Part shown: positions 1-52,456 of the stretch, piece by piece
Position numbering within the stretch: position 1 is the first letter of the stretch
How the letters are laid out: each line of letters starts with the position of its first letter
Notes under the pieces: model-generated
Seen by the model: the letters and a program-made list of their open reading frames with translations, nothing else
Databases searched by the model: none
Told to the model about the DNA's origin: nothing
Made by a program: the position numbers and the translations under genes
IMG/VR virus record: IMGVR_UViG_3300034082_002361
Span: 1-52,456 of that record
Source of the DNA: a virus
Direction: 5' to 3' (one strand)
DNA length: 52,456 nt

Positions 1-3000
1 TGGACCTTTGGCACAGATGCTGTCCTAACTTTACCTTCGGGCGCAACTATTTTAGAAAGCGGGTATGGAAGTGCAGGCGCTATAAGATTAAAACCCAATG
101 GTGGTACCAGCACACAGTATCTAGAAATAGCACCTACTACGGTGGATGGTAATCATGTTCATCTGATGGCTGGCAGCGGTACCGAACTGTTCCTAGGCGA
201 CGATAATCACTATGTTAAATTGGCCAATACTGGTGGTGTGGTAATCAACAGCAATGACAGTGCCGGCAATACTGCACAATGGACATTTGGCAAGACCGGA
301 ACTACACAATTCCCTAATAGCTTGATACTAGCACCAGTTAGTCAAAGTATCACTATGCAGAGTGATCAATATTCACAGTTGATGTGGGAAAACGCCAATC
401 TAACCGTAGCCCCAAATATGGCTATTAACTCAAACTTCTATGTAGCACAAAACAATGCTACCTTGGACATTGGCTATCGCGACGGTAGTGGCACCCAACT
501 AATCAAATCGTGGTATTGGAATGTAGATGGCATCATGACATTACCAACCGCTGGTCGAATAAATTTTGATAATCTTTCTATCAGCAGTGATGCCAATGTT
601 TCAGCATTTTATGCTCCGGCCGGAAATGTTCAACTTGCTGCCGGCATTGGTGATGCACAAATAGTTGCAAATTCTCTAAATGATTCTAAAACCTGGACCT
701 TTGGCAACACTGGTAATCTGACCATACCAGGTAGCATTAACTTTGCCAATGGTGTAAACATTTTATCCACAGTAGCTGGCACATATGGCAACACACAAGT
801 GGCCGCATATCTGCCCACATATACGGGCAATATCACTGCCGGTAACCTAACAATCACAGGTAACCTCAATCAGCCCAATCGCGGATTTGGCAATGGTCCA
901 GGAACCAATTTATACATCACCGCAGGTCACACCCAGGGCTGTAGTATACCGGGTGGTAACACCATAATATCTGGTGGATTAGGATATAATGGCATAGCAC
1001 ACAACGGTGGTAATGTAACTCTACGCACAGGCGATTACTACTCTAAGCAATGGAACTTTGATTACGCTGGTAATCTAACACTACCCGCGGGCGGCGTCAT
1101 TGCAGAAGGTGGTGGACTCACTGGTGCTATTCGACTCACGCCCGCAGGTGGTGCCAATGCTAACCAAGCATTGTTAATTTATCCTACAGGGGTCGCCGAA
1201 GGCGATCACATACACTTGACCGCAGGCGGAGGATCCACTGAACTGTATCTAGGCAATGACTTTCACTATGTCAAGTTGGTTGACGGCGGCAACATAGAAC
1301 TACGAGCCGCTACTGCAAATTTGTCTGCTCAGGCGGCCTGGACATTTGACACTACTGGCAATATAGATACCATCCAGGCGTTGGGGATAAAGGTTCCCGA
1401 CGGTGTGCCAACCAATGTTGCTATTATCAACAGCACCACCGGCAGTTGGGAAGCTAATCCCATGTCCAACTTGGCCACGACAGGCGGCACAGGATCTGGG
1501 CTGACTGTGAATGTTGCAGAGACTGGTGGATATGCCAGCACTATTGAAATAGCCACTGCCGGTACTGGATACACCAACGGCGATCTTATTACAGTCACAA
1601 GTGGCACATCAAATGCCACATTCACCATTGTTATTGGAGGTCGAAACAGTTGGCGGTTTGGTATAGATGGTAATTTAACATTACCCCAAACCGGATACCT
1701 GAAGGTGGGCTCGGGCATTGTACCTGCATTTATATCAAGTCCTGCACCAATCATTACTGGATTCAGTAACATCAGTGCTCAGAATTTTACTTTCTTGGCC
1801 AATGGTGTAAACATCCTGTCCGCTGTTGGTGCATATCAAACTTTTGCCAATGCTAATGCAGCCACGCAAGCCACCAGTATCAACACAATCAATAATACTT
1901 TGACCAGTGCAAATGTAGGTATTGGACTCGGTGCAGGTGCAACAAGCCAAGGTACTTCAGCTGTGGCCATTGGTGAAGGCGCAGGCTCACTAGATCAAGG
2001 ATTATACAGCGTGGCCATTGGCAACGATGCTGGTGCACAATATCAAGGCAACATTGCAGTGGCCGTTGGCGCCGGTGCTGGTAAAACCAATCAAGGCGAC
2101 TATGCTGTGGCCATTGGTAGAAATGCTGGCTACACCAATCAAGGCAACAACTCAATCATCATCAATGCAACCACTGGCACGTTAAATCAAACCCGAGCCA
2201 ACACATTCACAGTGGCTCCGGTTAGAAATGATGTGGCCAATGTGGCTCAGGTCATGTTCTACAACACCACGTCAAAAGAAGTCACATATGGCAACACCAT
2301 CAGCATTGCCGGCAACATCAATGCCAGTCAATTCAACTTTGCCAATGGTGTAAACATCTTGAGCACGGTAGGGGCAGGTAGTTATGGCAATGCCGAAGTG
2401 GCTGCATATCTGCTAAACTTTGATGGCGATATTGAATTTACTTCAAGCACAGCAAAGATTGGCAATGTGGATGTGATCACAGTGGGGGACCACATACGAA
2501 GTCCCGCCTACCAATTCAGCAACGGTACAAGTATTTTTAGTGGTATAACTGGAACATACAGCAACACCAATGTGGCCTCATACTTGACTACTGCCACAAT
2601 CACAACCACAGGCAATATCACTGCTGGTAATTTAACAACCTCGGGCACATTCACAGTGGCCAATATTACCACAACAGGTGCGTATGGTAACATCACTGGC
2701 GCCAATGTAATCAGTGCCAATACTGTCAGCGCCACAAACTATCTGTTTGCCAACGGTGTAAACATATTGAGCACAGTAGCAGGTACATATGGTAATGCCA
2801 ATGTGACCAGCTATTTCCAAAGTCTAACATCACTGGCACTTGGCTCAGGTGCAGGTGCTACAGCACAAGGCGTCGGCTCTGTTGCACTGGGCGTCAACGC
2901 TGGCAATGATCAAGGCTATTACGCAGTAGCCATTGGTATTGGTTCCGGCAGAGTTGCACAAGCTGACAGCGCAGTGGCCATTGGTGGCGAAGCAGGTTGG

Positions 3001-3618
3001 GTCAGTCAAGGCATTAACTCTGTTGCTGTTGGATACCGTGCCGGTACAACCAATCAAGCCAACAGCTCAATTATATTGAACGCAACTGGTGCTAATCTAA
3101 ATGCAACCACAGCCAACACATTCACTGTGGCACCTGTCAGAAATGATGTGGCCAATGTGGCTCAGGTCCTGTTCTACAACACCACATCAAAAGAAATCAC
3201 ATACGGCAATACCATCAGCATTGCTGGTAATCTTGCAGTTGCTGGCAATGTGGTACAGCAAAGTGCCTACTACGAAACCTATAGCAACGTCACCAACTCA
3301 GGTGGTAACCTGACCTGTAACTTTGTGAATGGTGCAACGTTCTATGCCACACTCACTGCCAACGTCACAGTGAACTTTACCAATGTTGTGGCCACAGCAG
3401 GTAGAGTAACAGGTGCCACACTGATCGTAGATCAAGATGCCACTGCATATCGTGTGGCCAACATTCAGATCAACAGTGGTGGCATACAGACAATCAAGTA
3501 TGCAGGTGGCACACCAAACACAGGCACAGCCAGCAACACAGACGTCATGAGCTTTAGCTTGATCAGCTTGGATGGTACCAACTGGCGCATACTGGGACAG
3601 ATTGCAAACTATGGGTAA
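1..3618 (+). CDS. Large repetitive tail-fibre/adhesin protein (5' end outside window)
   Basis: The reading frame is open from base 1, so the true start lies upstream; 1205 residues are visible. A phrase of the type WTFGxxGNLTLP recurs (near bases 1, 280, 694 and 1651), and a module containing NGVNIL recurs near 744, 1800, 2344 and 2755. Two blocks (about 1924-2167 and 2833-3080) carry YadA/haemagglutinin head repeats of the form AVAIGxxAGxxxQG, which in trimeric adhesins form a left-handed beta roll. A module of about 120 bp is duplicated (2198-2317 and 3112-3231). These features are typical of a trimeric, elongated, receptor-binding phage fibre. There are no predicted membrane segments. The next gene starts inside its stop region (ATGGGTAA). 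Role as a fibre is well supported; the exact fibre type is not. Confidence 0.85.
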   Translation, partial: WTFGTDAVLTLPSGATILESGYGSAGAIRLKPNGGTSTQYLEIAPTTVDGNHVHLMAGSGTELFLGDDNHYVKLANTGGVVINSNDSAGNTAQWTFGKTGTTQFPNSLILAPVSQSITMQSDQYSQLMWENANLTVAPNMAINSNFYVAQNNATLDIGYRDGSGTQLIKSWYWNVDGIMTLPTAGRINFDNLSISSDANVSAFYAPAGNVQLAAGIGDAQIVANSLNDSKTWTFGNTGNLTIPGSINFANGVNILSTVAGTYGNTQVAAYLPTYTGNITAGNLTITGNLNQPNRGFGNGPGTNLYITAGHTQGCSIPGGNTIISGGLGYNGIAHNGGNVTLRTGDYYSKQWNFDYAGNLTLPAGGVIAEGGGLTGAIRLTPAGGANANQALLIYPTGVAEGDHIHLTAGGGSTELYLGNDFHYVKLVDGGNIELRAATANLSAQAAWTFDTTGNIDTIQALGIKVPDGVPTNVAIINSTTGSWEANPMSNLATTGGTGSGLTVNVAETGGYASTIEIATAGTGYTNGDLITVTSGTSNATFTIVIGGRNSWRFGIDGNLTLPQTGYLKVGSGIVPAFISSPAPIITGFSNISAQNFTFLANGVNILSAVGAYQTFANANAATQATSINTINNTLTSANVGIGLGAGATSQGTSAVAIGEGAGSLDQGLYSVAIGNDAGAQYQGNIAVAVGAGAGKTNQGDYAVAIGRNAGYTNQGNNSIIINATTGTLNQTRANTFTVAPVRNDVANVAQVMFYNTTSKEVTYGNTISIAGNINASQFNFANGVNILSTVGAGSYGNAEVAAYLLNFDGDIEFTSSTAKIGNVDVITVGDHIRSPAYQFSNGTSIFSGITGTYSNTNVASYLTTATITTTGNITAGNLTTSGTFTVANITTTGAYGNITGANVISANTVSATNYLFANGVNILSTVAGTYGNANVTSYFQSLTSLALGSGAGATAQGVGSVALGVNAGNDQGYYAVAIGIGSGRVAQADSAVAIGGEAGWVSQGINSVAVGYRAGTTNQANSSIILNATGANLNATTANTFTVAPVRNDVANVAQVLFYNTTSKEITYGNTISIAGNLAVAGNVVQQSAYYETYSNVTNSGGNLTCNFVNGATFYATLTANVTVNFTNVVATAGRVTGATLIVDQDATAYRVANIQINSGGIQTIKYAGGTPNTGTASNTDVMSFSLISLDGTNWRILGQIANYG
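2198..2317 (+). repeat. Tail-fibre direct repeat, copy 1
   Basis: This segment encodes ANTFTVAPVRNDVANVAQV and the following residues, and is nearly repeated at 3112-3231 with mostly third-position changes. Both copies directly follow a block of YadA-like head repeats, so a whole head-repeat-plus-linker module appears to have been duplicated. Confidence 0.85.
3112..3231 (+). repeat. Tail-fibre direct repeat, copy 2
   Basis: Second copy of the segment at 2198-2317. The peptide is almost unchanged while codons differ, which indicates an old duplication held by selection on the protein. Confidence 0.85.
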
Positions 3619-4354
3619 ACTGGGTAGATTCAGTGCTATTCACCAACCTGCACAGAAGATAATTCGTCGTCGGATTGTAGTGCCATCGGCTCCGGCGTCT
3701 TTCGCCAACCCTGCACTGACAATAGGTTCAGCTGTTACCACTGTGGCACAGAGTCCGTTTGCAGGTGGTGGCAACAGTTATAGTTTTACTAGCAGTGTGA
3801 ATTCGTTTATTGATACACCTGCTAGTGCAGACTGGGCTGTGGGCACAGGAGATTTTACCATAGAGTGGTTCAGCTATCAAACTACACTGTCGGGATTTCA
3901 ACGAGCATTTACAGTAGACGACTTTGCTAGTATTGACATTGGCAGCAGTATAGAATCAGGTACATTTTACTATTGGGCCAACGACAGTTTTAGATACAGT
4001 TCATCCTCGGCAGCTACAGCCAATGTTTGGACCCACTGGGCTATAGTTCGTGCCAGCGGCATCACCAAGGTGTACAGGAACGGCACACAGTTGGGCAGTC
4101 AAATCACTGACGCCAACAACATTACAAACATTGTGGATGAATTAACTATCGGGAATGAGAATACCGCAACTACTTTAGCTGCCTTTGTGGGGTATATCAC
4201 CAACTTCCGTTGGGTAAAAGGACTGGCAGTTTATACTGGCAACTTTACTGTGCCTACATCGGCACTAACCGCGGAAGCTGCGGCCAATCCTTACGGTGGT
4301 TCTAACACAGTGGCTATTGGTGCAGGATTCACCAAACTGTTGCTAGTACCTTAA
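3611..4354 (+). CDS. LamG/concanavalin-like tail-fibre protein
   Basis: 247 residues. The ATG at 3611 overlaps the stop of the preceding fibre gene; an in-frame upstream start at 3572 is possible but lies deep in the fibre gene. Residues from about 45 on match the LamG/concanavalin A-like lectin fold: FTIEWFSYQTT (a typical 'fTiE.W' strand), a WTHWAIVR strand, a KVYRNGTQLG turn, and a late GYITNFRWVKGLAVYTGNF strand. Phage proteins of this type are usually carbohydrate-binding parts of fibres or the baseplate. The gene is followed by two stop codons and 70 bp without a clear gene. LamG assignment is by motif; the ligand is unknown. Confidence 0.75.
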   Translation: MGKLGRFSAIHQPAQKIIRRRIVVPSAPASFANPALTIGSAVTTVAQSPFAGGGNSYSFTSSVNSFIDTPASADWAVGTGDFTIEWFSYQTTLSGFQRAFTVDDFASIDIGSSIESGTFYYWANDSFRYSSSSAATANVWTHWAIVRASGITKVYRNGTQLGSQITDANNITNIVDELTIGNENTATTLAAFVGYITNFRWVKGLAVYTGNFTVPTSALTAEAAANPYGGSNTVAIGAGFTKLLLVP

Positions 4355-4424
4355 TAACGCCATAAGTACACAATGCTATATATTATCTCAGCGTTGGTGA
4401 CTCTGGCACAGATACAAGCTCAGT

Positions 4425-5261
4425 ATGCGGCTTACAAAACAAGATTTGGATATTAACATTATGGACATAGGCGGCGGAATTCAAATTGGTGCTGGTATTA
4501 ATATAACTACAGATAATTTTGTTCCTGTTGTTACCACAGGATTACAATTATATTTAGATGCAGGTAATGTGGCAAGTTATCCAGGTAGTGGCACGGTGTG
4601 GACAGATTTAATTAGTGGAAGAGTTTTTGATTTGTACAATGGTGGTCGTACAAGTCCAGTTAAAACTGATCCGCCAACGTATAATTCTGGTAACGGTGGC
4701 TACATACAATTCGATAATAGTAAACTGCAATGGGCTTACTCTACTAGTGCATTGCCCGACATTAATAGTTATAGTGTGGATGGCTGGTGGAATCCTGATA
4801 GCGTAAATACCAGTTCATCGGTATTTGATTTAATTTCTGATAGATTAAATTCTCGTTTTAACTATGCGTTAGGCATGGGTCGATTAACAGCCAATAAATT
4901 TCAACTTTACCATTTAAAGGCAGGTGCAGGTCCAAAAGTTGACTCCACGAATAATGCCAACACTTATTTTAATACTGGCTGGTGGCACATTTGCGGAACA
5001 TTTAATAATTCTACTTCTAAAATGAATTTGTATATAAACGGTGCTTTGGCTGCTACAGAAGTAACGATAGGTGCCGGTGGAACACCGTTAAGCGGTAATG
5101 CAGGCATACATATGGCCACACGAAATGATACTACCAATCCAACCACGGTATCTAATTTCTTAAATGGTGGTGTTGCAGTGGCACGTATTTACAATGTGGC
5201 TTTATCAGCAGGACAAGTTGCACAAAATTTTACAGCAGATAGAGCAAGATTTGGATTATGA
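4425..5261 (+). CDS. LamG-like lectin-domain tail protein
   Basis: 278 residues from the ATG at 4425; a second in-frame ATG at 4461 (MDIGGGIQIGAGI) is an equally good start and neither has a strong ribosome binding site. The body begins LQLYLDAGNVASYPGSG and VWTDL, the classic opening of phage concanavalin-like/LamG proteins, followed by YSVDGWWNPD, WWHICGTFNNSTSKMNLYING and a closing VARIYNVALSAGQV strand. It is probably a carbohydrate-binding structural component acting with the two fibre genes before it. It is distantly similar in fold, not closely in sequence, to the 3611 protein. Confidence 0.75.
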   Translation: MRLTKQDLDINIMDIGGGIQIGAGINITTDNFVPVVTTGLQLYLDAGNVASYPGSGTVWTDLISGRVFDLYNGGRTSPVKTDPPTYNSGNGGYIQFDNSKLQWAYSTSALPDINSYSVDGWWNPDSVNTSSSVFDLISDRLNSRFNYALGMGRLTANKFQLYHLKAGAGPKVDSTNNANTYFNTGWWHICGTFNNSTSKMNLYINGALAATEVTIGAGGTPLSGNAGIHMATRNDTTNPTTVSNFLNGGVAVARIYNVALSAGQVAQNFTADRARFGL

Positions 5262-5274
5262 CAATTACAAAAGT

Positions 5275-5303
5275 TTGACTTTTGCCGTTTAGTAAGTTAT
5301 AAT
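5275..5303 (+). promoter_or_regulatory. Sigma70-type early promoter for primase, probably leaderless
   Basis: The -35 box TTGACT (5275-5280) and a perfect -10 TATAAT (5298-5303) are separated by 17 bp. The primase ATG begins at 5310, only 6 nt after the -10, where transcription is expected to start. No ribosome binding site fits between them. Confidence 0.85.
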
Positions 5304-5309
5304 ACATCA

Positions 5310-6332
5310 ATGATTGATTCTATTCAGCAAAGTGTTTTGCAACTGCTACCTGCCCGTAAAAAAACGGGTCAGAATGGCTGGATATCATTTAACGCACCTT
5401 GCTGTGTGCATAACGGTGAAAGTGCGGACACAAGAGCACGTGGTGGTCTCAAAACGGATAACGGCAAAGTAAGTTATCATTGTTTCAATTGTCAATTCAA
5501 AGCCAGCTATCAGCCAGGTCGGCACTTGACGTACAAGTTTCGTAAGTTCTTGTCTTGGTTGGGTGCAGATGACAATACTGTACGCAGATTGGTTATTGAT
5601 GCAGTACGTTTAAAAGACCTAGTAGCCCCAGAAGCAATTGCTGAACCCGAGCAAGAGATCCGGTTCGAGGCAAGGACCTTGCCAGCTGAAGCCAGAAACA
5701 TTGTGGACCTGGCTTCATTTTACGCCACTGGTGACTATAATCATGTGCCGCCAGAGTTGTTGGCCACAATTGAATATGTGCATCGCAGACAGATTGACAT
5801 AAACCGATACAAATTTTATTGGACTCCAGAACCTGCATACAATTTGTATCGTAGAATCGTTGTTCCGTTTTATTACAAACAACAAGTGATTGGTTATACG
5901 TCTAGAGCTGTGGTGGATTCAATTAAACCCAAATACTGGAGCAATCATCCTGCAGATTTTGTGTTTAACTTGGATGCACAAAAGTCATCATGGCAGTTTG
6001 TTGTGGTATGTGAAGGGCCATTTGATGCCATGAGCGTGGATGGTGTTGCAGTCTGTGGCGCAGAAATAAGCGACCAACAGGCAGAACTAATTGATCGTTT
6101 ACAACGTGAAGTTGTTGTTGTACCTGACAGAGATCTGACAGGACGTAGATTAGTTGATCGTGCAATAGAGCTAGGATGGTCTGTGAGCTTTCCGGTATGG
6201 TTAGAAACCTGCAAAGACATCAACGAAGCCGTGGTCAAGTATGGTAAGTTGTTCGTGCTCAAATCAATAATTGACACCAGAGAAACCAACCGATTAAAGA
6301 TTGAACTAAAGAAGAAAAGGAGATACGCATGA
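5310..6332 (+). CDS. 61: DNA primase, T4 gp61-like
   Basis: 340 residues, close to the 342 of T4 gp61. It synthesises RNA primers on the lagging strand together with the helicase encoded at 7080. An N-terminal zinc-binding site is visible (C31/C32, H34 and C58xxC61), followed by a Toprim domain with E235 in VVVCEGPFDA and the acidic pair D273xD275 in VVPDRDLTG, the metal-binding residues of this fold. The C-terminus is very basic (KIELKKKRRYA). Transcription probably begins at or next to the ATG. The downstream AT-rich gene starts in an ATGA overlap, separating primase from helicase. Confidence 0.92.
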   Translation: MIDSIQQSVLQLLPARKKTGQNGWISFNAPCCVHNGESADTRARGGLKTDNGKVSYHCFNCQFKASYQPGRHLTYKFRKFLSWLGADDNTVRRLVIDAVRLKDLVAPEAIAEPEQEIRFEARTLPAEARNIVDLASFYATGDYNHVPPELLATIEYVHRRQIDINRYKFYWTPEPAYNLYRRIVVPFYYKQQVIGYTSRAVVDSIKPKYWSNHPADFVFNLDAQKSSWQFVVVCEGPFDAMSVDGVAVCGAEISDQQAELIDRLQREVVVVPDRDLTGRRLVDRAIELGWSVSFPVWLETCKDINEAVVKYGKLFVLKSIIDTRETNRLKIELKKKRRYA

Positions 6333-7096
6333 CAACATTTACCTTCGTGGGGTGTTCGTTTACCACCGGAGAAGGATTGGAGTTCGAAAAAGATGATCCG
6401 GGTAATTATACAAATTTAGTTGCTGCTCATTTCAACACACAATCTAATAATCTGGCATTACGGGGAAACACTAATTATAATATTTTTATAACTGCGCTTA
6501 ATCAACTATTGTATTCAACCGCAGATAAATTATTTGTACAATGGACTTCATTGAATAGATTATGGCTATATCCGGGCCCGGATACAACAATAAGCTTGTC
6601 ACATACAATTGTCGACGACTATAAATATAGAGATTTATTTTTTTCAAAGAAAGATCTACAAAAAGTAACAGATATATATCATCTATTAAACCACGACTAT
6701 CATAATCTTTTAGAATTAATAAATTATTCAAAAATATTAGAATCTGTTGCTAAAGAAAAAACACAATTAGTTTTTATAAATGGGTTAGTACCATGGACTA
6801 AAGAAATTAACGATATGTCCACGGTCACTGACTATTCAACAAAACTCAGCAAATACTCAAAAGAAATATTGGAATTTGACGGCAGAGATGACCAGGAATT
6901 GGACAAATTTTTCATTGAGTTAAATTATAAAATAAACCGTTTACAACACAACCAATGGGTAAACATTTTTGAATCACTAAGTGAATTACAAGTAGATGTT
7001 GGTAACGATAATCAACATCCGGGACCTAGCAGTCATAAATTATATGCAACTAACATTATTAATTATTTAAATAATCACAATGACAAAAGATTATAA
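6329..7096 (+). CDS. SGNH/GDSL-hydrolase-like protein
   Basis: 255 residues. The start codon overlaps the primase stop (ATGA). An N-terminal VGCSFTTGEGL resembles block I of SGNH hydrolases (nucleophile Ser after Cys), and a C-terminal DNQHPGPSSHKLYA supplies the DxxH catalytic pair expected of this family. SGNH enzymes hydrolyse esters, often acetyl groups on glycans. The gene is clearly more AT-rich than primase and helicase and inserts between them, suggesting later acquisition. No signal peptide is seen, so it would act in the cytoplasm on a precursor or on a virion component. A second SGNH-like gene lies at 30402-31181 on the other strand. Confidence 0.65.
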   Translation: MTTFTFVGCSFTTGEGLEFEKDDPGNYTNLVAAHFNTQSNNLALRGNTNYNIFITALNQLLYSTADKLFVQWTSLNRLWLYPGPDTTISLSHTIVDDYKYRDLFFSKKDLQKVTDIYHLLNHDYHNLLELINYSKILESVAKEKTQLVFINGLVPWTKEINDMSTVTDYSTKLSKYSKEILEFDGRDDQELDKFFIELNYKINRLQHNQWVNIFESLSELQVDVGNDNQHPGPSSHKLYATNIINYLNNHNDKRL

Positions 7097-8507
7097 TCCT
7101 GAAGTACAGAAATTATTTCTAGAGATGATGATGCAAGACGCAGAAACTTATGTGCGTGTACAGAACATCTACAATCCAGAAAATTTTGATCGTAGCTTGC
7201 GTGCAGTGGCAGAGTTTATTAAACGGCACAGCGACGATCATAAAACATTACCTACCAGAGATCAGATTCGAGCCACCACTGGAGTAGAGCTACGTCCGGT
7301 ACCTGACATGATTGAAGGACACTACAACTGGTTTTTAGAAGAGTTCGAAGGCTTTAGCAGACGCAATGAATTAGAGCGTGCTATTTTAAAAGCCGCAGAC
7401 TTGCTGGAAAAAGGTGAATACGATCCTGTGGAGAAACTGATTAAAGATGCAGTACAGATCAGTCTAACCAAAGACATGGGCACAGATTATTTTGCTGATC
7501 CTAGAGCTAGACTGTTGGCCATCAAGAGCAACAACGGGCAGGTCAGTACAGGGTGGCCCACAATGGATGCACGACTGTTTGGCGGAATGAACAGGGGTGA
7601 GTTAAACATCTTTGCCGGCGGATCAGGATCTGGTAAAAGTTTATTCATGCAGAATATCGCTATCAATTGGTTGCAGGCCGGACTTAATGGGGTATTTTTA
7701 ACATTGGAACTCAGCGAAGGGCTCACTGCCATGCGTATGGATGCCATGGTGGCAAATTGCAGCACCAAAGAAATATTCAAGGATCTAGACACACTGGAAA
7801 TGAAGATACGCATGGCAGGAAAGAAGTCGGGCAAACTGCGTATCAAGTACATGCCAGCACAAAGCAATGTGAATCAAATACGTGCATACCTGAAAGAATT
7901 AGAAATACAAACTGGAATGAAGTCTGATTTTATCATGGTTGATTACTTGGACTTGGTCATGCCGGTTAGTGCCAAAGTTAGCCCCAGTGACTTGTTTGTC
8001 AAGGACAAGTATGTAAGTGAAGAATTACGTAACCTGGCCAAAGAATTCAATATCTTGATGATCACTGCAAGTCAATTGAACCGTAGTGCAGTAGAAGAAA
8101 TTGAATTTGATCACAGTCATATTTCAGGCGGCATAAGTAAAATTAACACAGCAGATAATGTGTTTGGTATTTTTACCAGCCGCGCCATGAAAGAGCGAGG
8201 CCGGTACCAGATCCAATTGATGAAGACACGTAGCAGCAGCGGTGTTGGAACCAAAGTGGATCTAGAATTTAATATGGAAAGCTTGCGAATCACCGACCCC
8301 GGTGAAGATGCACAAACTGAAAACGGTGGCTTTGGTCATCAGACCAGTCGAGGCATCATGGATCAAATCAAGGGCACAAGCACTGTTTCTCCCATGATTG
8401 CAGCCAAACCGCGAGAAGGTTTCAATATTGAAAGCAAAATAGTAGGCAACGTTGACAGTGCTAAACTAAAACAAATGCTTGCTGGAATTAAGAACAAATC
8501 AGAATGA
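7080..8507 (+). CDS. 41: Replicative DNA helicase, T4 gp41/DnaB-like
   Basis: 475 residues, the same length as T4 gp41. A hexameric 5'-3' helicase that unwinds the fork and recruits primase. The Walker A motif is GGSGSGKS at about 180-187, Walker B is IMVDYLDLV at about 285-293, and a RecA-like switch segment MITASQLNRSA follows. The N-terminal 130 residues correspond to the DnaB N-terminal domain. The start overlaps the preceding SGNH gene by 17 nt. The downstream gene begins in an ATGA overlap, so it probably lies on the same transcript. Confidence 0.93.
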   Translation: MTKDYNPEVQKLFLEMMMQDAETYVRVQNIYNPENFDRSLRAVAEFIKRHSDDHKTLPTRDQIRATTGVELRPVPDMIEGHYNWFLEEFEGFSRRNELERAILKAADLLEKGEYDPVEKLIKDAVQISLTKDMGTDYFADPRARLLAIKSNNGQVSTGWPTMDARLFGGMNRGELNIFAGGSGSGKSLFMQNIAINWLQAGLNGVFLTLELSEGLTAMRMDAMVANCSTKEIFKDLDTLEMKIRMAGKKSGKLRIKYMPAQSNVNQIRAYLKELEIQTGMKSDFIMVDYLDLVMPVSAKVSPSDLFVKDKYVSEELRNLAKEFNILMITASQLNRSAVEEIEFDHSHISGGISKINTADNVFGIFTSRAMKERGRYQIQLMKTRSSSGVGTKVDLEFNMESLRITDPGEDAQTENGGFGHQTSRGIMDQIKGTSTVSPMIAAKPREGFNIESKIVGNVDSAKLKQMLAGIKNKSE

Positions 8508-8998
8508 CACAACCTACCAGCGAAACAATAAATTTTGAGCTACACCTTTTGTCTGAATTCTGGAATACGCCGCCGTTGGCAACCATCACACTTGATGGTT
8601 GCGAATATTTTAATGGCCCAGTTCCTGCAGGATCAACAGTTGTAAAGTTTAATCATACCTGTGACTTTGATAAATCACACAGGTTAACTTTGGACAGACA
8701 AGGCAAGACCGTTGACGAAATTCGTACTGAGCCTGATGGGACACGATCAGAACAGTACTTAACCATTGAGAAAATCAAGATAGATGGAGTAGATATAAGA
8801 AATATTATTTGGACTTACAGTGTTAACGTTCCGGAGTATCCTGAACCTTGGGCATCAATGCACATTGCAGCAGGCAATCAGTTAAACAAAGAGGTAATAG
8901 GCGAAACTAGATTTGGTCATAATGGAACGTGGCACTTGGATTTTACAAGCCCGTTTTATATTTACATAATGAGATGGATGGGAGGAGGACTACATTGA
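8504..8998 (+). CDS. Conserved phage protein of unknown function, beta-rich
   Basis: 164 residues, no recognised domain. It is rich in beta-forming stretches (for example ATITLDGCEYF and EKIKIDGVDIRNIIW), suggesting a beta-sandwich, and ends with a motif ETRFGHNGTWHLDFTSPFY. No signal peptide or membrane segment. The start overlaps the helicase stop and its stop overlaps the TTG start of the aminotransferase-like gene, so these genes are translationally coupled. Its position as first gene of an aminotransferase/amidinotransferase operon suggests a partner or scaffold role, which is inference. Confidence 0.6.
   Translation: MTQPTSETINFELHLLSEFWNTPPLATITLDGCEYFNGPVPAGSTVVKFNHTCDFDKSHRLTLDRQGKTVDEIRTEPDGTRSEQYLTIEKIKIDGVDIRNIIWTYSVNVPEYPEPWASMHIAAGNQLNKEVIGETRFGHNGTWHLDFTSPFYIYIMRWMGGGLH
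8981..8988 (+). promoter_or_regulatory. Strong ribosome binding site that fixes a TTG start
   Basis: GGAGGAGG lies 6 nt before the TTG at 8995. The only in-frame ATGs upstream are inside the previous gene and lack such a site. Confidence 0.75.
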
Positions 8999-9819
8999 TT
9001 ATATATAACGGTATAGAATTAAACGAACGACTTATTCCTGTGGCAGATGCTTACATGATGAGTCTTAAACAAAACTGGTATGCACAGTCACAGAAAATAG
9101 TTGACAAAGATGCCTTTAGTAACGTAGCCAACACATGGTTTAAATCAAGCAAGCTGGTAAATCTTCATGGGTGGAACCAGTTTCCGTGTGTTGACGTGAC
9201 CATGGGCAATACTCATTACATTGAATCGTTTGTGCTAAAATATGGATGGGACAATTTTCAGCTTCTGCCTGAAGATTACGGGTATTATGCCATGATGGGA
9301 AAATTTGGTACACATCCAGGCGAACTTACTCCAAACATGCCATTAATAGTATCTTTACCAAACTGGAAATATGCAGATATTCGTCCAGAATGGAACGACG
9401 TGTTAAAGGAATGCGAAGAAAAGAACATTGATATACACATTGACTTTGCTTGGTTAACCACAGCAAGGGATATTGATTTTGACGTAGGGCATCCTAACAT
9501 AAAGTCATTGGCAATGAGCATGAGCAAATATAACATGCAGTGGAACAGAGTGGGATTGCGTTGGTCAAAACAACGTACCATGGATTCTATTACTATGTTT
9601 AACCATTATTACGGTGATGTCAACAGTGGAATTATATCATGCGGTGCATACATGATGAATAACTTACCAAGAGACTATGTATGGGATGTGTATGGCGCAA
9701 AATATGACAGTTTGTGCCAAGAGCATAATTTGATTAAAACTAAGATGTTACACGTGGCCAAAATCCCCGGAGATGATTATCCCAAAGGAATTGGCCATCT
9801 ATTAAAGGAAGGAGAATAA
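8995..9819 (+). CDS. PLP-dependent aminotransferase-like protein
   Basis: 274 residues starting at TTG 8995, chosen because of the GGAGGAGG just upstream; it overlaps the previous TGA. The core looks like a fold-type I aminotransferase: D150 in HIDFAW (the Asp that contacts the PLP ring nitrogen), then AMSMSKYNMQWNRVG, where K178 would form the Schiff base and R185 fits the S-x-S-K...R-x-G pattern. It is short compared with normal class I/II enzymes (about 400 residues) and lacks much of the small domain. It lies directly before an amidinotransferase, so a transamination followed by transfer of an amidino group onto the new amine is plausible. Family assignment is by motif only. Confidence 0.6.
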   Translation: MIIYNGIELNERLIPVADAYMMSLKQNWYAQSQKIVDKDAFSNVANTWFKSSKLVNLHGWNQFPCVDVTMGNTHYIESFVLKYGWDNFQLLPEDYGYYAMMGKFGTHPGELTPNMPLIVSLPNWKYADIRPEWNDVLKECEEKNIDIHIDFAWLTTARDIDFDVGHPNIKSLAMSMSKYNMQWNRVGLRWSKQRTMDSITMFNHYYGDVNSGIISCGAYMMNNLPRDYVWDVYGAKYDSLCQEHNLIKTKMLHVAKIPGDDYPKGIGHLLKEGE

Positions 9820-9820
9820 A

Positions 9821-10972
9821 ATGACATATTCAGTATATCAAACCTGGGATAAATTAAATGTCTGTGCAGTGGGCAGTGCTTACCCACCAGAATTCTATTC
9901 ATTTATAAAAAATACAAATGTCAGATCAGTAATGGAAAAAATTTCCATGGAAACCGAGGAAGATTATCAGGCTTTGATTGCGTTTTTACAATCACATGAT
10001 GTTGATATTGTGCGTACCAAAGTTCAGGACAATGCCTTGATAGGTGATAAACTATTATCACCACCATTATCGCCTAGAGACCATTTTGGTATGATAGGTG
10101 AAAAGTTTTATACACCGGAGCCTGCACGTAATAGAAAATGGAACTACATCCATGGTCCTTTTTATCCAAAAGATCCCCCACAAACTCAAGAGGAATTTGA
10201 GGATTTACCTAAATACATAAAAAAAGATCTTTCTGAAAGACATTTTACCAATTCGTTGTTTGATGTATACACATTTGATTACGGAGCATTAAAACCAATA
10301 GTGGATTTAGTGGCTCAACACGGAAATGAAATTTTATTAAACAAGAACATTGACTCTGCTATGTGTTGTCAAGTAGGAGTAGATTTATATTTTGGTACAT
10401 GGCCTGGACAAGACAAAAATAGATTACTAGAGTGTATGCAGCAGGAGTTTCCTGACTATCGATGTCATGCTGTAGAAACAGATGGTCATCTTGATGGGGT
10501 GTTTTGTCCTGTTAAAGAAGGATTAATATTATGCAATAACAATTATGTAGATAAAATTAATTTTGCTACGTTGTTCCCTGGATGGGAAGTAGTACCAATA
10601 GGTAGACAAGTGCAACATAAAGAGTACGAATATAATCATTTAAAACAAAAAAACGCAGGTCGATGGTGGGTTCCTGGAGAAGAGTACAACGATGATTTCA
10701 CAGATTTTGTAAACTCTTATATGGATTTCTGCACTGGTAACATTGAAGAAACAACAATTGGTGTGAATATATTAATGGTTGACGAAAATACATTGCTTTG
10801 TTCTGAAGAAGATGCAAAAATTTTTAAAATACTAGAACAACACAGAATAACTCCACATGTAGTTTCTAATAGACACCATAATTTTTGGGACAACGGTATA
10901 CATTGCATGACAACAGATCTAGATAGGACGGGACATCGCAAAGATTATTTTCCTGGTAGACGAGTACTGTGA
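9821..10972 (+). CDS. Amidinotransferase (GATM/StrB-like)
   Basis: 383 residues, a normal length for glycine or inosamine-phosphate amidinotransferases. These pentein-fold enzymes move an amidino group from arginine to an amine. Visible features are the opening WDKLNVCAVGSAYPP, a catalytic His/Asp segment ETDGHLDGVFCPV (H223, D225) and the nucleophilic cysteine C362 in DNGIHCMTTDLDR. A strong ribosome binding site (AAGGAGAAT) precedes the ATG one base after the aminotransferase stop. A second amidinotransferase begins at 52057. The acceptor is unknown; an aminated sugar or cyclitol made by the upstream enzyme is one possibility. Confidence 0.85.
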   Translation: MTYSVYQTWDKLNVCAVGSAYPPEFYSFIKNTNVRSVMEKISMETEEDYQALIAFLQSHDVDIVRTKVQDNALIGDKLLSPPLSPRDHFGMIGEKFYTPEPARNRKWNYIHGPFYPKDPPQTQEEFEDLPKYIKKDLSERHFTNSLFDVYTFDYGALKPIVDLVAQHGNEILLNKNIDSAMCCQVGVDLYFGTWPGQDKNRLLECMQQEFPDYRCHAVETDGHLDGVFCPVKEGLILCNNNYVDKINFATLFPGWEVVPIGRQVQHKEYEYNHLKQKNAGRWWVPGEEYNDDFTDFVNSYMDFCTGNIEETTIGVNILMVDENTLLCSEEDAKIFKILEQHRITPHVVSNRHHNFWDNGIHCMTTDLDRTGHRKDYFPGRRVL

Positions 10973-11015
10973 CAGATATCATTGGTATAGCCTGCATGCT
11001 GTTTGGGCAGATGCA

Positions 11016-11027
11016 AATAAATAAATG
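11016..11027 (+). promoter_or_regulatory. T4-type late promoter candidate
   Basis: AATAAATAAATG resembles the T4 late -10 element TATAAATA. It lies 16 nt before the TTG start at 11043, which has GGAG in its leader. Confidence 0.5.
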
Positions 11028-11042
11028 ATATTGGAGTAAATC

Positions 11043-11294
11043 TTGCAGAAGCGAACACGTAGCATACTTGATGAATTAGCCCATATGCCTGTGGTCAAAG
11101 ACAGGGAAAATCTTGTGGAAAGTCGTGCTAGTCATGTGATATCAGGCGCTATAAACTTGATCAATTATATCAAGGAAAACTACGATGCCGAGCAAGCAGC
11201 AGAGCTAGAGCGTAGGCTACTCAACAGTATTAGAGCGCAGGATCCAGCAAAATTTGCACGTGGTGTTAGGAGATTCAAAAATGATAGTCAATGA
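11043..11294 (+). CDS. Small conserved phage protein
   Basis: 83 residues from TTG 11043, with TTGGAG just upstream as ribosome binding site. The protein is mostly helical and charged: RSILDELAHMPVVKDRENLV, then ESRASHVISGAINLINYIKE, and a basic C-terminus ARGVRRFKNDSQ. No known domain; similar small proteins are, from memory, common in T4-like cyanophages. It overlaps the nucleotidyltransferase gene by 14 nt, so the two are coupled. Confidence 0.7.
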   Translation: MQKRTRSILDELAHMPVVKDRENLVESRASHVISGAINLINYIKENYDAEQAAELERRLLNSIRAQDPAKFARGVRRFKNDSQ

Positions 11295-12027
11295 AGGTGG
11301 AAATGTTTTTAAAAGCAAAGACGGCGAGTCACTGACACAACGTATTAATCGTGAAGACGTACCAGCAACAATTAAATGGGTAGAATCTGTTACAGGATTG
11401 CCTTTTCCGGAGCAGGCTTGGTTAGGCACAACTGGACGTAAGTCCAGTTCTGGAGATTTAGATCTAGCAGTAGATGCCAGTAAAATAGACAAAGATGTAT
11501 TAATACAGACATTGTTGACTAACGGAATTGACAAAAGCTCTATTAAAAAATCTGGAGACAGTGTACATATTTTAACTCCCATAGCAGGTGATCCTGCCAA
11601 CGGATATGTGCAATCTGACTTGATGTTTGGAGAACCTGTCTGGCAGGCATTTAGCATGAGCGGAGCTGCTGAAGGCAGCAAGTTGACTGGTATGAGCAGA
11701 CACGTTATTCTAGCCAGCATTGTGAATGCATTGAATCCTGCTCTAAAATGGAGCTATAAGAATGGGTTGGTAGATCGTGCCACTAACGCAACTGTAGAAA
11801 ATGGCAAGAGCCCTGCTACCCTGAGCAAGGTAACCGGCATCCCTGTAGCAAAACTTAACAGTGCCGATGATATCGTTGACGTGGTCAGTAAACGACCGGA
11901 CTACAATCAATTGATTGCTGCTGCTAGAGAAACACTGGCCAAAAGCAATATAGAATTGCCTGAATCTGCGCCTGCCCCAGGGACCGCAGCATGGTTCAGA
12001 ACATATTCAGACAAATTTGCCCAATGA
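11281..12027 (+). CDS. Nucleotidyltransferase-like protein (Pol beta superfamily)
   Basis: 248 residues from the ATG at 11281, preceded by TTAGGAGA at a good distance; an upstream TTG at 11254 is less likely. The sequence GRKSSSGDLDLAVD (about 52-65) matches the G-S...D-x-D metal-binding motif of Pol-beta-type nucleotidyltransferases, with D59 and D61 as candidate ligands. The rest shows no other clear domain. It is followed in an ATGA overlap by a ligase-like gene, suggesting joint action on RNA or DNA ends. Substrate unknown. Confidence 0.6.
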   Translation: MIVNEGGNVFKSKDGESLTQRINREDVPATIKWVESVTGLPFPEQAWLGTTGRKSSSGDLDLAVDASKIDKDVLIQTLLTNGIDKSSIKKSGDSVHILTPIAGDPANGYVQSDLMFGEPVWQAFSMSGAAEGSKLTGMSRHVILASIVNALNPALKWSYKNGLVDRATNATVENGKSPATLSKVTGIPVAKLNSADDIVDVVSKRPDYNQLIAAARETLAKSNIELPESAPAPGTAAWFRTYSDKFAQ

Positions 12028-13136
12028 TACTAGATTTTATCAACATGTTAACTGAGGCAGCAGATCCTCGAACTCCGCACCCCGAAGATGCAATATTCAA
12101 CGGAAGTGCTGCTGCTGCACAACAAGTTGCTGGACTAAAAGCAGTCATAGCAAATCCAAATAACTTGACCATTAAATGGGATGGTAAGCCTGCATTGATA
12201 TTTGGCCGAGACACAGACGGTCAGCTGGCTGTAATGGACAAGTACATGTGGGACGCTGGGTCAATGGCCAAGAGCGTTCAAGATTGGCAGACCTATGATG
12301 CCAACAAAGCATCAGGAAATCTACGTGGTAGCTTGTATGACTTATTGGCGGCGATATGGCCAGGATTAAATGCAGCAGTTCAAGGCCCGGGGTTTTACTG
12401 GGGCGATTTGTTGTACGCTGGGCAATTGCAGCCAGTACAAGGCAAGTTTGTTTTCAAGCCCAATCTGGTAGAATATCGTATCCCCGTTGGTAGTCCGTTA
12501 GGTAAGCAAATAGCCGGGACTGCAGGTGGCGTTGTAGTACATCAATATTACTCCGAACCTGGCGCAACACCTGTGCAATGGAATGGTCGAGGATTGGCCA
12601 CAGTCCCGGGTGGTGTTGCAATTATAAGTCCAACTGCAGGAAATAGATTTACGCTAAAAACCCCGGTACAACAAGAACGTGCTGCAGATGCCGCACTACA
12701 GAAATACGGTGCTGCGGTTGACCAGTTACTAAGTACTGTTCCGCAAAGTGCCAGAGACAGAATTAAAACATACTTTAATAAATTTATCACAGGGCAAACT
12801 AGAGAAGCACTGCCAGACTGGTTGGCTGCAAACGTGAGCCAGAAACAATATCAAGCCTTGGCTGGAGATGACCAGACTGGTACACTGTTTGCACAAGATG
12901 CCAACGGCAAGATTGTAGAAAGTCCTGGGTACACTGGATTAAAAGCAATATGGAACAGCATTTATGCATTTAAACAAAGTCTAGCCAAGCAACTGGCACC
13001 ACAAGTACAAGGAATTGAAGAATATGTAAACAATCAGCCAGCTGGCGAAGGATTTGTGTTTCCTACACCTAGTGGGCTAGTAAAAATAGTAGATCGTGAA
13101 GTGTTTTCTGCGGCTAATTTTGCAAAAAATGGCTAA
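12024..13136 (+). CDS. ATP-dependent ligase-like covalent nucleotidyltransferase
   Basis: 370 residues from ATG 12024, overlapping the previous stop. The segment NLTIKWDGKPALIFGRD contains K51-W-D-G54, the KxDG motif I whose lysine is adenylated in ATP-dependent DNA and RNA ligases. Later GFYWGDLLYAG could be motif III and EGFVFPTPSGLVKIVD could cover motifs IV and V (E-G-x-V ... K-x-V). It may therefore join nicked or cleaved RNA or DNA, possibly with the nucleotidyltransferase encoded immediately upstream. It is not closely similar to T4 gp30 or Rnl1 as I know them. Ligase chemistry is inferred from the motifs. Confidence 0.55.
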   Translation: MILDFINMLTEAADPRTPHPEDAIFNGSAAAAQQVAGLKAVIANPNNLTIKWDGKPALIFGRDTDGQLAVMDKYMWDAGSMAKSVQDWQTYDANKASGNLRGSLYDLLAAIWPGLNAAVQGPGFYWGDLLYAGQLQPVQGKFVFKPNLVEYRIPVGSPLGKQIAGTAGGVVVHQYYSEPGATPVQWNGRGLATVPGGVAIISPTAGNRFTLKTPVQQERAADAALQKYGAAVDQLLSTVPQSARDRIKTYFNKFITGQTREALPDWLAANVSQKQYQALAGDDQTGTLFAQDANGKIVESPGYTGLKAIWNSIYAFKQSLAKQLAPQVQGIEEYVNNQPAGEGFVFPTPSGLVKIVDREVFSAANFAKNG

Positions 13137-13140
13137 CTGG

Positions 13141-13148
13141 TATAAATA
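13141..13148 (+). promoter_or_regulatory. T4-type late promoter
   Basis: A perfect TATAAATA, 39 nt before the ATG at 13188. The leader between them contains a TAGGAGAAAT ribosome binding site and is repeated before the next gene. Confidence 0.8.
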
Positions 13149-13161
13149 CTTGCATGCGTAT

Positions 13162-13199
13162 AACGCAAATAATTTAGGAGAAATATAATGGCAATTGGA
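13162..13199 (+). repeat. 38-bp duplicated leader, copy 1
   Basis: A 38-bp stretch covering the ribosome binding site, start codon and first four codons is identical to 13707-13744. Confidence 0.9.
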
Positions 13200-13631
13200 G
13201 TGACGAGAGTAAGCGGTGATTCGCAATTAGTAGTTAATGTTGGTGATGGATATACCAGAAATGCAAATGCACAAGTTATTAACACAGGTATTGCAAGCCC
13301 AATCACAGCATTTAAAATTACAACACTAGGTATTACAGCTAACCTAGCAAACGAACTAAAAGGTCCAAGCGGTGCAGGTGTTACTGGCGCAGTTGATACA
13401 CTACTAAAAGTAGTTTCTTCAAACGCTTCTGTACTAGCATACCAAGTTGACGCAGTTGGTGCAACAGCTCAGTTGAGTGTTATTGTTGAGCGCAGTGGTT
13501 GGGACAGTGATACAAGTCTACAATCTGTTATTCGTGCTTTAGCAGTTTCTACTGGTAATATTGGTGCATACGGTAACGTATTCCCGACATTAGCAACAGT
13601 TACATCAACTGGCGGTATCAAAATAGCCTAA
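13188..13631 (+). CDS. Small late virion protein, paralog A
   Basis: 147 residues, rich in Ala, Val, Gly, Ser and Thr, with no signal peptide. It follows a perfect late promoter and strong ribosome binding site and ends at a strong terminator, so it is probably very abundant. The middle (VLAYQVDAVGATAQLSVIVE ... SLQSVIRAL) aligns with VLAYYSHATTGAISLICDG ... ALQTALQAI in the next gene, indicating a tandem duplication with divergence. Head decoration or another abundant capsid/tail component is the likely role; the sequence does not decide which. Confidence 0.7.
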   Translation: MAIGVTRVSGDSQLVVNVGDGYTRNANAQVINTGIASPITAFKITTLGITANLANELKGPSGAGVTGAVDTLLKVVSSNASVLAYQVDAVGATAQLSVIVERSGWDSDTSLQSVIRALAVSTGNIGAYGNVFPTLATVTSTGGIKIA

Positions 13632-13652
13632 TTGCTAACTAGCAATATAAAG

Positions 13653-13677
13653 AAGCAGACTTTGGTCTGCTTTTTTT
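13653..13677 (+). terminator. Rho-independent terminator
   Basis: Stem AAGCAGAC/GTCTGCTT with a TTTG loop, followed by seven T. A second small palindrome (ATTGCTA/TAGCAAT, 13631-13646) sits just before it. Confidence 0.9.
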
Positions 13678-13685
13678 ATGACTTG

Positions 13686-13693
13686 GATAAATA
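13686..13693 (+). promoter_or_regulatory. T4-type late promoter
   Basis: GATAAATA just after the terminator and 39 nt before ATG 13733, the same distance as for the preceding gene. Confidence 0.75.
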
Positions 13694-13706
13694 TTAACAT
13701 GCGGAA

Positions 13707-13744
13707 AACGCAAATAATTTAGGAGAAATATAATGGCAATTGGA
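13707..13744 (+). repeat. 38-bp duplicated leader, copy 2
   Basis: Identical to 13162-13199, including the AGGAG site and the first codons MAIG. Confidence 0.9.
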
Positions 13745-14095
13745 ATAGATCGTAGCGCAGGATATGCGTATGCAGGTACAACTGGTGTGTTAAATGGTGT
13801 TCAATACAGCGAAGTCGGGCAGAGTCTTGCGCTTTATGTTGTGGCATCATTGAACTTATCATCTGAGGATGACGCAGCAAACGAAGCATTTGAGGCAATC
13901 ATTCAACTTTTTCCACCTGTGTTAGCATATTATTCTCATGCTACTACTGGTGCAATCAGCTTGATCTGTGACGGTGTTAATGCACCTGACGCAAGTGCAT
14001 TACAAACAGCACTACAAGCAATTGGTGCAAGGAAAGGTGCTGTAAATCTATCAAGTGCAACTGTCACCAACGGTACAAGCTTTGTAGTTTCGTAA
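13733..14095 (+). CDS. Small late virion protein, paralog B
   Basis: 120 residues, beginning MAIG like its upstream neighbour and aligning with it through the VLAY segment, but shorter and more acidic in the middle. It has its own late promoter, a copy of the same leader and its own terminator, so it forms an independent strong transcription unit. A structural role is inferred from this layout. Confidence 0.7.
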   Translation: MAIGIDRSAGYAYAGTTGVLNGVQYSEVGQSLALYVVASLNLSSEDDAANEAFEAIIQLFPPVLAYYSHATTGAISLICDGVNAPDASALQTALQAIGARKGAVNLSSATVTNGTSFVVS

Positions 14096-14115
14096 TTAAG
14101 TCAATGACTTAAACC

Positions 14116-14140
14116 AAAGGCAGATTTGTTCTGCCTTTTT
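14116..14140 (+). terminator. Rho-independent terminator
   Basis: Stem AAAGGCAGA/TCTGCCTTT with a five-base loop and a T-run. It is preceded by a perfect palindrome TTAAGTCA/TGACTTAA (14096-14112), repeating the double-hairpin design seen after the previous gene. Confidence 0.9.
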
Positions 14141-14147
14141 TATTGGC

Positions 14148-14155
14148 TATAAATA
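14148..14155 (+). promoter_or_regulatory. T4-type late promoter, leaderless arrangement
   Basis: A perfect TATAAATA followed by only 5 nt (TCTAT) before ATG 14161. T4 late transcripts start about 5-6 nt after this box, so the mRNA would begin at the start codon. Confidence 0.75.
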
Positions 14156-14160
14156 TCTAT

Positions 14161-14595
14161 ATGAAATTCTTCACTGGAGTTACGTTAGTTGACATTACTG
14201 CTACCGGAGTTACTAGACACCGGGCGGAGCAAGAACTTGAGCGCAATCAGCAACGCAACTGGGAAACAGTACTACAGGTTATTGGTCTAAGGTCGCAGCC
14301 ACAGTTGATTGAAGGTCCAATAGTTAAAGAATTTGAAATAGATCACAACAGTGGATTTGGCGAAATGTACAGGGGTAACCACAGTGTATGGATATTTTGT
14401 TTTGGTGTAGAGTCTGAGGATGTATTTTTGCACAACAATGATCCAGTTGGTGGCCTAGATCTAGACTTTGCTCAGGTGCCTATCATATGTGGGCTTGAGG
14501 AAACTGCACGTTTTATGCTGCCAATATTTTACCCGTACGGAGCAATTAAAAACATATACTTTAAAACTGGCAGAATTCACTTAAATACTATTTGA
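14161..14595 (+). CDS. Conserved T4-like phage protein
   Basis: 144 residues from ATG 14161; an upstream TTG at 14143 would place the promoter inside the gene and is rejected. Segments such as GVTRHRAEQELERNQQRNWE and ARFMLPIFYPYGAIKNIYF resemble, from memory, a small protein conserved in T4-like cyanophages and pelagiphages with no assigned function. No membrane segment. Probably transcribed late without a leader. Confidence 0.7.
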   Translation: MKFFTGVTLVDITATGVTRHRAEQELERNQQRNWETVLQVIGLRSQPQLIEGPIVKEFEIDHNSGFGEMYRGNHSVWIFCFGVESEDVFLHNNDPVGGLDLDFAQVPIICGLEETARFMLPIFYPYGAIKNIYFKTGRIHLNTI

Positions 14596-14676
14596 TTCAC
14601 GGCACACTCAGGCAACTCTTATGGCACATTTACGCAACACTACAGAACCCTCTTTAACTAAAAGAATGGAAATAAA

Positions 14677-14943
14677 ATGGCAGAGAGCGAAAGAACCAAC
14701 CTTGGTGCGCACGTGGACTTGTGTGCTGAAAGATACCGAAGCTTGGAAGATAAACTAGATAAATTAGAAAATCGTATGAGTACGTTGGAAGAACACATTA
14801 TTATCATACGAACAAAGTTGTCAGATACCAAAGCAGAAACTGTTGGTGCTACCAGCGGTCAAATTATCAGTATAGGAACAGCATTTGGTGTGGCATTAAC
14901 AACTGGTTTGATCACGGTACTAGTTCAGCTGATACTAAAATAA
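14677..14943 (+). CDS. Small coiled-coil membrane protein
   Basis: 88 residues. A charged heptad-like region (RYRSLEDKLDKLENRMSTLE) is followed by a C-terminal hydrophobic helix of about 25 residues (IISIGTAFGVALTTGLITVL) ending with the terminal Lys. It would anchor in the inner membrane with the coiled coil in the cytoplasm. This layout is seen in small phage membrane proteins, including some holin-like ones, but one TM and no lysis neighbours make that weak. Confidence 0.6.
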   Translation: MAESERTNLGAHVDLCAERYRSLEDKLDKLENRMSTLEEHIIIIRTKLSDTKAETVGATSGQIISIGTAFGVALTTGLITVLVQLILK

Positions 14944-14945
14944 AA

Positions 14946-15152
14946 ATGAAAATTGTAGAACTCTTAAATAAAGTACAGGTACCATTAACAAACGAAGAAG
15001 CAGACGTATTGGGACAGTTTTATGATCGTACAACTATTGCAAAAGAACACTTTGATCATAGACAAACATTGGTTGCCAATCACCTGGTTAATAAAGACGT
15101 ACTACTAAGAAAAAATGAAGACGGTAAAATCTACTACAGGAAAAAGATCTGA
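14946..15152 (+). CDS. Small conserved hypothetical protein
   Basis: 68 residues starting 2 nt after the previous stop. Charged and helical, with EEADVLGQFYDRTTIAKEHF and a basic end LLRKNEDGKIYYRKKI. No domain recognised. It overlaps the next gene by 38 nt. Confidence 0.6.
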   Translation: MKIVELLNKVQVPLTNEEADVLGQFYDRTTIAKEHFDHRQTLVANHLVNKDVLLRKNEDGKIYYRKKI

Positions 15153-15639
15153 TCTGGCACATGCTCAAGCTGTGTTTGCAGATGTAGGGACAAAACATTT
15201 AAAAAATTGGACAGAAAAAGAACTTAAAAGATTTAGAACACAACCCGTGGTAATTCCTGTTGGAACTCACGGGTTTTTTGTTGGAAATTTTCGTATAACC
15301 GGAACACATCAGCAATGTTGGCGGGTAGAGCAGTTGGACGGTCAGCATCGACACAACTTCACATCAAAAATAAATGCTATAGTTTATTGCATCAACGAAA
15401 TAAAACAGAAATTTGACGCAGCACAGCACTTGCTAGATTTAGACACCAAAATTGGTAGACTGGACACAGATATTGTACACTACGAGTATACTTTGTCAAA
15501 GAATCGTGATTTGGTAAAATCTGCCGCGGTGTTAAATAGATGTATTGATGCCAAGACGCAGCGCCGCCATCTTTTAGATATTTTGAAAAAAACTTTAAAT
15601 TCGGCTAAATACTTGAACTTTGGGAAACTACCACTATGA
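15115..15639 (+). CDS. Conserved hypothetical phage protein
   Basis: 174 residues, basic, no known domain. The N-terminal half has a compact beta-rich stretch (VVIPVGTHGFFVGNFRITGT) and the second half is helical (KFDAAQHLLDLDTKIGRLDT). The start overlaps the previous gene by 38 nt; no later start has a better ribosome binding site. A terminator-like hairpin with six T lies inside the gene at 15242-15279. Confidence 0.6.
   Translation: MKTVKSTTGKRSDLAHAQAVFADVGTKHLKNWTEKELKRFRTQPVVIPVGTHGFFVGNFRITGTHQQCWRVEQLDGQHRHNFTSKINAIVYCINEIKQKFDAAQHLLDLDTKIGRLDTDIVHYEYTLSKNRDLVKSAAVLNRCIDAKTQRRHLLDILKKTLNSAKYLNFGKLPL
15242..15279 (+). terminator. Terminator-like hairpin inside a gene
   Basis: AACCCGTG pairs with CACGGGTT, with an inner TTCC/GGAA stem, and a run of six T starts at the end of the stem. 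It lies within the coding region of the 174-residue protein. Shape is clear; whether it terminates is unknown. Confidence 0.45.
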
Positions 15640-16337
15640 GATTAACAGAAATGGGCACCAAGCCTACCGCTAAAAAAATTAATAAAGTAATGGAAAGCCG
15701 TTTTGGCATCAAGATTGACTATGCCAACTTGGACTTTACAAAAGCCTATAAATTGGCCCGTGGACTAACAGAAAGTCTAAATCAGATCAAGAGCAGCCAC
15801 GGTGCACACCAGGCAGAAAAGAATCCCAAGTACATGGAACTGCTAATGGTGCGCGAAGGACTGCATCGCTGGATGGTAGAAAATAAGCAACAGCTTATTA
15901 TGGAAAGCGAAATGGGCAAAAGCCAAGCTATCCTGGCTGCCAAAGACATGGTTGATTCAATTCAAGACATGCTAGAAGATGTAAGCAAAATGCAAAACGA
16001 GCAAATGCCTGCCTTGCTTGACACTATCCGTGATCAAATTGGCATGGAACAAGCAGATCAGTTCAAGGCCAGTGTTGGTGCTTTGTTGGCCAACATGGTT
16101 GAGCAACTGGGTTCTGCACGTGAAGCAGCAGACACAGCAGCAAGACAATTGGCCGGTGAACAAGTGGCACAACCAATGGGCATGGGCGGCGCAATGCCTC
16201 CAGTTGCAGCTCCAGGCGGTATGGGAGCAGACCTAGGTGGTATGTCTCCTGACATGGGCAGTGACATGGATACAGATGAGTTTGCGGCCACTGATGCTGC
16301 TGCAGGACCAAACGAAATTGGTAGAGAGCGTCGTTAA
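15636..16337 (+). CDS. Conserved phage protein, helical with Met/Gly-rich tail
   Basis: 233 residues. The first 160 are strongly helical and charged (DMVDSIQDMLEDVSKMQNEQ). The C-terminal 60 are low-complexity and rich in Met, Gly, Pro and Ala (PMGMGGAMPP, GGMGADLGGMSPDMGSDMD), ending GRERR. Similar proteins, from memory, occur beside structural genes in T4-like cyanophages. Start overlaps the previous stop (ATGA). Function unknown. Confidence 0.65.
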   Translation: MRLTEMGTKPTAKKINKVMESRFGIKIDYANLDFTKAYKLARGLTESLNQIKSSHGAHQAEKNPKYMELLMVREGLHRWMVENKQQLIMESEMGKSQAILAAKDMVDSIQDMLEDVSKMQNEQMPALLDTIRDQIGMEQADQFKASVGALLANMVEQLGSAREAADTAARQLAGEQVAQPMGMGGAMPPVAAPGGMGADLGGMSPDMGSDMDTDEFAATDAAAGPNEIGRERR

Positions 16338-16750
16338 TGCGAGTTCGTGACATTATAGTCGAAGATCACATTGACGACATGCTGGAAGATGAAGCCGAAG
16401 GGCGTGGTGATGCCAATCTTATCACCACGTTGGAGTTTCTTCGTAATCGAGCACACGACACACATGTACAGCCCAGAGTCCGAGCCGACAGTTTAATTAA
16501 TCTTGTACAGACCACTGGTGATCAACAATTTACCTTAGAAAATCTTCTTGATTCATACAGTGACAATGAAGTAATCAAAGGCTTGATCAAAGATATCAAA
16601 GACGACAACACCGGGGTCAAGTATGTGTATCTTGCTCCGTTTGCTGACGATTCAGAAGTGGCTGGCCTAGCAGATACTAATGCTCCGCGTACTGCCCCTG
16701 AAAAAACAGTTAACTCAATGGCTAAATCAGCTCTTGCAAAACGCAGTTAA
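16337..16750 (+). CDS. Conserved small phage protein
   Basis: 137 residues, acidic, beginning in a TAATG overlap with the preceding gene. Mostly helical (LITTLEFLRNRAHD, ADSLINLVQTTGDQQF) with an unstructured C-terminal tail APRTAPEKTVNSMAKSALAK. No known domain. The promoter for iscU lies at its end. Confidence 0.6.
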   Translation: MRVRDIIVEDHIDDMLEDEAEGRGDANLITTLEFLRNRAHDTHVQPRVRADSLINLVQTTGDQQFTLENLLDSYSDNEVIKGLIKDIKDDNTGVKYVYLAPFADDSEVAGLADTNAPRTAPEKTVNSMAKSALAKRS

Positions 16751-16762
16751 TTAGTTTACACT
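16734..16762 (+). promoter_or_regulatory. Sigma70-type promoter for the iscU-iscA operon
   Basis: TTGCAA (16734-16739) and TACACT (16757-16762) with a 17-bp spacer; the -35 box is inside the end of the preceding gene. An AAAGGA site follows before ATG 16782. Confidence 0.7.
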
Positions 16763-16781
16763 AACACAAAGGAAATTTAAT

Positions 16782-17168
16782 ATGGCTTACTCAAGCGAAG
16801 TCTTAGATCACTACGAGAATCCTCGTAATGTTGGAAAAATGGACAAGACTGACTCCAGTGTAGGTACCGGATTGGTAGGAGCTCCTGCGTGTGGTGATGT
16901 ACTGCAACTCCAAATCAAGGTAGAAAACAATGTCATCACAGATGCTAAATTTAAAACCTATGGCTGTGGATCAGCAATTGCCAGTTCGTCCTTGGTTACC
17001 ACATGGCTCAAAGGTAAGACACTGGATGAAGCAAATCTGATTGAAAACAGTGCAATTGCGGAAGAACTGGCTTTACCTCCAGTCAAGATTCACTGTTCAA
17101 TACTGGCAGAGGATGCAATTAAATCAGCTATAGCAGACTACAAGGCCAAGCATGATACAATTAACTGA
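16782..17168 (+). CDS. iscU: Fe-S cluster scaffold protein IscU
   Basis: 128 residues, the usual length of bacterial IscU. The scaffold on which [2Fe-2S] clusters are built from cysteine-desulfurase sulfur and then handed on. The three cluster cysteines are present (C37 in APACGDV, C62 in TYGCGSA, C105 in KIHCSIL) together with D39 and the LPPVK motif (98-102), the peptide bound by the HscA chaperone. All functional residues look intact. It has its own promoter and overlaps iscA by 17 nt. No iscS or hscA is visible, so it would use host partners or possibly the phage DnaK at 41062. Confidence 0.95.
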   Translation: MAYSSEVLDHYENPRNVGKMDKTDSSVGTGLVGAPACGDVLQLQIKVENNVITDAKFKTYGCGSAIASSSLVTTWLKGKTLDEANLIENSAIAEELALPPVKIHCSILAEDAIKSAIADYKAKHDTIN

Positions 17169-17478
17169 AGTAGCAGCCAAGAAGGTATTAAAGCATATTG
17201 AAAAACGCGGACAAGGCCTTGGTATCAGTATAGGTGTCAGGACCACAGGCTGCTCGGGCCTTGCTTACAAACTGGAGTATATGGATACTGCTCCAGTGAC
17301 GCTGGACTGGCTTCAATATGAAAGCCGAGGTGTCACGGTATGGGTCAACAGCAGAGACGTTCCTTATTTGAACGGACTTGTAATGGACCACAAACGACAA
17401 GGACTCAATGAAGGATTTGAGTTCATCAACCCTCAAGAAAAAGCTCGCTGCGGCTGTGGTGAAAGCTTTACAATCTAA
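17152..17478 (+). CDS. iscA: A-type Fe-S carrier protein IscA
   Basis: 108 residues, normal for the family. IscA/ErpA proteins carry iron or clusters to target enzymes. The three conserved cysteines are C34 (RTTGCSGLAYKLEY), C100 and C102 (KARCGCGESF). The start lies 17 nt inside iscU, a coupled arrangement that supports joint function. Likely customers inside this window are the four radical SAM proteins, which need [4Fe-4S] clusters; that link is inference. Confidence 0.95.
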   Translation: MIQLTEVAAKKVLKHIEKRGQGLGISIGVRTTGCSGLAYKLEYMDTAPVTLDWLQYESRGVTVWVNSRDVPYLNGLVMDHKRQGLNEGFEFINPQEKARCGCGESFTI

Positions 17479-18177
17479 ATGATCACTCCAAGATTTAACT
17501 ACGTTCCACTAGCAAGAGAAACACTAGAGGGCAAGCGTCATTACGCACTGCCTGATGGTAGCCGTGTGCCCAGTGTCACAACCATATTAGAAAAAACCAA
17601 ACCTGCAGAAGCGCGGCAGGCACTACAAGAGTGGCGCAATAGAGTGGGTACAGAACGTGCCCAGCAGATTACCACAGAAGCTGCCAATCGTGGAACACGC
17701 ATGCACACCTATCTTGAGCGTTATGTGAAAAATGATGACATAGGTGATTTTCCTAGTAACCCATTTGCACAACCTTCGTGGTTCATGGCAGCAAAAGTGA
17801 TACTAGAGGGGCTACACCATGCTGATGAATTTTGGGGTAGCGAAGTACCGTTGTATTACAGTGGGCTATATGCCGGCACTACCGACCTAGTGGGCACCTG
17901 GAAGGGACAACCTGCTATTATGGATTTTAAACAAAGTAACAAGGTCAAGAAGCGTGAATGGATTGACGATTACTTTATACAGTTGGCTGCATATGCAGCA
18001 GCACACAACGAAACACATGGTACACAAATTCGTACAGGGGTAGTGTTAATGTGTGTGAAGCCAGCAACAGAACACGATGATCCAGTGTACCAAGAATTTG
18101 TACTAGAACCTAAAGATTTTGATCACTGGCAAGATCAATGGATGCGTAGAGTAGAACTATACTATCAAACAGCATGA
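17479..18177 (+). CDS. PD-(D/E)XK family exonuclease (RecB-like)
   Basis: 232 residues, starting directly after the iscA stop. The core GTTDLVGTWKGQPAIMDFKQ contains D136 and D149-F-K151, the catalytic PD-(D/E)XK triad, followed by QLAAYAAAHNE, the Q-x-x-x-Y motif of RecB/Cas4-type nucleases. An upstream GTRMHTYLERY supplies the conserved His. There is no cluster-binding cysteine set as in Cas4/AddB. It probably degrades or processes DNA during replication or host DNA breakdown. The next gene starts in an ATGA overlap. Confidence 0.85.
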   Translation: MITPRFNYVPLARETLEGKRHYALPDGSRVPSVTTILEKTKPAEARQALQEWRNRVGTERAQQITTEAANRGTRMHTYLERYVKNDDIGDFPSNPFAQPSWFMAAKVILEGLHHADEFWGSEVPLYYSGLYAGTTDLVGTWKGQPAIMDFKQSNKVKKREWIDDYFIQLAAYAAAHNETHGTQIRTGVVLMCVKPATEHDDPVYQEFVLEPKDFDHWQDQWMRRVELYYQTA

Positions 18178-19358
18178 AAACAAAGTTAACCGAACTGGGT
18201 GCAAATGGTAGCTTTTGTATATTGCCATTCATACATCAGGAAAAAAAATTTAACGGAACTTACCATGTGTGTTGTTATGGCGATCAATTGCAGTCTGATA
18301 ATCCTGCAGATGACTCGTTGGCCAGTTTTAATTCTGATAAAATCAACAGGATCAGATCTGACATGTTGTCTGGCACAAAGCCGGCTGACTGCAATTCCTG
18401 TTATCAACAGGAACACAACAACATTTATAGTCCCAGGCTAAGAGAAAATCACACCTGGACCAATTGGGAATCTACACATACCGCAGTAGAAAAATGCTTT
18501 GATGATTTCACCCATAAAAATACCATCAAACCTATCAGTTATGACCTGAGATACAGCAATACCTGCACTTTAAAGTGCCGTATGTGCAACAGTTCCAGTA
18601 GTAGTGCATTAAATGCAGAATACAAAAAGATACAACATCAATGGCCAGAAAAGTTTTGGACCATTGACAATCCACGAATCAATCATGAAGTTGAATTGCA
18701 TAGTGATGTACAAAAAATATATCTTGCTGGTGGGGAACCACTGGTAGAGCCATTGAATTTAGAATTGCTAGACAAAGTGGCACATCATAATCCAAATTTG
18801 GTTATTCTCATTAACACAAGTTTAAATCATCTAAGTGAAAAATTTGTAACGGTATTAAACAAATTCAAATACTTGACATTGGTAGTGTCAATTGATGGAA
18901 CCCATCAAATCAACGACTATGTACGCAACGGATCAAACTTTGATACAGTGATTAAAAATATTCGTAGCATGGCACACCATGACATGATATTCTCCACATG
19001 TGTGAGCATATACAACGTGTTCAATGTTAAACAATTAGTTACTTTTATTAACAAAGAGTTTCCTAATAGTGGTCATGGCATACACCTGGTCAATGATATT
19101 CCCGAAGTGTTTGTTGACAATGTGCCGCCAGAGCTCAGACCAGGCCTGATTCAGCAATTAGAAACTTGTCTATTGGAGATTTCAGATTTTTCGGCACAAG
19201 GAATTCACAATATAATTACTACATTAAAACAAAATAATTTTGATCACAATCGTTTTAATGATTTTATCAAATATACTAAAATTTTGGATGAATCGCGCGG
19301 CGAATCAATTATCAATATGGTTCCGGAGTTAGCTAAGTATTTCAATGAACAAAGTTAA
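18174..19358 (+). CDS. Radical SAM protein with twitch-like auxiliary cluster region
   Basis: 394 residues. The radical SAM motif is C131-TLK-C135-RM-C138 (CxxxCxxC), binding the [4Fe-4S] cluster that cleaves S-adenosylmethionine; LAGGEPL is the following SAM-contacting 'GGE' motif. Before the core, C15, C33/C34, C73 and C76 are spaced like an auxiliary cluster (twitch/SPASM-like) placed at the N-terminus. The same layout occurs in the protein at 31244. Substrate unknown; such enzymes often modify peptides or sugars. It overlaps the next radical SAM gene by 14 nt. Confidence 0.85.
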   Translation: MKTKLTELGANGSFCILPFIHQEKKFNGTYHVCCYGDQLQSDNPADDSLASFNSDKINRIRSDMLSGTKPADCNSCYQQEHNNIYSPRLRENHTWTNWESTHTAVEKCFDDFTHKNTIKPISYDLRYSNTCTLKCRMCNSSSSSALNAEYKKIQHQWPEKFWTIDNPRINHEVELHSDVQKIYLAGGEPLVEPLNLELLDKVAHHNPNLVILINTSLNHLSEKFVTVLNKFKYLTLVVSIDGTHQINDYVRNGSNFDTVIKNIRSMAHHDMIFSTCVSIYNVFNVKQLVTFINKEFPNSGHGIHLVNDIPEVFVDNVPPELRPGLIQQLETCLLEISDFSAQGIHNIITTLKQNNFDHNRFNDFIKYTKILDESRGESIINMVPELAKYFNEQS

Positions 19359-20325
19359 ATTTAAATTCTTAGACATACCAATTATCAGATCCTGCAATTT
19401 AGAATGTGGTGGCTGTTTGACATTTTCCGACAGTAAAAAGATAAAAGGATTGGTAAATTTAGAACAGAGCCGCCCTTGGCTGGAACATTGGGCCGCTCGA
19501 TTGGACCCTTCTGCTGTGACTATATTTGGTGGTGAGCCACTACTGCATCCTAATTTCATTGGTTGGTGCAAACAAGTTCGACAACTTTGGCCTGATGCAG
19601 AATTACGCATTAATACAAATGGATACTATTTAAATACTTTATACGATAAAATTGAGGAGCTGTTTACTGAGGACATCAGACCGCAGTTTATAGTAAGCAT
19701 TCAAACTGGTCATGAACCGTACTACGGCATGGTCAAAGAAAATATCGAGCAACTTAAACAACTAGTATTAGCCCATCTTCAACGCAAGCACCCAGAAAAA
19801 ACCGTCACCTGGAATTTGTGGTTAGATGAACCAGAAATACATAAAAAATGGTGGAGAATTGAGATAGACGGAGTAGACGCCGGAATACGTATCACCAGTT
19901 GCGAGCAATGGCAAATCCCGTGGCAAGCACATTACCAAGGTGTTGAAACTAAATTAAAACCTTTTTACGATTATAATGATCCCTGGCACGTTGACAATCA
20001 CAGTTTCTGTCAGGCAAAAAATTTTATAAATTTGTACGAAGGAAAAATATATAAATGCCCAACAGTGGCAGTACTGAATCAGACTCTACAAACCTTTAAT
20101 TTGGCCGATGATTTGGACTGGGCATCTTATCTGACCAATTATTCCAGCCTAGATATAACAGCAGATAATGATCAAATTACCGCCTGGTTTCAGCAACAGC
20201 AAGGTCCGGAGAAGGTGTGCAACATGTGTGGTTTTAGTGGACCAAACTCAACCAACGGACATCTAAACAGGCACGAGCTTAAAAAAGGCTGGAATTTTGA
20301 AATAGTTCCTACGCAATCGTTGTAA
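19345..20325 (+). CDS. Radical SAM protein
   Basis: 326 residues. The cluster motif is SCNLECGGC (C17, C21, C24) close to the N-terminus, followed by FGGEPLLHPNF, the GGEP SAM-binding motif. Further cysteines near the end (SFCQAKNF, YKCPTVAVL and KVCNMCGF) suggest an auxiliary cluster at the C-terminus. It is translationally coupled to the preceding radical SAM gene, so the pair may act in sequence. Substrate unknown. Confidence 0.85.
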   Translation: MNKVKFKFLDIPIIRSCNLECGGCLTFSDSKKIKGLVNLEQSRPWLEHWAARLDPSAVTIFGGEPLLHPNFIGWCKQVRQLWPDAELRINTNGYYLNTLYDKIEELFTEDIRPQFIVSIQTGHEPYYGMVKENIEQLKQLVLAHLQRKHPEKTVTWNLWLDEPEIHKKWWRIEIDGVDAGIRITSCEQWQIPWQAHYQGVETKLKPFYDYNDPWHVDNHSFCQAKNFINLYEGKIYKCPTVAVLNQTLQTFNLADDLDWASYLTNYSSLDITADNDQITAWFQQQQGPEKVCNMCGFSGPNSTNGHLNRHELKKGWNFEIVPTQSL

Positions 20326-20334
20326 CCACAATAT

Positions 20335-20342
20335 CATAAATA
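20335..20342 (+). promoter_or_regulatory. T4-type late promoter
   Basis: CATAAATA, 23 nt before ATG 20366, with CAAGGA as the ribosome binding site. Confidence 0.65.
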
Positions 20343-20365
20343 CTGAATAATATCAAGGATTTGCA

Positions 20366-21739
20366 ATGGCCGTAACACAGATCAGCAGAATACAGCATCG
20401 TAGAGGTTTGCAACAAGACCTGCCCCAGTTGACTACAGCCGAACTTGGCTGGAGCATTGACGAACAACGATTGTTTATTGGAAACGGGACTCTAGAAGAA
20501 CTAGCACCATCAATTGGCGTAACAGAAATACTTACGCAAAAAAACATTGACCGTGGCGACCTAACAAGACTGTTGGGATCATACCAATTTTTTGGTAATG
20601 CTGCTGGCTATGCTGCACAAACTGGCAGTAGTTCACTGAACCCAACATCTCGCAGCATTCAGGCCAAGTTGGATGATATTGTGAATGTTAGAGATTTTGG
20701 TGCTGTTGGCGATGGTACTACCAACGACACTGATGCAATTAATCGAGCACTTACACAAATTTACAAAACTCCCAATCAGGAAACTGGCCTGCTGCCACGC
20801 AGAACTATATATTTTCCTGGCGGCACATATATAACATCAAACACAATTCAAGTTCCCCCTAACGCCAGACTGGTTGGTGACGGAATTAACAGCACCAGGA
20901 TTCAATTGACACAAGGCAACAAGAAAGTTATTGAATTGTGTGATAGCAGGTTCCTGACAGGAGCCAGTATTGGGACAACTGGTGGCATACTGCCAAGTAT
21001 GGTAGAGATACAGCATCTGACCATACACAATTCAAATTTGACTACGTCAGTGCCACTGATCAGTATTGACAGTGCTGCTAACGTAAAAATCAAGGACACG
21101 CTAATATCCAGTAATACATCTGCTGGAACTTATGTTAATCTGGTTGCAGTGAGCTCCACTGTACAACAAACCAGGAACATAGTGATTGATGGATGTATTT
21201 TGGCTCATGGTGGCAATGCTATCACACTAGCAGGTGCCAGTGTTTTAAAATTCCAGGTTTTAAATTCCACATTTGACGACATATCAAATGTCACGGTGGA
21301 TGGCGGATCTGTAAATGGTTATACTGGAATAAACAATTTTCATGGCAATATTGGCGCCGCTGCACGTATGACATCAGCAACATATTGGCACACATACGGT
21401 GAAAACTTTGATAACACTCCTACATTAAATGGAATGTTTTTAGGTAACCTGCAGCGAGGAACAGCAGCAGCAGTTGGGATTGACACCACTGATTCATCAA
21501 TCATGTTGGTAACTGCAAATTCATCTGGCACATTTGATTATGAAATAAGTAGTAGCTCGGCTCGTCGTGTTGGGACCATGATGTTTTCTTCCAATGCTAC
21601 CACAGTTGCGTTTTCTGATGAATTTGCAGAAACTGCTACCAGCTTGTCGGCAAACTTATTTTTAAATGACTTAAATCTCAGATGTTCATTGGCATCAGGC
21701 ACAGCTACTTTTAAATACGCACTTAAAAAATTCAATTAA
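20366..21739 (+). CDS. Tail spike protein with pectate-lyase-like beta helix
   Basis: 457 residues. The N-terminal 60 (QISRIQHRRGLQQDLP, then LGWSIDEQRLFIGNGT) match the short virion-attachment motif of phage fibres. Residues from about 110 contain VRDFGAVGDGTTNDTDAINR, the signature of pectate-lyase-3/glycosyl hydrolase 28-type beta helices used by tail spikes, followed by parallel beta-helix turns (TIYFPGGTYITSNTIQVP, NIVIDGCILAHGGNAI). Some spikes cut host polysaccharide; catalytic residues cannot be named here. Expressed late from its own promoter. Confidence 0.85.
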   Translation: MAVTQISRIQHRRGLQQDLPQLTTAELGWSIDEQRLFIGNGTLEELAPSIGVTEILTQKNIDRGDLTRLLGSYQFFGNAAGYAAQTGSSSLNPTSRSIQAKLDDIVNVRDFGAVGDGTTNDTDAINRALTQIYKTPNQETGLLPRRTIYFPGGTYITSNTIQVPPNARLVGDGINSTRIQLTQGNKKVIELCDSRFLTGASIGTTGGILPSMVEIQHLTIHNSNLTTSVPLISIDSAANVKIKDTLISSNTSAGTYVNLVAVSSTVQQTRNIVIDGCILAHGGNAITLAGASVLKFQVLNSTFDDISNVTVDGGSVNGYTGINNFHGNIGAAARMTSATYWHTYGENFDNTPTLNGMFLGNLQRGTAAAVGIDTTDSSIMLVTANSSGTFDYEISSSSARRVGTMMFSSNATTVAFSDEFAETATSLSANLFLNDLNLRCSLASGTATFKYALKKFN

Positions 21740-21742
21740 CCA

Positions 21743-22192
21743 ATGTTTCAACTACCAACCAGCGAGAGAATCTCTCGCTGGAAATCTTTCAGGCAACAAT
21801 TAAATCAATTGACCATGCCTGACGCAATATTAGAAACCCTGCATTTTTGGCAATCCTGCCCGTTTATCCCTTTTTATCTAGCCGCTGATGATCCTGCAAC
21901 CTGGCCCGATCCTTGGGAATTAATTACGGAAAATTACTATTGTGATCTTGCAAAAACATTGGGTATAGTGTATACTTTACATCTAAGCAGCCATGGGCCA
22001 GAATTAAATCCAGAAATAAGAGTATATTATGATCCCAAGAGCCATTATACCTACCATGTAGCTTACTTGGCTCATGGGAAATATGTTATTAATTTGGCCG
22101 AGGATGAGCTCGTAAATAACACACACATTAATCAAAGATTAATATTAAAATATTGCTACACAGCAGTAGATTTAAAATTAGAACAATACTAG
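21743..22192 (+). CDS. Conserved phage protein of unknown function
   Basis: 149 residues, starting 3 nt after the tail-spike stop. No known domain; the segment WPDPWELITENYYCDLAKTL is strongly reminiscent of a conserved hypothetical of T4-like marine phages. Codons 6-13 lie in a perfect inverted repeat (21759-21781), which would place a hairpin right after the start codon and might limit translation. It lies 8 nt before nrdA. Confidence 0.65.
   Translation: MFQLPTSERISRWKSFRQQLNQLTMPDAILETLHFWQSCPFIPFYLAADDPATWPDPWELITENYYCDLAKTLGIVYTLHLSSHGPELNPEIRVYYDPKSHYTYHVAYLAHGKYVINLAEDELVNNTHINQRLILKYCYTAVDLKLEQY
21759..21781. repeat. Perfect 11-bp inverted repeat at the start of a gene
   Basis: CCAGCGAGAGA and its reverse complement TCTCTCGCTGG flank a single base. 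In RNA this gives a stable hairpin about 16 nt after the ATG at 21743. Confidence 0.8.
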
Positions 22193-22200
22193 AGGCGTTG

Positions 22201-24504
22201 ATGACACAAATTCAAGTAACAAAAAGAGATGGCAGCAAAGAATTCTTAGACATAGAAAAAATGCATCGAGTGGTCATGTGGGCCACTGAGGGCATCACAG
22301 GAGTAAGCGCAAGCGAAGTAGAAATCAAAAGTCACATACAATTTTACAACGGTATCAGAACAGTAGACATACAAGAGACCTTGATCAAAAGCGCAGCGGA
22401 TTTAATTAGTGAAGAAACACCCAATTATCAATACGTGGCAGGCAGACTGATCAATTATCATTTGCGTAAACAAGTTTACAACGATTATACACCATGGCCT
22501 TTGTACGATTTGGTAACCAAGAATGTCAGTAGTGGTTTCTATGACAAGGCGTTACAGGATGCCTACACCAAAGATGAATGGACAATCTTGGACAGTTACA
22601 TCAAGCATGAGCGTGATGAGCACTTTACTTATGTGGCCATGGAACAATGGCGCGGCAAGTATCTGGTACAAAATCGTGTTACCAATGAGATTTTTGAAAC
22701 ACCACAGATAGCGTACCTGTTGATTGCAGCTACACTATTTCAAACTTACCCACAAGAGACCCGCTTACAGTGGGTAAAAGATTACTATGACGCTGTTAGC
22801 CTTCATGATATTAGTCTGCCTACTCCTGTTATGGCTGGTGTACGCACTCCGCAAAAGCAATTCTCCTCGTGTGTTCTTATTGAGACTGATGACAGCCTTG
22901 ATAGCATCAATGCTACTGCTAGCAGCATTGTCAAATACGTTAGTCAAAAGGCCGGAATTGGAATTGGTGCAGGGCGTATCCGTGCGCTGGGCAGCCCAAT
23001 CAGAAACGGTGATGCTTACCACACCGGAGTTGTACCGTTTTACAAGTTGTTCCAGAGTGCAACAAGAAGTTGCAGTCAAGGAGGAGTCAGAAATGGTGCT
23101 GCTACACTGTACTATCCCATCTGGCATTTGGAAATTGAGGATCTGATTGTATTAAAGAACAACAAAGGCACAGAGGATAATAGAGTACGTCACATGGACT
23201 ATGGGGTGCAATTCAACAAATTAATGTACGAAAGACTGATCTCAGGTGGCGATATTACCTGTTTTAGCCCCCACGATGTGCCTGAAATGTTTGAGGCTTT
23301 CTTCAACAACCAAGAGCGTTTTAAAGAGTTATATGAGCGAGCAGAACGTAACACCAAGTTAAGAAAGAAAACTTTTAAAGCAGCAGATTTGTTTAGTAGG
23401 TTCATGCAGGAACGCAAGGATACCGGAAGAATATATTTGCAGAACGTAGATCATGCCAACACCCACAGTCCGTTTGACGAGATGGTGGCACCGGTTAAAA
23501 TGAGTAATCTTTGCGCAGAAATAGATTTGCCAACTGTACCATTGAAAGATGTCAATGACGAGGATGGTAGGATCGCTCTGTGTACTCTATCAGCGATCAA
23601 TTGGGGCAATGTAAAAAGCCCACATGACTTTGAAAAAATGTGTCGTTTGGCAGTACGAGGACTGGATGCGTTACTAAGTTATCAGAACTATCCAATCCTG
23701 GCTGCTCGGCTGGCTACCGAGGAGTTTAGACCACTGGGAATTGGTATTATCAATTTCGCCTATTTCCTAGCTAAAAATGATGTTAGTTATAGTGATCCAC
23801 GTGCATTACCTTTAGTAGATGAGTATGCAGAGGCCTGGTCATATTACTTGATCAAAGCCTCTGCGGACCTCGCGGAAGAACAAGGCGCTTGCACCAGATG
23901 GAAAGACTTGAAATCCGCAAAGGGTATATTACCAATAGACACACGTAAACTAGATGTAGACGAGTTAGTGCTATATCAAGAACGTATGCCATGGAAGTCC
24001 TTGCGTGAACAAGTACAACGAACTGGTCAACGCAATGCGACATTGATGGCACTGATGCCCGCAGAAACAAGCGCACAAATCAGTAATGCCACTAATGGTA
24101 TTGAGCCACCGCGAAGCTATGTTAGCATTAAAGGTTCAAAACATGGTCAATTGAAGCAAGTTGTGCCCGAATATCGGCGTTTAAAGAACCGATATGAACT
24201 ACTTTGGGACCAGAAAAACCCCGAAGGTTATTTGAAGCTGTGTGCGGTGCTACAAAAGTATATTGATCAAGGCATTAGTGTAAATACTTCCTACAACCCA
24301 CAGCACTACACAGATGAAAAGATCCCCATGAGTGAGATGTTACAACATCTCATAATGTGTTACAAATATGGTTTGAAACAACTATATTATTTCAATACCT
24401 TTGATGGCCAAGGTGAAATCAATGTAGACAAAATGACTGCTGATATCAAATTAGAAGACCAAGCCGCGCAGGATCAAGCGGATTGTGACAGTTGCGTCTT
24501 ATGA
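22201..24504 (+). CDS. nrdA: Class Ia ribonucleotide reductase, alpha subunit
   Basis: 767 residues from ATG 22201 (AGAGGCG upstream); E. coli NrdA has 761. It reduces ribonucleoside diphosphates to deoxy forms, together with NrdB. An N-terminal ATP-cone (residues 3-95) gives allosteric control. Redox cysteine C224 (FSSCVLIETD), the thiyl-radical site C438 with N436 and E440 (MSNLCAEIDLP), the second redox cysteine in a GGVRNGAATLYYP context, and the radical-transfer tyrosine pair YY near residue 745 are all present. The tail ends CDSCVL, the CxxC re-reduced by thioredoxin or glutaredoxin (see 27764). Confidence 0.96.
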   Translation: MTQIQVTKRDGSKEFLDIEKMHRVVMWATEGITGVSASEVEIKSHIQFYNGIRTVDIQETLIKSAADLISEETPNYQYVAGRLINYHLRKQVYNDYTPWPLYDLVTKNVSSGFYDKALQDAYTKDEWTILDSYIKHERDEHFTYVAMEQWRGKYLVQNRVTNEIFETPQIAYLLIAATLFQTYPQETRLQWVKDYYDAVSLHDISLPTPVMAGVRTPQKQFSSCVLIETDDSLDSINATASSIVKYVSQKAGIGIGAGRIRALGSPIRNGDAYHTGVVPFYKLFQSATRSCSQGGVRNGAATLYYPIWHLEIEDLIVLKNNKGTEDNRVRHMDYGVQFNKLMYERLISGGDITCFSPHDVPEMFEAFFNNQERFKELYERAERNTKLRKKTFKAADLFSRFMQERKDTGRIYLQNVDHANTHSPFDEMVAPVKMSNLCAEIDLPTVPLKDVNDEDGRIALCTLSAINWGNVKSPHDFEKMCRLAVRGLDALLSYQNYPILAARLATEEFRPLGIGIINFAYFLAKNDVSYSDPRALPLVDEYAEAWSYYLIKASADLAEEQGACTRWKDLKSAKGILPIDTRKLDVDELVLYQERMPWKSLREQVQRTGQRNATLMALMPAETSAQISNATNGIEPPRSYVSIKGSKHGQLKQVVPEYRRLKNRYELLWDQKNPEGYLKLCAVLQKYIDQGISVNTSYNPQHYTDEKIPMSEMLQHLIMCYKYGLKQLYYFNTFDGQGEINVDKMTADIKLEDQAAQDQADCDSCVL

Positions 24505-25202
24505 AGAATTTAAATGATTATAAATCTGAACAATTTTATGAGTCTTTTAAGGATTCTGATATTACACTAAAGGTGACTGAAGATTTTGATTGTTTATTAT
24601 GGGATAAACATTTTGCTCAGGAAGAGGATCACAATATAACCCCTAGGGAATACCAAGGAAATAGATCATCAATGAGAAAAACTAAATTTTCCATGGTTCC
24701 TTTTTATTATCTATTGCCGCTACTAGAAAATAATCCTGCCCAAATTTATGATCTTGGGTGCGGGTGGAATATTTTTAAAAAATACATTCCTACCATAATT
24801 GGAGTAGGAGCAGAAGATTCTAAATCTTGTTATTTTTATGGTGACGAATCTGATTTTGTAGATGACAATTATATTAAAAATCATTATAATTACTTCGAGA
24901 GTGTGTTTTCAATCAACGCCTTACATTTTTCTCCAATAGAAAACATAAGGCAAAGAGTTTTAGATTTTTCATCCATGGTTAAAACAAACGGAAAAGGGTT
25001 TATAGCATTAAACTCCGCTCGTATGATAGAACAATCAGCTGACGATAGGTTTAAAAACGGAACAATTGATATAGATAGATTTGTCCGACAAGAATTAGAT
25101 AACATGCCATTTCAATATTTGATCTTTGATGTTGATTTTACGGTCATGGACGAGTACATGAATGGCAACATCAGGCTCGTGTTTAAAAATAATAGGAAAT
25201 AA
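24501..25202 (+). CDS. SAM-dependent methyltransferase-like protein
   Basis: 233 residues from ATG 24501, overlapping the nrdA stop (ATGA). IYDLGCGWNIFKKY resembles methyltransferase motif I (DxGCGxG-type loop), and YFESVFSINALHFSP resembles the motif after strand 4. The match is incomplete, as the glycine-rich loop is atypical, so another Rossmann-fold role is possible. The gene is distinctly AT-rich and separates nrdA from nrdB, which suggests a later insertion. Substrate unknown. Confidence 0.55.
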   Translation: MKNLNDYKSEQFYESFKDSDITLKVTEDFDCLLWDKHFAQEEDHNITPREYQGNRSSMRKTKFSMVPFYYLLPLLENNPAQIYDLGCGWNIFKKYIPTIIGVGAEDSKSCYFYGDESDFVDDNYIKNHYNYFESVFSINALHFSPIENIRQRVLDFSSMVKTNGKGFIALNSARMIEQSADDRFKNGTIDIDRFVRQELDNMPFQYLIFDVDFTVMDEYMNGNIRLVFKNNRK

Positions 25203-25226
25203 CAACAACAAGGACCTTGTTGTTGT
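25202..25226. repeat. Perfect 11-bp hairpin upstream of nrdB
   Basis: ACAACAACAAG pairs with CTTGTTGTTGT around a GAC loop, in the 52-bp gap between the methyltransferase-like gene and nrdB. There is no T-run, so RNA stability, processing or attenuation is more likely than simple termination. Confidence 0.75.
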
Positions 25227-25254
25227 AACTTTACATAAAAGCGGAATTTAACAA

Positions 25255-26382
25255 ATGAGTGTATTCAATATTAATAATAAAACAGATCATACCAAAGCCT
25301 TGGCGTTCTTGGATGAATCTGGTGCGGCACCAGTACAGCGTTATGATGTATTAAAATATAGACAGTTTGACAAACTGACAGACAAGCAGTTGGGATTCTT
25401 TTGGAGACCCGAGGAAGTAGATGTACTTCGTGATGCCAAAGATTTCAAGGAGTTGACGGAACATGAACAGCATATCTTTACAAGCAATCTTAAACGTCAA
25501 ATACTTTTGGATAGCGTTCAAGGTCGTAGTCCCAATCTTGCTTTTCTTCCTCTTGCTACCATACCTGAACTCGAGACATGGATCCAGACTTGGAGTTTCA
25601 ATGAAACCATACATAGCCGTAGCTATACTCATATCATACGCAACGTCTATGCTAATCCTAGTATCGTGTTTGACGAGCTGACAGAGATCCCGGAGATTGT
25701 TGATTGTGCTACAGATATCAGCAAGTATTATGACGATCTAATTGACTATGCTGGTTACTACAAACTGTTGGGTTATGGTGTTCATGAAGTCAATGGTAAA
25801 ACAGTCACCATTGACAGATACGAGTTAAAAAAGAAATTGTGGATATGTTTAAACAGTGTCAACGCACTAGAAGGTATTAGATTCTATGTCAGCTTTGCTT
25901 GTAGTTGGGCATTTGCTGAGTTGAAAAAGATGGAAGGCAATGCTAAAATCATCAAGTTGATTGCTCGTGACGAAAATGTACACCTGGGATCCACGCAAAC
26001 CTTGCTAAAATTACTACCCCAGGATGATCCTGATTATATCTTGATTAGAGAAGAAACTCGTGCAGAATGTGAAGCAATGTTCTTGGCAGCAGCAGCACAG
26101 GAAAAAGCCTGGGCACACTACTTGTTCAAAGATGGCAGCATGATTGGCCTGAATGAAGTGTTATTGGGCCAATATGTAGATTGGTTGACCTGCAAACGTA
26201 TGGCAGCAGTGGGATTAAATTGTCATATCAAAACAGGATCAAATCCTTTACCATGGACACAAAAATGGATTGCTGGCGCCGAAGTTCAGGTGGCACCGCA
26301 AGAGACAGAAATTTCAAGTTACGTGATTGGTGGCACCAAACAAGACGTGGATGGCAATACATTCAAGGGATTTAGTTTGTAA
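25255..26382 (+). CDS. nrdB: Class Ia ribonucleotide reductase, beta subunit
   Basis: 375 residues, as in E. coli NrdB (376). It houses the diiron-tyrosyl radical. Iron ligands and radical site are clear: D86 (RQILLDSVQGRSP), E117 and H120 (SFNETIHSRSYTH), radical Y124, and later ARDENVHLG with the final Glu and His ligands. The C-terminus APQETEISSYVIGG leads to FKGFSL, the peptide that docks to NrdA. The sequence is very close to enterobacterial NrdB, consistent with a proteobacterial origin. Confidence 0.96.
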   Translation: MSVFNINNKTDHTKALAFLDESGAAPVQRYDVLKYRQFDKLTDKQLGFFWRPEEVDVLRDAKDFKELTEHEQHIFTSNLKRQILLDSVQGRSPNLAFLPLATIPELETWIQTWSFNETIHSRSYTHIIRNVYANPSIVFDELTEIPEIVDCATDISKYYDDLIDYAGYYKLLGYGVHEVNGKTVTIDRYELKKKLWICLNSVNALEGIRFYVSFACSWAFAELKKMEGNAKIIKLIARDENVHLGSTQTLLKLLPQDDPDYILIREETRAECEAMFLAAAAQEKAWAHYLFKDGSMIGLNEVLLGQYVDWLTCKRMAAVGLNCHIKTGSNPLPWTQKWIAGAEVQVAPQETEISSYVIGGTKQDVDGNTFKGFSL

Positions 26383-26386
26383 CGGT

Positions 26387-27715
26387 ATGAACATATTTAC
26401 TCCAAACAAATATCAATTGTCCACGAAGATATTCGATGCAATTTTTAGATCAACAAGTAAATCCAGAGTAAAATTTGATATTGTTTATGATTTAAATCTA
26501 GTTCTGGACGAACCTTACAGAATTTGTTTAGTGGAATACTGGACTTCGGATCCCATCAAGATCATAAGAGACTGGTCGGAACAATATCAAAATTTAGATT
26601 TTGGTATATTTGATCTGGTAATTGTTGTTGATTCTTTTTGCAGGAACAATACTGAATTAATACAATCTTTTGTAGAAACAAGAGGAATAAAAAATTATTT
26701 GTTACTGACCGAAGACAGTGTGTCAGACATTGATGAAGCAGTATTTTATCCTTATTATTTACTATATGTGATTGACTATAATGAATTCAGCGAATCAAAT
26801 CATTATTTAGAGAAATCTTTTTTATTTGATGCCTTGTTGGGATCACCTAAAACACATAGATCATATGTGATGAAAAGATTCCAAGACAACGAAAAATTGC
26901 TGGCTCAATCAGTTGTTACGTATAGAGACAGTTTTAGATCTGCTGAAGAAAATTCAACAGGCTATGTACAGTCTTGCCGGCACTTGTCGCTGACAGAGAT
27001 AAGGATCGACGAGATTTGGTTTCCCTATACATCCGCAGGTTATCAATTGGTTGGAAAATACGACACAGTCAATTATAACCCAGCAGCTGAATTAAGCAAA
27101 CAAACTGTCACGGCATCATTAAAGGCCTCAATTGGCGATATTTTTAAATGGGCTGATAGTTACAATTACGATATATCAAAACACGAGTTAACACAGCTGA
27201 CAGATTCTATCATAATTGCAGTAATGTCTAGCCAGCTTGCACTACACAGTGTAGTGCAAGCTTGTGTAGCACACCTGGTACCGTGGAAAATCTACGCCAA
27301 CACCTGGTACAGCATTATCACAGAAACTGAGTGTGAAAATTTTGTTTCAGTGACTGAAAAGATAGGAAGAGTATTTTTCGCCAAGCGGGTGTTTATATTG
27401 TTCGGCGCTGTAGGTTCACTGACATTGCTTAAACAACTGGGATTCAGAACATTTGATTGCGTGATTGATGAAACGTACGACACGGTGCAAGATCCTGTGA
27501 TTCGATGGAAAATGGCATTTGACCAAGTGGAAAAATTAGCCGAACTTGATCCTAGAAAAATTTATGACCTGACTGAAGAGATCAGAGAACATAACTTTAA
27601 TCGACTGCGTGAGTATTACACGGAAACGCAAAACAAAGTTCAAGATTTAATATGGTGTCATATGGCATATGGACGCAATGCTGTCAGAATGATGCAGGCT
27701 TTGCATAAAAAGTAA
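26387..27715 (+). CDS. Glycosyltransferase-like phage protein, paralog 1
   Basis: 442 residues from ATG 26387. The C-terminal part reads WYSIITETE, VTEKIGRVFFAKRVFILFG, GSLTLLKQLGFRTFDCVIDE, a pattern also present in the protein encoded at 49114-50337 (LTEKIFKPIVLERPFILLS, YLKSYGFKTFDRWIDESYD). This pattern resembles the nucleotide-sugar-binding C-terminal half of GT10-like (fucosyltransferase/exostosin-type) enzymes. The N-terminal half is not recognised. AT-rich, 4 nt after nrdB. A perfect 29-bp palindrome lies inside the gene (27234-27262). Glycosyltransferase activity is inferred. Confidence 0.5.
   Translation: MNIFTPNKYQLSTKIFDAIFRSTSKSRVKFDIVYDLNLVLDEPYRICLVEYWTSDPIKIIRDWSEQYQNLDFGIFDLVIVVDSFCRNNTELIQSFVETRGIKNYLLLTEDSVSDIDEAVFYPYYLLYVIDYNEFSESNHYLEKSFLFDALLGSPKTHRSYVMKRFQDNEKLLAQSVVTYRDSFRSAEENSTGYVQSCRHLSLTEIRIDEIWFPYTSAGYQLVGKYDTVNYNPAAELSKQTVTASLKASIGDIFKWADSYNYDISKHELTQLTDSIIIAVMSSQLALHSVVQACVAHLVPWKIYANTWYSIITETECENFVSVTEKIGRVFFAKRVFILFGAVGSLTLLKQLGFRTFDCVIDETYDTVQDPVIRWKMAFDQVEKLAELDPRKIYDLTEEIREHNFNRLREYYTETQNKVQDLIWCHMAYGRNAVRMMQALHKK
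27234..27262. repeat. Perfect 14-bp inverted repeat inside a gene
   Basis: AGCTTGCACTACAC and its exact reverse complement GTGTAGTGCAAGCT flank one base. It lies in the coding region of the glycosyltransferase-like gene (peptide SSQLALHSVVQACVAHL). By chance such arms at a given spacing are expected about 0.0002 times in a random sequence of this length. Confidence 0.9.
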
Positions 27716-27763
27716 ATCTTAATTCAACAATTACTTAAATACAAAAACAACTAATAAAATATC

Positions 27764-28009
27764 ATGCTTACAATATATTCAAAAAACAACTGCCCTTACT
27801 GTGTTCGGGCAAAAACTCTACTAGAAAACAAAGGCGTTTCGTATACTGAAGTTAACATAGAATACGACCAAGATGCTAGACAAATGCTAGTAGATCAAGG
27901 TCTAAGAAGCGTACCGCAAATTTTTCATGGATATGAACTAATTCCTGGTGGATTTGATGGTCTCAGTAAACAATCAACAGAATTTTTTAATAAAATCAAA
28001 GGACAATAA
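27764..28009 (+). CDS. grx: Glutaredoxin
   Basis: 81 residues, a standard short glutaredoxin. The redox motif C10-P-Y-C13 follows the first strand (MLTIYSKNNCPYC); the cis-proline and GSH-binding segments are SVPQIF and GGFDGL. It most likely re-reduces the NrdA tail cysteines, as in T4 (NrdC). It lies downstream of nrdAB and heads a tightly packed operon with three small genes ending in the PAAR gene (TAATG junctions). Confidence 0.93.
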   Translation: MLTIYSKNNCPYCVRAKTLLENKGVSYTEVNIEYDQDARQMLVDQGLRSVPQIFHGYELIPGGFDGLSKQSTEFFNKIKGQ

Positions 28010-28323
28010 TGTTAGTATCAAGAAAAAAGTACGATCAAGGCGATGTGGTCAGCTTTCGCTTGTCCACCGGCGATGAAATTATTGCTCGCGTGGCCGAAGA
28101 AGCCAATGACGAATATGTGTTAGAACGACCTTGCACAGTGCTACCAAGTGCCCAGGGCATGGGCCTGATTCAAACTGTGATGACAGCTGATCAAGACCAT
28201 AAATTCACTCTCAGCAAGCATCATGTGGTCATGCACGGAATGAGCATTGATGCCATGCAAAAACATTACATCAAGACCACAACTGGCATTGAGCCCATCA
28301 CCAGAGGCAGCATAATTACCTAA
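28009..28323 (+). CDS. Conserved small phage protein
   Basis: 104 residues, starting in a TAATG overlap with the glutaredoxin gene. The N-terminus SRKKYDQGDVVSFRLSTGDE looks like a small beta-barrel with a GDEIIARV strand, recalling Sm-like or related folds. No assigned function; similar proteins are, from memory, widespread in T4-like cyanophages. No membrane segment. Confidence 0.6.
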   Translation: MLVSRKKYDQGDVVSFRLSTGDEIIARVAEEANDEYVLERPCTVLPSAQGMGLIQTVMTADQDHKFTLSKHHVVMHGMSIDAMQKHYIKTTTGIEPITRGSIIT

Positions 28324-28784
28324 TGGCATATACATTATCGCCTACCACACTGGCCCTGATTGCCGAGGATACAGATTTTGCAAGAACAGTAACTATTGCG
28401 ACTGATCCTGCAGATCCGCTTATCAGCGACATAGTAGTGACCTTGGGCGATAACACAGCCGGCAACATTCTAGTAACGACTGACACTGTGGCCAACACTG
28501 TGGTAATTTCTGGCAGGTATAACGATAACTTTGTTAAAATAGTCAATTACCTGGACGCTGAAAAACAACCGCAGACAATCACTTCAAAAACAGCATTTGC
28601 AGAATTACCCGTAGGCTACTTGTTGGTAAACGAGTACCTGGCCTCCACGTCAACCAGTGCAACCGCAACATATGCAGTAACAGTAAACGGAGCCAATCTT
28701 GGGGTGGTCACACAAGAAATAAATAACAACTACACCCCAGGCCAAACAGCCCTGGTTGCAGCAGTAGCCGGAGCCCAAGTATAA
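28323..28784 (+). CDS. Probable structural protein next to PAAR tip
   Basis: 153 residues, rich in Thr, Ala and Val with alternating beta-strand pattern (FARTVTIATDPADPLISDIV, NTVVISGRYNDNFV). It is coupled by TAATG overlaps to the upstream small gene and to the PAAR gene, so a baseplate or tail role is plausible. No domain recognised. Confidence 0.5.
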   Translation: MAYTLSPTTLALIAEDTDFARTVTIATDPADPLISDIVVTLGDNTAGNILVTTDTVANTVVISGRYNDNFVKIVNYLDAEKQPQTITSKTAFAELPVGYLLVNEYLASTSTSATATYAVTVNGANLGVVTQEINNNYTPGQTALVAAVAGAQV

Positions 28785-29080
28785 TGCCACCAGTCACAAG
28801 AACCAATCTAGATGCCAGCACCGGACACGCAGGATACGTGCCACGACCCAACACTCCAAATGGCAGTACAGATGTTTTTGTCAACGGACAAGGAGCAGTA
28901 CGAGTCACAGACGCTTGGCCTGATCATACCGATCCTGGACCACCAGACACTCACGGTGGCGTTCAAAGTTCAGGATCTGCAACCGTGTTTGTCAACGGTT
29001 TGGCCTTGGCCAGAATTGGCGATTCTATCAGTTGCGGCGACGCAGTAGCCGCCGGCAGTCCAAATGTGATTTCGGGCTAG
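28784..29080 (+). CDS. PAAR-motif tail spike tip protein (T4 gp5.4-like)
   Basis: 98 residues. PAAR proteins cap the central spike of contractile tails and sharpen it for membrane piercing. Typical features are VFVNGQGAVRVTDAW, a repeated strand ATVFVNGLALARIGDSI and the Cys/His-rich tip pattern with H and C residues that bind a metal (TDAWPDHTDP, ISCGDAV), ending with AAGSPNVISG. Length and layout match T4 gp5.4. Last gene of the glutaredoxin operon. Confidence 0.88.
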   Translation: MPPVTRTNLDASTGHAGYVPRPNTPNGSTDVFVNGQGAVRVTDAWPDHTDPGPPDTHGGVQSSGSATVFVNGLALARIGDSISCGDAVAAGSPNVISG

Positions 29081-29115
29081 CACCAAAACTATTAGCCATA
29101 AACAGCTAATATAAC

Positions 29116-29144
29116 TTGCAAAAAACCAGAATTTATGTTATAAT
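29116..29144 (+). promoter_or_regulatory. Sigma70-type promoter for lysis genes
   Basis: TTGCAA and a perfect TATAAT with a 17-bp spacer. The 86-bp leader that follows contains a small hairpin (GTAGTT/AACTAC, 29189-29206) and a TAAGGAGG ribosome binding site before ATG 29231. The rest of 29081-29230 holds only a weak stem TATTAGC/GCTAATA (29090-29111). Confidence 0.8.
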
Positions 29145-29230
29145 AACATCAGTTATTGGGTTATAGCAGTTGTTTTCTCAAAAAACTTGTAGTTATATAA
29201 AACTACACCCTGATTTAAGGAGGAATAAAA

Positions 29231-29785
29231 ATGAAACAATATTTCCCAGGAATGGTTAAATTTGTAACAATTGTATTTGGTATGTGGTTGGCCACAAGTG
29301 CCCTAGTAGCAGTTACCAAAAACAAGTTTGAAGGTTTGAAAGCAGAGAAGGCCGAAATGGCCAAAGTAAAAATGGTAACAGCCACGGACCGCGAGCGTCA
29401 GTTACGTTGCCTGACTCAAAACATCTATTGGGAAGCTGCCAGTGAACCGTTTGAAGGCAAAGTGGCTGTGGCACAGGTGACCATGAACCGTGCTGCCAGC
29501 GGGCAATTCCCAGGCGACGTTTGTGCAGTAGTTTATCAAAAGAATGTTATCTACTCACGTGTGGTCTGTCAGTTCTCGTGGTACTGTGATGGTACCCATA
29601 GAGTGAAACCTGTTTACCAACCCTTGTATCGCGAAAGCGAAGAAGTTGCCAAGAAAGTTCTATTGGAGAATTTTCGTTTACCCAGCCTCAAAAATGCCAT
29701 GTATTATCATGCTGACTATGTCAAGCCCGGATGGGGCAAGACGCCAATTGCCAAAATTGGCCACCATATATTTTATGGTAGTTAG
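29231..29785 (+). CDS. Membrane-anchored cell-wall hydrolase, SleB family (endolysin candidate)
   Basis: 184 residues. An N-terminal hydrophobic helix (FVTIVFGMWLATSALVAV) acts as signal or signal anchor, so the enzyme reaches the periplasm. The catalytic domain is the SleB/CwlJ hydrolase-2 type: LTQNIYWEAASEPFEGK with the catalytic Glu, AVAQVTMNRAAS, FPGDVCAVVYQ, and CQFSWYCDG. It would cut peptidoglycan for lysis. The N-terminal helix resembles SAR endolysins that are exported and later released. The holin candidate follows immediately. Confidence 0.88.
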   Translation: MKQYFPGMVKFVTIVFGMWLATSALVAVTKNKFEGLKAEKAEMAKVKMVTATDRERQLRCLTQNIYWEAASEPFEGKVAVAQVTMNRAASGQFPGDVCAVVYQKNVIYSRVVCQFSWYCDGTHRVKPVYQPLYRESEEVAKKVLLENFRLPSLKNAMYYHADYVKPGWGKTPIAKIGHHIFYGS

Positions 29786-29796
29786 TGGAAAAATTA

Positions 29797-30165
29797 ATGC
29801 CAATTTTAACTTCAACACCTAAACTTAAAACGCTAAAAATGCAAACTTCAAACAAAATTGATTTCGATAAAATTAGAACCGGAGTGGTAGATTTTTTTAC
29901 CACGCACTTCGGCAAAATTTCAGCTGACACAATGGGTTGGCTTGCAGCAATTGCTTTACATGCTGCAACCATTCCCACCTTGTTGGCCTTGCTAACAGGC
30001 ATGACCGACAGCACCCCCAGTGTGGACGTTGTGTTGTTCATGTGGTTGGGTCTGGTATTTTTATTTGGTCGCGCCGTAATCCTCAAAGACCTGCTGAACG
30101 TTGTTACCATTGGTCTTGGCTTTGTTATTCAGGCTGTGCTGATGGCACTGATCCTGTTTAAGTAA
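29797..30165 (+). CDS. Three-TM membrane protein, holin candidate
   Basis: 122 residues from ATG 29797; an alternative GTG at 29785 overlaps the hydrolase stop. Three hydrophobic helices are seen: WLAAIALHAATIPTLLALL, VVLFMWLGLVFLFGRAVIL and VVTIGLGFVIQAVLMALILF, preceded by a charged N-terminus. Size, topology and position directly after the wall hydrolase fit a class I holin. Similar three-TM proteins are conserved in T4-like marine phages with no proven role, so the holin call is inference. Confidence 0.55.
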   Translation: MPILTSTPKLKTLKMQTSNKIDFDKIRTGVVDFFTTHFGKISADTMGWLAAIALHAATIPTLLALLTGMTDSTPSVDVVLFMWLGLVFLFGRAVILKDLLNVVTIGLGFVIQAVLMALILFK

Positions 30166-30168
30166 ATA
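30161..30168 (+). promoter_or_regulatory. T4-type late promoter candidate
   Basis: AGTAAATA overlapping the stop of the upstream gene, 20 nt before ATG 30189, with ACGGGAG as ribosome binding site. Confidence 0.45.
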
Positions 30169-30188
30169 CTGTATTAACGGGAGTAGCA

Positions 30189-30410
30189 ATGAGTAAACGT
30201 GTTGAAATTGAAATAGAAGATACCGAAGCAGATTACCAAGACATCGGTGACGATGATTATGGCTTTGTATTTGATCCCGACGGAAACTTAAAATATGCTT
30301 TTATCCCAACAATACTGCCAAACAAACCACCAAAGACTATTCAAAAAATAATGAAAGTACTAGGGGTAGTTGATTTACAACAGTTCGATGATGATATCAC
30401 ATTACATTAA
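30189..30410 (+). CDS. Small acidic conserved phage protein
   Basis: 73 residues, acidic N-terminus (IEIEDTEADYQDIGDDDYGF) then PDGNLKYAFIPTILP. No recognised domain; it resembles a small protein conserved in T4-like phages. It converges with the SGNH gene and overlaps its end by 9 nt; a CCTGTT/AACAGG stem at 30411-30425 lies just beyond the stop. Confidence 0.65.
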   Translation: MSKRVEIEIEDTEADYQDIGDDDYGFVFDPDGNLKYAFIPTILPNKPPKTIQKIMKVLGVVDLQQFDDDITLH

Positions 30411-31181
30411 CCTGTTAAAAACAGGAACAGTGGTTAAATCAAATTGTGTAAAATCTGGATCAACGATTTGATTTCTATAACTTTCGTAATTGTTTATAAT
30501 ATGGCCTATTAATTTGGCAAAAGATTCGTTGTTATGATCGTTTAGGTGACCCGACCGGTTACATAAAATAGGCATAGCACCCGGGCTTCCTGTTTCTAGA
30601 TTACTTAACATCTCAAAACTAAAATTAAGCAGTACACCATTGGTAAAATGTTTCAAGGATAGATTCCGAGCAAACTCAGTACATGGTAAAAAGATAAATT
30701 TAGTATCAGGGTACTGATCAGCTAAGGCCAGGATGTATTTGAGACTCAGTTCATAGTAGAATTGTTGCTCATCTTCTTGACAAAAGTACTTGTAATATAA
30801 ATCTATACCAAAGCTGATCTCATCAAAGTCAACGTCGGGATCCGCAGAATCAGGCATAGGCCGACGCTCGGCTTTGGCTAGAAAAACAGGTTGAAAATTC
30901 TGATGTGGTGTGTACAATCTTTCATACCACGAAAATGTAAAAATAACAACATCGTATGGATTTTGTTTAAATTTTTCTAGATCTTTCTTCCAGGTTGCAA
31001 TGGCATAAAACAAAGAAGATCCACCTAGCCCAGAACTTAATATCTCAGAATCAAAATCGTCAATTATTCTCGCAGCCCAAGTTTTTAATTCTCTAGGAAA
31101 GGCCAAAGGGGTAGCAAGATAATAATCATCATCAAACCATTGCAAATCACAATAGCTGTCGCCGTAGAAACCAATTCTCAT
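30402..31181 (-). CDS. SGNH/GDSL-hydrolase-like protein
   Basis: 259 residues on the minus strand. The N-terminus MRIGFYGDSYCDLQW has the GDS block with the candidate nucleophile S9. Later SSGLGGSSLFYAI supplies the conserved Gly (block II), and the C-terminal GHLNDHNNESFA gives a candidate catalytic Asp/His. No signal peptide. AT-rich, like the SGNH gene at 6329, but not closely similar to it. It shares a divergent regulatory region with the radical SAM gene at 31244. Confidence 0.65.
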   Translation of the reverse strand: MRIGFYGDSYCDLQWFDDDYYLATPLAFPRELKTWAARIIDDFDSEILSSGLGGSSLFYAIATWKKDLEKFKQNPYDVVIFTFSWYERLYTPHQNFQPVFLAKAERRPMPDSADPDVDFDEISFGIDLYYKYFCQEDEQQFYYELSLKYILALADQYPDTKFIFLPCTEFARNLSLKHFTNGVLLNFSFEMLSNLETGSPGAMPILCNRSGHLNDHNNESFAKLIGHIINNYESYRNQIVDPDFTQFDLTTVPVFNRLM

Positions 31182-31203
31182 AAATATCCTATATCAAGTA
31201 GTG

Positions 31204-31219
31204 TTATTTACTTAAATAA
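31204..31219. promoter_or_regulatory. Palindromic, probably bidirectional late promoter
   Basis: TTATTTA-CT-TAAATAA is a perfect inverted repeat that presents a TAAATAA late-type element on both strands, between genes starting at 31181 (minus) and 31244 (plus). Confidence 0.5.
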
Positions 31220-31243
31220 AAAATCAACTTAATATTTCATATT

Positions 31244-32542
31244 ATGATTATTCCATACTCTAATACGTTTGATAAAACTACGGACAGGCACAAATGGGCA
31301 AATGATAACCAACATATTTGTTTATTGCCGTATACCAGCCTGCAATATTTTCATTCATCAAAAACAGTGAGTCCGTGTTGCAACCTAGAAAAACCCAAGT
31401 TGGGGGATTTTTTAACACCCATACACAAACTTAAACAAGCAATAGAATCTGGCAACACTTACGACAATTGTAAAGCTTGTTATCAATGTGAAGATGCAGG
31501 CAAGATCAGCGAAAGAACTAGGTATTTGATTGAATTAAACGACCAGCAGCTGGATAACTTAATTCATAAACAGAAAATTGATCAGGAATTCCATATTCAT
31601 TGTACATTGTCAAATCTTTGTAATATGGCCTGCCGTAGTTGTAATTCTACCACCAGTAGTTTATTTTCCAAAATTGACATTGGTTACGAAATATTAGTAG
31701 ATACCATGTCTGATAATACAGCGTATTGGCAATCCCTTCTTGACAGCATTTCTCGAGAAACCCAAATTCACGACTCTGTAAATCTAGTTATATCAGGTGG
31801 CGAAGGAATGGTACAATCTGATTTTCATAAAATTGTATCTTGGTTGATTGGGACTGGCATTAGCAAGCAGATTACCTTGACAATTAATACCAATGGATCA
31901 ATTGACGATGATCGGTTGTTTACGGATCTCTGCAGCAATTTTAAAAGAGTGTCGTTGGCTATCAGCGTTGACAGCATATATGAAAATTATCATTATGTAA
32001 GGTGGCCTGCAAACTGGAACAAAATTCATAAAAATTTAAATTCTTTTGTGAGATATCAAAAGACTTTTGAAAATTTTAATTTTTTTCTAACACCAGTTTG
32101 GTCAATTAATAATATTTTTTATTTGCCAGCCTGGGTAAAGTTTTTTGAATCTTTTGCTGCCGAGCACAAAATAGACATCACCGCATACGATACGCCACTG
32201 TGGCAACCTGAGTGGCTAGATGTTCAAAATTTGCCAGTGTACATTAAACACATTCTACTAGAAAAAATTTCTCTAGTATTATCTAATCAATGGCTAATGC
32301 AGAACAAAACCTTTCACGCCAATATCACAAATCTAGTAAACTTATGTATGCAACCAACTACCAATCAATCACTGGTACATTGGAAGGAATATCTGACCTA
32401 TAGTGCCAAATGGGATGTGCGTACCAATACCAATCTAGCAGAGCACAATGTGTTATTATATAATATTATGAATCAACAAGATAAAGATTTATTTCTATCG
32501 CTCAAAAATCATGCCAAGTCAAGATACGCATTTGTTAGTTAA
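31244..32542 (+). CDS. Radical SAM protein with N-terminal twitch-like cysteines
   Basis: 432 residues. Radical SAM motif NLCNMACRSC (C126, C130, C133) and a GGEGMV loop. Before it are C26, C45/C46, C76 and C79, the same pattern as in the protein at 18174 (C15, C33/C34, C73, C76), so the two are paralogs. AT-rich. Its 3' end overlaps the convergent radical SAM gene by 8 nt. Substrate unknown. Confidence 0.85.
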   Translation: MIIPYSNTFDKTTDRHKWANDNQHICLLPYTSLQYFHSSKTVSPCCNLEKPKLGDFLTPIHKLKQAIESGNTYDNCKACYQCEDAGKISERTRYLIELNDQQLDNLIHKQKIDQEFHIHCTLSNLCNMACRSCNSTTSSLFSKIDIGYEILVDTMSDNTAYWQSLLDSISRETQIHDSVNLVISGGEGMVQSDFHKIVSWLIGTGISKQITLTINTNGSIDDDRLFTDLCSNFKRVSLAISVDSIYENYHYVRWPANWNKIHKNLNSFVRYQKTFENFNFFLTPVWSINNIFYLPAWVKFFESFAAEHKIDITAYDTPLWQPEWLDVQNLPVYIKHILLEKISLVLSNQWLMQNKTFHANITNLVNLCMQPTTNQSLVHWKEYLTYSAKWDVRTNTNLAEHNVLLYNIMNQQDKDLFLSLKNHAKSRYAFVS

Positions 32543-34550
32543 ACCAGGATCCGTGTCCTTGCCAAACTAGATCAATGTTGTAGTCTGATCTGACATCGGA
32601 CTCTGGCCACCACGGTGCATGTGGGTTGTCTGGGCAGGTAAATTTTACTACACAATTGGCTGTCCATTGCCCGTCATTGTTAATTTTAAAATTATATGTG
32701 GCGGCAAATTGATCAGCCAACCTATTTCCGTATTCGTTTAGGTCCCATTCGGGATCAAAAGTCACAGTCATTTCCATGGCTTTTTTGGCTCTGGATCTCC
32801 ATAAAGTACGAATTAATGGCCAAACTTCGTTGACCACAGTCTTAAGAAATACACAATCTAGTGTAGCATCTTTAATGATCTCATAATCAAATTCTTCATA
32901 CGGGATATCTAGATATTGGCCAATGACTGATATATTAGTTTCAAATTTTACATCATAGGTCTTGCTTAACCGAGAATTTTTATCGCCATCAAAATGAAAG
33001 CCCGGCATCTGTTCAATAAAAATATTAAAACTTTTGAATCGTATCAACCTATGAATTTTGGTATTGCCCAGGTCCTTGGTGGCCCAGCCCATGCAGAAAT
33101 ATTTTGGATGTACATTGTAAAAGTCAGGGTCGTCCTGCACTCGTCCAGGACCAATATTCATTGTACCACGGGCCATTGACGTTAGGTTACAGTTTTGTAT
33201 GCGCCAGGCCAGTGTCATTGTTTTGGCAAAGTCCACGGATTCTTCGTTGAGATAGCACAGCATCCAGTTGGTCTGAGCACCAATGTGTACTGACGCACCG
33301 TCGCGCAAGTTCTTTTCCACTTCAGCTATGGTTACGTTTTTACGCATGGCATCAAGCACTCGCTGGCTTCCACTCTCTATTCCGTAGTTCAATGCCATGC
33401 AACCACTGGCAGCCAGATCTTTGTAGTACTCTAGGTCCATGCGCTCGTCGCAGCGAGCATACCCCTCCCACTTGATCTTTAGCCCACGTTCAACCACACC
33501 CAGTGCAAATGCACGAAGTTCGTTGATGTTTCCGTTTACCAAGCTGTCAATAAACCAAAACACGTTGGTGCCATAGGTACGGTATTGATGTTCGACTTCT
33601 TCTAGTATAAACGGCGCCTGTCTACTGCGATACTTCCAGTAGTGTGTTTCCTGACAGAATGTGCATTTGGCCACACAACCACGACTCAGTTCTGAACTGA
33701 TGGCATTGGGTATCATGTAAGCATTGACGTCAAGATCTGAATAGTCCGGAAACGGCAGCTGATCTAGGTTGATCCTTTTTGTTTTGTCTGCGTTGTATTG
33801 ATATTCAGTCAATGGGATTCCATTTTCAATATCGTCTAATAATTGCAGCAGCAATTCCTCACCTTCACCTTTGACCACATGATCAAACTCAGGAAACGGC
33901 TCAGGGTTCCACTGGATATGTGATCCGCCGGCAATAATTTTTGTATTGGGTAAACGTTCTCTAATTTTTCTTGCCAGCCAAAGAGTAGGAAACACGTTGG
34001 TGTAGTACAAACTGAAACCCACAACGTCTGGCTTGAGCTTGATTATTTTTTCAAGGTATTCTTCAAGCACAGGCTCCACATGCCGACTCAGTCTGCGTTC
34101 GTACATGTCGTCAAGCCAAAGATAGTCCCTGGACCCATGTCCTTCATAAGGATCTTCGTCTATTACCTTTTTGAGTTTGTGCCAGGTATCCACGTTCCAA
34201 TCAAACACACTAGTCCGATATCCTGCTGCTCTAGTGACAGCAGCCAATCTTGCAATATTGTACGGAGCAAAGAACACTGCCCATTTGGGCATGAGAATCA
34301 ATGCAATGTGTGTGTGCCGGGTGACATTTTCAATTTTGACCACGGACAAGTTCTTTTGTGCAGCAGGCATGGCATATTTGAGCATGCCTTTGGCAGTGGC
34401 CAGATATTTGTCTTCGGGCATGTCAGGACTGTTAAATTCTTGGTGTAACTCTGCCAACGATTTTGCCATACCGGAATCTACCGGATTGCGCAAGGTTTCT
34501 TGTATGTCTTTGTTTGTACGAATCTGAATAGGAATTATTTTGCCGCTCAT
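32535..34550 (-). CDS. B12-binding-domain radical SAM protein
   Basis: 671 residues on the minus strand. Residues about 80-240 form a cobalamin-binding-like Rossmann domain (PYNIARLAAVTRAAG, VVGFSLYYTNVFPTLWLAR, KIIAGGSHIQWNPEPF, VVKGEGEELL); the DxHxxG histidine motif is not seen, so base-off binding is uncertain. The radical SAM motif is SRGCVAKCTFCQ (C292, C296, C299), followed by YGIESGSQRVL, typical of this class. Members methylate or rearrange unactivated carbons in natural products, lipids or sugars. A late-type box 5 nt before its ATG suggests late leaderless expression. Substrate unknown. Confidence 0.88.
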   Translation of the reverse strand: MSGKIIPIQIRTNKDIQETLRNPVDSGMAKSLAELHQEFNSPDMPEDKYLATAKGMLKYAMPAAQKNLSVVKIENVTRHTHIALILMPKWAVFFAPYNIARLAAVTRAAGYRTSVFDWNVDTWHKLKKVIDEDPYEGHGSRDYLWLDDMYERRLSRHVEPVLEEYLEKIIKLKPDVVGFSLYYTNVFPTLWLARKIRERLPNTKIIAGGSHIQWNPEPFPEFDHVVKGEGEELLLQLLDDIENGIPLTEYQYNADKTKRINLDQLPFPDYSDLDVNAYMIPNAISSELSRGCVAKCTFCQETHYWKYRSRQAPFILEEVEHQYRTYGTNVFWFIDSLVNGNINELRAFALGVVERGLKIKWEGYARCDERMDLEYYKDLAASGCMALNYGIESGSQRVLDAMRKNVTIAEVEKNLRDGASVHIGAQTNWMLCYLNEESVDFAKTMTLAWRIQNCNLTSMARGTMNIGPGRVQDDPDFYNVHPKYFCMGWATKDLGNTKIHRLIRFKSFNIFIEQMPGFHFDGDKNSRLSKTYDVKFETNISVIGQYLDIPYEEFDYEIIKDATLDCVFLKTVVNEVWPLIRTLWRSRAKKAMEMTVTFDPEWDLNEYGNRLADQFAATYNFKINNDGQWTANCVVKFTCPDNPHAPWWPESDVRSDYNIDLVWQGHGSWFN

Positions 34551-34555
34551 GCTGT

Positions 34556-34564
34556 TATTTAAGC
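34556..34564 (-). promoter_or_regulatory. T4-type late promoter (minus strand), leaderless arrangement
   Basis: On the minus strand this reads GCTTAAATA, followed by 5 nt (ACAGC) and the ATG of the B12-type radical SAM gene. Confidence 0.6.
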
Positions 34565-34576
34565 AATATTCTCTGG

Positions 34577-34605
34577 TTGACTCAAAATGCTTATTTTGCT
34601 ACACT
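34577..34605 (+). promoter_or_regulatory. Sigma70-type promoter, probably leaderless
   Basis: TTGACT, 17 bp, TACACT; the ATG of the next gene is at 34612, 6 nt after the -10 box, exactly as at the primase gene. Confidence 0.8.
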
Positions 34606-34611
34606 TAGAGC

Positions 34612-34842
34612 ATGAAAAAACCCATGGTATTCTATCTCAAATGGCTTGCTACATTAGTAACCGCCGCTGGCGCTGTTTGCACCAGCATCAACATGTATCC
34701 TGAAGGGCCTGCCTTGCTGAATCTGGGGTCTTTTATCTGGCTGATTGTGTCCATTATTTGGCGTGAATGGAGTCTGATTGCAATTAATGCAATATTGCTG
34801 CTGATCTATTCTGTGGGATTGATTGTTAAATTAGCAACATAA
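34612..34842 (+). CDS. Small membrane protein
   Basis: 76 residues with two or three hydrophobic helices: FYLKWLATLVTAAGAVCTSI, LLNLGSFIWLIVSIIW and LIAINAILLLIYSVGLIVKL, separated by short charged loops. No function assigned; similar small proteins occur in marine T4-like phages. It is the first gene of the early small-gene cluster and has its own leaderless-type promoter. Confidence 0.7.
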   Translation: MKKPMVFYLKWLATLVTAAGAVCTSINMYPEGPALLNLGSFIWLIVSIIWREWSLIAINAILLLIYSVGLIVKLAT

Positions 34843-34848
34843 AAACGG

Positions 34849-34877
34849 TAGACCAAAAATCGCCATTTTGCTATAAT
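34849..34877 (+). promoter_or_regulatory. Sigma70-type promoter for early small-gene cluster
   Basis: TAGACC, 17 bp, perfect TATAAT. AAGGAG follows before ATG 34910. Confidence 0.75.
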
Positions 34878-34909
34878 GTATGTACAGTAAATAACAAGGA
34901 GCGTAACAA

Positions 34910-35161
34910 ATGACAGAATTCGAAAAAAACTGCTACGGTATGTCCGCAGACGCAATTCGTGAGCAGTACATGAACTGCTTCACAGCAAAGTTCACTGGTA
35001 TGGAGATGGTAGTGATGGGGATTCTGAGTGATTGTCAGGAAATGATATCCATGAATAACCCCAGCATCCCTTCACCCAACTCCAATGAGTATGTGCGTAA
35101 GCAGATGAACATTGCCAAGTTCATCCTGTCGGACATGATGGAAGCTCGGGAGGCAGCGTAA
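34910..35161 (+). CDS. Small early phage protein
   Basis: 83 residues, helical, with a good ribosome binding site (AAGGAGCG). Features CYGMSADAIREQYM and KFILSDMMEAREAA; no domain. First of a run of overlapping small genes (34910-36619) under one sigma70-type promoter, a layout typical of early host-takeover genes in T4-like phages. Stop and next start share TAATG. Confidence 0.65.
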   Translation: MTEFEKNCYGMSADAIREQYMNCFTAKFTGMEMVVMGILSDCQEMISMNNPSIPSPNSNEYVRKQMNIAKFILSDMMEAREAA

Positions 35162-35313
35162 TGGAAGATCAAACTTTAATTGATTGCCTGTACGAAGAAC
35201 TCGTCATGTTGGACGAGCAGGCTGGTTGCTTTGACGAAGTAACTAACCGTTTCATTGATGAGCAGCGTCGTAAACTTTTTAACCAGCTCGTAGAGCTAGA
35301 GGCAGCGCAATGA
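35161..35313 (+). CDS. 50-residue early phage protein
   Basis: Starts in TAATG overlap and ends in an ATGA overlap. Acidic, helical: QTLIDCLYEELVMLDEQAGC then EQRRKLFNQLVELEAAQ. No domain recognised, but the junctions and codon pattern support a real gene. Confidence 0.6.
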   Translation: MEDQTLIDCLYEELVMLDEQAGCFDEVTNRFIDEQRRKLFNQLVELEAAQ

Positions 35314-35492
35314 GTATTCAATATATCGCAGATGGTTACAACAAAGACAACCAGCGTGTGGTTCTTTGGAGAACTGGCAACTATCAATATCAGTTGGAAT
35401 CAGCAGGTACAAACTACGATTTTGAAGCAGAGTATTACGATGCCGTTGCTTTTTTTGAAAAACATGTTGTACAAATTACGGAGACAGCATAA
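35310..35492 (+). CDS. 60-residue early phage protein
   Basis: Beta-rich small protein with aromatic residues (NQRVVLWRTGNYQYQLESAG, FEAEYYDAVAFFEKHV). ATGA overlap with the previous gene and TAATG with the next. No domain recognised. Confidence 0.6.
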   Translation: MSIQYIADGYNKDNQRVVLWRTGNYQYQLESAGTNYDFEAEYYDAVAFFEKHVVQITETA

Positions 35493-35653
35493 TGAGCCAG
35501 TTTAAAGAATTGTTCACTGAAATCAGTTGCATGGATTTCAACGGATACACAGTAGAGCAAATTGCAGACATGGTTGGACTCAGCCCATATCAGGTTGAAG
35601 CAGTACTTAACCAACTACCGTTTGCAGTTAACCAAGAAGCAGTAAATATCTAA
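35492..35653 (+). CDS. 53-residue helix-turn-helix-like protein
   Basis: The segment YTVEQIADMVGLSPYQVEAV has the spacing of a helix-turn-helix (helix, GLS turn, recognition helix), so this may be a small DNA-binding regulator. Start in a TAATG overlap. HTH call is by pattern only. Confidence 0.5.
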   Translation: MSQFKELFTEISCMDFNGYTVEQIADMVGLSPYQVEAVLNQLPFAVNQEAVNI

Positions 35654-35675
35654 TTACGTTTAAGGAAATAGATCA

Positions 35676-35999
35676 GTGACTCCCAAACAAGAATTTATGT
35701 GGGACCATTTATGTAATAACTATCCCAAACTAACACACAAAATGGCTACTGAAATTGCTCAGTCTGATAAACGTTGGTTGCATAGGAAAGCTAATAAATT
35801 TCTAGCAGTAGTTAATACTTGGCCTATACAAGATGCTGTTGGTGCCGTGGCCACTTGGTTAACAATTTATAATATTCCACTTGTTCCAAGAAAATTATCA
35901 AATTTTGATGCATTTCACGAACGTTGTGGCGCTTATATTCATACGTGTAAAAACATAAAAAAATTTCCCATTATTACCGTTAACAAAGAAACGGCATAA
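35676..35999 (+). CDS. Small early phage protein
   Basis: 107 residues from GTG 35676, with TAAGGAAA upstream. Basic and helical (KRWLHRKANKFLAVVN, VATWLTIYNIPLVPRKLSNF). No domain recognised. Confidence 0.55.
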   Translation: MTPKQEFMWDHLCNNYPKLTHKMATEIAQSDKRWLHRKANKFLAVVNTWPIQDAVGAVATWLTIYNIPLVPRKLSNFDAFHERCGAYIHTCKNIKKFPIITVNKETA

Positions 36000-36007
36000 C
36001 TATTATT

Positions 36008-36157
36008 ATGAAAACGGTAAAACCTATTTTGGTACAGCGCACCCGAGCACATCGTGTGTTGTTTGAAACTGGAAGTCCGTTTCGGAGTCGTACAGTGCAA
36101 AACAAAACACGTTATCAGCGTAACCCCAAACACAAGGATCAACGGCATGACACCTGA
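36008..36157 (+). CDS. 49-residue basic phage protein
   Basis: A very basic peptide (MKTVKPILVQRTRAHRVLFE, SPFRSRTVQNKTRYQRNPKH). Proteins of similar size and pattern (FxSPFxxRxVxxK..Y.RNxKH) recur in T4-like phages in my memory. It may bind RNA or DNA. It overlaps the next gene. Confidence 0.6.
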   Translation: MKTVKPILVQRTRAHRVLFETGSPFRSRTVQNKTRYQRNPKHKDQRHDT

Positions 36158-36326
36158 CTACAGACCACGTAATTCTGTACCCATGAGTTTTAACCGCAAA
36201 CGCCAAATCATTGGCAACATTGTAGAAGATTTACACGATCAATATTTTGACATGATCGAACGAGCATTGGCGCATAGCGACATGCAGCATGCCAAAGATG
36301 TGATCATGCATGTGAAGGCCTTGTGA
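36147..36326 (+). CDS. 59-residue early phage protein
   Basis: ATG 36147 lies 11 nt inside the previous gene. Begins MTPDYRPRNSVPMSFNRKRQ and continues with a helical, charged end (MIERALAHSDMQHAKDVIMH). No domain recognised. Stop overlaps the next ATG. Confidence 0.55.
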   Translation: MTPDYRPRNSVPMSFNRKRQIIGNIVEDLHDQYFDMIERALAHSDMQHAKDVIMHVKAL

Positions 36327-36619
36327 TGAACATTGAACAAACTGTAGAAGCAATTCTAGAAGAACGCATAAGTGTTGATCAGCTGGATGCAGAAACCATG
36401 GAAGAAGTGGTAGAATACTTGGCCGAAGCAGCAGATGCCATGCTTGATGGCCCGCATGACGATGCTGCTCGTGCCATGTTGGATATTTTGGATCTGATCG
36501 GCGATGAAGCCGAGCATCGTATCATTGCCATGGACACCGCAGATTTTGAATTTGAAATTGAAGCCAGCGTCGAGCGTGGTAACACCTATTTTGAATTGGC
36601 AGAATACGTGGTACAATAA
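36326..36619 (+). CDS. Acidic small phage protein
   Basis: 97 residues from ATG 36326. Highly acidic and helical (EQTVEAILEERISVDQLDAE, YLAEAADAMLDGPHDDAARA, IGDEAEHRIIAMDTADFEFE). DNA mimicry is conceivable from the charge, but nothing proves it. Last gene before a strong terminator. Confidence 0.6.
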   Translation: MNIEQTVEAILEERISVDQLDAETMEEVVEYLAEAADAMLDGPHDDAARAMLDILDLIGDEAEHRIIAMDTADFEFEIEASVERGNTYFELAEYVVQ

Positions 36620-36642
36620 ATTTGTGTGCAAGGTAGTACTCT

Positions 36643-36668
36643 AAACCCGCCTCAGCGGGTTTCTTTTT
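36643..36668 (+). terminator. Rho-independent terminator
   Basis: AAACCCGC/GCGGGTTT with a CTCA loop, then CTTTTT. Ends the early small-gene cluster. Confidence 0.9.
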
Positions 36669-36676
36669 GCTAAATA
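36669..36676 (+). promoter_or_regulatory. T4-type late promoter, leaderless arrangement
   Basis: GCTAAATA directly after the terminator, with 5 nt (CTCGT) before ATG 36682, the same spacing as at 14148 and on the minus strand at 34556. Confidence 0.65.
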
Positions 36677-36681
36677 CTCGT

Positions 36682-36975
36682 ATGAAGATCACAGATATTA
36701 TCCGCAGCGTACTGGACATTGTTGACGGGGCACAAGCACCTGCAGAGCCCGTGGTTGCTATCAAAATCACTGCCGAGCCCGAAGCCGACCTAATGGACAT
36801 GCAACGTCTTGCTGGCATACTGGCAGACCCAGAATACGCAAATGAACCCAATACAGTTGTTGCTCCAGTTGCAGCAGCATTTCCTGCAGGTGATGATGTA
36901 CATCACAGTAAGAATCCCGCAGATATTAGAACCAATGCACCCAGCATGTACCCAAGCTGGCAAGCTACCAAATAA
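36682..36975 (+). CDS. Conserved late phage protein
   Basis: 97 residues from ATG 36682. N-terminus MKITDIIRSVLDIV is helical, the middle is Ala/Pro-rich, and the end HHSKNPADIRTNAPSMYPSW is a motif I recognise from small structural-region proteins of T4-like cyanophages. Function unknown. It begins a late cluster of structural genes. Confidence 0.65.
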   Translation: MKITDIIRSVLDIVDGAQAPAEPVVAIKITAEPEADLMDMQRLAGILADPEYANEPNTVVAPVAAAFPAGDDVHHSKNPADIRTNAPSMYPSWQATK

Positions 36976-36984
36976 GGAAAACCA

Positions 36985-37278
36985 ATGAGCCAATATTACA
37001 CAATACAAACAATTGACGGCGCAGATACCGCAAAATATCAAACACTACAAACCACTACTAGTGCTACTGTCAGTTCGGTGTTTACTTCTAGACGCATTTT
37101 AATTACCACAGGCAATCTAGCCCAGAGTGTGCAATTTGGTACAGCACCCAGCGTAACTACCAGCAATGGATTTGTTATACCAAGTAATACCACAATGATC
37201 TTTAATTTCAAAGCTGGTAACAAGGTTGCTGCTGCCAGTACTGCTGCTAGTCAGATGAGCATACTTGATCTAGACTAA
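36985..37278 (+). CDS. Small beta-rich structural protein
   Basis: 97 residues, Thr/Ser/Ala-rich with beta pattern (AKYQTLQTTTSATVSSVFTS, RILITTGNLAQSVQFGTA). AAGGAAAACC precedes the ATG. Its place between late genes suggests a virion component. Confidence 0.6.
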   Translation: MSQYYTIQTIDGADTAKYQTLQTTTSATVSSVFTSRRILITTGNLAQSVQFGTAPSVTTSNGFVIPSNTTMIFNFKAGNKVAAASTAASQMSILDLD

Positions 37279-37280
37279 GA

Positions 37281-38465
37281 ATGGGATATACCCCACCATC
37301 ACCGGGTAGAGGCGACCGTAGATTAAATACCACCAACTACGATCATCCTCAAGAAACCAATCTCCTTAATATCCATAAGGCCATGGCCTACAATGATGCT
37401 GGAGAGCCTCACGTCCGTGTTAGTCTCGGCAGTGACAACATTACTATTACAGGTGATGTAAATCTACTTGATACGGTCACAGTTACATCAACTCCTGAAG
37501 CTCCTGTCCACACGCATATAACAGAAGTTGGTACCAGCGGCATACTTGCTGTACCTTATGTGCCTATTCAAGGCACAGTCAGCATTGGCTCAGACGGCAC
37601 AGTTAGTTTATCGGCAAACACATTGTCAGCATTGGAAAACACCACTGTTACTATTAGTGGAACTCCTACCGTCAACATCGGCACTATGCCTGAAGTAGAG
37701 ATTAAAAACGACGCAGGCAATCCAATAACAGTTACAGGCAGTGTGACTACTATTGGTGGTAGTGCTCAAGGTAAACTATGGACCATGCAAGTAGCACAGG
37801 GATTGATTGCCGGACATACTGTAGAACAAGTCACAGGATACAATCCTGCTACATCAGCAGGTGATGCTGTATGGTCAGGTGGAACAGCATATCCGTGGAG
37901 TAGTTTTGTCACAGCACAAACTCTGTATCTAAAAAGTTCTACCAACAATGCAACTGACAGAAGTATGCCATTTCTTATTGACGGATTGGATTCTAGCTAT
38001 AATAATCAAACCGAAGTGGTGACACTAAATGCTTCGGACTCAAGAACAGCAGTCGCATCAACCAAACAATTCTTACGTATTCATAACATATCATGTAATA
38101 ACACAGAAACTAACGTGGGTGACATTCTTACAACTGTTACCTCAGGTAGCGGCACATTGGTTTCTAAAATATCAGCAGGTAGAGGCAGTGCTAGAGCAGG
38201 TGTGTATACCATACCCGCAGGTTATACTGGATACTTGTTCAAAGGTGATGCCAGCTCAACAGCGGCTACTGTGGTAAACTTTATGGCTCGTTATTTTGGT
38301 AAAGCATTTATGGTTGTTCACGTGGCCATTGTGGACAACAGCACTTACATCTACGATTTCCCATTCCCGATGCCATTGCCGGCAAAGACTGATGTGTATA
38401 CTACTATAGAAGCAGGGTCAGGTAAAACGGCTGTGAACTACGAGATACTGTTAGTAGCTAACTAA
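37281..38465 (+). CDS. Virion structural protein
   Basis: 394 residues starting 2 nt after the previous stop. The N-terminal third has beta repeats (NITITGDVNLLDTVTVTSTP, TVSIGSDGTVSLS). The rest is a beta-rich domain with KLWTMQVAQGLIAGHTVEQV, MPFLIDGLDSSYNNQTEVVT and KAFMVVHVAIVDNS, a pattern I associate with structural proteins of T4-like marine phages. No membrane segment or signal peptide. Probably a head or tail accessory protein. Confidence 0.65.
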   Translation: MGYTPPSPGRGDRRLNTTNYDHPQETNLLNIHKAMAYNDAGEPHVRVSLGSDNITITGDVNLLDTVTVTSTPEAPVHTHITEVGTSGILAVPYVPIQGTVSIGSDGTVSLSANTLSALENTTVTISGTPTVNIGTMPEVEIKNDAGNPITVTGSVTTIGGSAQGKLWTMQVAQGLIAGHTVEQVTGYNPATSAGDAVWSGGTAYPWSSFVTAQTLYLKSSTNNATDRSMPFLIDGLDSSYNNQTEVVTLNASDSRTAVASTKQFLRIHNISCNNTETNVGDILTTVTSGSGTLVSKISAGRGSARAGVYTIPAGYTGYLFKGDASSTAATVVNFMARYFGKAFMVVHVAIVDNSTYIYDFPFPMPLPAKTDVYTTIEAGSGKTAVNYEILLVAN

Positions 38466-38466
38466 T

Positions 38467-38772
38467 ATGAGTTTCCTAGTAGCCAACCTTCCACCCGTAC
38501 ATTGCTTTGTGCGTAGAGAATTCCTCTATGATTTTAAAAGCGGCCACGGTGAGTACGAGCCCTGCATATGGGTATCAATCAAAAGCCTACGCAGCCAAGC
38601 ATTTCGTATAGAAGCCTACTTGCCACGCTATGGTGCCTTATATGAAATAGACTTTAGCCAACAGTTGGGCAGAACTATAGCGGGTGTGTCAGACATATGG
38701 TGTTTGGCAGCGTTAGCCACTACCAACAACGATGATGCTGTGGGCATTGTAAACTGGCAGGAGCATAATTAA
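38467..38772 (+). CDS. Conserved small phage protein
   Basis: 101 residues. FVRREFLYDFKSGHGEYEPC and IWVSIKSLRSQAFRIEAYLP resemble a protein conserved in T4-like cyanophages without assigned function. One base separates it from the previous stop. Confidence 0.65.
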   Translation: MSFLVANLPPVHCFVRREFLYDFKSGHGEYEPCIWVSIKSLRSQAFRIEAYLPRYGALYEIDFSQQLGRTIAGVSDIWCLAALATTNNDDAVGIVNWQEHN

Positions 38773-38803
38773 TTGGTTTGGTTAGAAGATTAAATCAAAA
38801 CAG

Positions 38804-38832
38804 TTGACCCGCCAGCAATAAACTGCTATAGT
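38804..38832 (+). promoter_or_regulatory. Sigma70-type promoter
   Basis: TTGACC, 17 bp, TATAGT, in the gap before the membrane protein gene at 38862. A late-type box follows at 38848. Confidence 0.7.
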
Positions 38833-38847
38833 AACCACACTATTCTA

Positions 38848-38855
38848 AATAAATA
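38848..38855 (+). promoter_or_regulatory. T4-type late promoter, nearly leaderless
   Basis: AATAAATA with 6 nt before ATG 38862; an overlapping TTCTAAATA upstream (38843-38851) is an alternative. Confidence 0.6.
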
Positions 38856-38861
38856 CTGACT

Positions 38862-40376
38862 ATGATATTCGGTTACTTAATGATGGTAATTGCCATCACC
38901 ATTAGTGCAATTGCTGCCTGGTATTCAGTTGAAGGCCTAACAGCCATCTTTGCCGCAGCCGTGGTGCCTGTTATTATCATGGGCGGTGCACTAGAAGCTG
39001 GTAAAATTACTGCCACAGTTTGGTTGCATAACAACTGGGCTAGAATTTCGTGGGCATACAAAACCTATCTTATTCCGGCCATTGTGTTCCTGATGCTGTT
39101 GACCAGTATGGGCATCTTTGGATTCCTAAGCAAAGCACACAGTGACCAAAATCTAGTCAGCGGTGATGCAATGAGTAAAGTTGCCATCTACGACGAACAA
39201 ATCAAAACCGAAAAAGACAACATAGACGCAAACAAACGAGCATTACAACAAATGGATGCACAAGTAGATAGCTTACTTGGTCGTACAGATACTGAACGTG
39301 GTGCTGAAAGAGCTGTGCTGGTACGTAAACAGCAGGCCCGGGAACGTTCCAGTCTACAAACAGAAATTGTCACAGCACAAAAGAAGATTGCCCGACTACA
39401 ACAAGAACGTGCGCCATTGGCAGCAGAGTTTAGAAAGATCGAAGCCGATGTTGGTCCAGTAAAATATATTGCAGCCTTCGTCTACGGTGACAATCCGGAT
39501 GCTAATGTATTGGAACGTGCTGTGAGTTGGATCATTATTCTTATTGTTATAGTTTTTGATCCATTGGCTCTATGTTTAATTCTAGCATCCAATAAACAAC
39601 TAGAATGGGCAAGAGAAGATAAAGTTCGGGCACACAATGAGGAAGAACAAACTGTTCCGACCGTGGCTGCGACTGAAGAACCACCGGCCGAGTCGCCACC
39701 TCATTACGAACCCGACGATGCTCCTTTAACTGAAGAACAGTTAGAGCAGATACGAATTATTGCTGCCAATGCTGCTGTAGACCAGTTAGAGCCGGCTGAG
39801 CCTGTGACCGAAGTCATTGAACCAGAGGCAATTCCAGAGCAGATCCAAACTGTTAACTTAGATGAAACGCTGCCGCAAGTTGAAGTCACACAACCGCCAG
39901 CTCAGGACACGGTATCGGCCACCGAGGCGCTACCACCTGAAGAGCCTCTTCCTGTTGATGTATTCAACACCCCAGTTCGACGCGGTGCAGATTATGCTGT
40001 CAGATATCGTGGCAAGGTGTATAACCTAGATGCATTTACCAAGTTGCATCCGGACTTGTCCATACAAGCAGATAACCAAAAAGCAAGTGTCACTGCTGGT
40101 CAATGTGGATTCGGGGATGCATTTCCTGCTGCACCTGCCAAAGGCGATATGTTTATTCGTACAGATTACTTGCCTGAGCAATTGTACAAATGGAATGGAT
40201 CCAAATGGATTGAGATAGACAAGAATTCAACTGATTCCTACACTTATAACCAGGCATACATACAGCACCTGATTGCCAAACTGGAAGCTGGTGAATACGA
40301 AATTGAAGATCTGAGTGCTGCTGAACAGTCACAGGTCGAACAACAAATTGAAGATATTTTGAAGAAAAATGCATAG
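38862..40376 (+). CDS. Large membrane protein with coiled coil and C-terminal globular domain
   Basis: 504 residues. Helices at about 5-45 (two hydrophobic segments) and 68-90 (IPAIVFLMLLTSMGIFGFL) are followed by a long charged coiled coil (KTEKDNIDANKRALQQMDAQ, LQTEIVTAQKKIARLQQERA), another hydrophobic helix (WIIILIVIVFDPLALCLIL), a Pro/Glu-rich linker and a C-terminal domain with GDMFIRTDYLPEQLYKWNGS. Similar proteins appear beside structural genes in large T4-like phages. A role in membrane attachment during infection or as a virion component is possible. Both early- and late-type promoters precede it. Confidence 0.6.
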   Translation: MIFGYLMMVIAITISAIAAWYSVEGLTAIFAAAVVPVIIMGGALEAGKITATVWLHNNWARISWAYKTYLIPAIVFLMLLTSMGIFGFLSKAHSDQNLVSGDAMSKVAIYDEQIKTEKDNIDANKRALQQMDAQVDSLLGRTDTERGAERAVLVRKQQARERSSLQTEIVTAQKKIARLQQERAPLAAEFRKIEADVGPVKYIAAFVYGDNPDANVLERAVSWIIILIVIVFDPLALCLILASNKQLEWAREDKVRAHNEEEQTVPTVAATEEPPAESPPHYEPDDAPLTEEQLEQIRIIAANAAVDQLEPAEPVTEVIEPEAIPEQIQTVNLDETLPQVEVTQPPAQDTVSATEALPPEEPLPVDVFNTPVRRGADYAVRYRGKVYNLDAFTKLHPDLSIQADNQKASVTAGQCGFGDAFPAAPAKGDMFIRTDYLPEQLYKWNGSKWIEIDKNSTDSYTYNQAYIQHLIAKLEAGEYEIEDLSAAEQSQVEQQIEDILKKNA

Positions 40377-40716
40377 TAACTTTATAACTCCTCCGGACTT
40401 TGTAGATGATGATTTGCACACTGTCACTGTGGTTGATGCCACAGTTGATGAAGTGGAGCTGTTGGCCAACATGTGCAAAGTCAGTCCTAACGTGTACAAC
40501 ATATACCTGTATCGAACTGAAATGAACGAACTGACCTGGCTTGATCAATCCATTGCCCGGTCAGCAGCGGTCATTGTTGGTAACACTGTGGCTGAGTTGG
40601 ATTTTTTATACAAACTAGCGAATACCTACTACTACGGTGATGCCACATACCTGACCCCGGCCACCAAAGTAAACAGTGTACTAGATTATTTTGGTTTGCA
40701 GAACCAAACCAAATAA
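40369..40716 (+). CDS. Conserved small phage protein
   Basis: 115 residues, overlapping the previous gene by 8 nt. VELLANMCKVSPNVYNIYLY and ELDFLYKLANTYYYGDATYL suggest an alpha/beta fold with a Rossmann-like or TIR-like layout (AVIVGNTVAELDFLY), but no family is certain. Confidence 0.55.
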   Translation: MHSNFITPPDFVDDDLHTVTVVDATVDEVELLANMCKVSPNVYNIYLYRTEMNELTWLDQSIARSAAVIVGNTVAELDFLYKLANTYYYGDATYLTPATKVNSVLDYFGLQNQTK

Positions 40717-40719
40717 ATA
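40712..40719 (+). promoter_or_regulatory. T4-type late promoter candidate, near-leaderless
   Basis: AATAAATA overlapping the upstream stop, 7 nt before ATG 40727. Confidence 0.5.
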
Positions 40720-40726
40720 TTCAACT

Positions 40727-40969
40727 ATGGCATATTACGAAAAAAGAAACAAAATCACAGGGAACTTAGTTGTTGTGGGCAACGACAATGTGGAAAAAGC
40801 TCTGCGCAAATTCAAAAAGAAAGTGGCAGATTCTGGGTTGTTGCAAGATCTGCGTGAACGGGAAACCTACGAAAAACCAACCACACGCAGGAAAAAAGCC
40901 AAGGCCGCAGCCCGTCGTCGCTGGAAAAAGAAATTGTCCGACCAACAATTGCCAAAAAAATTGTTCTAA
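40727..40969 (+). CDS. rpsU: Ribosomal protein bS21 homolog
   Basis: 80 residues from ATG 40727. NVEKALRKFKKKVADSGLLQ, DLRERETYEKPTTRRKKAKA and AARRRWKKKL align with bacterial bS21 (typically ALRRFKR...GVL..LRRREFYEKPT..RKRAK..A..R..KK). bS21 sits near the mRNA-rRNA duplex of the 30S subunit and is known from other phages. A phage copy could replace or dilute host S21 and bias initiation, perhaps relevant to the leaderless transcripts predicted here; that link is inference. Confidence 0.88.
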   Translation: MAYYEKRNKITGNLVVVGNDNVEKALRKFKKKVADSGLLQDLRERETYEKPTTRRKKAKAAARRRWKKKLSDQQLPKKLF

Positions 40970-40989
40970 CGCAAAAAGTTTGTTATAAT
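40961..40989 (+). promoter_or_regulatory. Sigma70-type promoter for dnaK
   Basis: TTGTTC, 17 bp, perfect TATAAT. The -35 box overlaps the end of the bS21 gene. Confidence 0.7.
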
Positions 40990-40994
40990 ACAGA

Positions 40995-41002
40995 TATAAA
41001 TA
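40995..41002 (+). promoter_or_regulatory. T4-type late promoter for dnaK
   Basis: A perfect TATAAATA six bases after the early -10 box, so dnaK could be expressed in both phases. The remaining leader (to 41061) contains AACTTGCTTA and AAGGAGAAA, both also found in the hsp20 leader. Confidence 0.6.
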
Positions 41003-41061
41003 CATGTGTGGGATGCTTCGGGCTCATACTAACAACTTGCTTAATTTAAGGAGAAATTAAC

Positions 41062-42948
41062 ATGTCTAACCGTATTATTGGCATAGATCTCGGAACTACA
41101 AATAGCTGCGTAGCAGTAATCGAAAATGGCCAACCTAAAGTAATTGAAAATTCAGAAGGCGCACGTACTACGCCCAGCGTGGTTGCCTACACTGCAGAAG
41201 AAATTATTGTCGGCGCTGGTGCAAAGCGTCAAGCAGTTACAAATCCAAAAAGTACTATCTATGCTGCCAAGCGTCTAATTGGACGTAAATTCAAAGAAGA
41301 GGCAGTTCAAAAAGACATTGGCCTTATGCCTTATACCATTATTGAAAGTAGTAATGGTGATGCATGGGTCTCAACCGGGGACAAAGAACTGGCCCCGCCC
41401 CAGATCTCAGCAGAAGTCATTCGTAAAATGAAAAAGACTGCCGAGGACTATTTGGGACGTGAAGTAACACAGGCAGTTATCACTGTGCCTGCTTACTTCA
41501 ATGACAGTCAACGCCAAGCAACCAAAGATGCTGGCGCAATTGCAGGACTAGAAGTGCTGCGGATTATCAATGAGCCGACCGCAGCGGCCTTGGCATATGG
41601 AATCGATAAAAATGAAAAAGTTGATCGCAAGATCGCTGTGTACGATTTGGGTGGTGGTACCTTTGATGTTAGTATCATTGATATTGCTAACGTGGATGGT
41701 GATAAGCAATTTGAAGTACTTTCCACCAATGGTGATACATTCCTAGGTGGCGAAGACTTTGACCAACGCATTATGGATTACTTGATTGACCAGTTTAAAA
41801 AAGAAACTGGAGTTGATCTAGCCCTAGACGTTATGGCCCTGCAACGACTCAAAGATGCAGCAGAACGTACCAAGATTGAACTCAGCAGCAGCACACAAAC
41901 AGATGTAAACTTACCTTACATCACAGCAGATGCCACAGGTCCCAAGCACATGAACATCAAGTTGACCCGTTCCAAACTGGAAGGCCTGGTTGAAGAACTG
42001 ATTCAACGCAGTATTGAACCGTGCCGTGTGGCCATGCGTGATGCAGGTTGTGTGCCCGGCGACATTGATGAAGTTATCTTGGTAGGCGGTATGACACGCA
42101 TGCCCAAGGTACAGGAAGCAGTTGAACAATTATTTGGACGGGCACCACGACGTGATGTCAATCCTGATGAAGCAGTAGCGGTTGGCGCAGCAGTACAAGG
42201 TGCTGTGTTGGGTGGTAGCCGTAATGACGTACTACTCCTTGATGTAACCCCACTAAGCCTGGGAATCGAAACCATGGGCGGAGTGATGACCAAACTAATC
42301 CAAAAGAACACCACTATTCCTACCAAGCATAGTCAAGTGTTTTCCACAGCAGAAGATAACCAGCCTGCTGTGACAATCAAAGTTTGTCAAGGAGAACGTG
42401 AACTTGTGCAATATAACAAACTGTTAGGTGAATTCAACTTGGAAGGAATTGCACCTGCTCGACGCGGAACGCCGCAGATTGAAGTTTCGTTGGATGTTGA
42501 TGCCAATGGTATTCTCAAAGTAAGTGCTCGTGATAAAAGTACTGGCAAAGAAAACAAGATCACTATCAAATCAGATTCAGGTCTAAGCCAAGAGCAGATT
42601 GACGAAATGATTCGCGATGCTGAAGCCAATGCTGATGCAGACGCCAAACAGCGCGAATTGATTGAGGCACGTAATCAAGCAGATGCAATTATTCACAAAG
42701 TTAAAACTGATCTTGCCGAGGTTGACGGCCAACTTACCGAGGACCAGACGAAACAAATTAATGACAAAATAACGGAACTACAAGAGACGATTGCAGGCAC
42801 AGACAAGGAAGTGATCACTACCAAGATATCAGAATTGTTTGTGGCCGCCAATGCAATCAATGAAGCAAAAGCAGCAGCCACATCACAGTCTACTACGCCG
42901 GCAGCAGATGACACGGTGGTTGATGCTGAGTTTAAAGAAACAAAGTAA
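41062..42948 (+). CDS. dnaK: Hsp70 chaperone DnaK, full length
   Basis: 628 residues (E. coli DnaK 638). ATP-dependent folding chaperone. The nucleotide-binding domain shows [34 protein letters not shown] and [20 protein letters not shown]; the interdomain linker and substrate-binding domain begin around [19 protein letters not shown] and include the [19 protein letters not shown] strand; the helical lid and acidic tail end [13 protein letters not shown]. All parts look intact and no frameshift is seen. No dnaJ or grpE is in the window, so host cochaperones would be needed. A full-length DnaK is unusual for a phage. Neighbouring hsp20 and clpS suggest a proteostasis module. Confidence 0.97.
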
Positions 42949-42957
42949 AGCATATGC

Positions 42958-42986
42958 GGTGTAGATGCCCAGGTGGGGTCTACACC
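42958..42986. repeat. Hairpin after dnaK
   Basis: GGTGTAGA pairs with TCTACACC around a 13-base loop that can itself fold (CCCA/TGGG). No T-run follows, so it may stabilise or process the dnaK-hsp20 transcript rather than terminate it. Confidence 0.45.
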
Positions 42987-43026
42987 CATATAACGTCATA
43001 ACTTGCTTACATGAAAGGAGAAAACT

Positions 43027-43464
43027 ATGACAACATATATTACAACCTTTGATTTACCTACTATCCATCGCCACGCTGTGGGATTTGATAGACTATTTAA
43101 CGAACTGGGACGCACTTTTGCCAACAGTAAGGTAGATGGTAATTACCCTCCGCACAACATTGTGCAAATTGATGAAACACATTATGCCATTCAATTGGCA
43201 GTGGCTGGGTTCGCTGAGGATGAACTTGATATTGAATTCAAGGACAATGTGCTCACTGTAAAAGGTGAACAGCATCAACAGGACGAATACACTTATCATT
43301 ATCGTGGTATCAGTTCTCGCGCATTTACTCGTGCATTTCCATTGGCTGAACACATGGAAGTCAAAGGTGCCACTGTGATAAACGGTATTTTGGCAGTCAG
43401 CATTGAGCACATTGTGCCCGACGAACAAAAACCCAAGAAAATTGCTATTACGTTTGCAAAGTAA
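43027..43464 (+). CDS. Small heat-shock protein, Hsp20/IbpA family
   Basis: 145 residues, as for IbpA. The N-terminus FDLPTIHRHAVGFDRLFNEL matches IbpA-type openings; the alpha-crystallin domain includes HNIVQIDETHYAIQLAVAGF, EDELDIEFKDNVLTVKGEQ and the HYRGISSRAFTRAFPLAEH segment, ending with a conserved NGILAVSIEHIVP strand. It binds unfolding proteins and passes them to DnaK. It lies 78 nt after dnaK with a strong AAAGGAGAAA site and a shared leader motif, so the two are probably co-regulated. Confidence 0.93.
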   Translation: MTTYITTFDLPTIHRHAVGFDRLFNELGRTFANSKVDGNYPPHNIVQIDETHYAIQLAVAGFAEDELDIEFKDNVLTVKGEQHQQDEYTYHYRGISSRAFTRAFPLAEHMEVKGATVINGILAVSIEHIVPDEQKPKKIAITFAK

Positions 43465-43482
43465 TTAGATAAGTAGTATAAT
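43454..43482 (+). promoter_or_regulatory. Sigma70-type promoter for clpS
   Basis: TTGCAA (inside the end of hsp20), 17 bp, perfect TATAAT. Confidence 0.75.
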
Positions 43483-43486
43483 AACA

Positions 43487-43510
43487 CGTAAGGGGATTCC
43501 TCCCCTTACG
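43487..43510. repeat. 10-bp hairpin at the 5' end of the clpS transcript
   Basis: CGTAAGGGGA pairs with TCCCCTTACG around TTCC. Transcription from the promoter at 43454 should start at about 43488-43489, so the mRNA would begin with this hairpin. No T-run follows. Confidence 0.7.
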
Positions 43511-43525
43511 CAACTATATAAAATT

Positions 43526-43834
43526 ATGAGTAAAACGGACGTTATTGTAAAACCTCGAGTGCAAACTAAAACGGACATCCAACCTCCAAGTTTGTTTAAT
43601 GTGATCTATCTCAACGACAATGTTACCACGACAGAATTTGTGATAGAAAGTTTAAAAAATATTTTTCATCACGACGAAGAAACTGCTACAGAAATTACTC
43701 AACGCATACATGAACAAGGAAGCAGTGTGGTTAGCACCCTTCCTTATGAAATTGCAGAACAAAAAGGTGTCGAGGCCACAATGCTGGCTCGAACCAATGG
43801 CTTTCCCCTTAACGTCAAACTAGAACCAGCTTAA
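43526..43834 (+). CDS. clpS: ClpS adaptor protein homolog
   Basis: 102 residues, normal for ClpS. It delivers N-degron substrates to ClpAP. The core FNVIYLNDNVTTTEFVIESL corresponds to the VILVNDDYTPMEFV region; N30, D31, T34 and H62 (RIHEQGSSVV) match the N-end-rule pocket, but the gatekeeper Met (E. coli M40) is Thr36 here and the second Asp is N32, so substrate choice may differ. The C-terminus NGFPLNVKLEPA matches the family. Own promoter with a structured 5' end. The cytidylyltransferase-like gene follows after 3 nt. Confidence 0.9.
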   Translation: MSKTDVIVKPRVQTKTDIQPPSLFNVIYLNDNVTTTEFVIESLKNIFHHDEETATEITQRIHEQGSSVVSTLPYEIAEQKGVEATMLARTNGFPLNVKLEPA

Positions 43835-43837
43835 TAA

Positions 43838-44311
43838 ATGATATTTAATAAAATCAAAGAGCTTAAGGCCCAGGGTCTTAAGATTGGTATTACCTTCTCA
43901 ACCTTTGATATGTTGCACGCCGGGCATGTTGCCATGCTGAGTGAAGCAAAAAATCACTGCGATTACCTAATTGCAGGATTACAAACAGATCCCACTATAG
44001 ATCGTCCGGATAGCAAGAATCCTCCTGTGCAGAGTATTGTAGAACGACAGATACAACTTAGTGCCACACGTTTCGTAGACGAAATAGTTGTGTACCAGAC
44101 TGAACAAGACCTTATTGACCTCTTGCTCATATTGCCAGTTGATGTTAGAATACTGGGTATAGAATACGAAAACAAAGACTTTACTGGTCGCGGTGAATGC
44201 TGTGAGCGTAATATTGAACTGGTGTTTAACGGACGCGATCACTCATTTAGTTCTAGTAGTTTACGTAAACGTGTTGCAGCAGCCGAAGCCCATCGAGCAT
44301 TGAAAGGGTAG
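43838..44311 (+). CDS. Cytidylyltransferase-like protein (TagD/RfaE C-terminal type)
   Basis: 157 residues. KIGITFSTFDMLHAGHVAML contains the H27-A-G-H30 motif of nucleotidylyltransferases that attach CMP or AMP to phospho-alcohols or sugars; a late SSSSLRKRV segment is the second substrate-binding motif, and ENKDFTGRGECCERNIELV lies between. Typical products are CDP-glycerol or ADP-heptose, both glycan precursors. The exact substrate cannot be read. It may feed the glycan enzymes at the right end of the window. Confidence 0.75.
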   Translation: MIFNKIKELKAQGLKIGITFSTFDMLHAGHVAMLSEAKNHCDYLIAGLQTDPTIDRPDSKNPPVQSIVERQIQLSATRFVDEIVVYQTEQDLIDLLLILPVDVRILGIEYENKDFTGRGECCERNIELVFNGRDHSFSSSSLRKRVAAAEAHRALKG

Positions 44312-44313
44312 TA

Positions 44314-45156
44314 ATGGACTACAAAAGTGCCGGAGTAGATGTTGAATTAGCAGACCAATTGGTAAAGTATCTAGGTATGTCTGGGTACGGTGCTGTGATT
44401 GATCTTGGTGGTGTGAAAGTTGTGTTATCAACAGATGGAGTTGGCACCAAACTGCTGGTGGCAGAAGCACAGAACAAGTTTGATACCATTGGTATAGACT
44501 TGGTTGCCATGTGTACCAATGATGTATTGTGTCAAGGCGCCAGACCACATAGCTTTTTAGATTACTATGCAACTGGTAAGTTGGATTTAGCAAAAAGTAA
44601 AATTATCCTGGATGGTATCATACAAGGGTGTAAACTTGCTGGTTGCAAACTAGTGGGTGGTGAAACTGCAGAGATGCCCGGAGTATACAACGGTAGTCAA
44701 TTTGATCTAGCTGGCTTTTGCATGGGTGTGGTAGAAAAAGATTTACCCCAGTCAGTCAAGAGTGGTGATCTATTGGTGGGAATCCCCAGTAGTGGTCCAC
44801 ACAGTAATGGATTTAGTTTATTGCGTAAACTGTTACCAATTGACGAAATTCCGTTGACCCCTACCAGAATCTACACCAATGAGATCATGGACAATCTGGC
44901 CTATATCAAGGCCTGCAGTCATATCACTGGTGGCGGCATTCATGGCAATCTACCCAGAGTATTAAATGGACATGACTATAAATTGAATATTGACTTACCT
45001 GCTGACAGTTGGTGGCAAGACCTATTTGAACGTAGCCAGCTATCAAAACACGAATTTGAAAGCACATTCAATTGCGGATGGGGCATGATTTTGGTAGTTG
45101 ATGATATCAGTAACTTGAATATCAAAGATGCACAATTAATTGGTCAAGTACTTTAA
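44314..45156 (+). CDS. purM: Phosphoribosylformylglycinamidine cyclo-ligase (AIR synthetase), compact
   Basis: 280 residues; bacterial PurM is about 345. It closes the imidazole ring in purine synthesis. Recognisable segments are YKSAGVDVELADQLV, VLSTDGVGTKLLVAEA, FDTIGIDLVAMCTNDVL, SFLDYYATGKLDLAKS, LVGGETAEMPGVYNG, SSGPHSNGFSLLRKL, THITGGG-type SHITGGGIHGNLPRVL and FNCGWGMILVV. The glycine-rich stretch after the N-terminal helix and the C-terminal part are shortened. PurM is a known auxiliary metabolic gene of cyanophages. Here it would raise purine supply for genome synthesis. Confidence 0.93.
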   Translation: MDYKSAGVDVELADQLVKYLGMSGYGAVIDLGGVKVVLSTDGVGTKLLVAEAQNKFDTIGIDLVAMCTNDVLCQGARPHSFLDYYATGKLDLAKSKIILDGIIQGCKLAGCKLVGGETAEMPGVYNGSQFDLAGFCMGVVEKDLPQSVKSGDLLVGIPSSGPHSNGFSLLRKLLPIDEIPLTPTRIYTNEIMDNLAYIKACSHITGGGIHGNLPRVLNGHDYKLNIDLPADSWWQDLFERSQLSKHEFESTFNCGWGMILVVDDISNLNIKDAQLIGQVL

Positions 45157-45168
45157 ACGGATACTGTC

Positions 45169-45705
45169 ATGGACATAATGCTAGATATAGAAACACTTAG
45201 TACCAGACCGGAGAGTGTGATTCTTACCTTGGGAGCAGTCAAGTTTGATCCGTTTGGTGACAAAGTAGACACTGACACTGGACTTTACATCAGATGCGAC
45301 GTGGATGAACAAATTGCGCTGGACCGGCACATTCAACAAGAAACTGTTGACTGGTGGGGTACACAGCCCGAGGATGTTAGAGAAGAAGCATTGGGAGAAC
45401 ATGATCGTACCAGCATGAATGAAATGCTAGATCAGCTGAATCGGTTCTTGGTTGGTTCTGGCAACATTTGGTGCCAAGGTCCGGCGTTTGACATTGTGAT
45501 ACTAGAAAACTTGTATAGACAAATGCAACGTCCAACCCCGTGGCAGTTTTGGCAAATTAGAGATAGTCGTACCCTGTTTGGTGTACACGGTGATCCTAGG
45601 GAGAAAGGTAGAACTGGTGCACACAATGCTCTGATTGATTGCTATTATCAGGCACAAGCGGTGCAGCAGGTGTATAAACAAGTGGGCATAAAGAAAAGGG
45701 CATAA
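45169..45705 (+). CDS. dexA: 3'-5' exonuclease, DexA-like DEDDh type
   Basis: 178 residues (T4 DexA 227). MDIMLDIETLSTRPESVILT gives the first acidic pair D6 and E8; WCQGPAFDIVILENLY gives D108, and GAHNALIDCYY gives H152 and D157, completing the DEDDh active site. It degrades single-stranded DNA or RNA from the 3' end. The preference for DNA or RNA cannot be judged. A TAATG overlap links it to the next gene. Confidence 0.8.
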   Translation: MDIMLDIETLSTRPESVILTLGAVKFDPFGDKVDTDTGLYIRCDVDEQIALDRHIQQETVDWWGTQPEDVREEALGEHDRTSMNEMLDQLNRFLVGSGNIWCQGPAFDIVILENLYRQMQRPTPWQFWQIRDSRTLFGVHGDPREKGRTGAHNALIDCYYQAQAVQQVYKQVGIKKRA

Positions 45706-46007
45706 TGGATATTATATTTTCAAGACAGGTAGCAGAAGAATTAGCAGAAAAATACACAGTACTAGAACTTGAACCACACAGTGCAGGTGAAGATATTTTA
45801 GAAACTTTTTGTGTGGTACCCAGCGACAAGATTCCCATTGCCGAAGTGGTCATGCTAGACCATTGGAAAAAGCTGCACGGCGAGTTTGTTCAAGCAAACA
45901 AAGACAAAAATGGTAAATTGTGCAAGGATCTACTAGAGCATCTAACAGGCAAATGGGGCAGCGAACTTGACGAATACTACCAAATAGTTTGCGCTCGATA
46001 TAACTAA
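45705..46007 (+). CDS. Small conserved phage protein
   Basis: 100 residues, acidic, no membrane segment. Contains PIAEVVMLDHWKKLHGEFVQ and GKWGSELDEYYQIV. No domain; conserved-looking in T4-like phages from memory. Coupled to the exonuclease gene by TAATG. Confidence 0.6.
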   Translation: MDIIFSRQVAEELAEKYTVLELEPHSAGEDILETFCVVPSDKIPIAEVVMLDHWKKLHGEFVQANKDKNGKLCKDLLEHLTGKWGSELDEYYQIVCARYN

Positions 46008-46042
46008 TTATTTTGTCAACGATTCGTTCATATATACTATAT

Positions 46043-46378
46043 ATGAACAAATTACTGGCTGCTATCCTACTAGCAACATCTTTAGTAGCCCATGCAGAAT
46101 TGCACGAACGTACCGTAAAAGTAGTGTGTGGTTCGCAGGAAGAGTTTCTTATGACTGCCAAAAAATACGAAGAAATTCCGTATATTGCAGGCGTTAATCA
46201 AGACCAACGTACTATCACAAGCCTGTGGGGTAATATGCAAACAGGAACCACAAGCTGGATAATGCACCTAAGTGACACAGACGAATGGTGCATGATCGGA
46301 GTAGGCTCAAAAATTATAATACCAGAGTCCAGTCCATTTCAAAACGTACCTGTTGGAAAAAGAATTAAACTAAACTAA
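46043..46378 (+). CDS. Small secreted protein
   Basis: 111 residues from ATG 46043; an upstream in-frame ATG at 46013 would precede the signal peptide and is less likely. The first 18 residues, MNKLLAAILLATSLVAHA, form a clear signal peptide with cleavage after AHA. The mature part has two or three cysteines (VVCGSQEE, EWCMIGVG) and probably acts in the periplasm. Function unknown; superinfection exclusion is one possibility. A strong terminator follows. Confidence 0.6.
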   Translation: MNKLLAAILLATSLVAHAELHERTVKVVCGSQEEFLMTAKKYEEIPYIAGVNQDQRTITSLWGNMQTGTTSWIMHLSDTDEWCMIGVGSKIIIPESSPFQNVPVGKRIKLN

Positions 46379-46403
46379 ACCTGGACTGGATCCAGGTTTT
46401 TTT
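46377..46403 (+). terminator. Rho-independent terminator
   Basis: AAACCTGGA/TCCAGGTTT with a CTGGA loop and a continuing T-run. Confidence 0.9.
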
Positions 46404-46423
46404 ATGAATTAAAGGAGCACACA

Positions 46424-46501
46424 ATGAGTTGGTTTGCACACAAACCCCCTAAATATCCGCCACCGGCGCCAGGGCCAACCCACCCTCCCGCCAGAATCTA
46501 A
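46424..46501 (+). CDS. 25-residue proline-rich peptide
   Basis: Starts at ATG 46424 behind a strong AAAGGAGCACACA ribosome binding site and ends at 46501. The peptide begins MSWFAHKPPKYPPPAPGPTH and is about 40 percent proline. It sits alone between a terminator and a late promoter. From memory, short Pro-rich peptides with similar MxWFxxKPPKxPPP openings occur in T4-like cyanophages, which supports a real gene. Role unknown. Confidence 0.6.
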   Translation: MSWFAHKPPKYPPPAPGPTHPPARI

Positions 46502-46508
46502 ATAAATA
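46501..46508 (+). promoter_or_regulatory. T4-type late promoter
   Basis: AATAAATA overlapping the stop of the small peptide gene, with a 56-nt leader to ATG 46565 (GGAATCAAGGATAG). Confidence 0.55.
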
Positions 46509-46564
46509 CTATATTCAATAATCGCTGGTTCCATCAATTAAAATTATAAAGGAATCAAGGATAG

Positions 46565-47218
46565 ATGGATCCAATCACCGCTTTTGCAATGGCACAAGGG
46601 GCTTTAAAGGCCATTAGATCCGGTGTGGAATTTTACAAGGAATGCCAATCCGCTGCGGCTGATGTGTCCGACATCACCATGGAAGTGTCCGGGAACATCG
46701 GCAAGTTCCTGGATGCCAAGGGTGTAGTACAAGAAGCTGCTGCCAAAGCCAAGAAAGAAAGCGAAGAAAACTTTGATCCCAACAAGGTCAACAGCCAGGC
46801 CCTGAACAATGTCATGATGGAAATGCAGTTGGCCAACGCCGAAAAAGAACTGCGTGAAATGTTGGTGTACGAAACTCCTGGACTGGGCGATATTTGGTCA
46901 AGATTCAGCCAAGAAAGAGAAAGACTGTGGGAGTTACAGCAACAACACCAAGAAGAACTGGACCGCCAGTCCAAACAAGCACGAGCACAGGCACTGCAAA
47001 AAGCAGCAAGACGTAGACGACAACTGGAGCAAATCTGGCACGATGCGCATTGGATGGTAACGGTTGTGGCCATAGTGCTAGTATACGTGGGTGCCATGTA
47101 CATGATAGTACAAGATAGAAAAGTGCAAAATCCTGAACTGGGCACTTGTTTTATACCCAAAGGAGCACCAGGCTACGAATGGTACAGTACTCTAAGATGG
47201 GTTGACTGCACAACATAA
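46565..47218 (+). CDS. Coiled-coil membrane-associated phage protein
   Basis: 217 residues. Charged helical body (DIWSRFSQERERLWELQQQH, QSKQARAQALQKAARRRRQL) followed by one hydrophobic helix (WMVTVVAIVLVYVGAMYMIV) and a short tail with two cysteines (LGTCFIPKGAPGYEWYSTLR). A similar protein type is found beside structural genes in T4-like marine phages. Late promoter upstream. Function unknown. Confidence 0.6.
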   Translation: MDPITAFAMAQGALKAIRSGVEFYKECQSAAADVSDITMEVSGNIGKFLDAKGVVQEAAAKAKKESEENFDPNKVNSQALNNVMMEMQLANAEKELREMLVYETPGLGDIWSRFSQERERLWELQQQHQEELDRQSKQARAQALQKAARRRRQLEQIWHDAHWMVTVVAIVLVYVGAMYMIVQDRKVQNPELGTCFIPKGAPGYEWYSTLRWVDCTT

Positions 47219-47222
47219 CTGT

Positions 47223-47230
47223 AATAAATA
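47223..47230 (+). promoter_or_regulatory. T4-type late promoter candidate
   Basis: AATAAATA, 19 nt before ATG 47250, followed by TTTTAGGAAC. Confidence 0.5.
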
Positions 47231-47249
47231 TTATTTTAGGAACATTAAA

Positions 47250-47702
47250 ATGAAATCCTTTTTATTAACAGCGTTGCTGTGTTTTTCCGTCACAGCCACA
47301 GCCAAAGAATTTAGATTGCAGTTTTCCGATCCCACCCAAGTTGTAGTCAATGACAGCGACTGGGTCAAGGTATCACACAACGACATATACGATCTTTATA
47401 TATCTCAGGATGCCATTGGTACCAACGAACAGTCGCCCTATATACACTCCATGGTGCTGTTTCATGACACACCTGGCACCACATTCAACAACATAATTGG
47501 TCCAGTCAAGCGTATTTTTACATTTGGTAACCTTGATTGCCGGCAAGGGGTACTGACACTATTGAACGACTGGTTTGTTGACATAACCAATCAAGTAGTG
47601 TATACTCAGAGTCATGCACCGGGAGAGTATCTTACTGAGGTACTAACTAATCACACACCACGGAACGATGCGTACAATGCAATCTGCAAAAAAGGTACCT
47701 AA
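47250..47702 (+). CDS. Small secreted protein
   Basis: 150 residues from ATG 47250. MKSFLLTALLCFSVTATA is a signal peptide; the mature protein is beta-rich (KEFRLQFSDPTQVVVNDSDW) with two cysteines (NLDCRQGVLT, NAICKKGT) that could form a disulfide in the periplasm. No domain recognised. It overlaps the 2OG oxygenase gene by TAATG. Confidence 0.6.
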   Translation: MKSFLLTALLCFSVTATAKEFRLQFSDPTQVVVNDSDWVKVSHNDIYDLYISQDAIGTNEQSPYIHSMVLFHDTPGTTFNNIIGPVKRIFTFGNLDCRQGVLTLLNDWFVDITNQVVYTQSHAPGEYLTEVLTNHTPRNDAYNAICKKGT

Positions 47703-48361
47703 TGAAAATTGATACACGCACTGTCAAGAATTTTTTATCTGATGAAGAATTAGATATTATTGAACAACATGTTTTGGCAACAGATAATGTGCATTTAAAC
47801 TATAATCCTGACAGAGAAAATGACAGTCAAGAAGTTTTTTCCGGAACATACTATTTGTTTGATTACTACGAAGAAAAGAACAAGATAGTTAAAGAAATAT
47901 TACAATCAAAGTTTGAAACACAGTTTGGAAAAGATTTACACATACAACAAATTCATATATTTGATTCCGTTGATCCATACAATATTCACAGTGATGTAGA
48001 CAGCGGCGGAGAATTTTTGCCAGGACATGTACATGCATGGACTTTTATAATTCCTTTATTTGATGTTGACAGTCACACTATCGTGTTCAATGAGGGCAGT
48101 GAAACAAAACAACCACAACACTACATTGAAGCAACACCACCCGGCGAGTCCATGTTAATTGATGACCCGACTTATAAAAAATACTTGTCACATACTCCAC
48201 ATGACTGGTACAGATGGCTATCTATAGAAGATATCTTTAAGTGGGAGAGAGGTGCTTTATTTGCCGCCAGCAGATTTAAGTTTCATACTAGCGACAATTT
48301 TTTAGCCAATGGTGTTAAAAGTAAACGTGCAATAATTGCTTGGACTAGTTTGCCATCTTAA
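47702..48361 (+). CDS. 2-oxoglutarate/Fe(II) dioxygenase-like protein
   Basis: 219 residues. The iron-binding triad is H96-x-D98 (NIHSDVDSGG) and H195 (KFHTSDNF), and R209 (KSKRAIIAWTS) fits the 2-oxoglutarate carboxylate ligand, with HAWTFIIPLF as the intervening strand. These enzymes hydroxylate proteins, nucleobases or small molecules. Substrate unknown. Coupled to the secreted protein upstream and the DD-peptidase downstream by TAATG overlaps. Confidence 0.75.
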   Translation: MKIDTRTVKNFLSDEELDIIEQHVLATDNVHLNYNPDRENDSQEVFSGTYYLFDYYEEKNKIVKEILQSKFETQFGKDLHIQQIHIFDSVDPYNIHSDVDSGGEFLPGHVHAWTFIIPLFDVDSHTIVFNEGSETKQPQHYIEATPPGESMLIDDPTYKKYLSHTPHDWYRWLSIEDIFKWERGALFAASRFKFHTSDNFLANGVKSKRAIIAWTSLPS

Positions 48362-49110
48362 TGATACAAAAATTTTTAACATTGGCGATTTTAGTAATCG
48401 CGTGTGGTTCCTCTGCCCACGCAGAAATAAAAGCCAAGTCCTGGTTGATAGCCGATGGCGACGGCAACCTACTAGAACAAGAGAATATCAACGTGGTACA
48501 GCCAATTGCGTCAATTACCAAATTAATGACAGTGATGGTGGTGCTAGACAGCAACGACAATTTGAACGAAATTGTAAAATTAAAAAAGTTCAAAGGAGCC
48601 AATCTAACAAGGCATCAGCTGATCAATCTAGCAATCATTCATTCAGACAACGCTGCTGCTGACATGTTGTGCAAAGCGTACCGTAGAGGCTATGCTGCAT
48701 GCATTGAAGATATGAATCACAAGGCCAAAATACTAGGAATGATTCAAACAGAGTTTCGTGACAGTACAGGACTGGATAATAGAAATGTTAGCAGTGCTGC
48801 GGAATTGATCAAGCTCTTGCAAGCAGCAGAACGTTATCCAGAGATAGTAAATGCCAGCAACCAAACTGTAGTTGAACTGGTCAAGAAGAAAAAAGGCAGA
48901 TGGCGATTTAATAATACCAATCCGCTGGTGGCAAAATACAATGTCATTGTGAGTAAAACAGGATATGTGCGAGCCAGTGGCGGGTGTTTGGTCATGAGTG
49001 CCTATGTGCAAGGGAAGAAAAAATTATTTGTGGTACTTAACAGTAAAACTACTCGCACACGAATACATGACATGGAGACTTTGATTTTATCTGCAATTGG
49101 CCAGAATTGA
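48361..49110 (+). CDS. Penicillin-binding-type DD-endopeptidase/carboxypeptidase (PbpG-like)
   Basis: 249 residues. A signal peptide (about 21 residues, ending SSAHA) sends it to the periplasm. The three active-site motifs of S11 serine DD-peptidases are present: S51-ITK54 (SxxK), S95-D-N97 (SxN) and K199-T-G (KTG). Family members trim or cut peptidoglycan crosslinks. PbpG of E. coli is about 310 residues, so this is a compact form without a membrane-anchoring tail. A phage-encoded enzyme of this class is unusual; it may assist lysis or wall remodelling. It ends 3 bp before the convergent gene. Confidence 0.9.
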   Translation: MIQKFLTLAILVIACGSSAHAEIKAKSWLIADGDGNLLEQENINVVQPIASITKLMTVMVVLDSNDNLNEIVKLKKFKGANLTRHQLINLAIIHSDNAAADMLCKAYRRGYAACIEDMNHKAKILGMIQTEFRDSTGLDNRNVSSAAELIKLLQAAERYPEIVNASNQTVVELVKKKKGRWRFNNTNPLVAKYNVIVSKTGYVRASGGCLVMSAYVQGKKKLFVVLNSKTTRTRIHDMETLILSAIGQN

Positions 49111-49113
49111 CAT

Positions 49114-50337
49114 TCACTTCAGTAGAATTTTTTTAACTTGGCTAAGATTAATATTGTCTGATAGAATTTGAAATTTTTTGTCTGTGGTTAACTTAGACTG
49201 TTCTGTACACATTCTAAAATTATCAATCATTTCGTCAACTATGATATTTTTAAAATTGCCATAAAAATGTTCTTTATTAAATTTAAGTATTTCATGCATT
49301 TCTTGGTACATGATCAATAGTTCTGACATTGACTTGCGACACAGTTTCTCTATTTCGTCTACTACTTTTTGGAGTCTGACGTCAGGATCCATTTCGTTAT
49401 CGTAGCTTTCGTCGATCCAACGATCAAAAGTTTTAAACCCGTAACTTTTAAGATATGACAGATTTCCTTGAGTTGATAGTAATATAAAAGGTCTTTCAAG
49501 CACTATTGGTTTAAATATTTTTTCAGTCAGATGAAGCTTTTGTTCATAGTATACTGTTTCCGTTACTATATGCCACATACTTTTTAAACTTTGGTCTGTT
49601 TTTTTGTTGCCCGGTGCGCAATTAAGTATAGGATTACTGCTGTTATCCAACGGTGATACACTTGCATGAAATAAATTGTTATTTTTTGTGTGTTTATCTT
49701 CAATTGACAGGTACAGGTGTTTGTAAATGATGGTTCTGGCAGATTTGCTCAACAATGAATTGTTGTTAAAAATCTCTTGTTTAACAAGATTTCTAGATAA
49801 TAAGTCGGCTTTGACATGTCCATATTGGGTTAATTTTCTGCTGTTTAATTCAGCTAACAAATGCAATCTGTAGTTTCTTTTTTTTGTTAATATATGATTA
49901 AATGTAATAAATACTTTATCAAATTCTGTTGTAGTGCAATTAAAATATTCGAAGTCTCTAAACCAATCTAGAGAAACAAATCCGTGATAAAAAAAGTACC
50001 AATTGTTACATCCTAGTGTGTCTAACATACTGTTTTTCAGCTGACTTTTTTCGGAATTAGCAATAATGTGTACCTTATTCAAATTTTGAGCAGCGTTGGG
50101 AAATCTTTGGTAATACCAATTAATAAATTCGTTAGAATCATCATTGTTTATAGGTTCTTCGTGCCACCAAAAACAGTGCCCATTAATCTCATTATTCTTT
50201 GGCCATGGAGAATCAGAATTTCTACAAAGATCACGGATCTTTGTAGAGTAGTGAGGATCAAATTCTATAGATACAATTCTATTAGGATAGATAAGAAGTT
50301 CGTTAATTAATTTTAGAAAATAACCCGAGGATATCAT
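49114..50337 (-). CDS. Glycosyltransferase-like phage protein, paralog 2
   Basis: 407 residues on the minus strand, AT-rich. The C-terminal half contains MWHIVTETVYYEQKLHLTEK, IFKPIVLERPFILLSTQG and YLKSYGFKTFDRWIDESYD, shared with the protein at 26387. This pattern is like the nucleotide-sugar-binding half of GT10/exostosin-like enzymes. The N-terminal half differs between the two. Its start codon is 3 bp from that of the divergent UDP-sugar dehydrogenase gene. A perfect inverted repeat lies near its 5' end (50221-50247). Confidence 0.5.
   Translation of the reverse strand: MISSGYFLKLINELLIYPNRIVSIEFDPHYSTKIRDLCRNSDSPWPKNNEINGHCFWWHEEPINNDDSNEFINWYYQRFPNAAQNLNKVHIIANSEKSQLKNSMLDTLGCNNWYFFYHGFVSLDWFRDFEYFNCTTTEFDKVFITFNHILTKKRNYRLHLLAELNSRKLTQYGHVKADLLSRNLVKQEIFNNNSLLSKSARTIIYKHLYLSIEDKHTKNNNLFHASVSPLDNSSNPILNCAPGNKKTDQSLKSMWHIVTETVYYEQKLHLTEKIFKPIVLERPFILLSTQGNLSYLKSYGFKTFDRWIDESYDNEMDPDVRLQKVVDEIEKLCRKSMSELLIMYQEMHEILKFNKEHFYGNFKNIIVDEMIDNFRMCTEQSKLTTDKKFQILSDNINLSQVKKILLK
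50221..50247. repeat. Perfect 12-bp inverted repeat inside a gene
   Basis: TCTACAAAGATC and GATCTTTGTAGA around ACG, inside the 5' part of the minus-strand glycosyltransferase-like gene. Its paralog at 26387 carries an unrelated, even longer palindrome. Confidence 0.85.
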
Positions 50338-50340
50338 AGT

Positions 50341-51567
50341 ATGAAAGTTGGTTTTATAGGCTTAGGTAAATTAGGATTATCATGCGCAGAAGTAATGCAA
50401 AAAGCATATGATGTAACTGGTTATGATATTTACCCAAGATCAAGTACACAAATTAAAATATCTGATAGTCTGCGCGGTGCAGTTGTTAACAAAGATATTA
50501 TTTTTGTAGCAGTACAAACTCCACACGATCCTGCATATGACGGCAGTCAACCAATTACTCATTTACCCAACAAAGACTTTGATTATTCTATAGTTAAAGA
50601 CGTGCTAAAACAAATTGATATTTGGGCCGGTCCTGAGCAACTAGTAGTTCTTATTAGTACTGTGCTGCCAGGCACGGTTCGTAGGGAACTGCGTGAGTGC
50701 TTGACACATGCACGTTTCATTTATAATCCGTACCTTATTGCCATGGGCAGTGTTGAATGGGACATGGTCAACCCTGAAATGGTCATAATTGGTACCAAGG
50801 ACGGTGACCAAACTGGTGATGCAAAGTTGCTCATTGATTTTTACCAGCCATTGATGGAAAATGATCCACGTTATGTTGTTGGTACCTGGGACGAAGCAGA
50901 GTCAATCAAGATATTTTATAACACATTTATTAGCACAAAAATTGCACTAGTCAACATGATTCAAGATGTAGCAATGAAGAACGGCAACATCAATGTAGAT
51001 GTGGTCACTGACGCATTGTCACACAGCACCACTCGTATCATGAGCAGCAAGTACATGACAGCAGGCATGGGTGATGCCGGACCCTGTCATCCTAGAGACA
51101 ACATTGCACTGCGTTGGTTGGCTGAAAACTTGAGTTTAGGGTATGATATATTTGATACCATTATGAATGCCAGGGAAGTACAAGCAAAAAATCTAGCACG
51201 TTTTTTATTTCAAAAACAAAAACAGTACAACTTGCCCATCTATATACTGGGCAAGTCATACAAACCTGATGTGGATATACTGGACGGAAGCTACAGTTTA
51301 CTAATTGGGCACTATTTAGAAACCATGCAGGCCAAGTTTTATTACATAGATCCATTAACTGGTGATGCGCCACCGTTTGACAACGTGCCGGTAATTGCTT
51401 TTTTAGCACACAACAGAAACATAACTTACGGATACACCGGAGAGCAACAGGAACAAGAACTATATGTTGAGCTTGATTCCGGCAGTGTAATTGTTGATCC
51501 TTGGAGACAATACACCACACAAAAAGATTATAAGGTGATACATTATGGCAACACACGACTCGTTTAA
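50341..51567 (+). CDS. UDP-glucose/GDP-mannose dehydrogenase family protein
   Basis: 408 residues, normal for UDP-sugar dehydrogenases. They oxidise the C6 alcohol of a nucleotide sugar to an acid in two NAD-dependent steps. The NAD-binding loop is GFIGLGKLGLSCAE; the catalytic lysine is in ISTK200 and the thioester cysteine is C249 in DAGPCHPRDNIAL with D253. This differs slightly from the common GGSCFPKD version, so the substrate may be unusual. A C-terminal UDP-binding domain is present (GKSYKPDVDILDGSYSLLIG). The product, a uronic acid nucleotide, fits a glycan pathway with its neighbours. It overlaps the 2OG-type gene by 23 nt. Confidence 0.85.
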   Translation: MKVGFIGLGKLGLSCAEVMQKAYDVTGYDIYPRSSTQIKISDSLRGAVVNKDIIFVAVQTPHDPAYDGSQPITHLPNKDFDYSIVKDVLKQIDIWAGPEQLVVLISTVLPGTVRRELRECLTHARFIYNPYLIAMGSVEWDMVNPEMVIIGTKDGDQTGDAKLLIDFYQPLMENDPRYVVGTWDEAESIKIFYNTFISTKIALVNMIQDVAMKNGNINVDVVTDALSHSTTRIMSSKYMTAGMGDAGPCHPRDNIALRWLAENLSLGYDIFDTIMNAREVQAKNLARFLFQKQKQYNLPIYILGKSYKPDVDILDGSYSLLIGHYLETMQAKFYYIDPLTGDAPPFDNVPVIAFLAHNRNITYGYTGEQQEQELYVELDSGSVIVDPWRQYTTQKDYKVIHYGNTRLV

Positions 51568-52060
51568 TATTGCCCCATTCTGGGACGATGAATACAAGAA
51601 CTTGGCATACAAAAAAGAACAATTCAATGATCCTGGCACCATGATTGAGTGGGAGGATCAAGGGTTCCGTGGCCCATTTGGAGGCCACATGTGCGACATG
51701 CGCGATCCGCAACCGGCTTGGAATTCGCAGTTTGTGGACTTCTTTGCCACATATGAAAAGTGGAAAAACATAGGAACCAGTTACTATCGCATGGATGCTG
51801 GCAGTATGCTTCCAGAGCATGTGGACACATATCGTAGATATATTGATCTGTTTGATCTTGCAGGCAAAGAGAATACCATACGTAGAGCAGTGGTGTTCCT
51901 GGATCACTGGCATTCAGGACACTATGTTGAATGTAACAAACAAGGTTATACCAATTGGGTCAAAGGATTTTGTCTGACATGGGATTGGGATAGCCCACAT
52001 ATTGCTGCCAATCTAGGAACAGTTCCTAGGTATACCTTGCAAATCACCGGGCATGTATGA
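51545..52060 (+). CDS. 2-oxoglutarate dioxygenase/aspartyl-hydroxylase-like protein
   Basis: 171 residues. MLPEHVDTYRRY gives H92-x-D94, SPHIAANLG gives H152, and PRYTLQITG gives R162, the iron triad and 2-oxoglutarate arginine of this superfamily, similar to aspartyl/asparaginyl beta-hydroxylases. WNS..FV and HWHSGHYVE lie between. Start at ATG 51545, 23 nt inside the dehydrogenase gene, and ATGA overlap with the amidinotransferase, so the three genes form one operon. It probably hydroxylates a pathway intermediate. Confidence 0.65.
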   Translation: MATHDSFNIAPFWDDEYKNLAYKKEQFNDPGTMIEWEDQGFRGPFGGHMCDMRDPQPAWNSQFVDFFATYEKWKNIGTSYYRMDAGSMLPEHVDTYRRYIDLFDLAGKENTIRRAVVFLDHWHSGHYVECNKQGYTNWVKGFCLTWDWDSPHIAANLGTVPRYTLQITGHV

Positions 52061-52456
52061 TATCATCGTTCAATGAGTGGGATCAGTTAAAAGAAATTGT
52101 AGTAGGCACAGCAGACTTTGCCAATTGGCCCACAGATGATCCTGTGTTTGCTCAAGAAAGTGAAAAAACCACCTGGACAGAAACTCCAGTACCCAGTGGT
52201 CCAGTGCCGGACTGGATCATTGACGAAGCCAACCAAGACCTTGATATACTGGCAGATACATTGGAAAAACTTGGGGTGATTGTGCATAGACCAATGCCAA
52301 TTGATTTTCAAGCTCGTGATGGCATGTACAACTATTGCCCACGTGACAGGCTGTTGGTTTATGGCAACACCGTGGTGGATCCGGCCATGATGTATCCTTG
52401 CAGAGACATGGAGTCAGAAGCATTAGAACAGGTTATATATCGTGCTGATACAGTAT
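52057..52456 (+). CDS. Second amidinotransferase (GATM-like), cut by window end
   Basis: 133 visible residues; the gene continues beyond the window. MISSFNEWDQLKEIVVGTAD is the typical opening of glycine/inosamine-phosphate amidinotransferases, and ARDGMYNYCPRDRLLVYGNT matches the following conserved strand. The catalytic His and Cys would lie downstream. It is only distantly similar to the amidinotransferase at 9821. It starts in an ATGA overlap with the oxygenase-like gene. Confidence 0.85.
   Translation, partial: MISSFNEWDQLKEIVVGTADFANWPTDDPVFAQESEKTTWTETPVPSGPVPDWIIDEANQDLDILADTLEKLGVIVHRPMPIDFQARDGMYNYCPRDRLLVYGNTVVDPAMMYPCRDMESEALEQVIYRADTV

What the first reader, a model, noticed from the sequence alone, without database searches (positions are those of the whole stretch)
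8504..10972. Aminotransferase-amidinotransferase operon in a phage
A beta-rich unknown protein, a short PLP-aminotransferase-like protein (D150, K178, R185) and a full amidinotransferase (H223, C362) are coupled behind the helicase gene. In streptomycin-type pathways transamination followed by amidino transfer makes guanidino-cyclitols, so this operon may add a guanidino group to a sugar or other acceptor. The minimal 274-residue aminotransferase form is itself unusual.
Basis: partly seen in the sequence, partly recalled or inferred. Interest (0 to 1): 0.65.

Follow-up and report, generated by a model that had tools for sequence, protein, structure and literature searches.

The report
Phage mini-aminotransferase and guanidine-transfer cassette
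A marine-type phage carries a compact set of genes (a sugar-binding-like protein, an unusually small vitamin-B6 enzyme and a guanidine-transferring enzyme) that recurs in many other uncultured phages and probably builds a guanidine-bearing sugar or similar compound whose role is unknown.

Summary
Three overlapping genes follow the DnaB-like helicase gene. P2 (274 aa) is predicted with high confidence as a complete but compressed fold-type I PLP enzyme (pLDDT 95; Z 16.6) and keeps the Schiff-base Lys, pyridine Asp and phosphate Arg. P3 (383 aa) is an AGAT/StrB1-type amidinotransferase (family profile E 1e-27) with intact catalytic residues. P1 (164 aa) has a CBM60-like carbohydrate-binding fold (Z 11.4).

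The set recurs. Of 48 non-redundant P2 loci, 32 have P1 just upstream, 25 have P3 close by, and 38 have a fourth gene, a small 2OG-Fe(II)-oxygenase-like protein that the window lacks. The small size is the family norm. P2 is almost confined to viruses (263 viral relatives; 1 in genomes).

Cyanophage S-SCSM2R has one operon with a short DegT-type aminotransferase, a 2OG oxygenase, an amidinotransferase and glycosyltransferases. The window's far end has UDP-glucose dehydrogenase, a 2OG-oxygenase-like protein and a second amidinotransferase.

I favour synthesis of a guanidino-sugar or guanidino-glycan, inferred from context; no substrate is shown. New variant of known enzyme chemistry.

The parts
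8504..8998 (+). P1, 164 aa, CBM60/CBM36-like jelly-roll protein; start overlaps the helicase stop
   Evidence: AF2 pLDDT 95.6; VIA Z 11.4 to 2xhh (115 res, 3.0 A) and 2xfd (107 res, 2.7 A), next row Z 6.0; no Pfam or PHROG match
8995..9819 (+). P2, 274 aa, minimal fold-type I PLP enzyme (aminotransferase-like); TTG start overlapping the P1 stop
   Evidence: AF2 pLDDT 95.0, pTM 0.91; VIA Z 16.6, 256 of 274 residues aligned to a 386-residue enzyme; K178, D150, R185 invariant where present
9821..10972 (+). P3, 383 aa, AGAT-type amidinotransferase
   Evidence: phmmer 5.5e-7 to HsvA; family profile 1.3e-27 to AGAT, 7.8e-26 SxtG, 9.5e-25 HsvA, 2e-21 StrB1; D87, H223, D225, C362 align to AGAT D170, H303, D305, C407
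7080..8507 (+). flank: DnaB-like replicative helicase, the usual upstream neighbour of P1 in same-strand loci
   Evidence: PF03796 9.4e-22, phrog_19 2.7e-70; helicase cluster in 29 of 48 loci
11043..11294 (+). flank: small 83-aa conserved gene; in L016, L036, L038 the 2OG-like gene PX stands between P3 and this gene, here it is missing
   Evidence: gene map
50341..51567 (+). UDP-glucose dehydrogenase, first gene of the window's second amidinotransferase group
   Evidence: PF00984 4.9e-16, PF03721 1.5e-13; phrog_9148 2.3e-98
51545..52060 (+). 2OG-Fe(II)-oxygenase-like protein, 171 aa
   Evidence: 26.5% to the annotated 2OG oxygenase SSCSM2R_308, E 2e-19
52057..52456 (+). second amidinotransferase gene, cut by the window end
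   Evidence: 39% over 115 aa to 'inosamine amidinotransferase' SSCSM2R_309, E 3e-21, compared from base 52060; phrog_25854 5.9e-4

Best explanation
The genes form a mobile phage biosynthetic cassette that puts a guanidino group on a sugar, or on a sugar-bearing acceptor. P2 would use PLP to install an amine on a carbonyl carbon. P3 would then move the amidino group of the host's arginine onto that amine, leaving ornithine. In most relatives a small 2OG-Fe(II) oxygenase would hydroxylate or oxidise the acceptor before or after this. P1, with its CBM60-like fold, would bind the glycan and hold or present the substrate. Shown here by computation: the folds, the intact core residues, and the recurrent gene association. 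Inferred: the sugar acceptor, the order of steps, transamination (rather than another PLP reaction) and the final place of the product (DNA, virion or host envelope).
For: P1 is carbohydrate-binding-like. P2 and P3 have the folds and residues. Linkage: P1 in 32, PX in 38 and P3 in 25 of 48 non-redundant P2 loci, in several orders and on either strand of the backbone. P2-linked P3 genes need 3 changes on the P3 tree, at least 2 forced by starred branches. Among 78 non-redundant P3 loci, 9 have a GalE-like epimerase, 8 a glycosyltransferase-like gene and 7 a ~198-aa DegT/DnrJ/EryC1 aminotransferase close by; one or two members of each were checked in Pfam, where the epimerase and both aminotransferases pass their cut-offs and the glycosyltransferase does not. 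Isolated cyanophage S-SCSM2R has GT, GT25, GT, 195-aa DegT-type aminotransferase, radical SAM, GT, 2OG oxygenase, 'inosamine amidinotransferase', GT2 in a row, and a second amidinotransferase plus 2OG pair beside KdsA/KdsB. The window's own end has UDP-glucose dehydrogenase, a homologous 2OG-oxygenase-like protein and a homologous amidinotransferase. P1-family genes in three other phage contigs follow a GT-like gene.
Against: No substrate or activity data. No glycosyltransferase lies next to the window's P1-P2-P3, and none was recognised among the 39 window proteins scanned against Pfam and/or PHROGs. P3 is missing near P2 in 23 of 48 loci, and from the whole held record in 8 of 17 P2 records, though records may be fragments. 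P2 lacks a conserved Arg in its columns 236-274, so it may not take a standard amino donor. The glycosyltransferase-like calls near P1 relatives are below Pfam's cut-off. P1's metal and ligand residues were not tested. P1-family proteins also sit between radical SAM genes (L214) and in records with no P2 match. Across the phage family, the position aligned to AGAT Asp254 is Asp in 20 and Asn in 55 of 102 rows; the window has Asp.
Confidence: 0.45

Rival explanations
1. The cassette makes a free guanidino small molecule (for example a modified guanidino amino acid or amine) that acts on the infected cell, a competitor or a defence system; P2 works on an amino acid, the 2OG oxygenase hydroxylates it and P3 adds the amidino group.
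For: P2's structural neighbours include the arginine-handling PLP enzymes MppP, RohP and MppQ and GntC. PLP plus 2OG enzymes pair in such pathways (recalled, from no call). AGAT relatives HsvA and SxtG belong to small-molecule pathways (molecule names; pathways recalled). P2 loci mostly lack glycosyltransferase neighbours.
Against: All those structural neighbours are tied with many ordinary aminotransferases. The CBM60-like P1 directly upstream of P2 has no place in it. No exporter, ligase or carrier gene was noticed among the recurrent clusters inspected.
Confidence: 0.25
2. The cassette hypermodifies phage DNA: an oxidised or hydroxymethylated base is aminated by P2 and guanidinylated by P3, shielding DNA from nucleases.
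For: The cassette sits beside the replicative helicase and primase genes in many loci. Phages build hypermodified bases in many steps, some bearing amines (PMC12783734, abstract and section list read; PMC6449724, abstract start read in the listing).
Against: No DNA-modification gene (base hydroxymethylase, base methyltransferase, base kinase, deazaguanine synthesis gene) was recognised among the 39 window proteins scanned, apart from a weak QueE-like radical SAM match. The cassette also occurs away from the helicase, for example L010, L012, L013.
Confidence: 0.15
3. The products modify a protein, for example a virion or host protein: P2, P3 and PX act on side chains and P1 is the modified or targeting protein.
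For: P1 is directly upstream of P2 in all 32 loci that have it, is sometimes duplicated or fused in tandem (L062, L057), and a P1 relative sits between radical SAM/SPASM genes (L214), an enzyme class known for peptide modification (recalled).
Against: P1 is absent in 16 of 48 P2 loci, some of them cut by contig ends. It is a well-folded jelly roll, and no nearly invariant Lys, Ser-rich tail or Cys stands out.
Confidence: 0.1
4. P2 is a non-catalytic or non-transaminase relic that does not act with P3; the genes are neighbours only because they share a cargo hotspot.
For: P3 is common in phages without P2 (P2 in 7 of 78 non-redundant P3 loci). P2 has no conserved Arg where the standard carboxylate clamp would be.
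Against: The core residues are invariant across relatives at 45-83% identity to window P2. The three genes overlap or abut. The gene order varies while the association is kept.
Confidence: 0.05

Closest known systems
L-arginine:glycine amidinotransferase (AGAT) and inosamine-phosphate amidinotransferase StrB1
   Same: Profile match across both halves of the fold; Cys, His and both Arg-binding Asp aligned and conserved
   Different: Below detection by Pfam; the AGAT Met302 position (glycine side; role recalled) is Gly in the window and in 83 of 102 rows, suggesting another acceptor; found in viruses with other partner genes
Class I/II fold-type I PLP aminotransferases and C-S lyases
   Same: Fold over nearly the whole chain (Z 16.6); Lys, Asp and Arg core
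   Different: About 50-150 residues shorter than the solved matches; no sequence-level match in Pfam above cut-off or in PDB profile search; no conserved Arg at the C-terminal end
Glycan operon of Synechococcus phage S-SCSM2R
   Same: A short aminotransferase, a 2OG oxygenase, an amidinotransferase and a radical SAM enzyme in one operon
   Different: The aminotransferase there is DegT-type, not P2; glycosyltransferases are present; no P1 family member was found among the nine of its proteins compared
Radical SAM plus glycine amidinotransferase modules of Campylobacter phages CP220 and CPt10 (PMC2853527, passages read)
   Same: An exchangeable phage module with an amidinotransferase; radical SAM-like genes also stand near 13 of 48 P2 loci
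   Different: No minimal PLP enzyme, CBM-like or 2OG partner is described in the passages read

Membership tests
AGAT-type amidinotransferase | sequence similarity over both halves of the fold | tested here: met
   two stretches, E 1.3e-27 to 2jdx
AGAT-type amidinotransferase | nucleophilic Cys407 and His303 | tested here: met
   C362 and H223 align to them; 100 of 100 ungapped rows, 2 of 102 gapped
AGAT-type amidinotransferase | Arg-binding Asp170 and Asp305 | tested here: met
   D87 in 102 of 102 rows, D225 in 100 of 100 ungapped rows
AGAT-type amidinotransferase | Asp254 of the triad | tested here: inconclusive
   D178 in the window; Asp in 20, Asn in 55 of 102 family rows
AGAT-type amidinotransferase | amidino transfer from arginine | not testable with these tools
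   needs an enzyme assay
Class I/II PLP aminotransferase | fold-type I architecture | tested here: met
   1000 of 1000 aligned chains at Z 8 or more, top 16.6
Class I/II PLP aminotransferase | Schiff-base Lys, pyridine Asp, phosphate Arg | tested here: met
   K178 47 of 47, D150 48 of 48, R185 47 of 47; assigned by motif and spacing, the 3D superposition was not inspected residue by residue
Class I/II PLP aminotransferase | C-terminal carboxylate-binding Arg (Arg386 of AspAT; recalled) | tested here: not met
   no conserved Arg in columns 236-274
Class I/II PLP aminotransferase | sequence match to the family model | tested here: not met
   Pfam: only Pyridoxal_deC at E 0.076, below cut-off; no PLP enzyme in the PDB profile search
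2OG-Fe(II) oxygenase (PX of relatives, absent from the window cassette) | HxD...H metal triad and distal Arg | tested here: met
   H122, D124, H174, R186 in 38 of 38
2OG-Fe(II) oxygenase (PX of relatives) | family-model match | tested here: inconclusive
   one of four scanned members weakly, PF13640 E 0.17; none by PDB profile
CBM60/CBM36 carbohydrate-binding module | jelly-roll fold of vCBM60 | tested here: met
   Z 11.4, 107-115 residues; next match Z 6.0
CBM60/CBM36 carbohydrate-binding module | calcium and sugar-binding residues | not tested
   model coordinates not at hand
Streptomycin-type guanidino-cyclitol pathway | StrB1-type amidinotransferase | tested here: met
   StrB1 E 2e-21 by profile
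Streptomycin-type guanidino-cyclitol pathway | DegT/StrS-family aminotransferase | tested here: not met
   P2 gives no PF01041 match; DegT-type partners occur in other phage loci

The most novel reading that the evidence does not exclude
Phages carry a recurrent, virus-specific pathway, built around a new minimal family of fold-type I PLP enzymes, that makes guanidino-bearing sugars and puts them on phage DNA, virions or the host envelope: a positively charged phage glycan chemistry not found in print in the searches made here, made by at least two unrelated minimal aminotransferases (P2-type and DegT-type) joined to the same amidinotransferase superfamily.
Probability: 0.35. Interest if true: 0.8.

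Novelty: new variant of a known kind. Interest (0 to 1): 0.6.

Why it matters
Amidinotransferase genes are common in phage metagenomes (at least 592 relatives in one capped scan) but are easily read as stray 'glycine amidinotransferase' or creatine genes. Here one class has fixed partners that point to a dedicated pathway. If that pathway adds charged guanidino groups to a phage or host glycan, it would be a new form of molecular disguise or takeover, and P2 would be an unusually small enzyme of its fold class.

Tried and rejected
Sequence search of PDB with P2, alone and as a profile of 48, gave no PLP enzyme; only the predicted fold did. PDB search with P1 and PX profiles gave nothing meaningful. 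tblastn of P1 and of three P2 proteins against 50,697 phage records found no match. The PX gene was not found in the window record with profile A6; a small early profile gave a weak hit at 47702-48361 (E 5e-4) that I do not rely on.

Rejected: that P2 is a truncated pseudogene (46 of 48 cluster representatives are 260-299 aa; the other two are short, at contig ends). Not favoured: creatine synthesis. PMC11360552 (passages read) discusses viral GAMT, the next enzyme of that route; no GAMT gene was recognised beside P3.

Literature searches for prior descriptions. None listed a phage minimal aminotransferase plus amidinotransferase unit; the library lacks most subscription papers and preprints. 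Listings only were seen, except for PMC11360552, PMC8226683 and PMC2853527 (passages) and PMC12783734 (abstract and section list).

Sampling limits: P2 loci are the best 80 of 263 plus those, collapsed from 99 P2 genes to 48 clusters at 90% identity. For the 98-row tree rows under 260 aa and exact duplicates were dropped; long branches (the P3 clades of L070/L085/L013 and of L017/L031/L098, and S309) make the number of origins uncertain. In alignment A5 for P1 the window's own row replaced L021, and the double-length L057 and N-extended L080 were left out of 34 members; L087:2791-3168, only 11% identical, was kept. In A7 the window's P3 replaced L021 and the cut L056 was left out of 25 members; five rows (L022, L023, L025, L026, L027) were added. 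Gene maps use mechanical ORFs of 70 aa or more with overlaps removed greedily, so small genes may be missed.


Full report
WHAT IS THERE. Three genes follow the DnaB-like helicase gene on the + strand: P1 8504-8998, P2 8995-9819 (TTG start), P3 9821-10972. They overlap or abut, so they are probably translated together. The record is a 52,456-base virus record, and the helicase and primase calls (9, 10) fit a tailed phage. P1 and P3 reached no Pfam family at E 1, and P2 only a sub-threshold one (Pyridoxal_deC, E 0.076). PHROGs gave P3 an unnamed family (2e-10) and P2 a weak partial match.

P3. A single-sequence search already finds HsvA, StrB1, SxtG and human AGAT. A profile of 29 phage sequences gives E 1.3e-27 for AGAT and 2e-21 for StrB1, over both halves of the fold. 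From those alignments D87, D178, H223, D225 and C362 stand at AGAT D170, D254, H303, D305 and C407. Over 102 aligned rows (the window and 101 relatives) D87 is in 102, and H223, D225 and C362 in 100 with 2 gaps, while the D254 position varies (Asp 20, Asn 55). The glycine-side Met302 position is Gly in 83 of 102 rows. The chemistry is likely amidino transfer; the acceptor is open.

P2. AlphaFold2 on 48 sequences gives pLDDT 95.0. Against solved structures it is a fold-type I PLP enzyme: the top row is a C-S lyase with Z 16.6, 256 residues aligned, rmsd 4.1, with MppQ, ACC synthase, HisC, MppP and RohP within about one Z unit, so the subfamily cannot be told from this. The matched chains are about 320-425 residues long. 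P2 relatives are 260-299 aa in 46 of 48 clusters, so the small size is a family trait. K178, D150 and R185 do not vary where the row reaches them. Columns 236-274 hold no conserved Arg, so the usual amino-acid carboxylate clamp (recalled) appears to be missing. Two distant relatives (299 and 284 aa) in 216-kb and 167-kb virus records keep the Asp and Lys; one lies between two radical SAM genes and the other beside a 2OG-oxygenase-like gene of the SSCSM2R_308 family.

P1. AlphaFold2 pLDDT 95.6. The only strong structural matches are the calcium-dependent carbohydrate-binding modules 2xhh and 2xfd, Z 11.4, against 6.0 for the next row. P1 relatives also occur without P2: 8 of 18 P3-bearing records match the P1 profile, while the P2 profile matches 2 of the same 18. 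Four of these P1 loci were opened: in three (L215-L217) P1 follows a gene with weak glycosyltransferase likeness, in the fourth (L214) it lies between radical SAM genes (two of the three GT-like genes were scanned in Pfam and one in PHROGs).

RECURRENCE. A scan with P2 found 17 loci, and a profile scan 263 relatives, of which the best 80 were kept. The scan of 84,980 bacterial and archaeal genomes found one, in a Pelagibacter bin, which may be a phage contig. In 48 non-redundant loci P1 is present in 32, always on the same strand and directly upstream; P3 in 25, always on the same strand; PX in 38, on either strand but within three genes. PX has an invariant HxD, H and R set in 38 of 38, the signature of 2OG-Fe(II) oxygenases (recalled), although family models hardly see it. 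From the map: P1-P2-P3 in 14 loci, P3-P1-P2 in 3, P2 with P3 close by but no P1 seen in 8. The nearest relatives (L036, L038, about 70% identical P2) have helicase-P1-P2-P3-PX; the window lacks PX, and no PX was found in the record. Radical SAM-like genes (cluster 9) stand near P2 in 13 of 48 (two members checked, one above Pfam's cut-off).

AGAINST A FIXED PAIR. P3 is absent near P2 in 23 of 48 loci, and from the whole record in 8 of 17 P2-bearing records; most records may be fragments. P3 is far more common than P2: at least 592 viral relatives, with P2 in only 7 of 78 non-redundant P3 loci. On the P3 tree the 26 P2-linked rows need 3 changes, at least 2 forced by well-supported branches, against a shuffled mean of 23.1. 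That suggests more than one joining, with long-branch doubts.

THE SUGAR CLUE. Among the 78 P3 loci another set recurs: a GalE-like epimerase in 9, a glycosyltransferase-like gene in 8 and a ~198-aa DegT/DnrJ/EryC1 aminotransferase in 7; the two aminotransferases scanned pass Pfam's cut-off. This aminotransferase is short too; its S-SCSM2R homologue does not match the P2 profile. In the cultured cyanophage S-SCSM2R the run SSCSM2R_302-310 reads GT, GT25, GT, short DegT-type aminotransferase (annotated 3-amino-5-hydroxybenzoic acid synthase; homologue), radical SAM, GT, 2OG oxygenase, 'inosamine amidinotransferase', GT2. Its other amidinotransferase is followed by a 2OG oxygenase and preceded by KdsB and KdsA. 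The window ends with UDP-glucose dehydrogenase, a 2OG-oxygenase-like protein and a cut amidinotransferase homologous to SSCSM2R_308 and _309. The same enzyme classes thus meet in sugar settings at least three times, once in the window itself.

READING. I think the cassette makes an amine with P2, guanidinylates it with P3 and, in most relatives, hydroxylates or oxidises the acceptor with PX, on a sugar or glycan held by P1 (0.45). Rivals are a free guanidino small molecule (0.25), a DNA hypermodification (0.15), a protein modification (0.1) and mere neighbours (0.05). All rest on context; none has been tested at the bench.

PRIOR WORK. Campylobacter phages CP220 and CPt10 have an exchangeable module with five radical SAM genes and a putative glycine amidinotransferase (PMC2853527, passages). 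A survey of ocean viral metabolic genes treats the creatine route (PMC11360552, passages). A glycine amidinotransferase is listed in a table of a karst-lake virus study (PMC8226683, passages). Searches listed no description of the P1-P2-P3-PX unit.

VERDICT. Real, recurrent and virus-enriched; the enzyme kinds are known, the minimal PLP family and its partnership look new; the function is a reasoned guess.

Noticed in passing
L139-L207, e.g. L191:4070-6500: A different conserved amidinotransferase unit: c1 (167 aa, weakly DUF6875), c2 (145 aa, no family), P3, c3 (111 aa, DUF6614), with c1 in 35, c2 in 33 and c3 in 27 of 78 P3 loci. Function unknown.
   Followed up: partly
window 50341-52456: UDP-glucose dehydrogenase, 2OG-oxygenase-like protein and a cut second amidinotransferase, homologous to an operon pair of Synechococcus phage S-SCSM2R.
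   Followed up: partly
window 18174-19358, 19345-20325, 31244-32542, 32535-34550: Four radical SAM-like genes, one with a B12-binding domain (the third is just below Pfam's cut-off).
   Followed up: no
L148:6143-6736, L210:9863-10450, L211:7986-8630: Very short (about 195-215 aa) DegT-type aminotransferases in phage glycan operons, including isolated Flavobacterium and Synechococcus phages.
   Followed up: partly
L148, L185, L190, L198 and others: A GTP cyclohydrolase I gene stands near the epimerase-amidinotransferase-DegT group; its cluster is in 9 of 78 P3 loci (one member checked in Pfam).
   Followed up: no
window 41062-42948 and 43027-43464: Full-length Hsp70 (PF00012, 8.5e-254) and an Hsp20-family gene in the phage.
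   Followed up: no
window 44314-45156: PurM-like AIR synthase (PF00586, phrog_1207), a host-type purine gene.
   Followed up: no
L109: The only P2 relative in the genome collection lies in a Pelagibacter metagenome bin, beside gene clusters shared with the viral contigs, so it is probably a phage contig in the bin.
   Followed up: partly
L057:348-1499: A 383-aa protein with two P1 domains in tandem; L062 has two separate P1 genes in a row.
   Followed up: no

Follow-up and report, generated by a model that had tools for sequence, protein, structure and literature searches.

Phage-encoded sugar genes are already known, and in streptomycin biosynthesis a DegT-family aminotransferase acts before the amidinotransferase StrB1. 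The cyanophage/pelagiphage sugar clusters of Bellamy and HTVC008M carry a related UDP-sugar 6-dehydrogenase (UGDH; 59% and 49%, respectively) beside NadE-like, carbamoyltransferase, methyltransferase and glycosyltransferase genes. In Synechococcus phage S-SCSM2R, an oxygenase-amidinotransferase pair (26% and 37% relative to the genes considered here) lies among glycosyltransferases, a DegT/AHBA-type gene and a radical SAM gene, a cluster for which no description as a pathway was found in the papers searched. Additionally, an amidinotransferase and five radical SAM genes form an interchangeable module described in 2010 for Campylobacter phages CP220 and CPt10 (PMC2853527).

The locus compared here lies at the right end of a 52,456-nucleotide stretch of viral DNA (the window), a virus-record fragment that probably comes from a jumbo phage. 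The cassette encodes UGDH, a small Fe(II)/2-oxoglutarate (2OG) oxygenase (OX) and an amidinotransferase (AT2). AT2 resembles StrB1 in having the same catalytic Asp/His/Asp/Cys residues and a similar lid before the His, but is about 40 residues shorter and has UGDH and a 2OG oxygenase, not inositol enzymes, as its linked partners. The Bellamy and HTVC008M clusters differ in having no annotated OX or amidinotransferase and other glycosyltransferases, and in S-SCSM2R the UGDH gene lies about 35 kb from the OX-AT2 pair rather than adjacent to it. The CP220/CPt10 amidinotransferase scores 22-24% against AT2, with UGDH and OX not reported in that module. Genomes with the cassette share FolE, QueD, QueE and a TGT-like gene with the phage 7-deazaguanine systems, whereas the described DpdA and DpdA2 systems are without sugar or amidino enzymes (PMC6884629). 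No description of the cassette was found in the open-licence literature, and it is regarded as a new form of the sugar-tailoring clusters that phages carry.

The right-end cassette and its conservation

The first-pass annotation had placed genes for a glycosyltransferase-like protein, a UGDH, a 2OG oxygenase and an amidinotransferase together at the right end, and the positions of all four were confirmed. UGDH (50341..51567, + strand) matches Pfam UDPG_MGDP_dh (4.9e-16; PF00984/PF03721) and PHROG 9148 (2.3e-98) and carries the GxGxxG, Cys and Lys/Asn motifs, the catalytic-Cys motif being present in 105 of 105 family members. The Rossmann motif, catalytic Cys and central-domain Pfam match are those of a UDP-sugar 6-dehydrogenase; the match to TIGR03026 (NDP-sugDHase, 9e-40) falls under its cut-off (136.6 vs 189.8 bits). 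OX (51545..52060, + strand) belongs to no database family, yet H92, D94, H152 and R162 are invariant across 37 relatives and its AF2 model (pLDDT 93) matches the PDB 2OG hydroxylases P4H and AspH in Foldseek (E 4e-6), giving the HxD...H triad and Arg on a double-stranded beta-helix that characterize Fe(II)/2OG oxygenases. The neighboring GT0 gene (49114..50337, - strand), divergent from the cassette, had no match in Pfam, PHROG or NCBIfam, and profile searches of OX and GT0 against PDB sequences gave nothing useful. Weak fold similarity points to a putative GT-B glycosyltransferase: the top Foldseek matches of the AF2 model (pLDDT 90) are GT-B proteins (WaaG at 1.6e-3 and a TM of about 0.3, TarM, and glycogen synthase), and R157, E260, E272 and K273 are invariant. 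A second member of the GT0 family is located at 26327..27715 (+ strand; A2 profile match 2.7e-47).

AT2 is represented in the window by its 5' part (52057..52456, + strand), where Pfam ADI (PF02274) gave no match above cut-off to the truncated gene. Sequence beyond position 52,456, proposed in the first-pass annotation as a check, was available from contig L001, which agrees with the window at every one of 10,116 shared bases and completes AT2 at L001:9717-10640 (307 aa). The complete protein is closest to StrB1 (PDB 1bwd; phmmer E 1e-68, full-length), and its catalytic D145, H191, D193 and C296 are invariant in 41 sequences; pentein-fold similarity and catalytic Asp, His and Cys place it in the StrB1/AGAT family. 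The AGAT 300-flap, DPNPM (PMC4887976), is absent from AT2, and the lid reads FYAGV versus LYAST in StrB1. Judged from this lid, which is StrB1-like and not AGAT-like, and from the neighboring sugar enzymes, AT2 may be of the StrB1 subtype, with an aminocyclitol or amino-sugar as acceptor. AT2 forms its own viral clade in the tree (support 100/99).

In the window, the OX start overlaps the UGDH stop and AT2 overlaps the OX stop, and such start/stop contacts among cassette genes occur in most loci compared. Within a sample of 76 loci fetched by similarity to AT2, both UGDH and OX lie within 2.5 kb of AT2 in all 76 (tblastn), and the gene order is kept while AT2 identity falls from 100% to about 40%. 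Relatives of AT2 are encoded in at least 271 IMG/VR stretches, and GT0 is divergent, at position -3 relative to AT2, in 75 of 99 loci. UGDH occurred without AT2 in 11 of the 69 loci of a UGDH-fetched sample, indicating that UGDH serves other pathways too. A tail-fibre-like gene, assigned by reading only, is found two positions 3' of AT2 in 56 of 94 loci; the two genes 3' of AT2 (243 and 419 aa) had no database match. Estimates of dN/dS were about 0.03-0.1 for UGDH, 0.05-0.2 for OX and about 0.06 for AT2 where dS was computable, with dS mostly saturated. Overall, what was observed directly is which genes are present and in what order, their catalytic residues, their conservation and the purifying selection on them. 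The three-gene set is tightly conserved in many very large phages from freshwater and marine sources, and the reading of its genes as a conserved functional unit is supported. One Bdellovibrionota contig also contains an OX-amidinotransferase-GT0 arrangement.

Associated genes in the window and in relatives

The description of AT2 as a second, divergent amidinotransferase was borne out, as it is 24% identical to the enzyme encoded at 9821..10972 (AT1, + strand) and falls in a different ancient clade of the tree. AT1 itself has the D/H/D/C motif residues and matches PDB amidinotransferases at E about 1e-6. Its partner at 8929..9819 (+ strand) is possibly a small PLP-dependent aminotransferase by motif, with D172 and SxSK200 invariant; Pfam matches were weak (0.06-0.09), no PDB match was found, and the aminotransferase identity was unconfirmed by profile. 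Homologs of this partner adjoin AT1-type or divergent amidinotransferase genes in L224, L227, L230-232, L096 and L097, and the order that begins with the 164-aa protein of the first gene (8504..8998, + strand) is kept in L224 and L227. The 8504-10972 operon, previously joined to the right-end genes in one pathway, is a genuine conserved unit, and its amidinotransferase belongs to a clade apart from that of AT2.

Of the radical SAM genes that had likewise been linked to the cassette, the B12-binding enzyme at 32535..34550 (- strand; PF02310, PF04055) gained independent support, as its 43% relatives are flanked by genes for SGNH, glycosyltransferase and AT2 proteins in the marine contigs L066, L076 and L078. 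Two twitch-domain radical SAM proteins, at 18174..19358 and 31244..32542 (both + strand), match NF033640 above cut-off (5e-81 and 4e-57, respectively). The nucleotidyltransferase gene at 43838 found no support as a pathway member, being conserved near a ClpS-like gene with no specific tie to the cassette.

A DegT gene (PF01041) is present in 13 of 13 cassette contigs of at least 190 kb. It adjoins OX and AT2 in L066, L068, L071 and L076; marine variants have it inside the cassette, and in large freshwater contigs it lies elsewhere in the genome. None was seen in the window, a fragment, or in four contigs of 141-158 kb. Each cassette contig of 190-364 kb encodes 3-14 GT0-family glycosyltransferases and 7-19 radical SAM proteins, and amidinotransferases number as many as six; six contigs combine an NAD epimerase, DegT, two GT0 genes, an AT1-like gene with a carbamoyltransferase, and radical SAMs. 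With positive controls, the polysaccharide initiating transferase (PF02397) and flippase (PF01943) were each found in 0 of 13 contigs, and a capsule/O-antigen export cluster was rejected on this basis.

A candidate guanidino-sugar pathway and its alternatives

The main reading, to which a probability of roughly 0.45 is assigned, is that the cassette builds a guanidino-sugar, which is then passed on to an acceptor of the phage or the host. Enzyme activities, order of steps, product and acceptor are here all inferred from the genes. UGDH would turn a UDP-sugar into its uronate by oxidizing C6, OX would hydroxylate or oxidize a ring carbon, and the DegT aminotransferase would place an amine on the sugar. 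AT2 would then transfer the amidino group of L-arginine to that amine via C296, as StrB1 does with scyllo-inosamine phosphate, and the GT-B-like neighbor may attach the product to its target. A surface protein of the virion (e.g., a tail fibre) or a host surface glycan is the most likely acceptor. Where a guanidinylated glycan or nucleotide had been suggested, the glycan is the best reading because the StrB1-type AT2 is always accompanied by nucleotide-sugar enzymes and usually by a putative glycosyltransferase; the nucleotide half gains unexpected weight from the 7-deazaguanine operons.

A number of AT2 and UGDH genes have 7-deazaguanine genes, and not fibre genes, in their vicinity, an observation that counts against the guanidino-sugar reading. 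So do the weak fold similarity behind GT0, the lack of DegT in the window fragment and in the four 141-158 kb contigs, the UGDH loci that have no AT2, and the two unmatched genes 3' of AT2. The unexpected tie to 7-deazaguanine operons makes DNA a real rival acceptor. A TGT/DpdA-like enzyme would insert 7-deazaguanine and the sugar enzymes would hypermodify it with a guanidino- or amino-sugar for restriction protection. The TGT-like gene and FolE occur in 12 of the 13 cassette contigs of at least 190 kb, and L071 has the order TGT-like, glycosyltransferase, epimerase, UGDH, OX, DegT, FolE, AT2. Between epimerase and FolE, with QueD/QueE, L263 has an AT1-like gene and DegT and L264 has DegT and an OX-like stretch; in about ten marine UGDH loci QueE is about 5.5 kb distant, and PA5oct has a TGT-like gene near QueE. 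However, the whole cassette lies inside a 7-deazaguanine operon in L071 only and far off in large freshwater contigs, and the preQ0 genes and TGT-like gene (by motif) present in relatives are absent from the window fragment. The TGT-like label comes from the DSGGFQ and FDCxxP motifs plus a single weak match with E. coli TGT (E 0.0044), the family having no Pfam, PHROG, PADLOC or PDB match and no detectable sequence match to the 9g DpdA. A search for a TET/JBP oxygenase route gave no match, but its control was silent as well, so that this negative carries no weight. The GT0 and radical SAM genes per contig also look too many for base modification. DNA decoration is considered unlikely, and slightly more so its specific form, in which jumbo phages put a guanidinylated sugar on the 7-deazaguanine of their own DNA as a positively charged hypermodification of a kind not described. 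In that form UGDH-OX-DegT-AT2 would supply the sugar and TGT-like-FolE-QueD-QueE the base.

That the cassette yields a signalling molecule or a diffusible, aminocyclitol-like natural product with a guanidino group, and not a glycan unit, is quite improbable. The enzyme mix does resemble aminoglycoside assembly (StrB1-type amidinotransferase, DegT aminotransferase, carbamoyltransferase and radical SAM), and the missing initiating transferase and flippase would suit such a product, but no inositol or cyclitol synthase was recognized, many glycosyltransferase genes are present, and a secreted metabolite has no evident benefit to a lytic jumbo phage. Even less probable is a role of AT2 in auxiliary arginine metabolism (guanidinoacetate/creatine-like or ornithine supply) with no sugar link; viral creatine biosynthesis genes (GAMT) are discussed in ocean AMG work (PMC11360552) and some amidinotransferases take several amines (PMC4887976), but the StrB1-like rather than AGAT-like lid and the fixed linkage to UGDH and OX disfavor it. 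Unrelated single-gene insertions lying side by side by chance, the outcome that the first-pass annotation had set against its own proposal, are ruled out by the 76/76 linkage in synteny, overlapping frames, purifying selection and kept order, with nothing found in their favor.

Significance for phage biology

A fixed guanidine-to-sugar module, if true, would be a chemistry not seen before in phages and perhaps not in any glycans other than those of antibiotics. Because the module is widespread and an OX-AT2 pair is present in the isolated phage S-SCSM2R (Synechococcus WH7803), direct tests are possible. A guanidino group carries a permanent positive charge, so that its presence on a tail fibre, the host surface or DNA could alter binding, receptor masking or nuclease resistance.

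The right-end locus and its conservation

The first-pass annotation had described four genes at the right end of the window, and all four were present: the putative GT-B glycosyltransferase GT0 on the minus strand (49114-50337) and, on the plus strand, the UDP-sugar dehydrogenase UGDH (50341-51567), the Fe(II)/2-oxoglutarate oxygenase OX (51545-52060) and the StrB1-type amidinotransferase AT2 (from 52057, interrupted by the window end). The UGDH and OX frames overlap (51545 precedes 51567), as do those of OX and AT2 (52057 precedes 52060). The virus record of 52,456 bases is in all likelihood a fragment; its replicative helicase is closest to those of PA5oct-type jumbo phages (49%). Over 10,116 bases, contig L001 (IMG/VR 3300042888_002025) has the same sequence as the window, and it then continues beyond the window's end, where AT2 is whole (307 aa; L001:9717-10640, corresponding to 52057-52980). 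Next come genes for proteins of 243 aa and 419 aa, the larger of them a putative tail fibre (family search, no match), and for a twitch-domain radical SAM protein. A D-Ala-D-Ala carboxypeptidase-like gene (48361-49110; Peptidase_S11, 1e-36) directly precedes GT0 in many relatives and was found in 66 loci; a second HxD-type oxygenase-like protein without a clear family match (47702-48361) lies near the cassette in 16 loci.

UGDH matched Pfam UDPG_MGDP_dh and PHROG 9148, and its catalytic Cys motif is kept in 105 of 105 relatives. A family search gave no match for OX; its HxD...H...R residues are invariant among 37 relatives, and the structural matches of its model (pLDDT 93) were prolyl-4-hydroxylase and AspH. 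Sequence relatives of GT0 were not found in annotated phages; the structural neighbours of its model (pLDDT 90) were GT-B enzymes, weak but consistent. Values of dN/dS were far below 1 wherever dS, which was close to saturation, could be computed.

Relatives of AT2 are encoded in at least 271 IMG/VR stretches. Of 104 distinct AT2 proteins, 93 have OX directly upstream, 86 have UGDH at position -2 and 75 have GT0, divergently oriented, at position -3. In samples of the best 80 matches per query, tblastn located UGDH and OX both within 2.5 kb of AT2 in 76/76 AT2-fetched loci with enough upstream sequence, and AT2 in 58/69 UGDH-fetched loci; these samples include near-copies and members related by descent, so the counts gauge conservation rather than independent origins. 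Three marine contigs (L066, L068, L076) hold AT2, a DegT aminotransferase, OX and UGDH together, and GT0, SGNH and B12 radical SAM genes neighbour the cassette in L066, L076 and L078, the last of these genes sharing 43% identity with the window's 32535-34550. Relatives of OX, the amidinotransferase and GT0 also occur on a Bdellovibrionota contig, and the isolated cyanophage S-SCSM2R resembles the locus in carrying OX-AT2 within a glycosyltransferase cluster with a DegT/AHBA-type gene.

Two distinct amidinotransferases

AT2 matched StrB1 at 1e-68 and AGAT at about 1e-28; its residues D145, H191, D193 and C296 do not vary across 41 sequences. The lid ahead of the catalytic His is FYAGV in AT2, resembling LYAST of StrB1 and unlike DPNPM of human AGAT (PMC4887976). 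The first amidinotransferase, AT1 (9821-10972), aligned with AT2 at 24% over 197 residues. In a 56-row tree, AT2 fell in an essentially viral clade (support 100/99) near bacterial StrB1-like enzymes, with one member from a MAG contig resembling a phage piece, and AT1 formed a separate viral clade. Two MAG contigs (L204, Chloroflexi, NAT137; L189, Bacteroidetes, UBA11400) resemble mis-binned phage pieces. The conserved partners of AT1 are the genes at 8504 and 8929, in unchanged order in L224 and L227; in L096, L097 and L230-L232, the 8929 family also lies beside amidinotransferases that are more divergent. This family has fold-type I PLP enzyme motifs (invariant D172 and SxSK200), for which profile searches gave no supporting match.

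Downstream of bacterial StrB1-like genes of several phyla (L192-L196, L199, L205) lies a gene for a protein of 1400-1700 aa, which in L194 is AMP-ligase-like, and genes of about 340 aa often lie upstream; this arrangement marks another, uncharacterised amidinotransferase locus.

Genomic context and a proposed pathway

DegT (PF01041) was found in 16/20 cassette contigs, including all 13 of at least 190 kb, and amidinotransferases numbered 1-6 per contig. In a second cluster, present in six contigs, two GT0 genes and an AT1-like gene are accompanied by genes for an epimerase, full-length DegT, a NodU-type carbamoyltransferase and radical SAM proteins. Each contig of at least 190 kb encodes 3-14 GT0 and 7-19 twitch radical SAM genes; an initiating sugar-phosphate transferase and a Wzx-type flippase were each found in 0/13 contigs (controls positive). 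Radical SAM and GT0 genes alternate in arrays in L257-L262 and G001-G016, a large jumbo-phage tailoring locus of which no description was found. The window itself encodes a full-length Hsp70/DnaK (41062-42948; Pfam HSP70, 8.5e-254) followed by a putative small heat-shock protein (43027-43464) and a putative ClpS-like adaptor (43526-43834), a chaperone set unusual for a phage, and a tail spike candidate with a pectate-lyase-like fold and a major tropism determinant N-terminal domain (20366-21739).

Judging from the known chemistry of these enzyme families, which suggests both the identity and the order of the steps, a UDP-sugar would be oxidized at C6 by UGDH, oxidized in the ring or hydroxylated by OX, transaminated by DegT and amidinated by AT2 with L-arginine as donor, and GT0 would transfer the finished sugar. 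The scheme parallels the Ugd-ArnA-ArnB route to UDP-Ara4N and the streptidine route of streptomycin, as analogies rather than as membership of either. Cyanophage sugar clusters and StrB1-type enzymes are already known singly, and in Campylobacter phages an amidinotransferase has been noted together with radical SAM genes (PMC2853527); a search of open-licence papers gave no description of the fixed UGDH-OX-AT2 unit and its spread, or of its DegT, epimerase and 7-deazaguanine contexts.

Sugar enzymes in 7-deazaguanine operons

A tie between the cassette and DNA modification was unexpected. A family resembling TGT and DpdA, putatively 7-deazaguanine-inserting, has invariant DSGGFQ and FDCASP motifs and was found in 12/13 contigs of at least 190 kb, all 12 of them also encoding FolE, in L071, likewise with FolE, and in one 149-kb contig. 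It gave a weak colinear alignment to E. coli TGT (E 0.0044) and none to 9g DpdA, and PHROG, Pfam, PADLOC and PDB profile searches did not name it. Its operon also holds QueD, QueE, a glycosyltransferase and an epimerase, and the epimerase-FolE interval holds variously DegT, a gene like AT1 (sharing 39% with AT1 of the window) and an OX-like stretch. In L071, UGDH-OX-DegT lies ahead of FolE and AT2 behind it, and QueE lies about 5.5 kb from UGDH in about ten marine UGDH loci. These arrangements indicate that the same sugar enzymes have repeatedly been recruited to 7-deazaguanine operons, which lends some weight to a more radical but less probable reading, in which a guanidino-sugar would be carried on phage DNA. 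This reading is not our first choice because the window's relatives keep the cassette apart from the 7-deazaguanine operon and beside a fibre-like gene.

In PA5oct-group Pseudomonas jumbo phages, a protein annotated as hypothetical (PA5oct EST35_0316; L291:13995-15617) shares 36% identity with the TGT/DpdA-like family, and its gene lies near QueE and DNA polymerase; on these grounds, phages of the PA5oct group may have 7-deazaguanine DNA.
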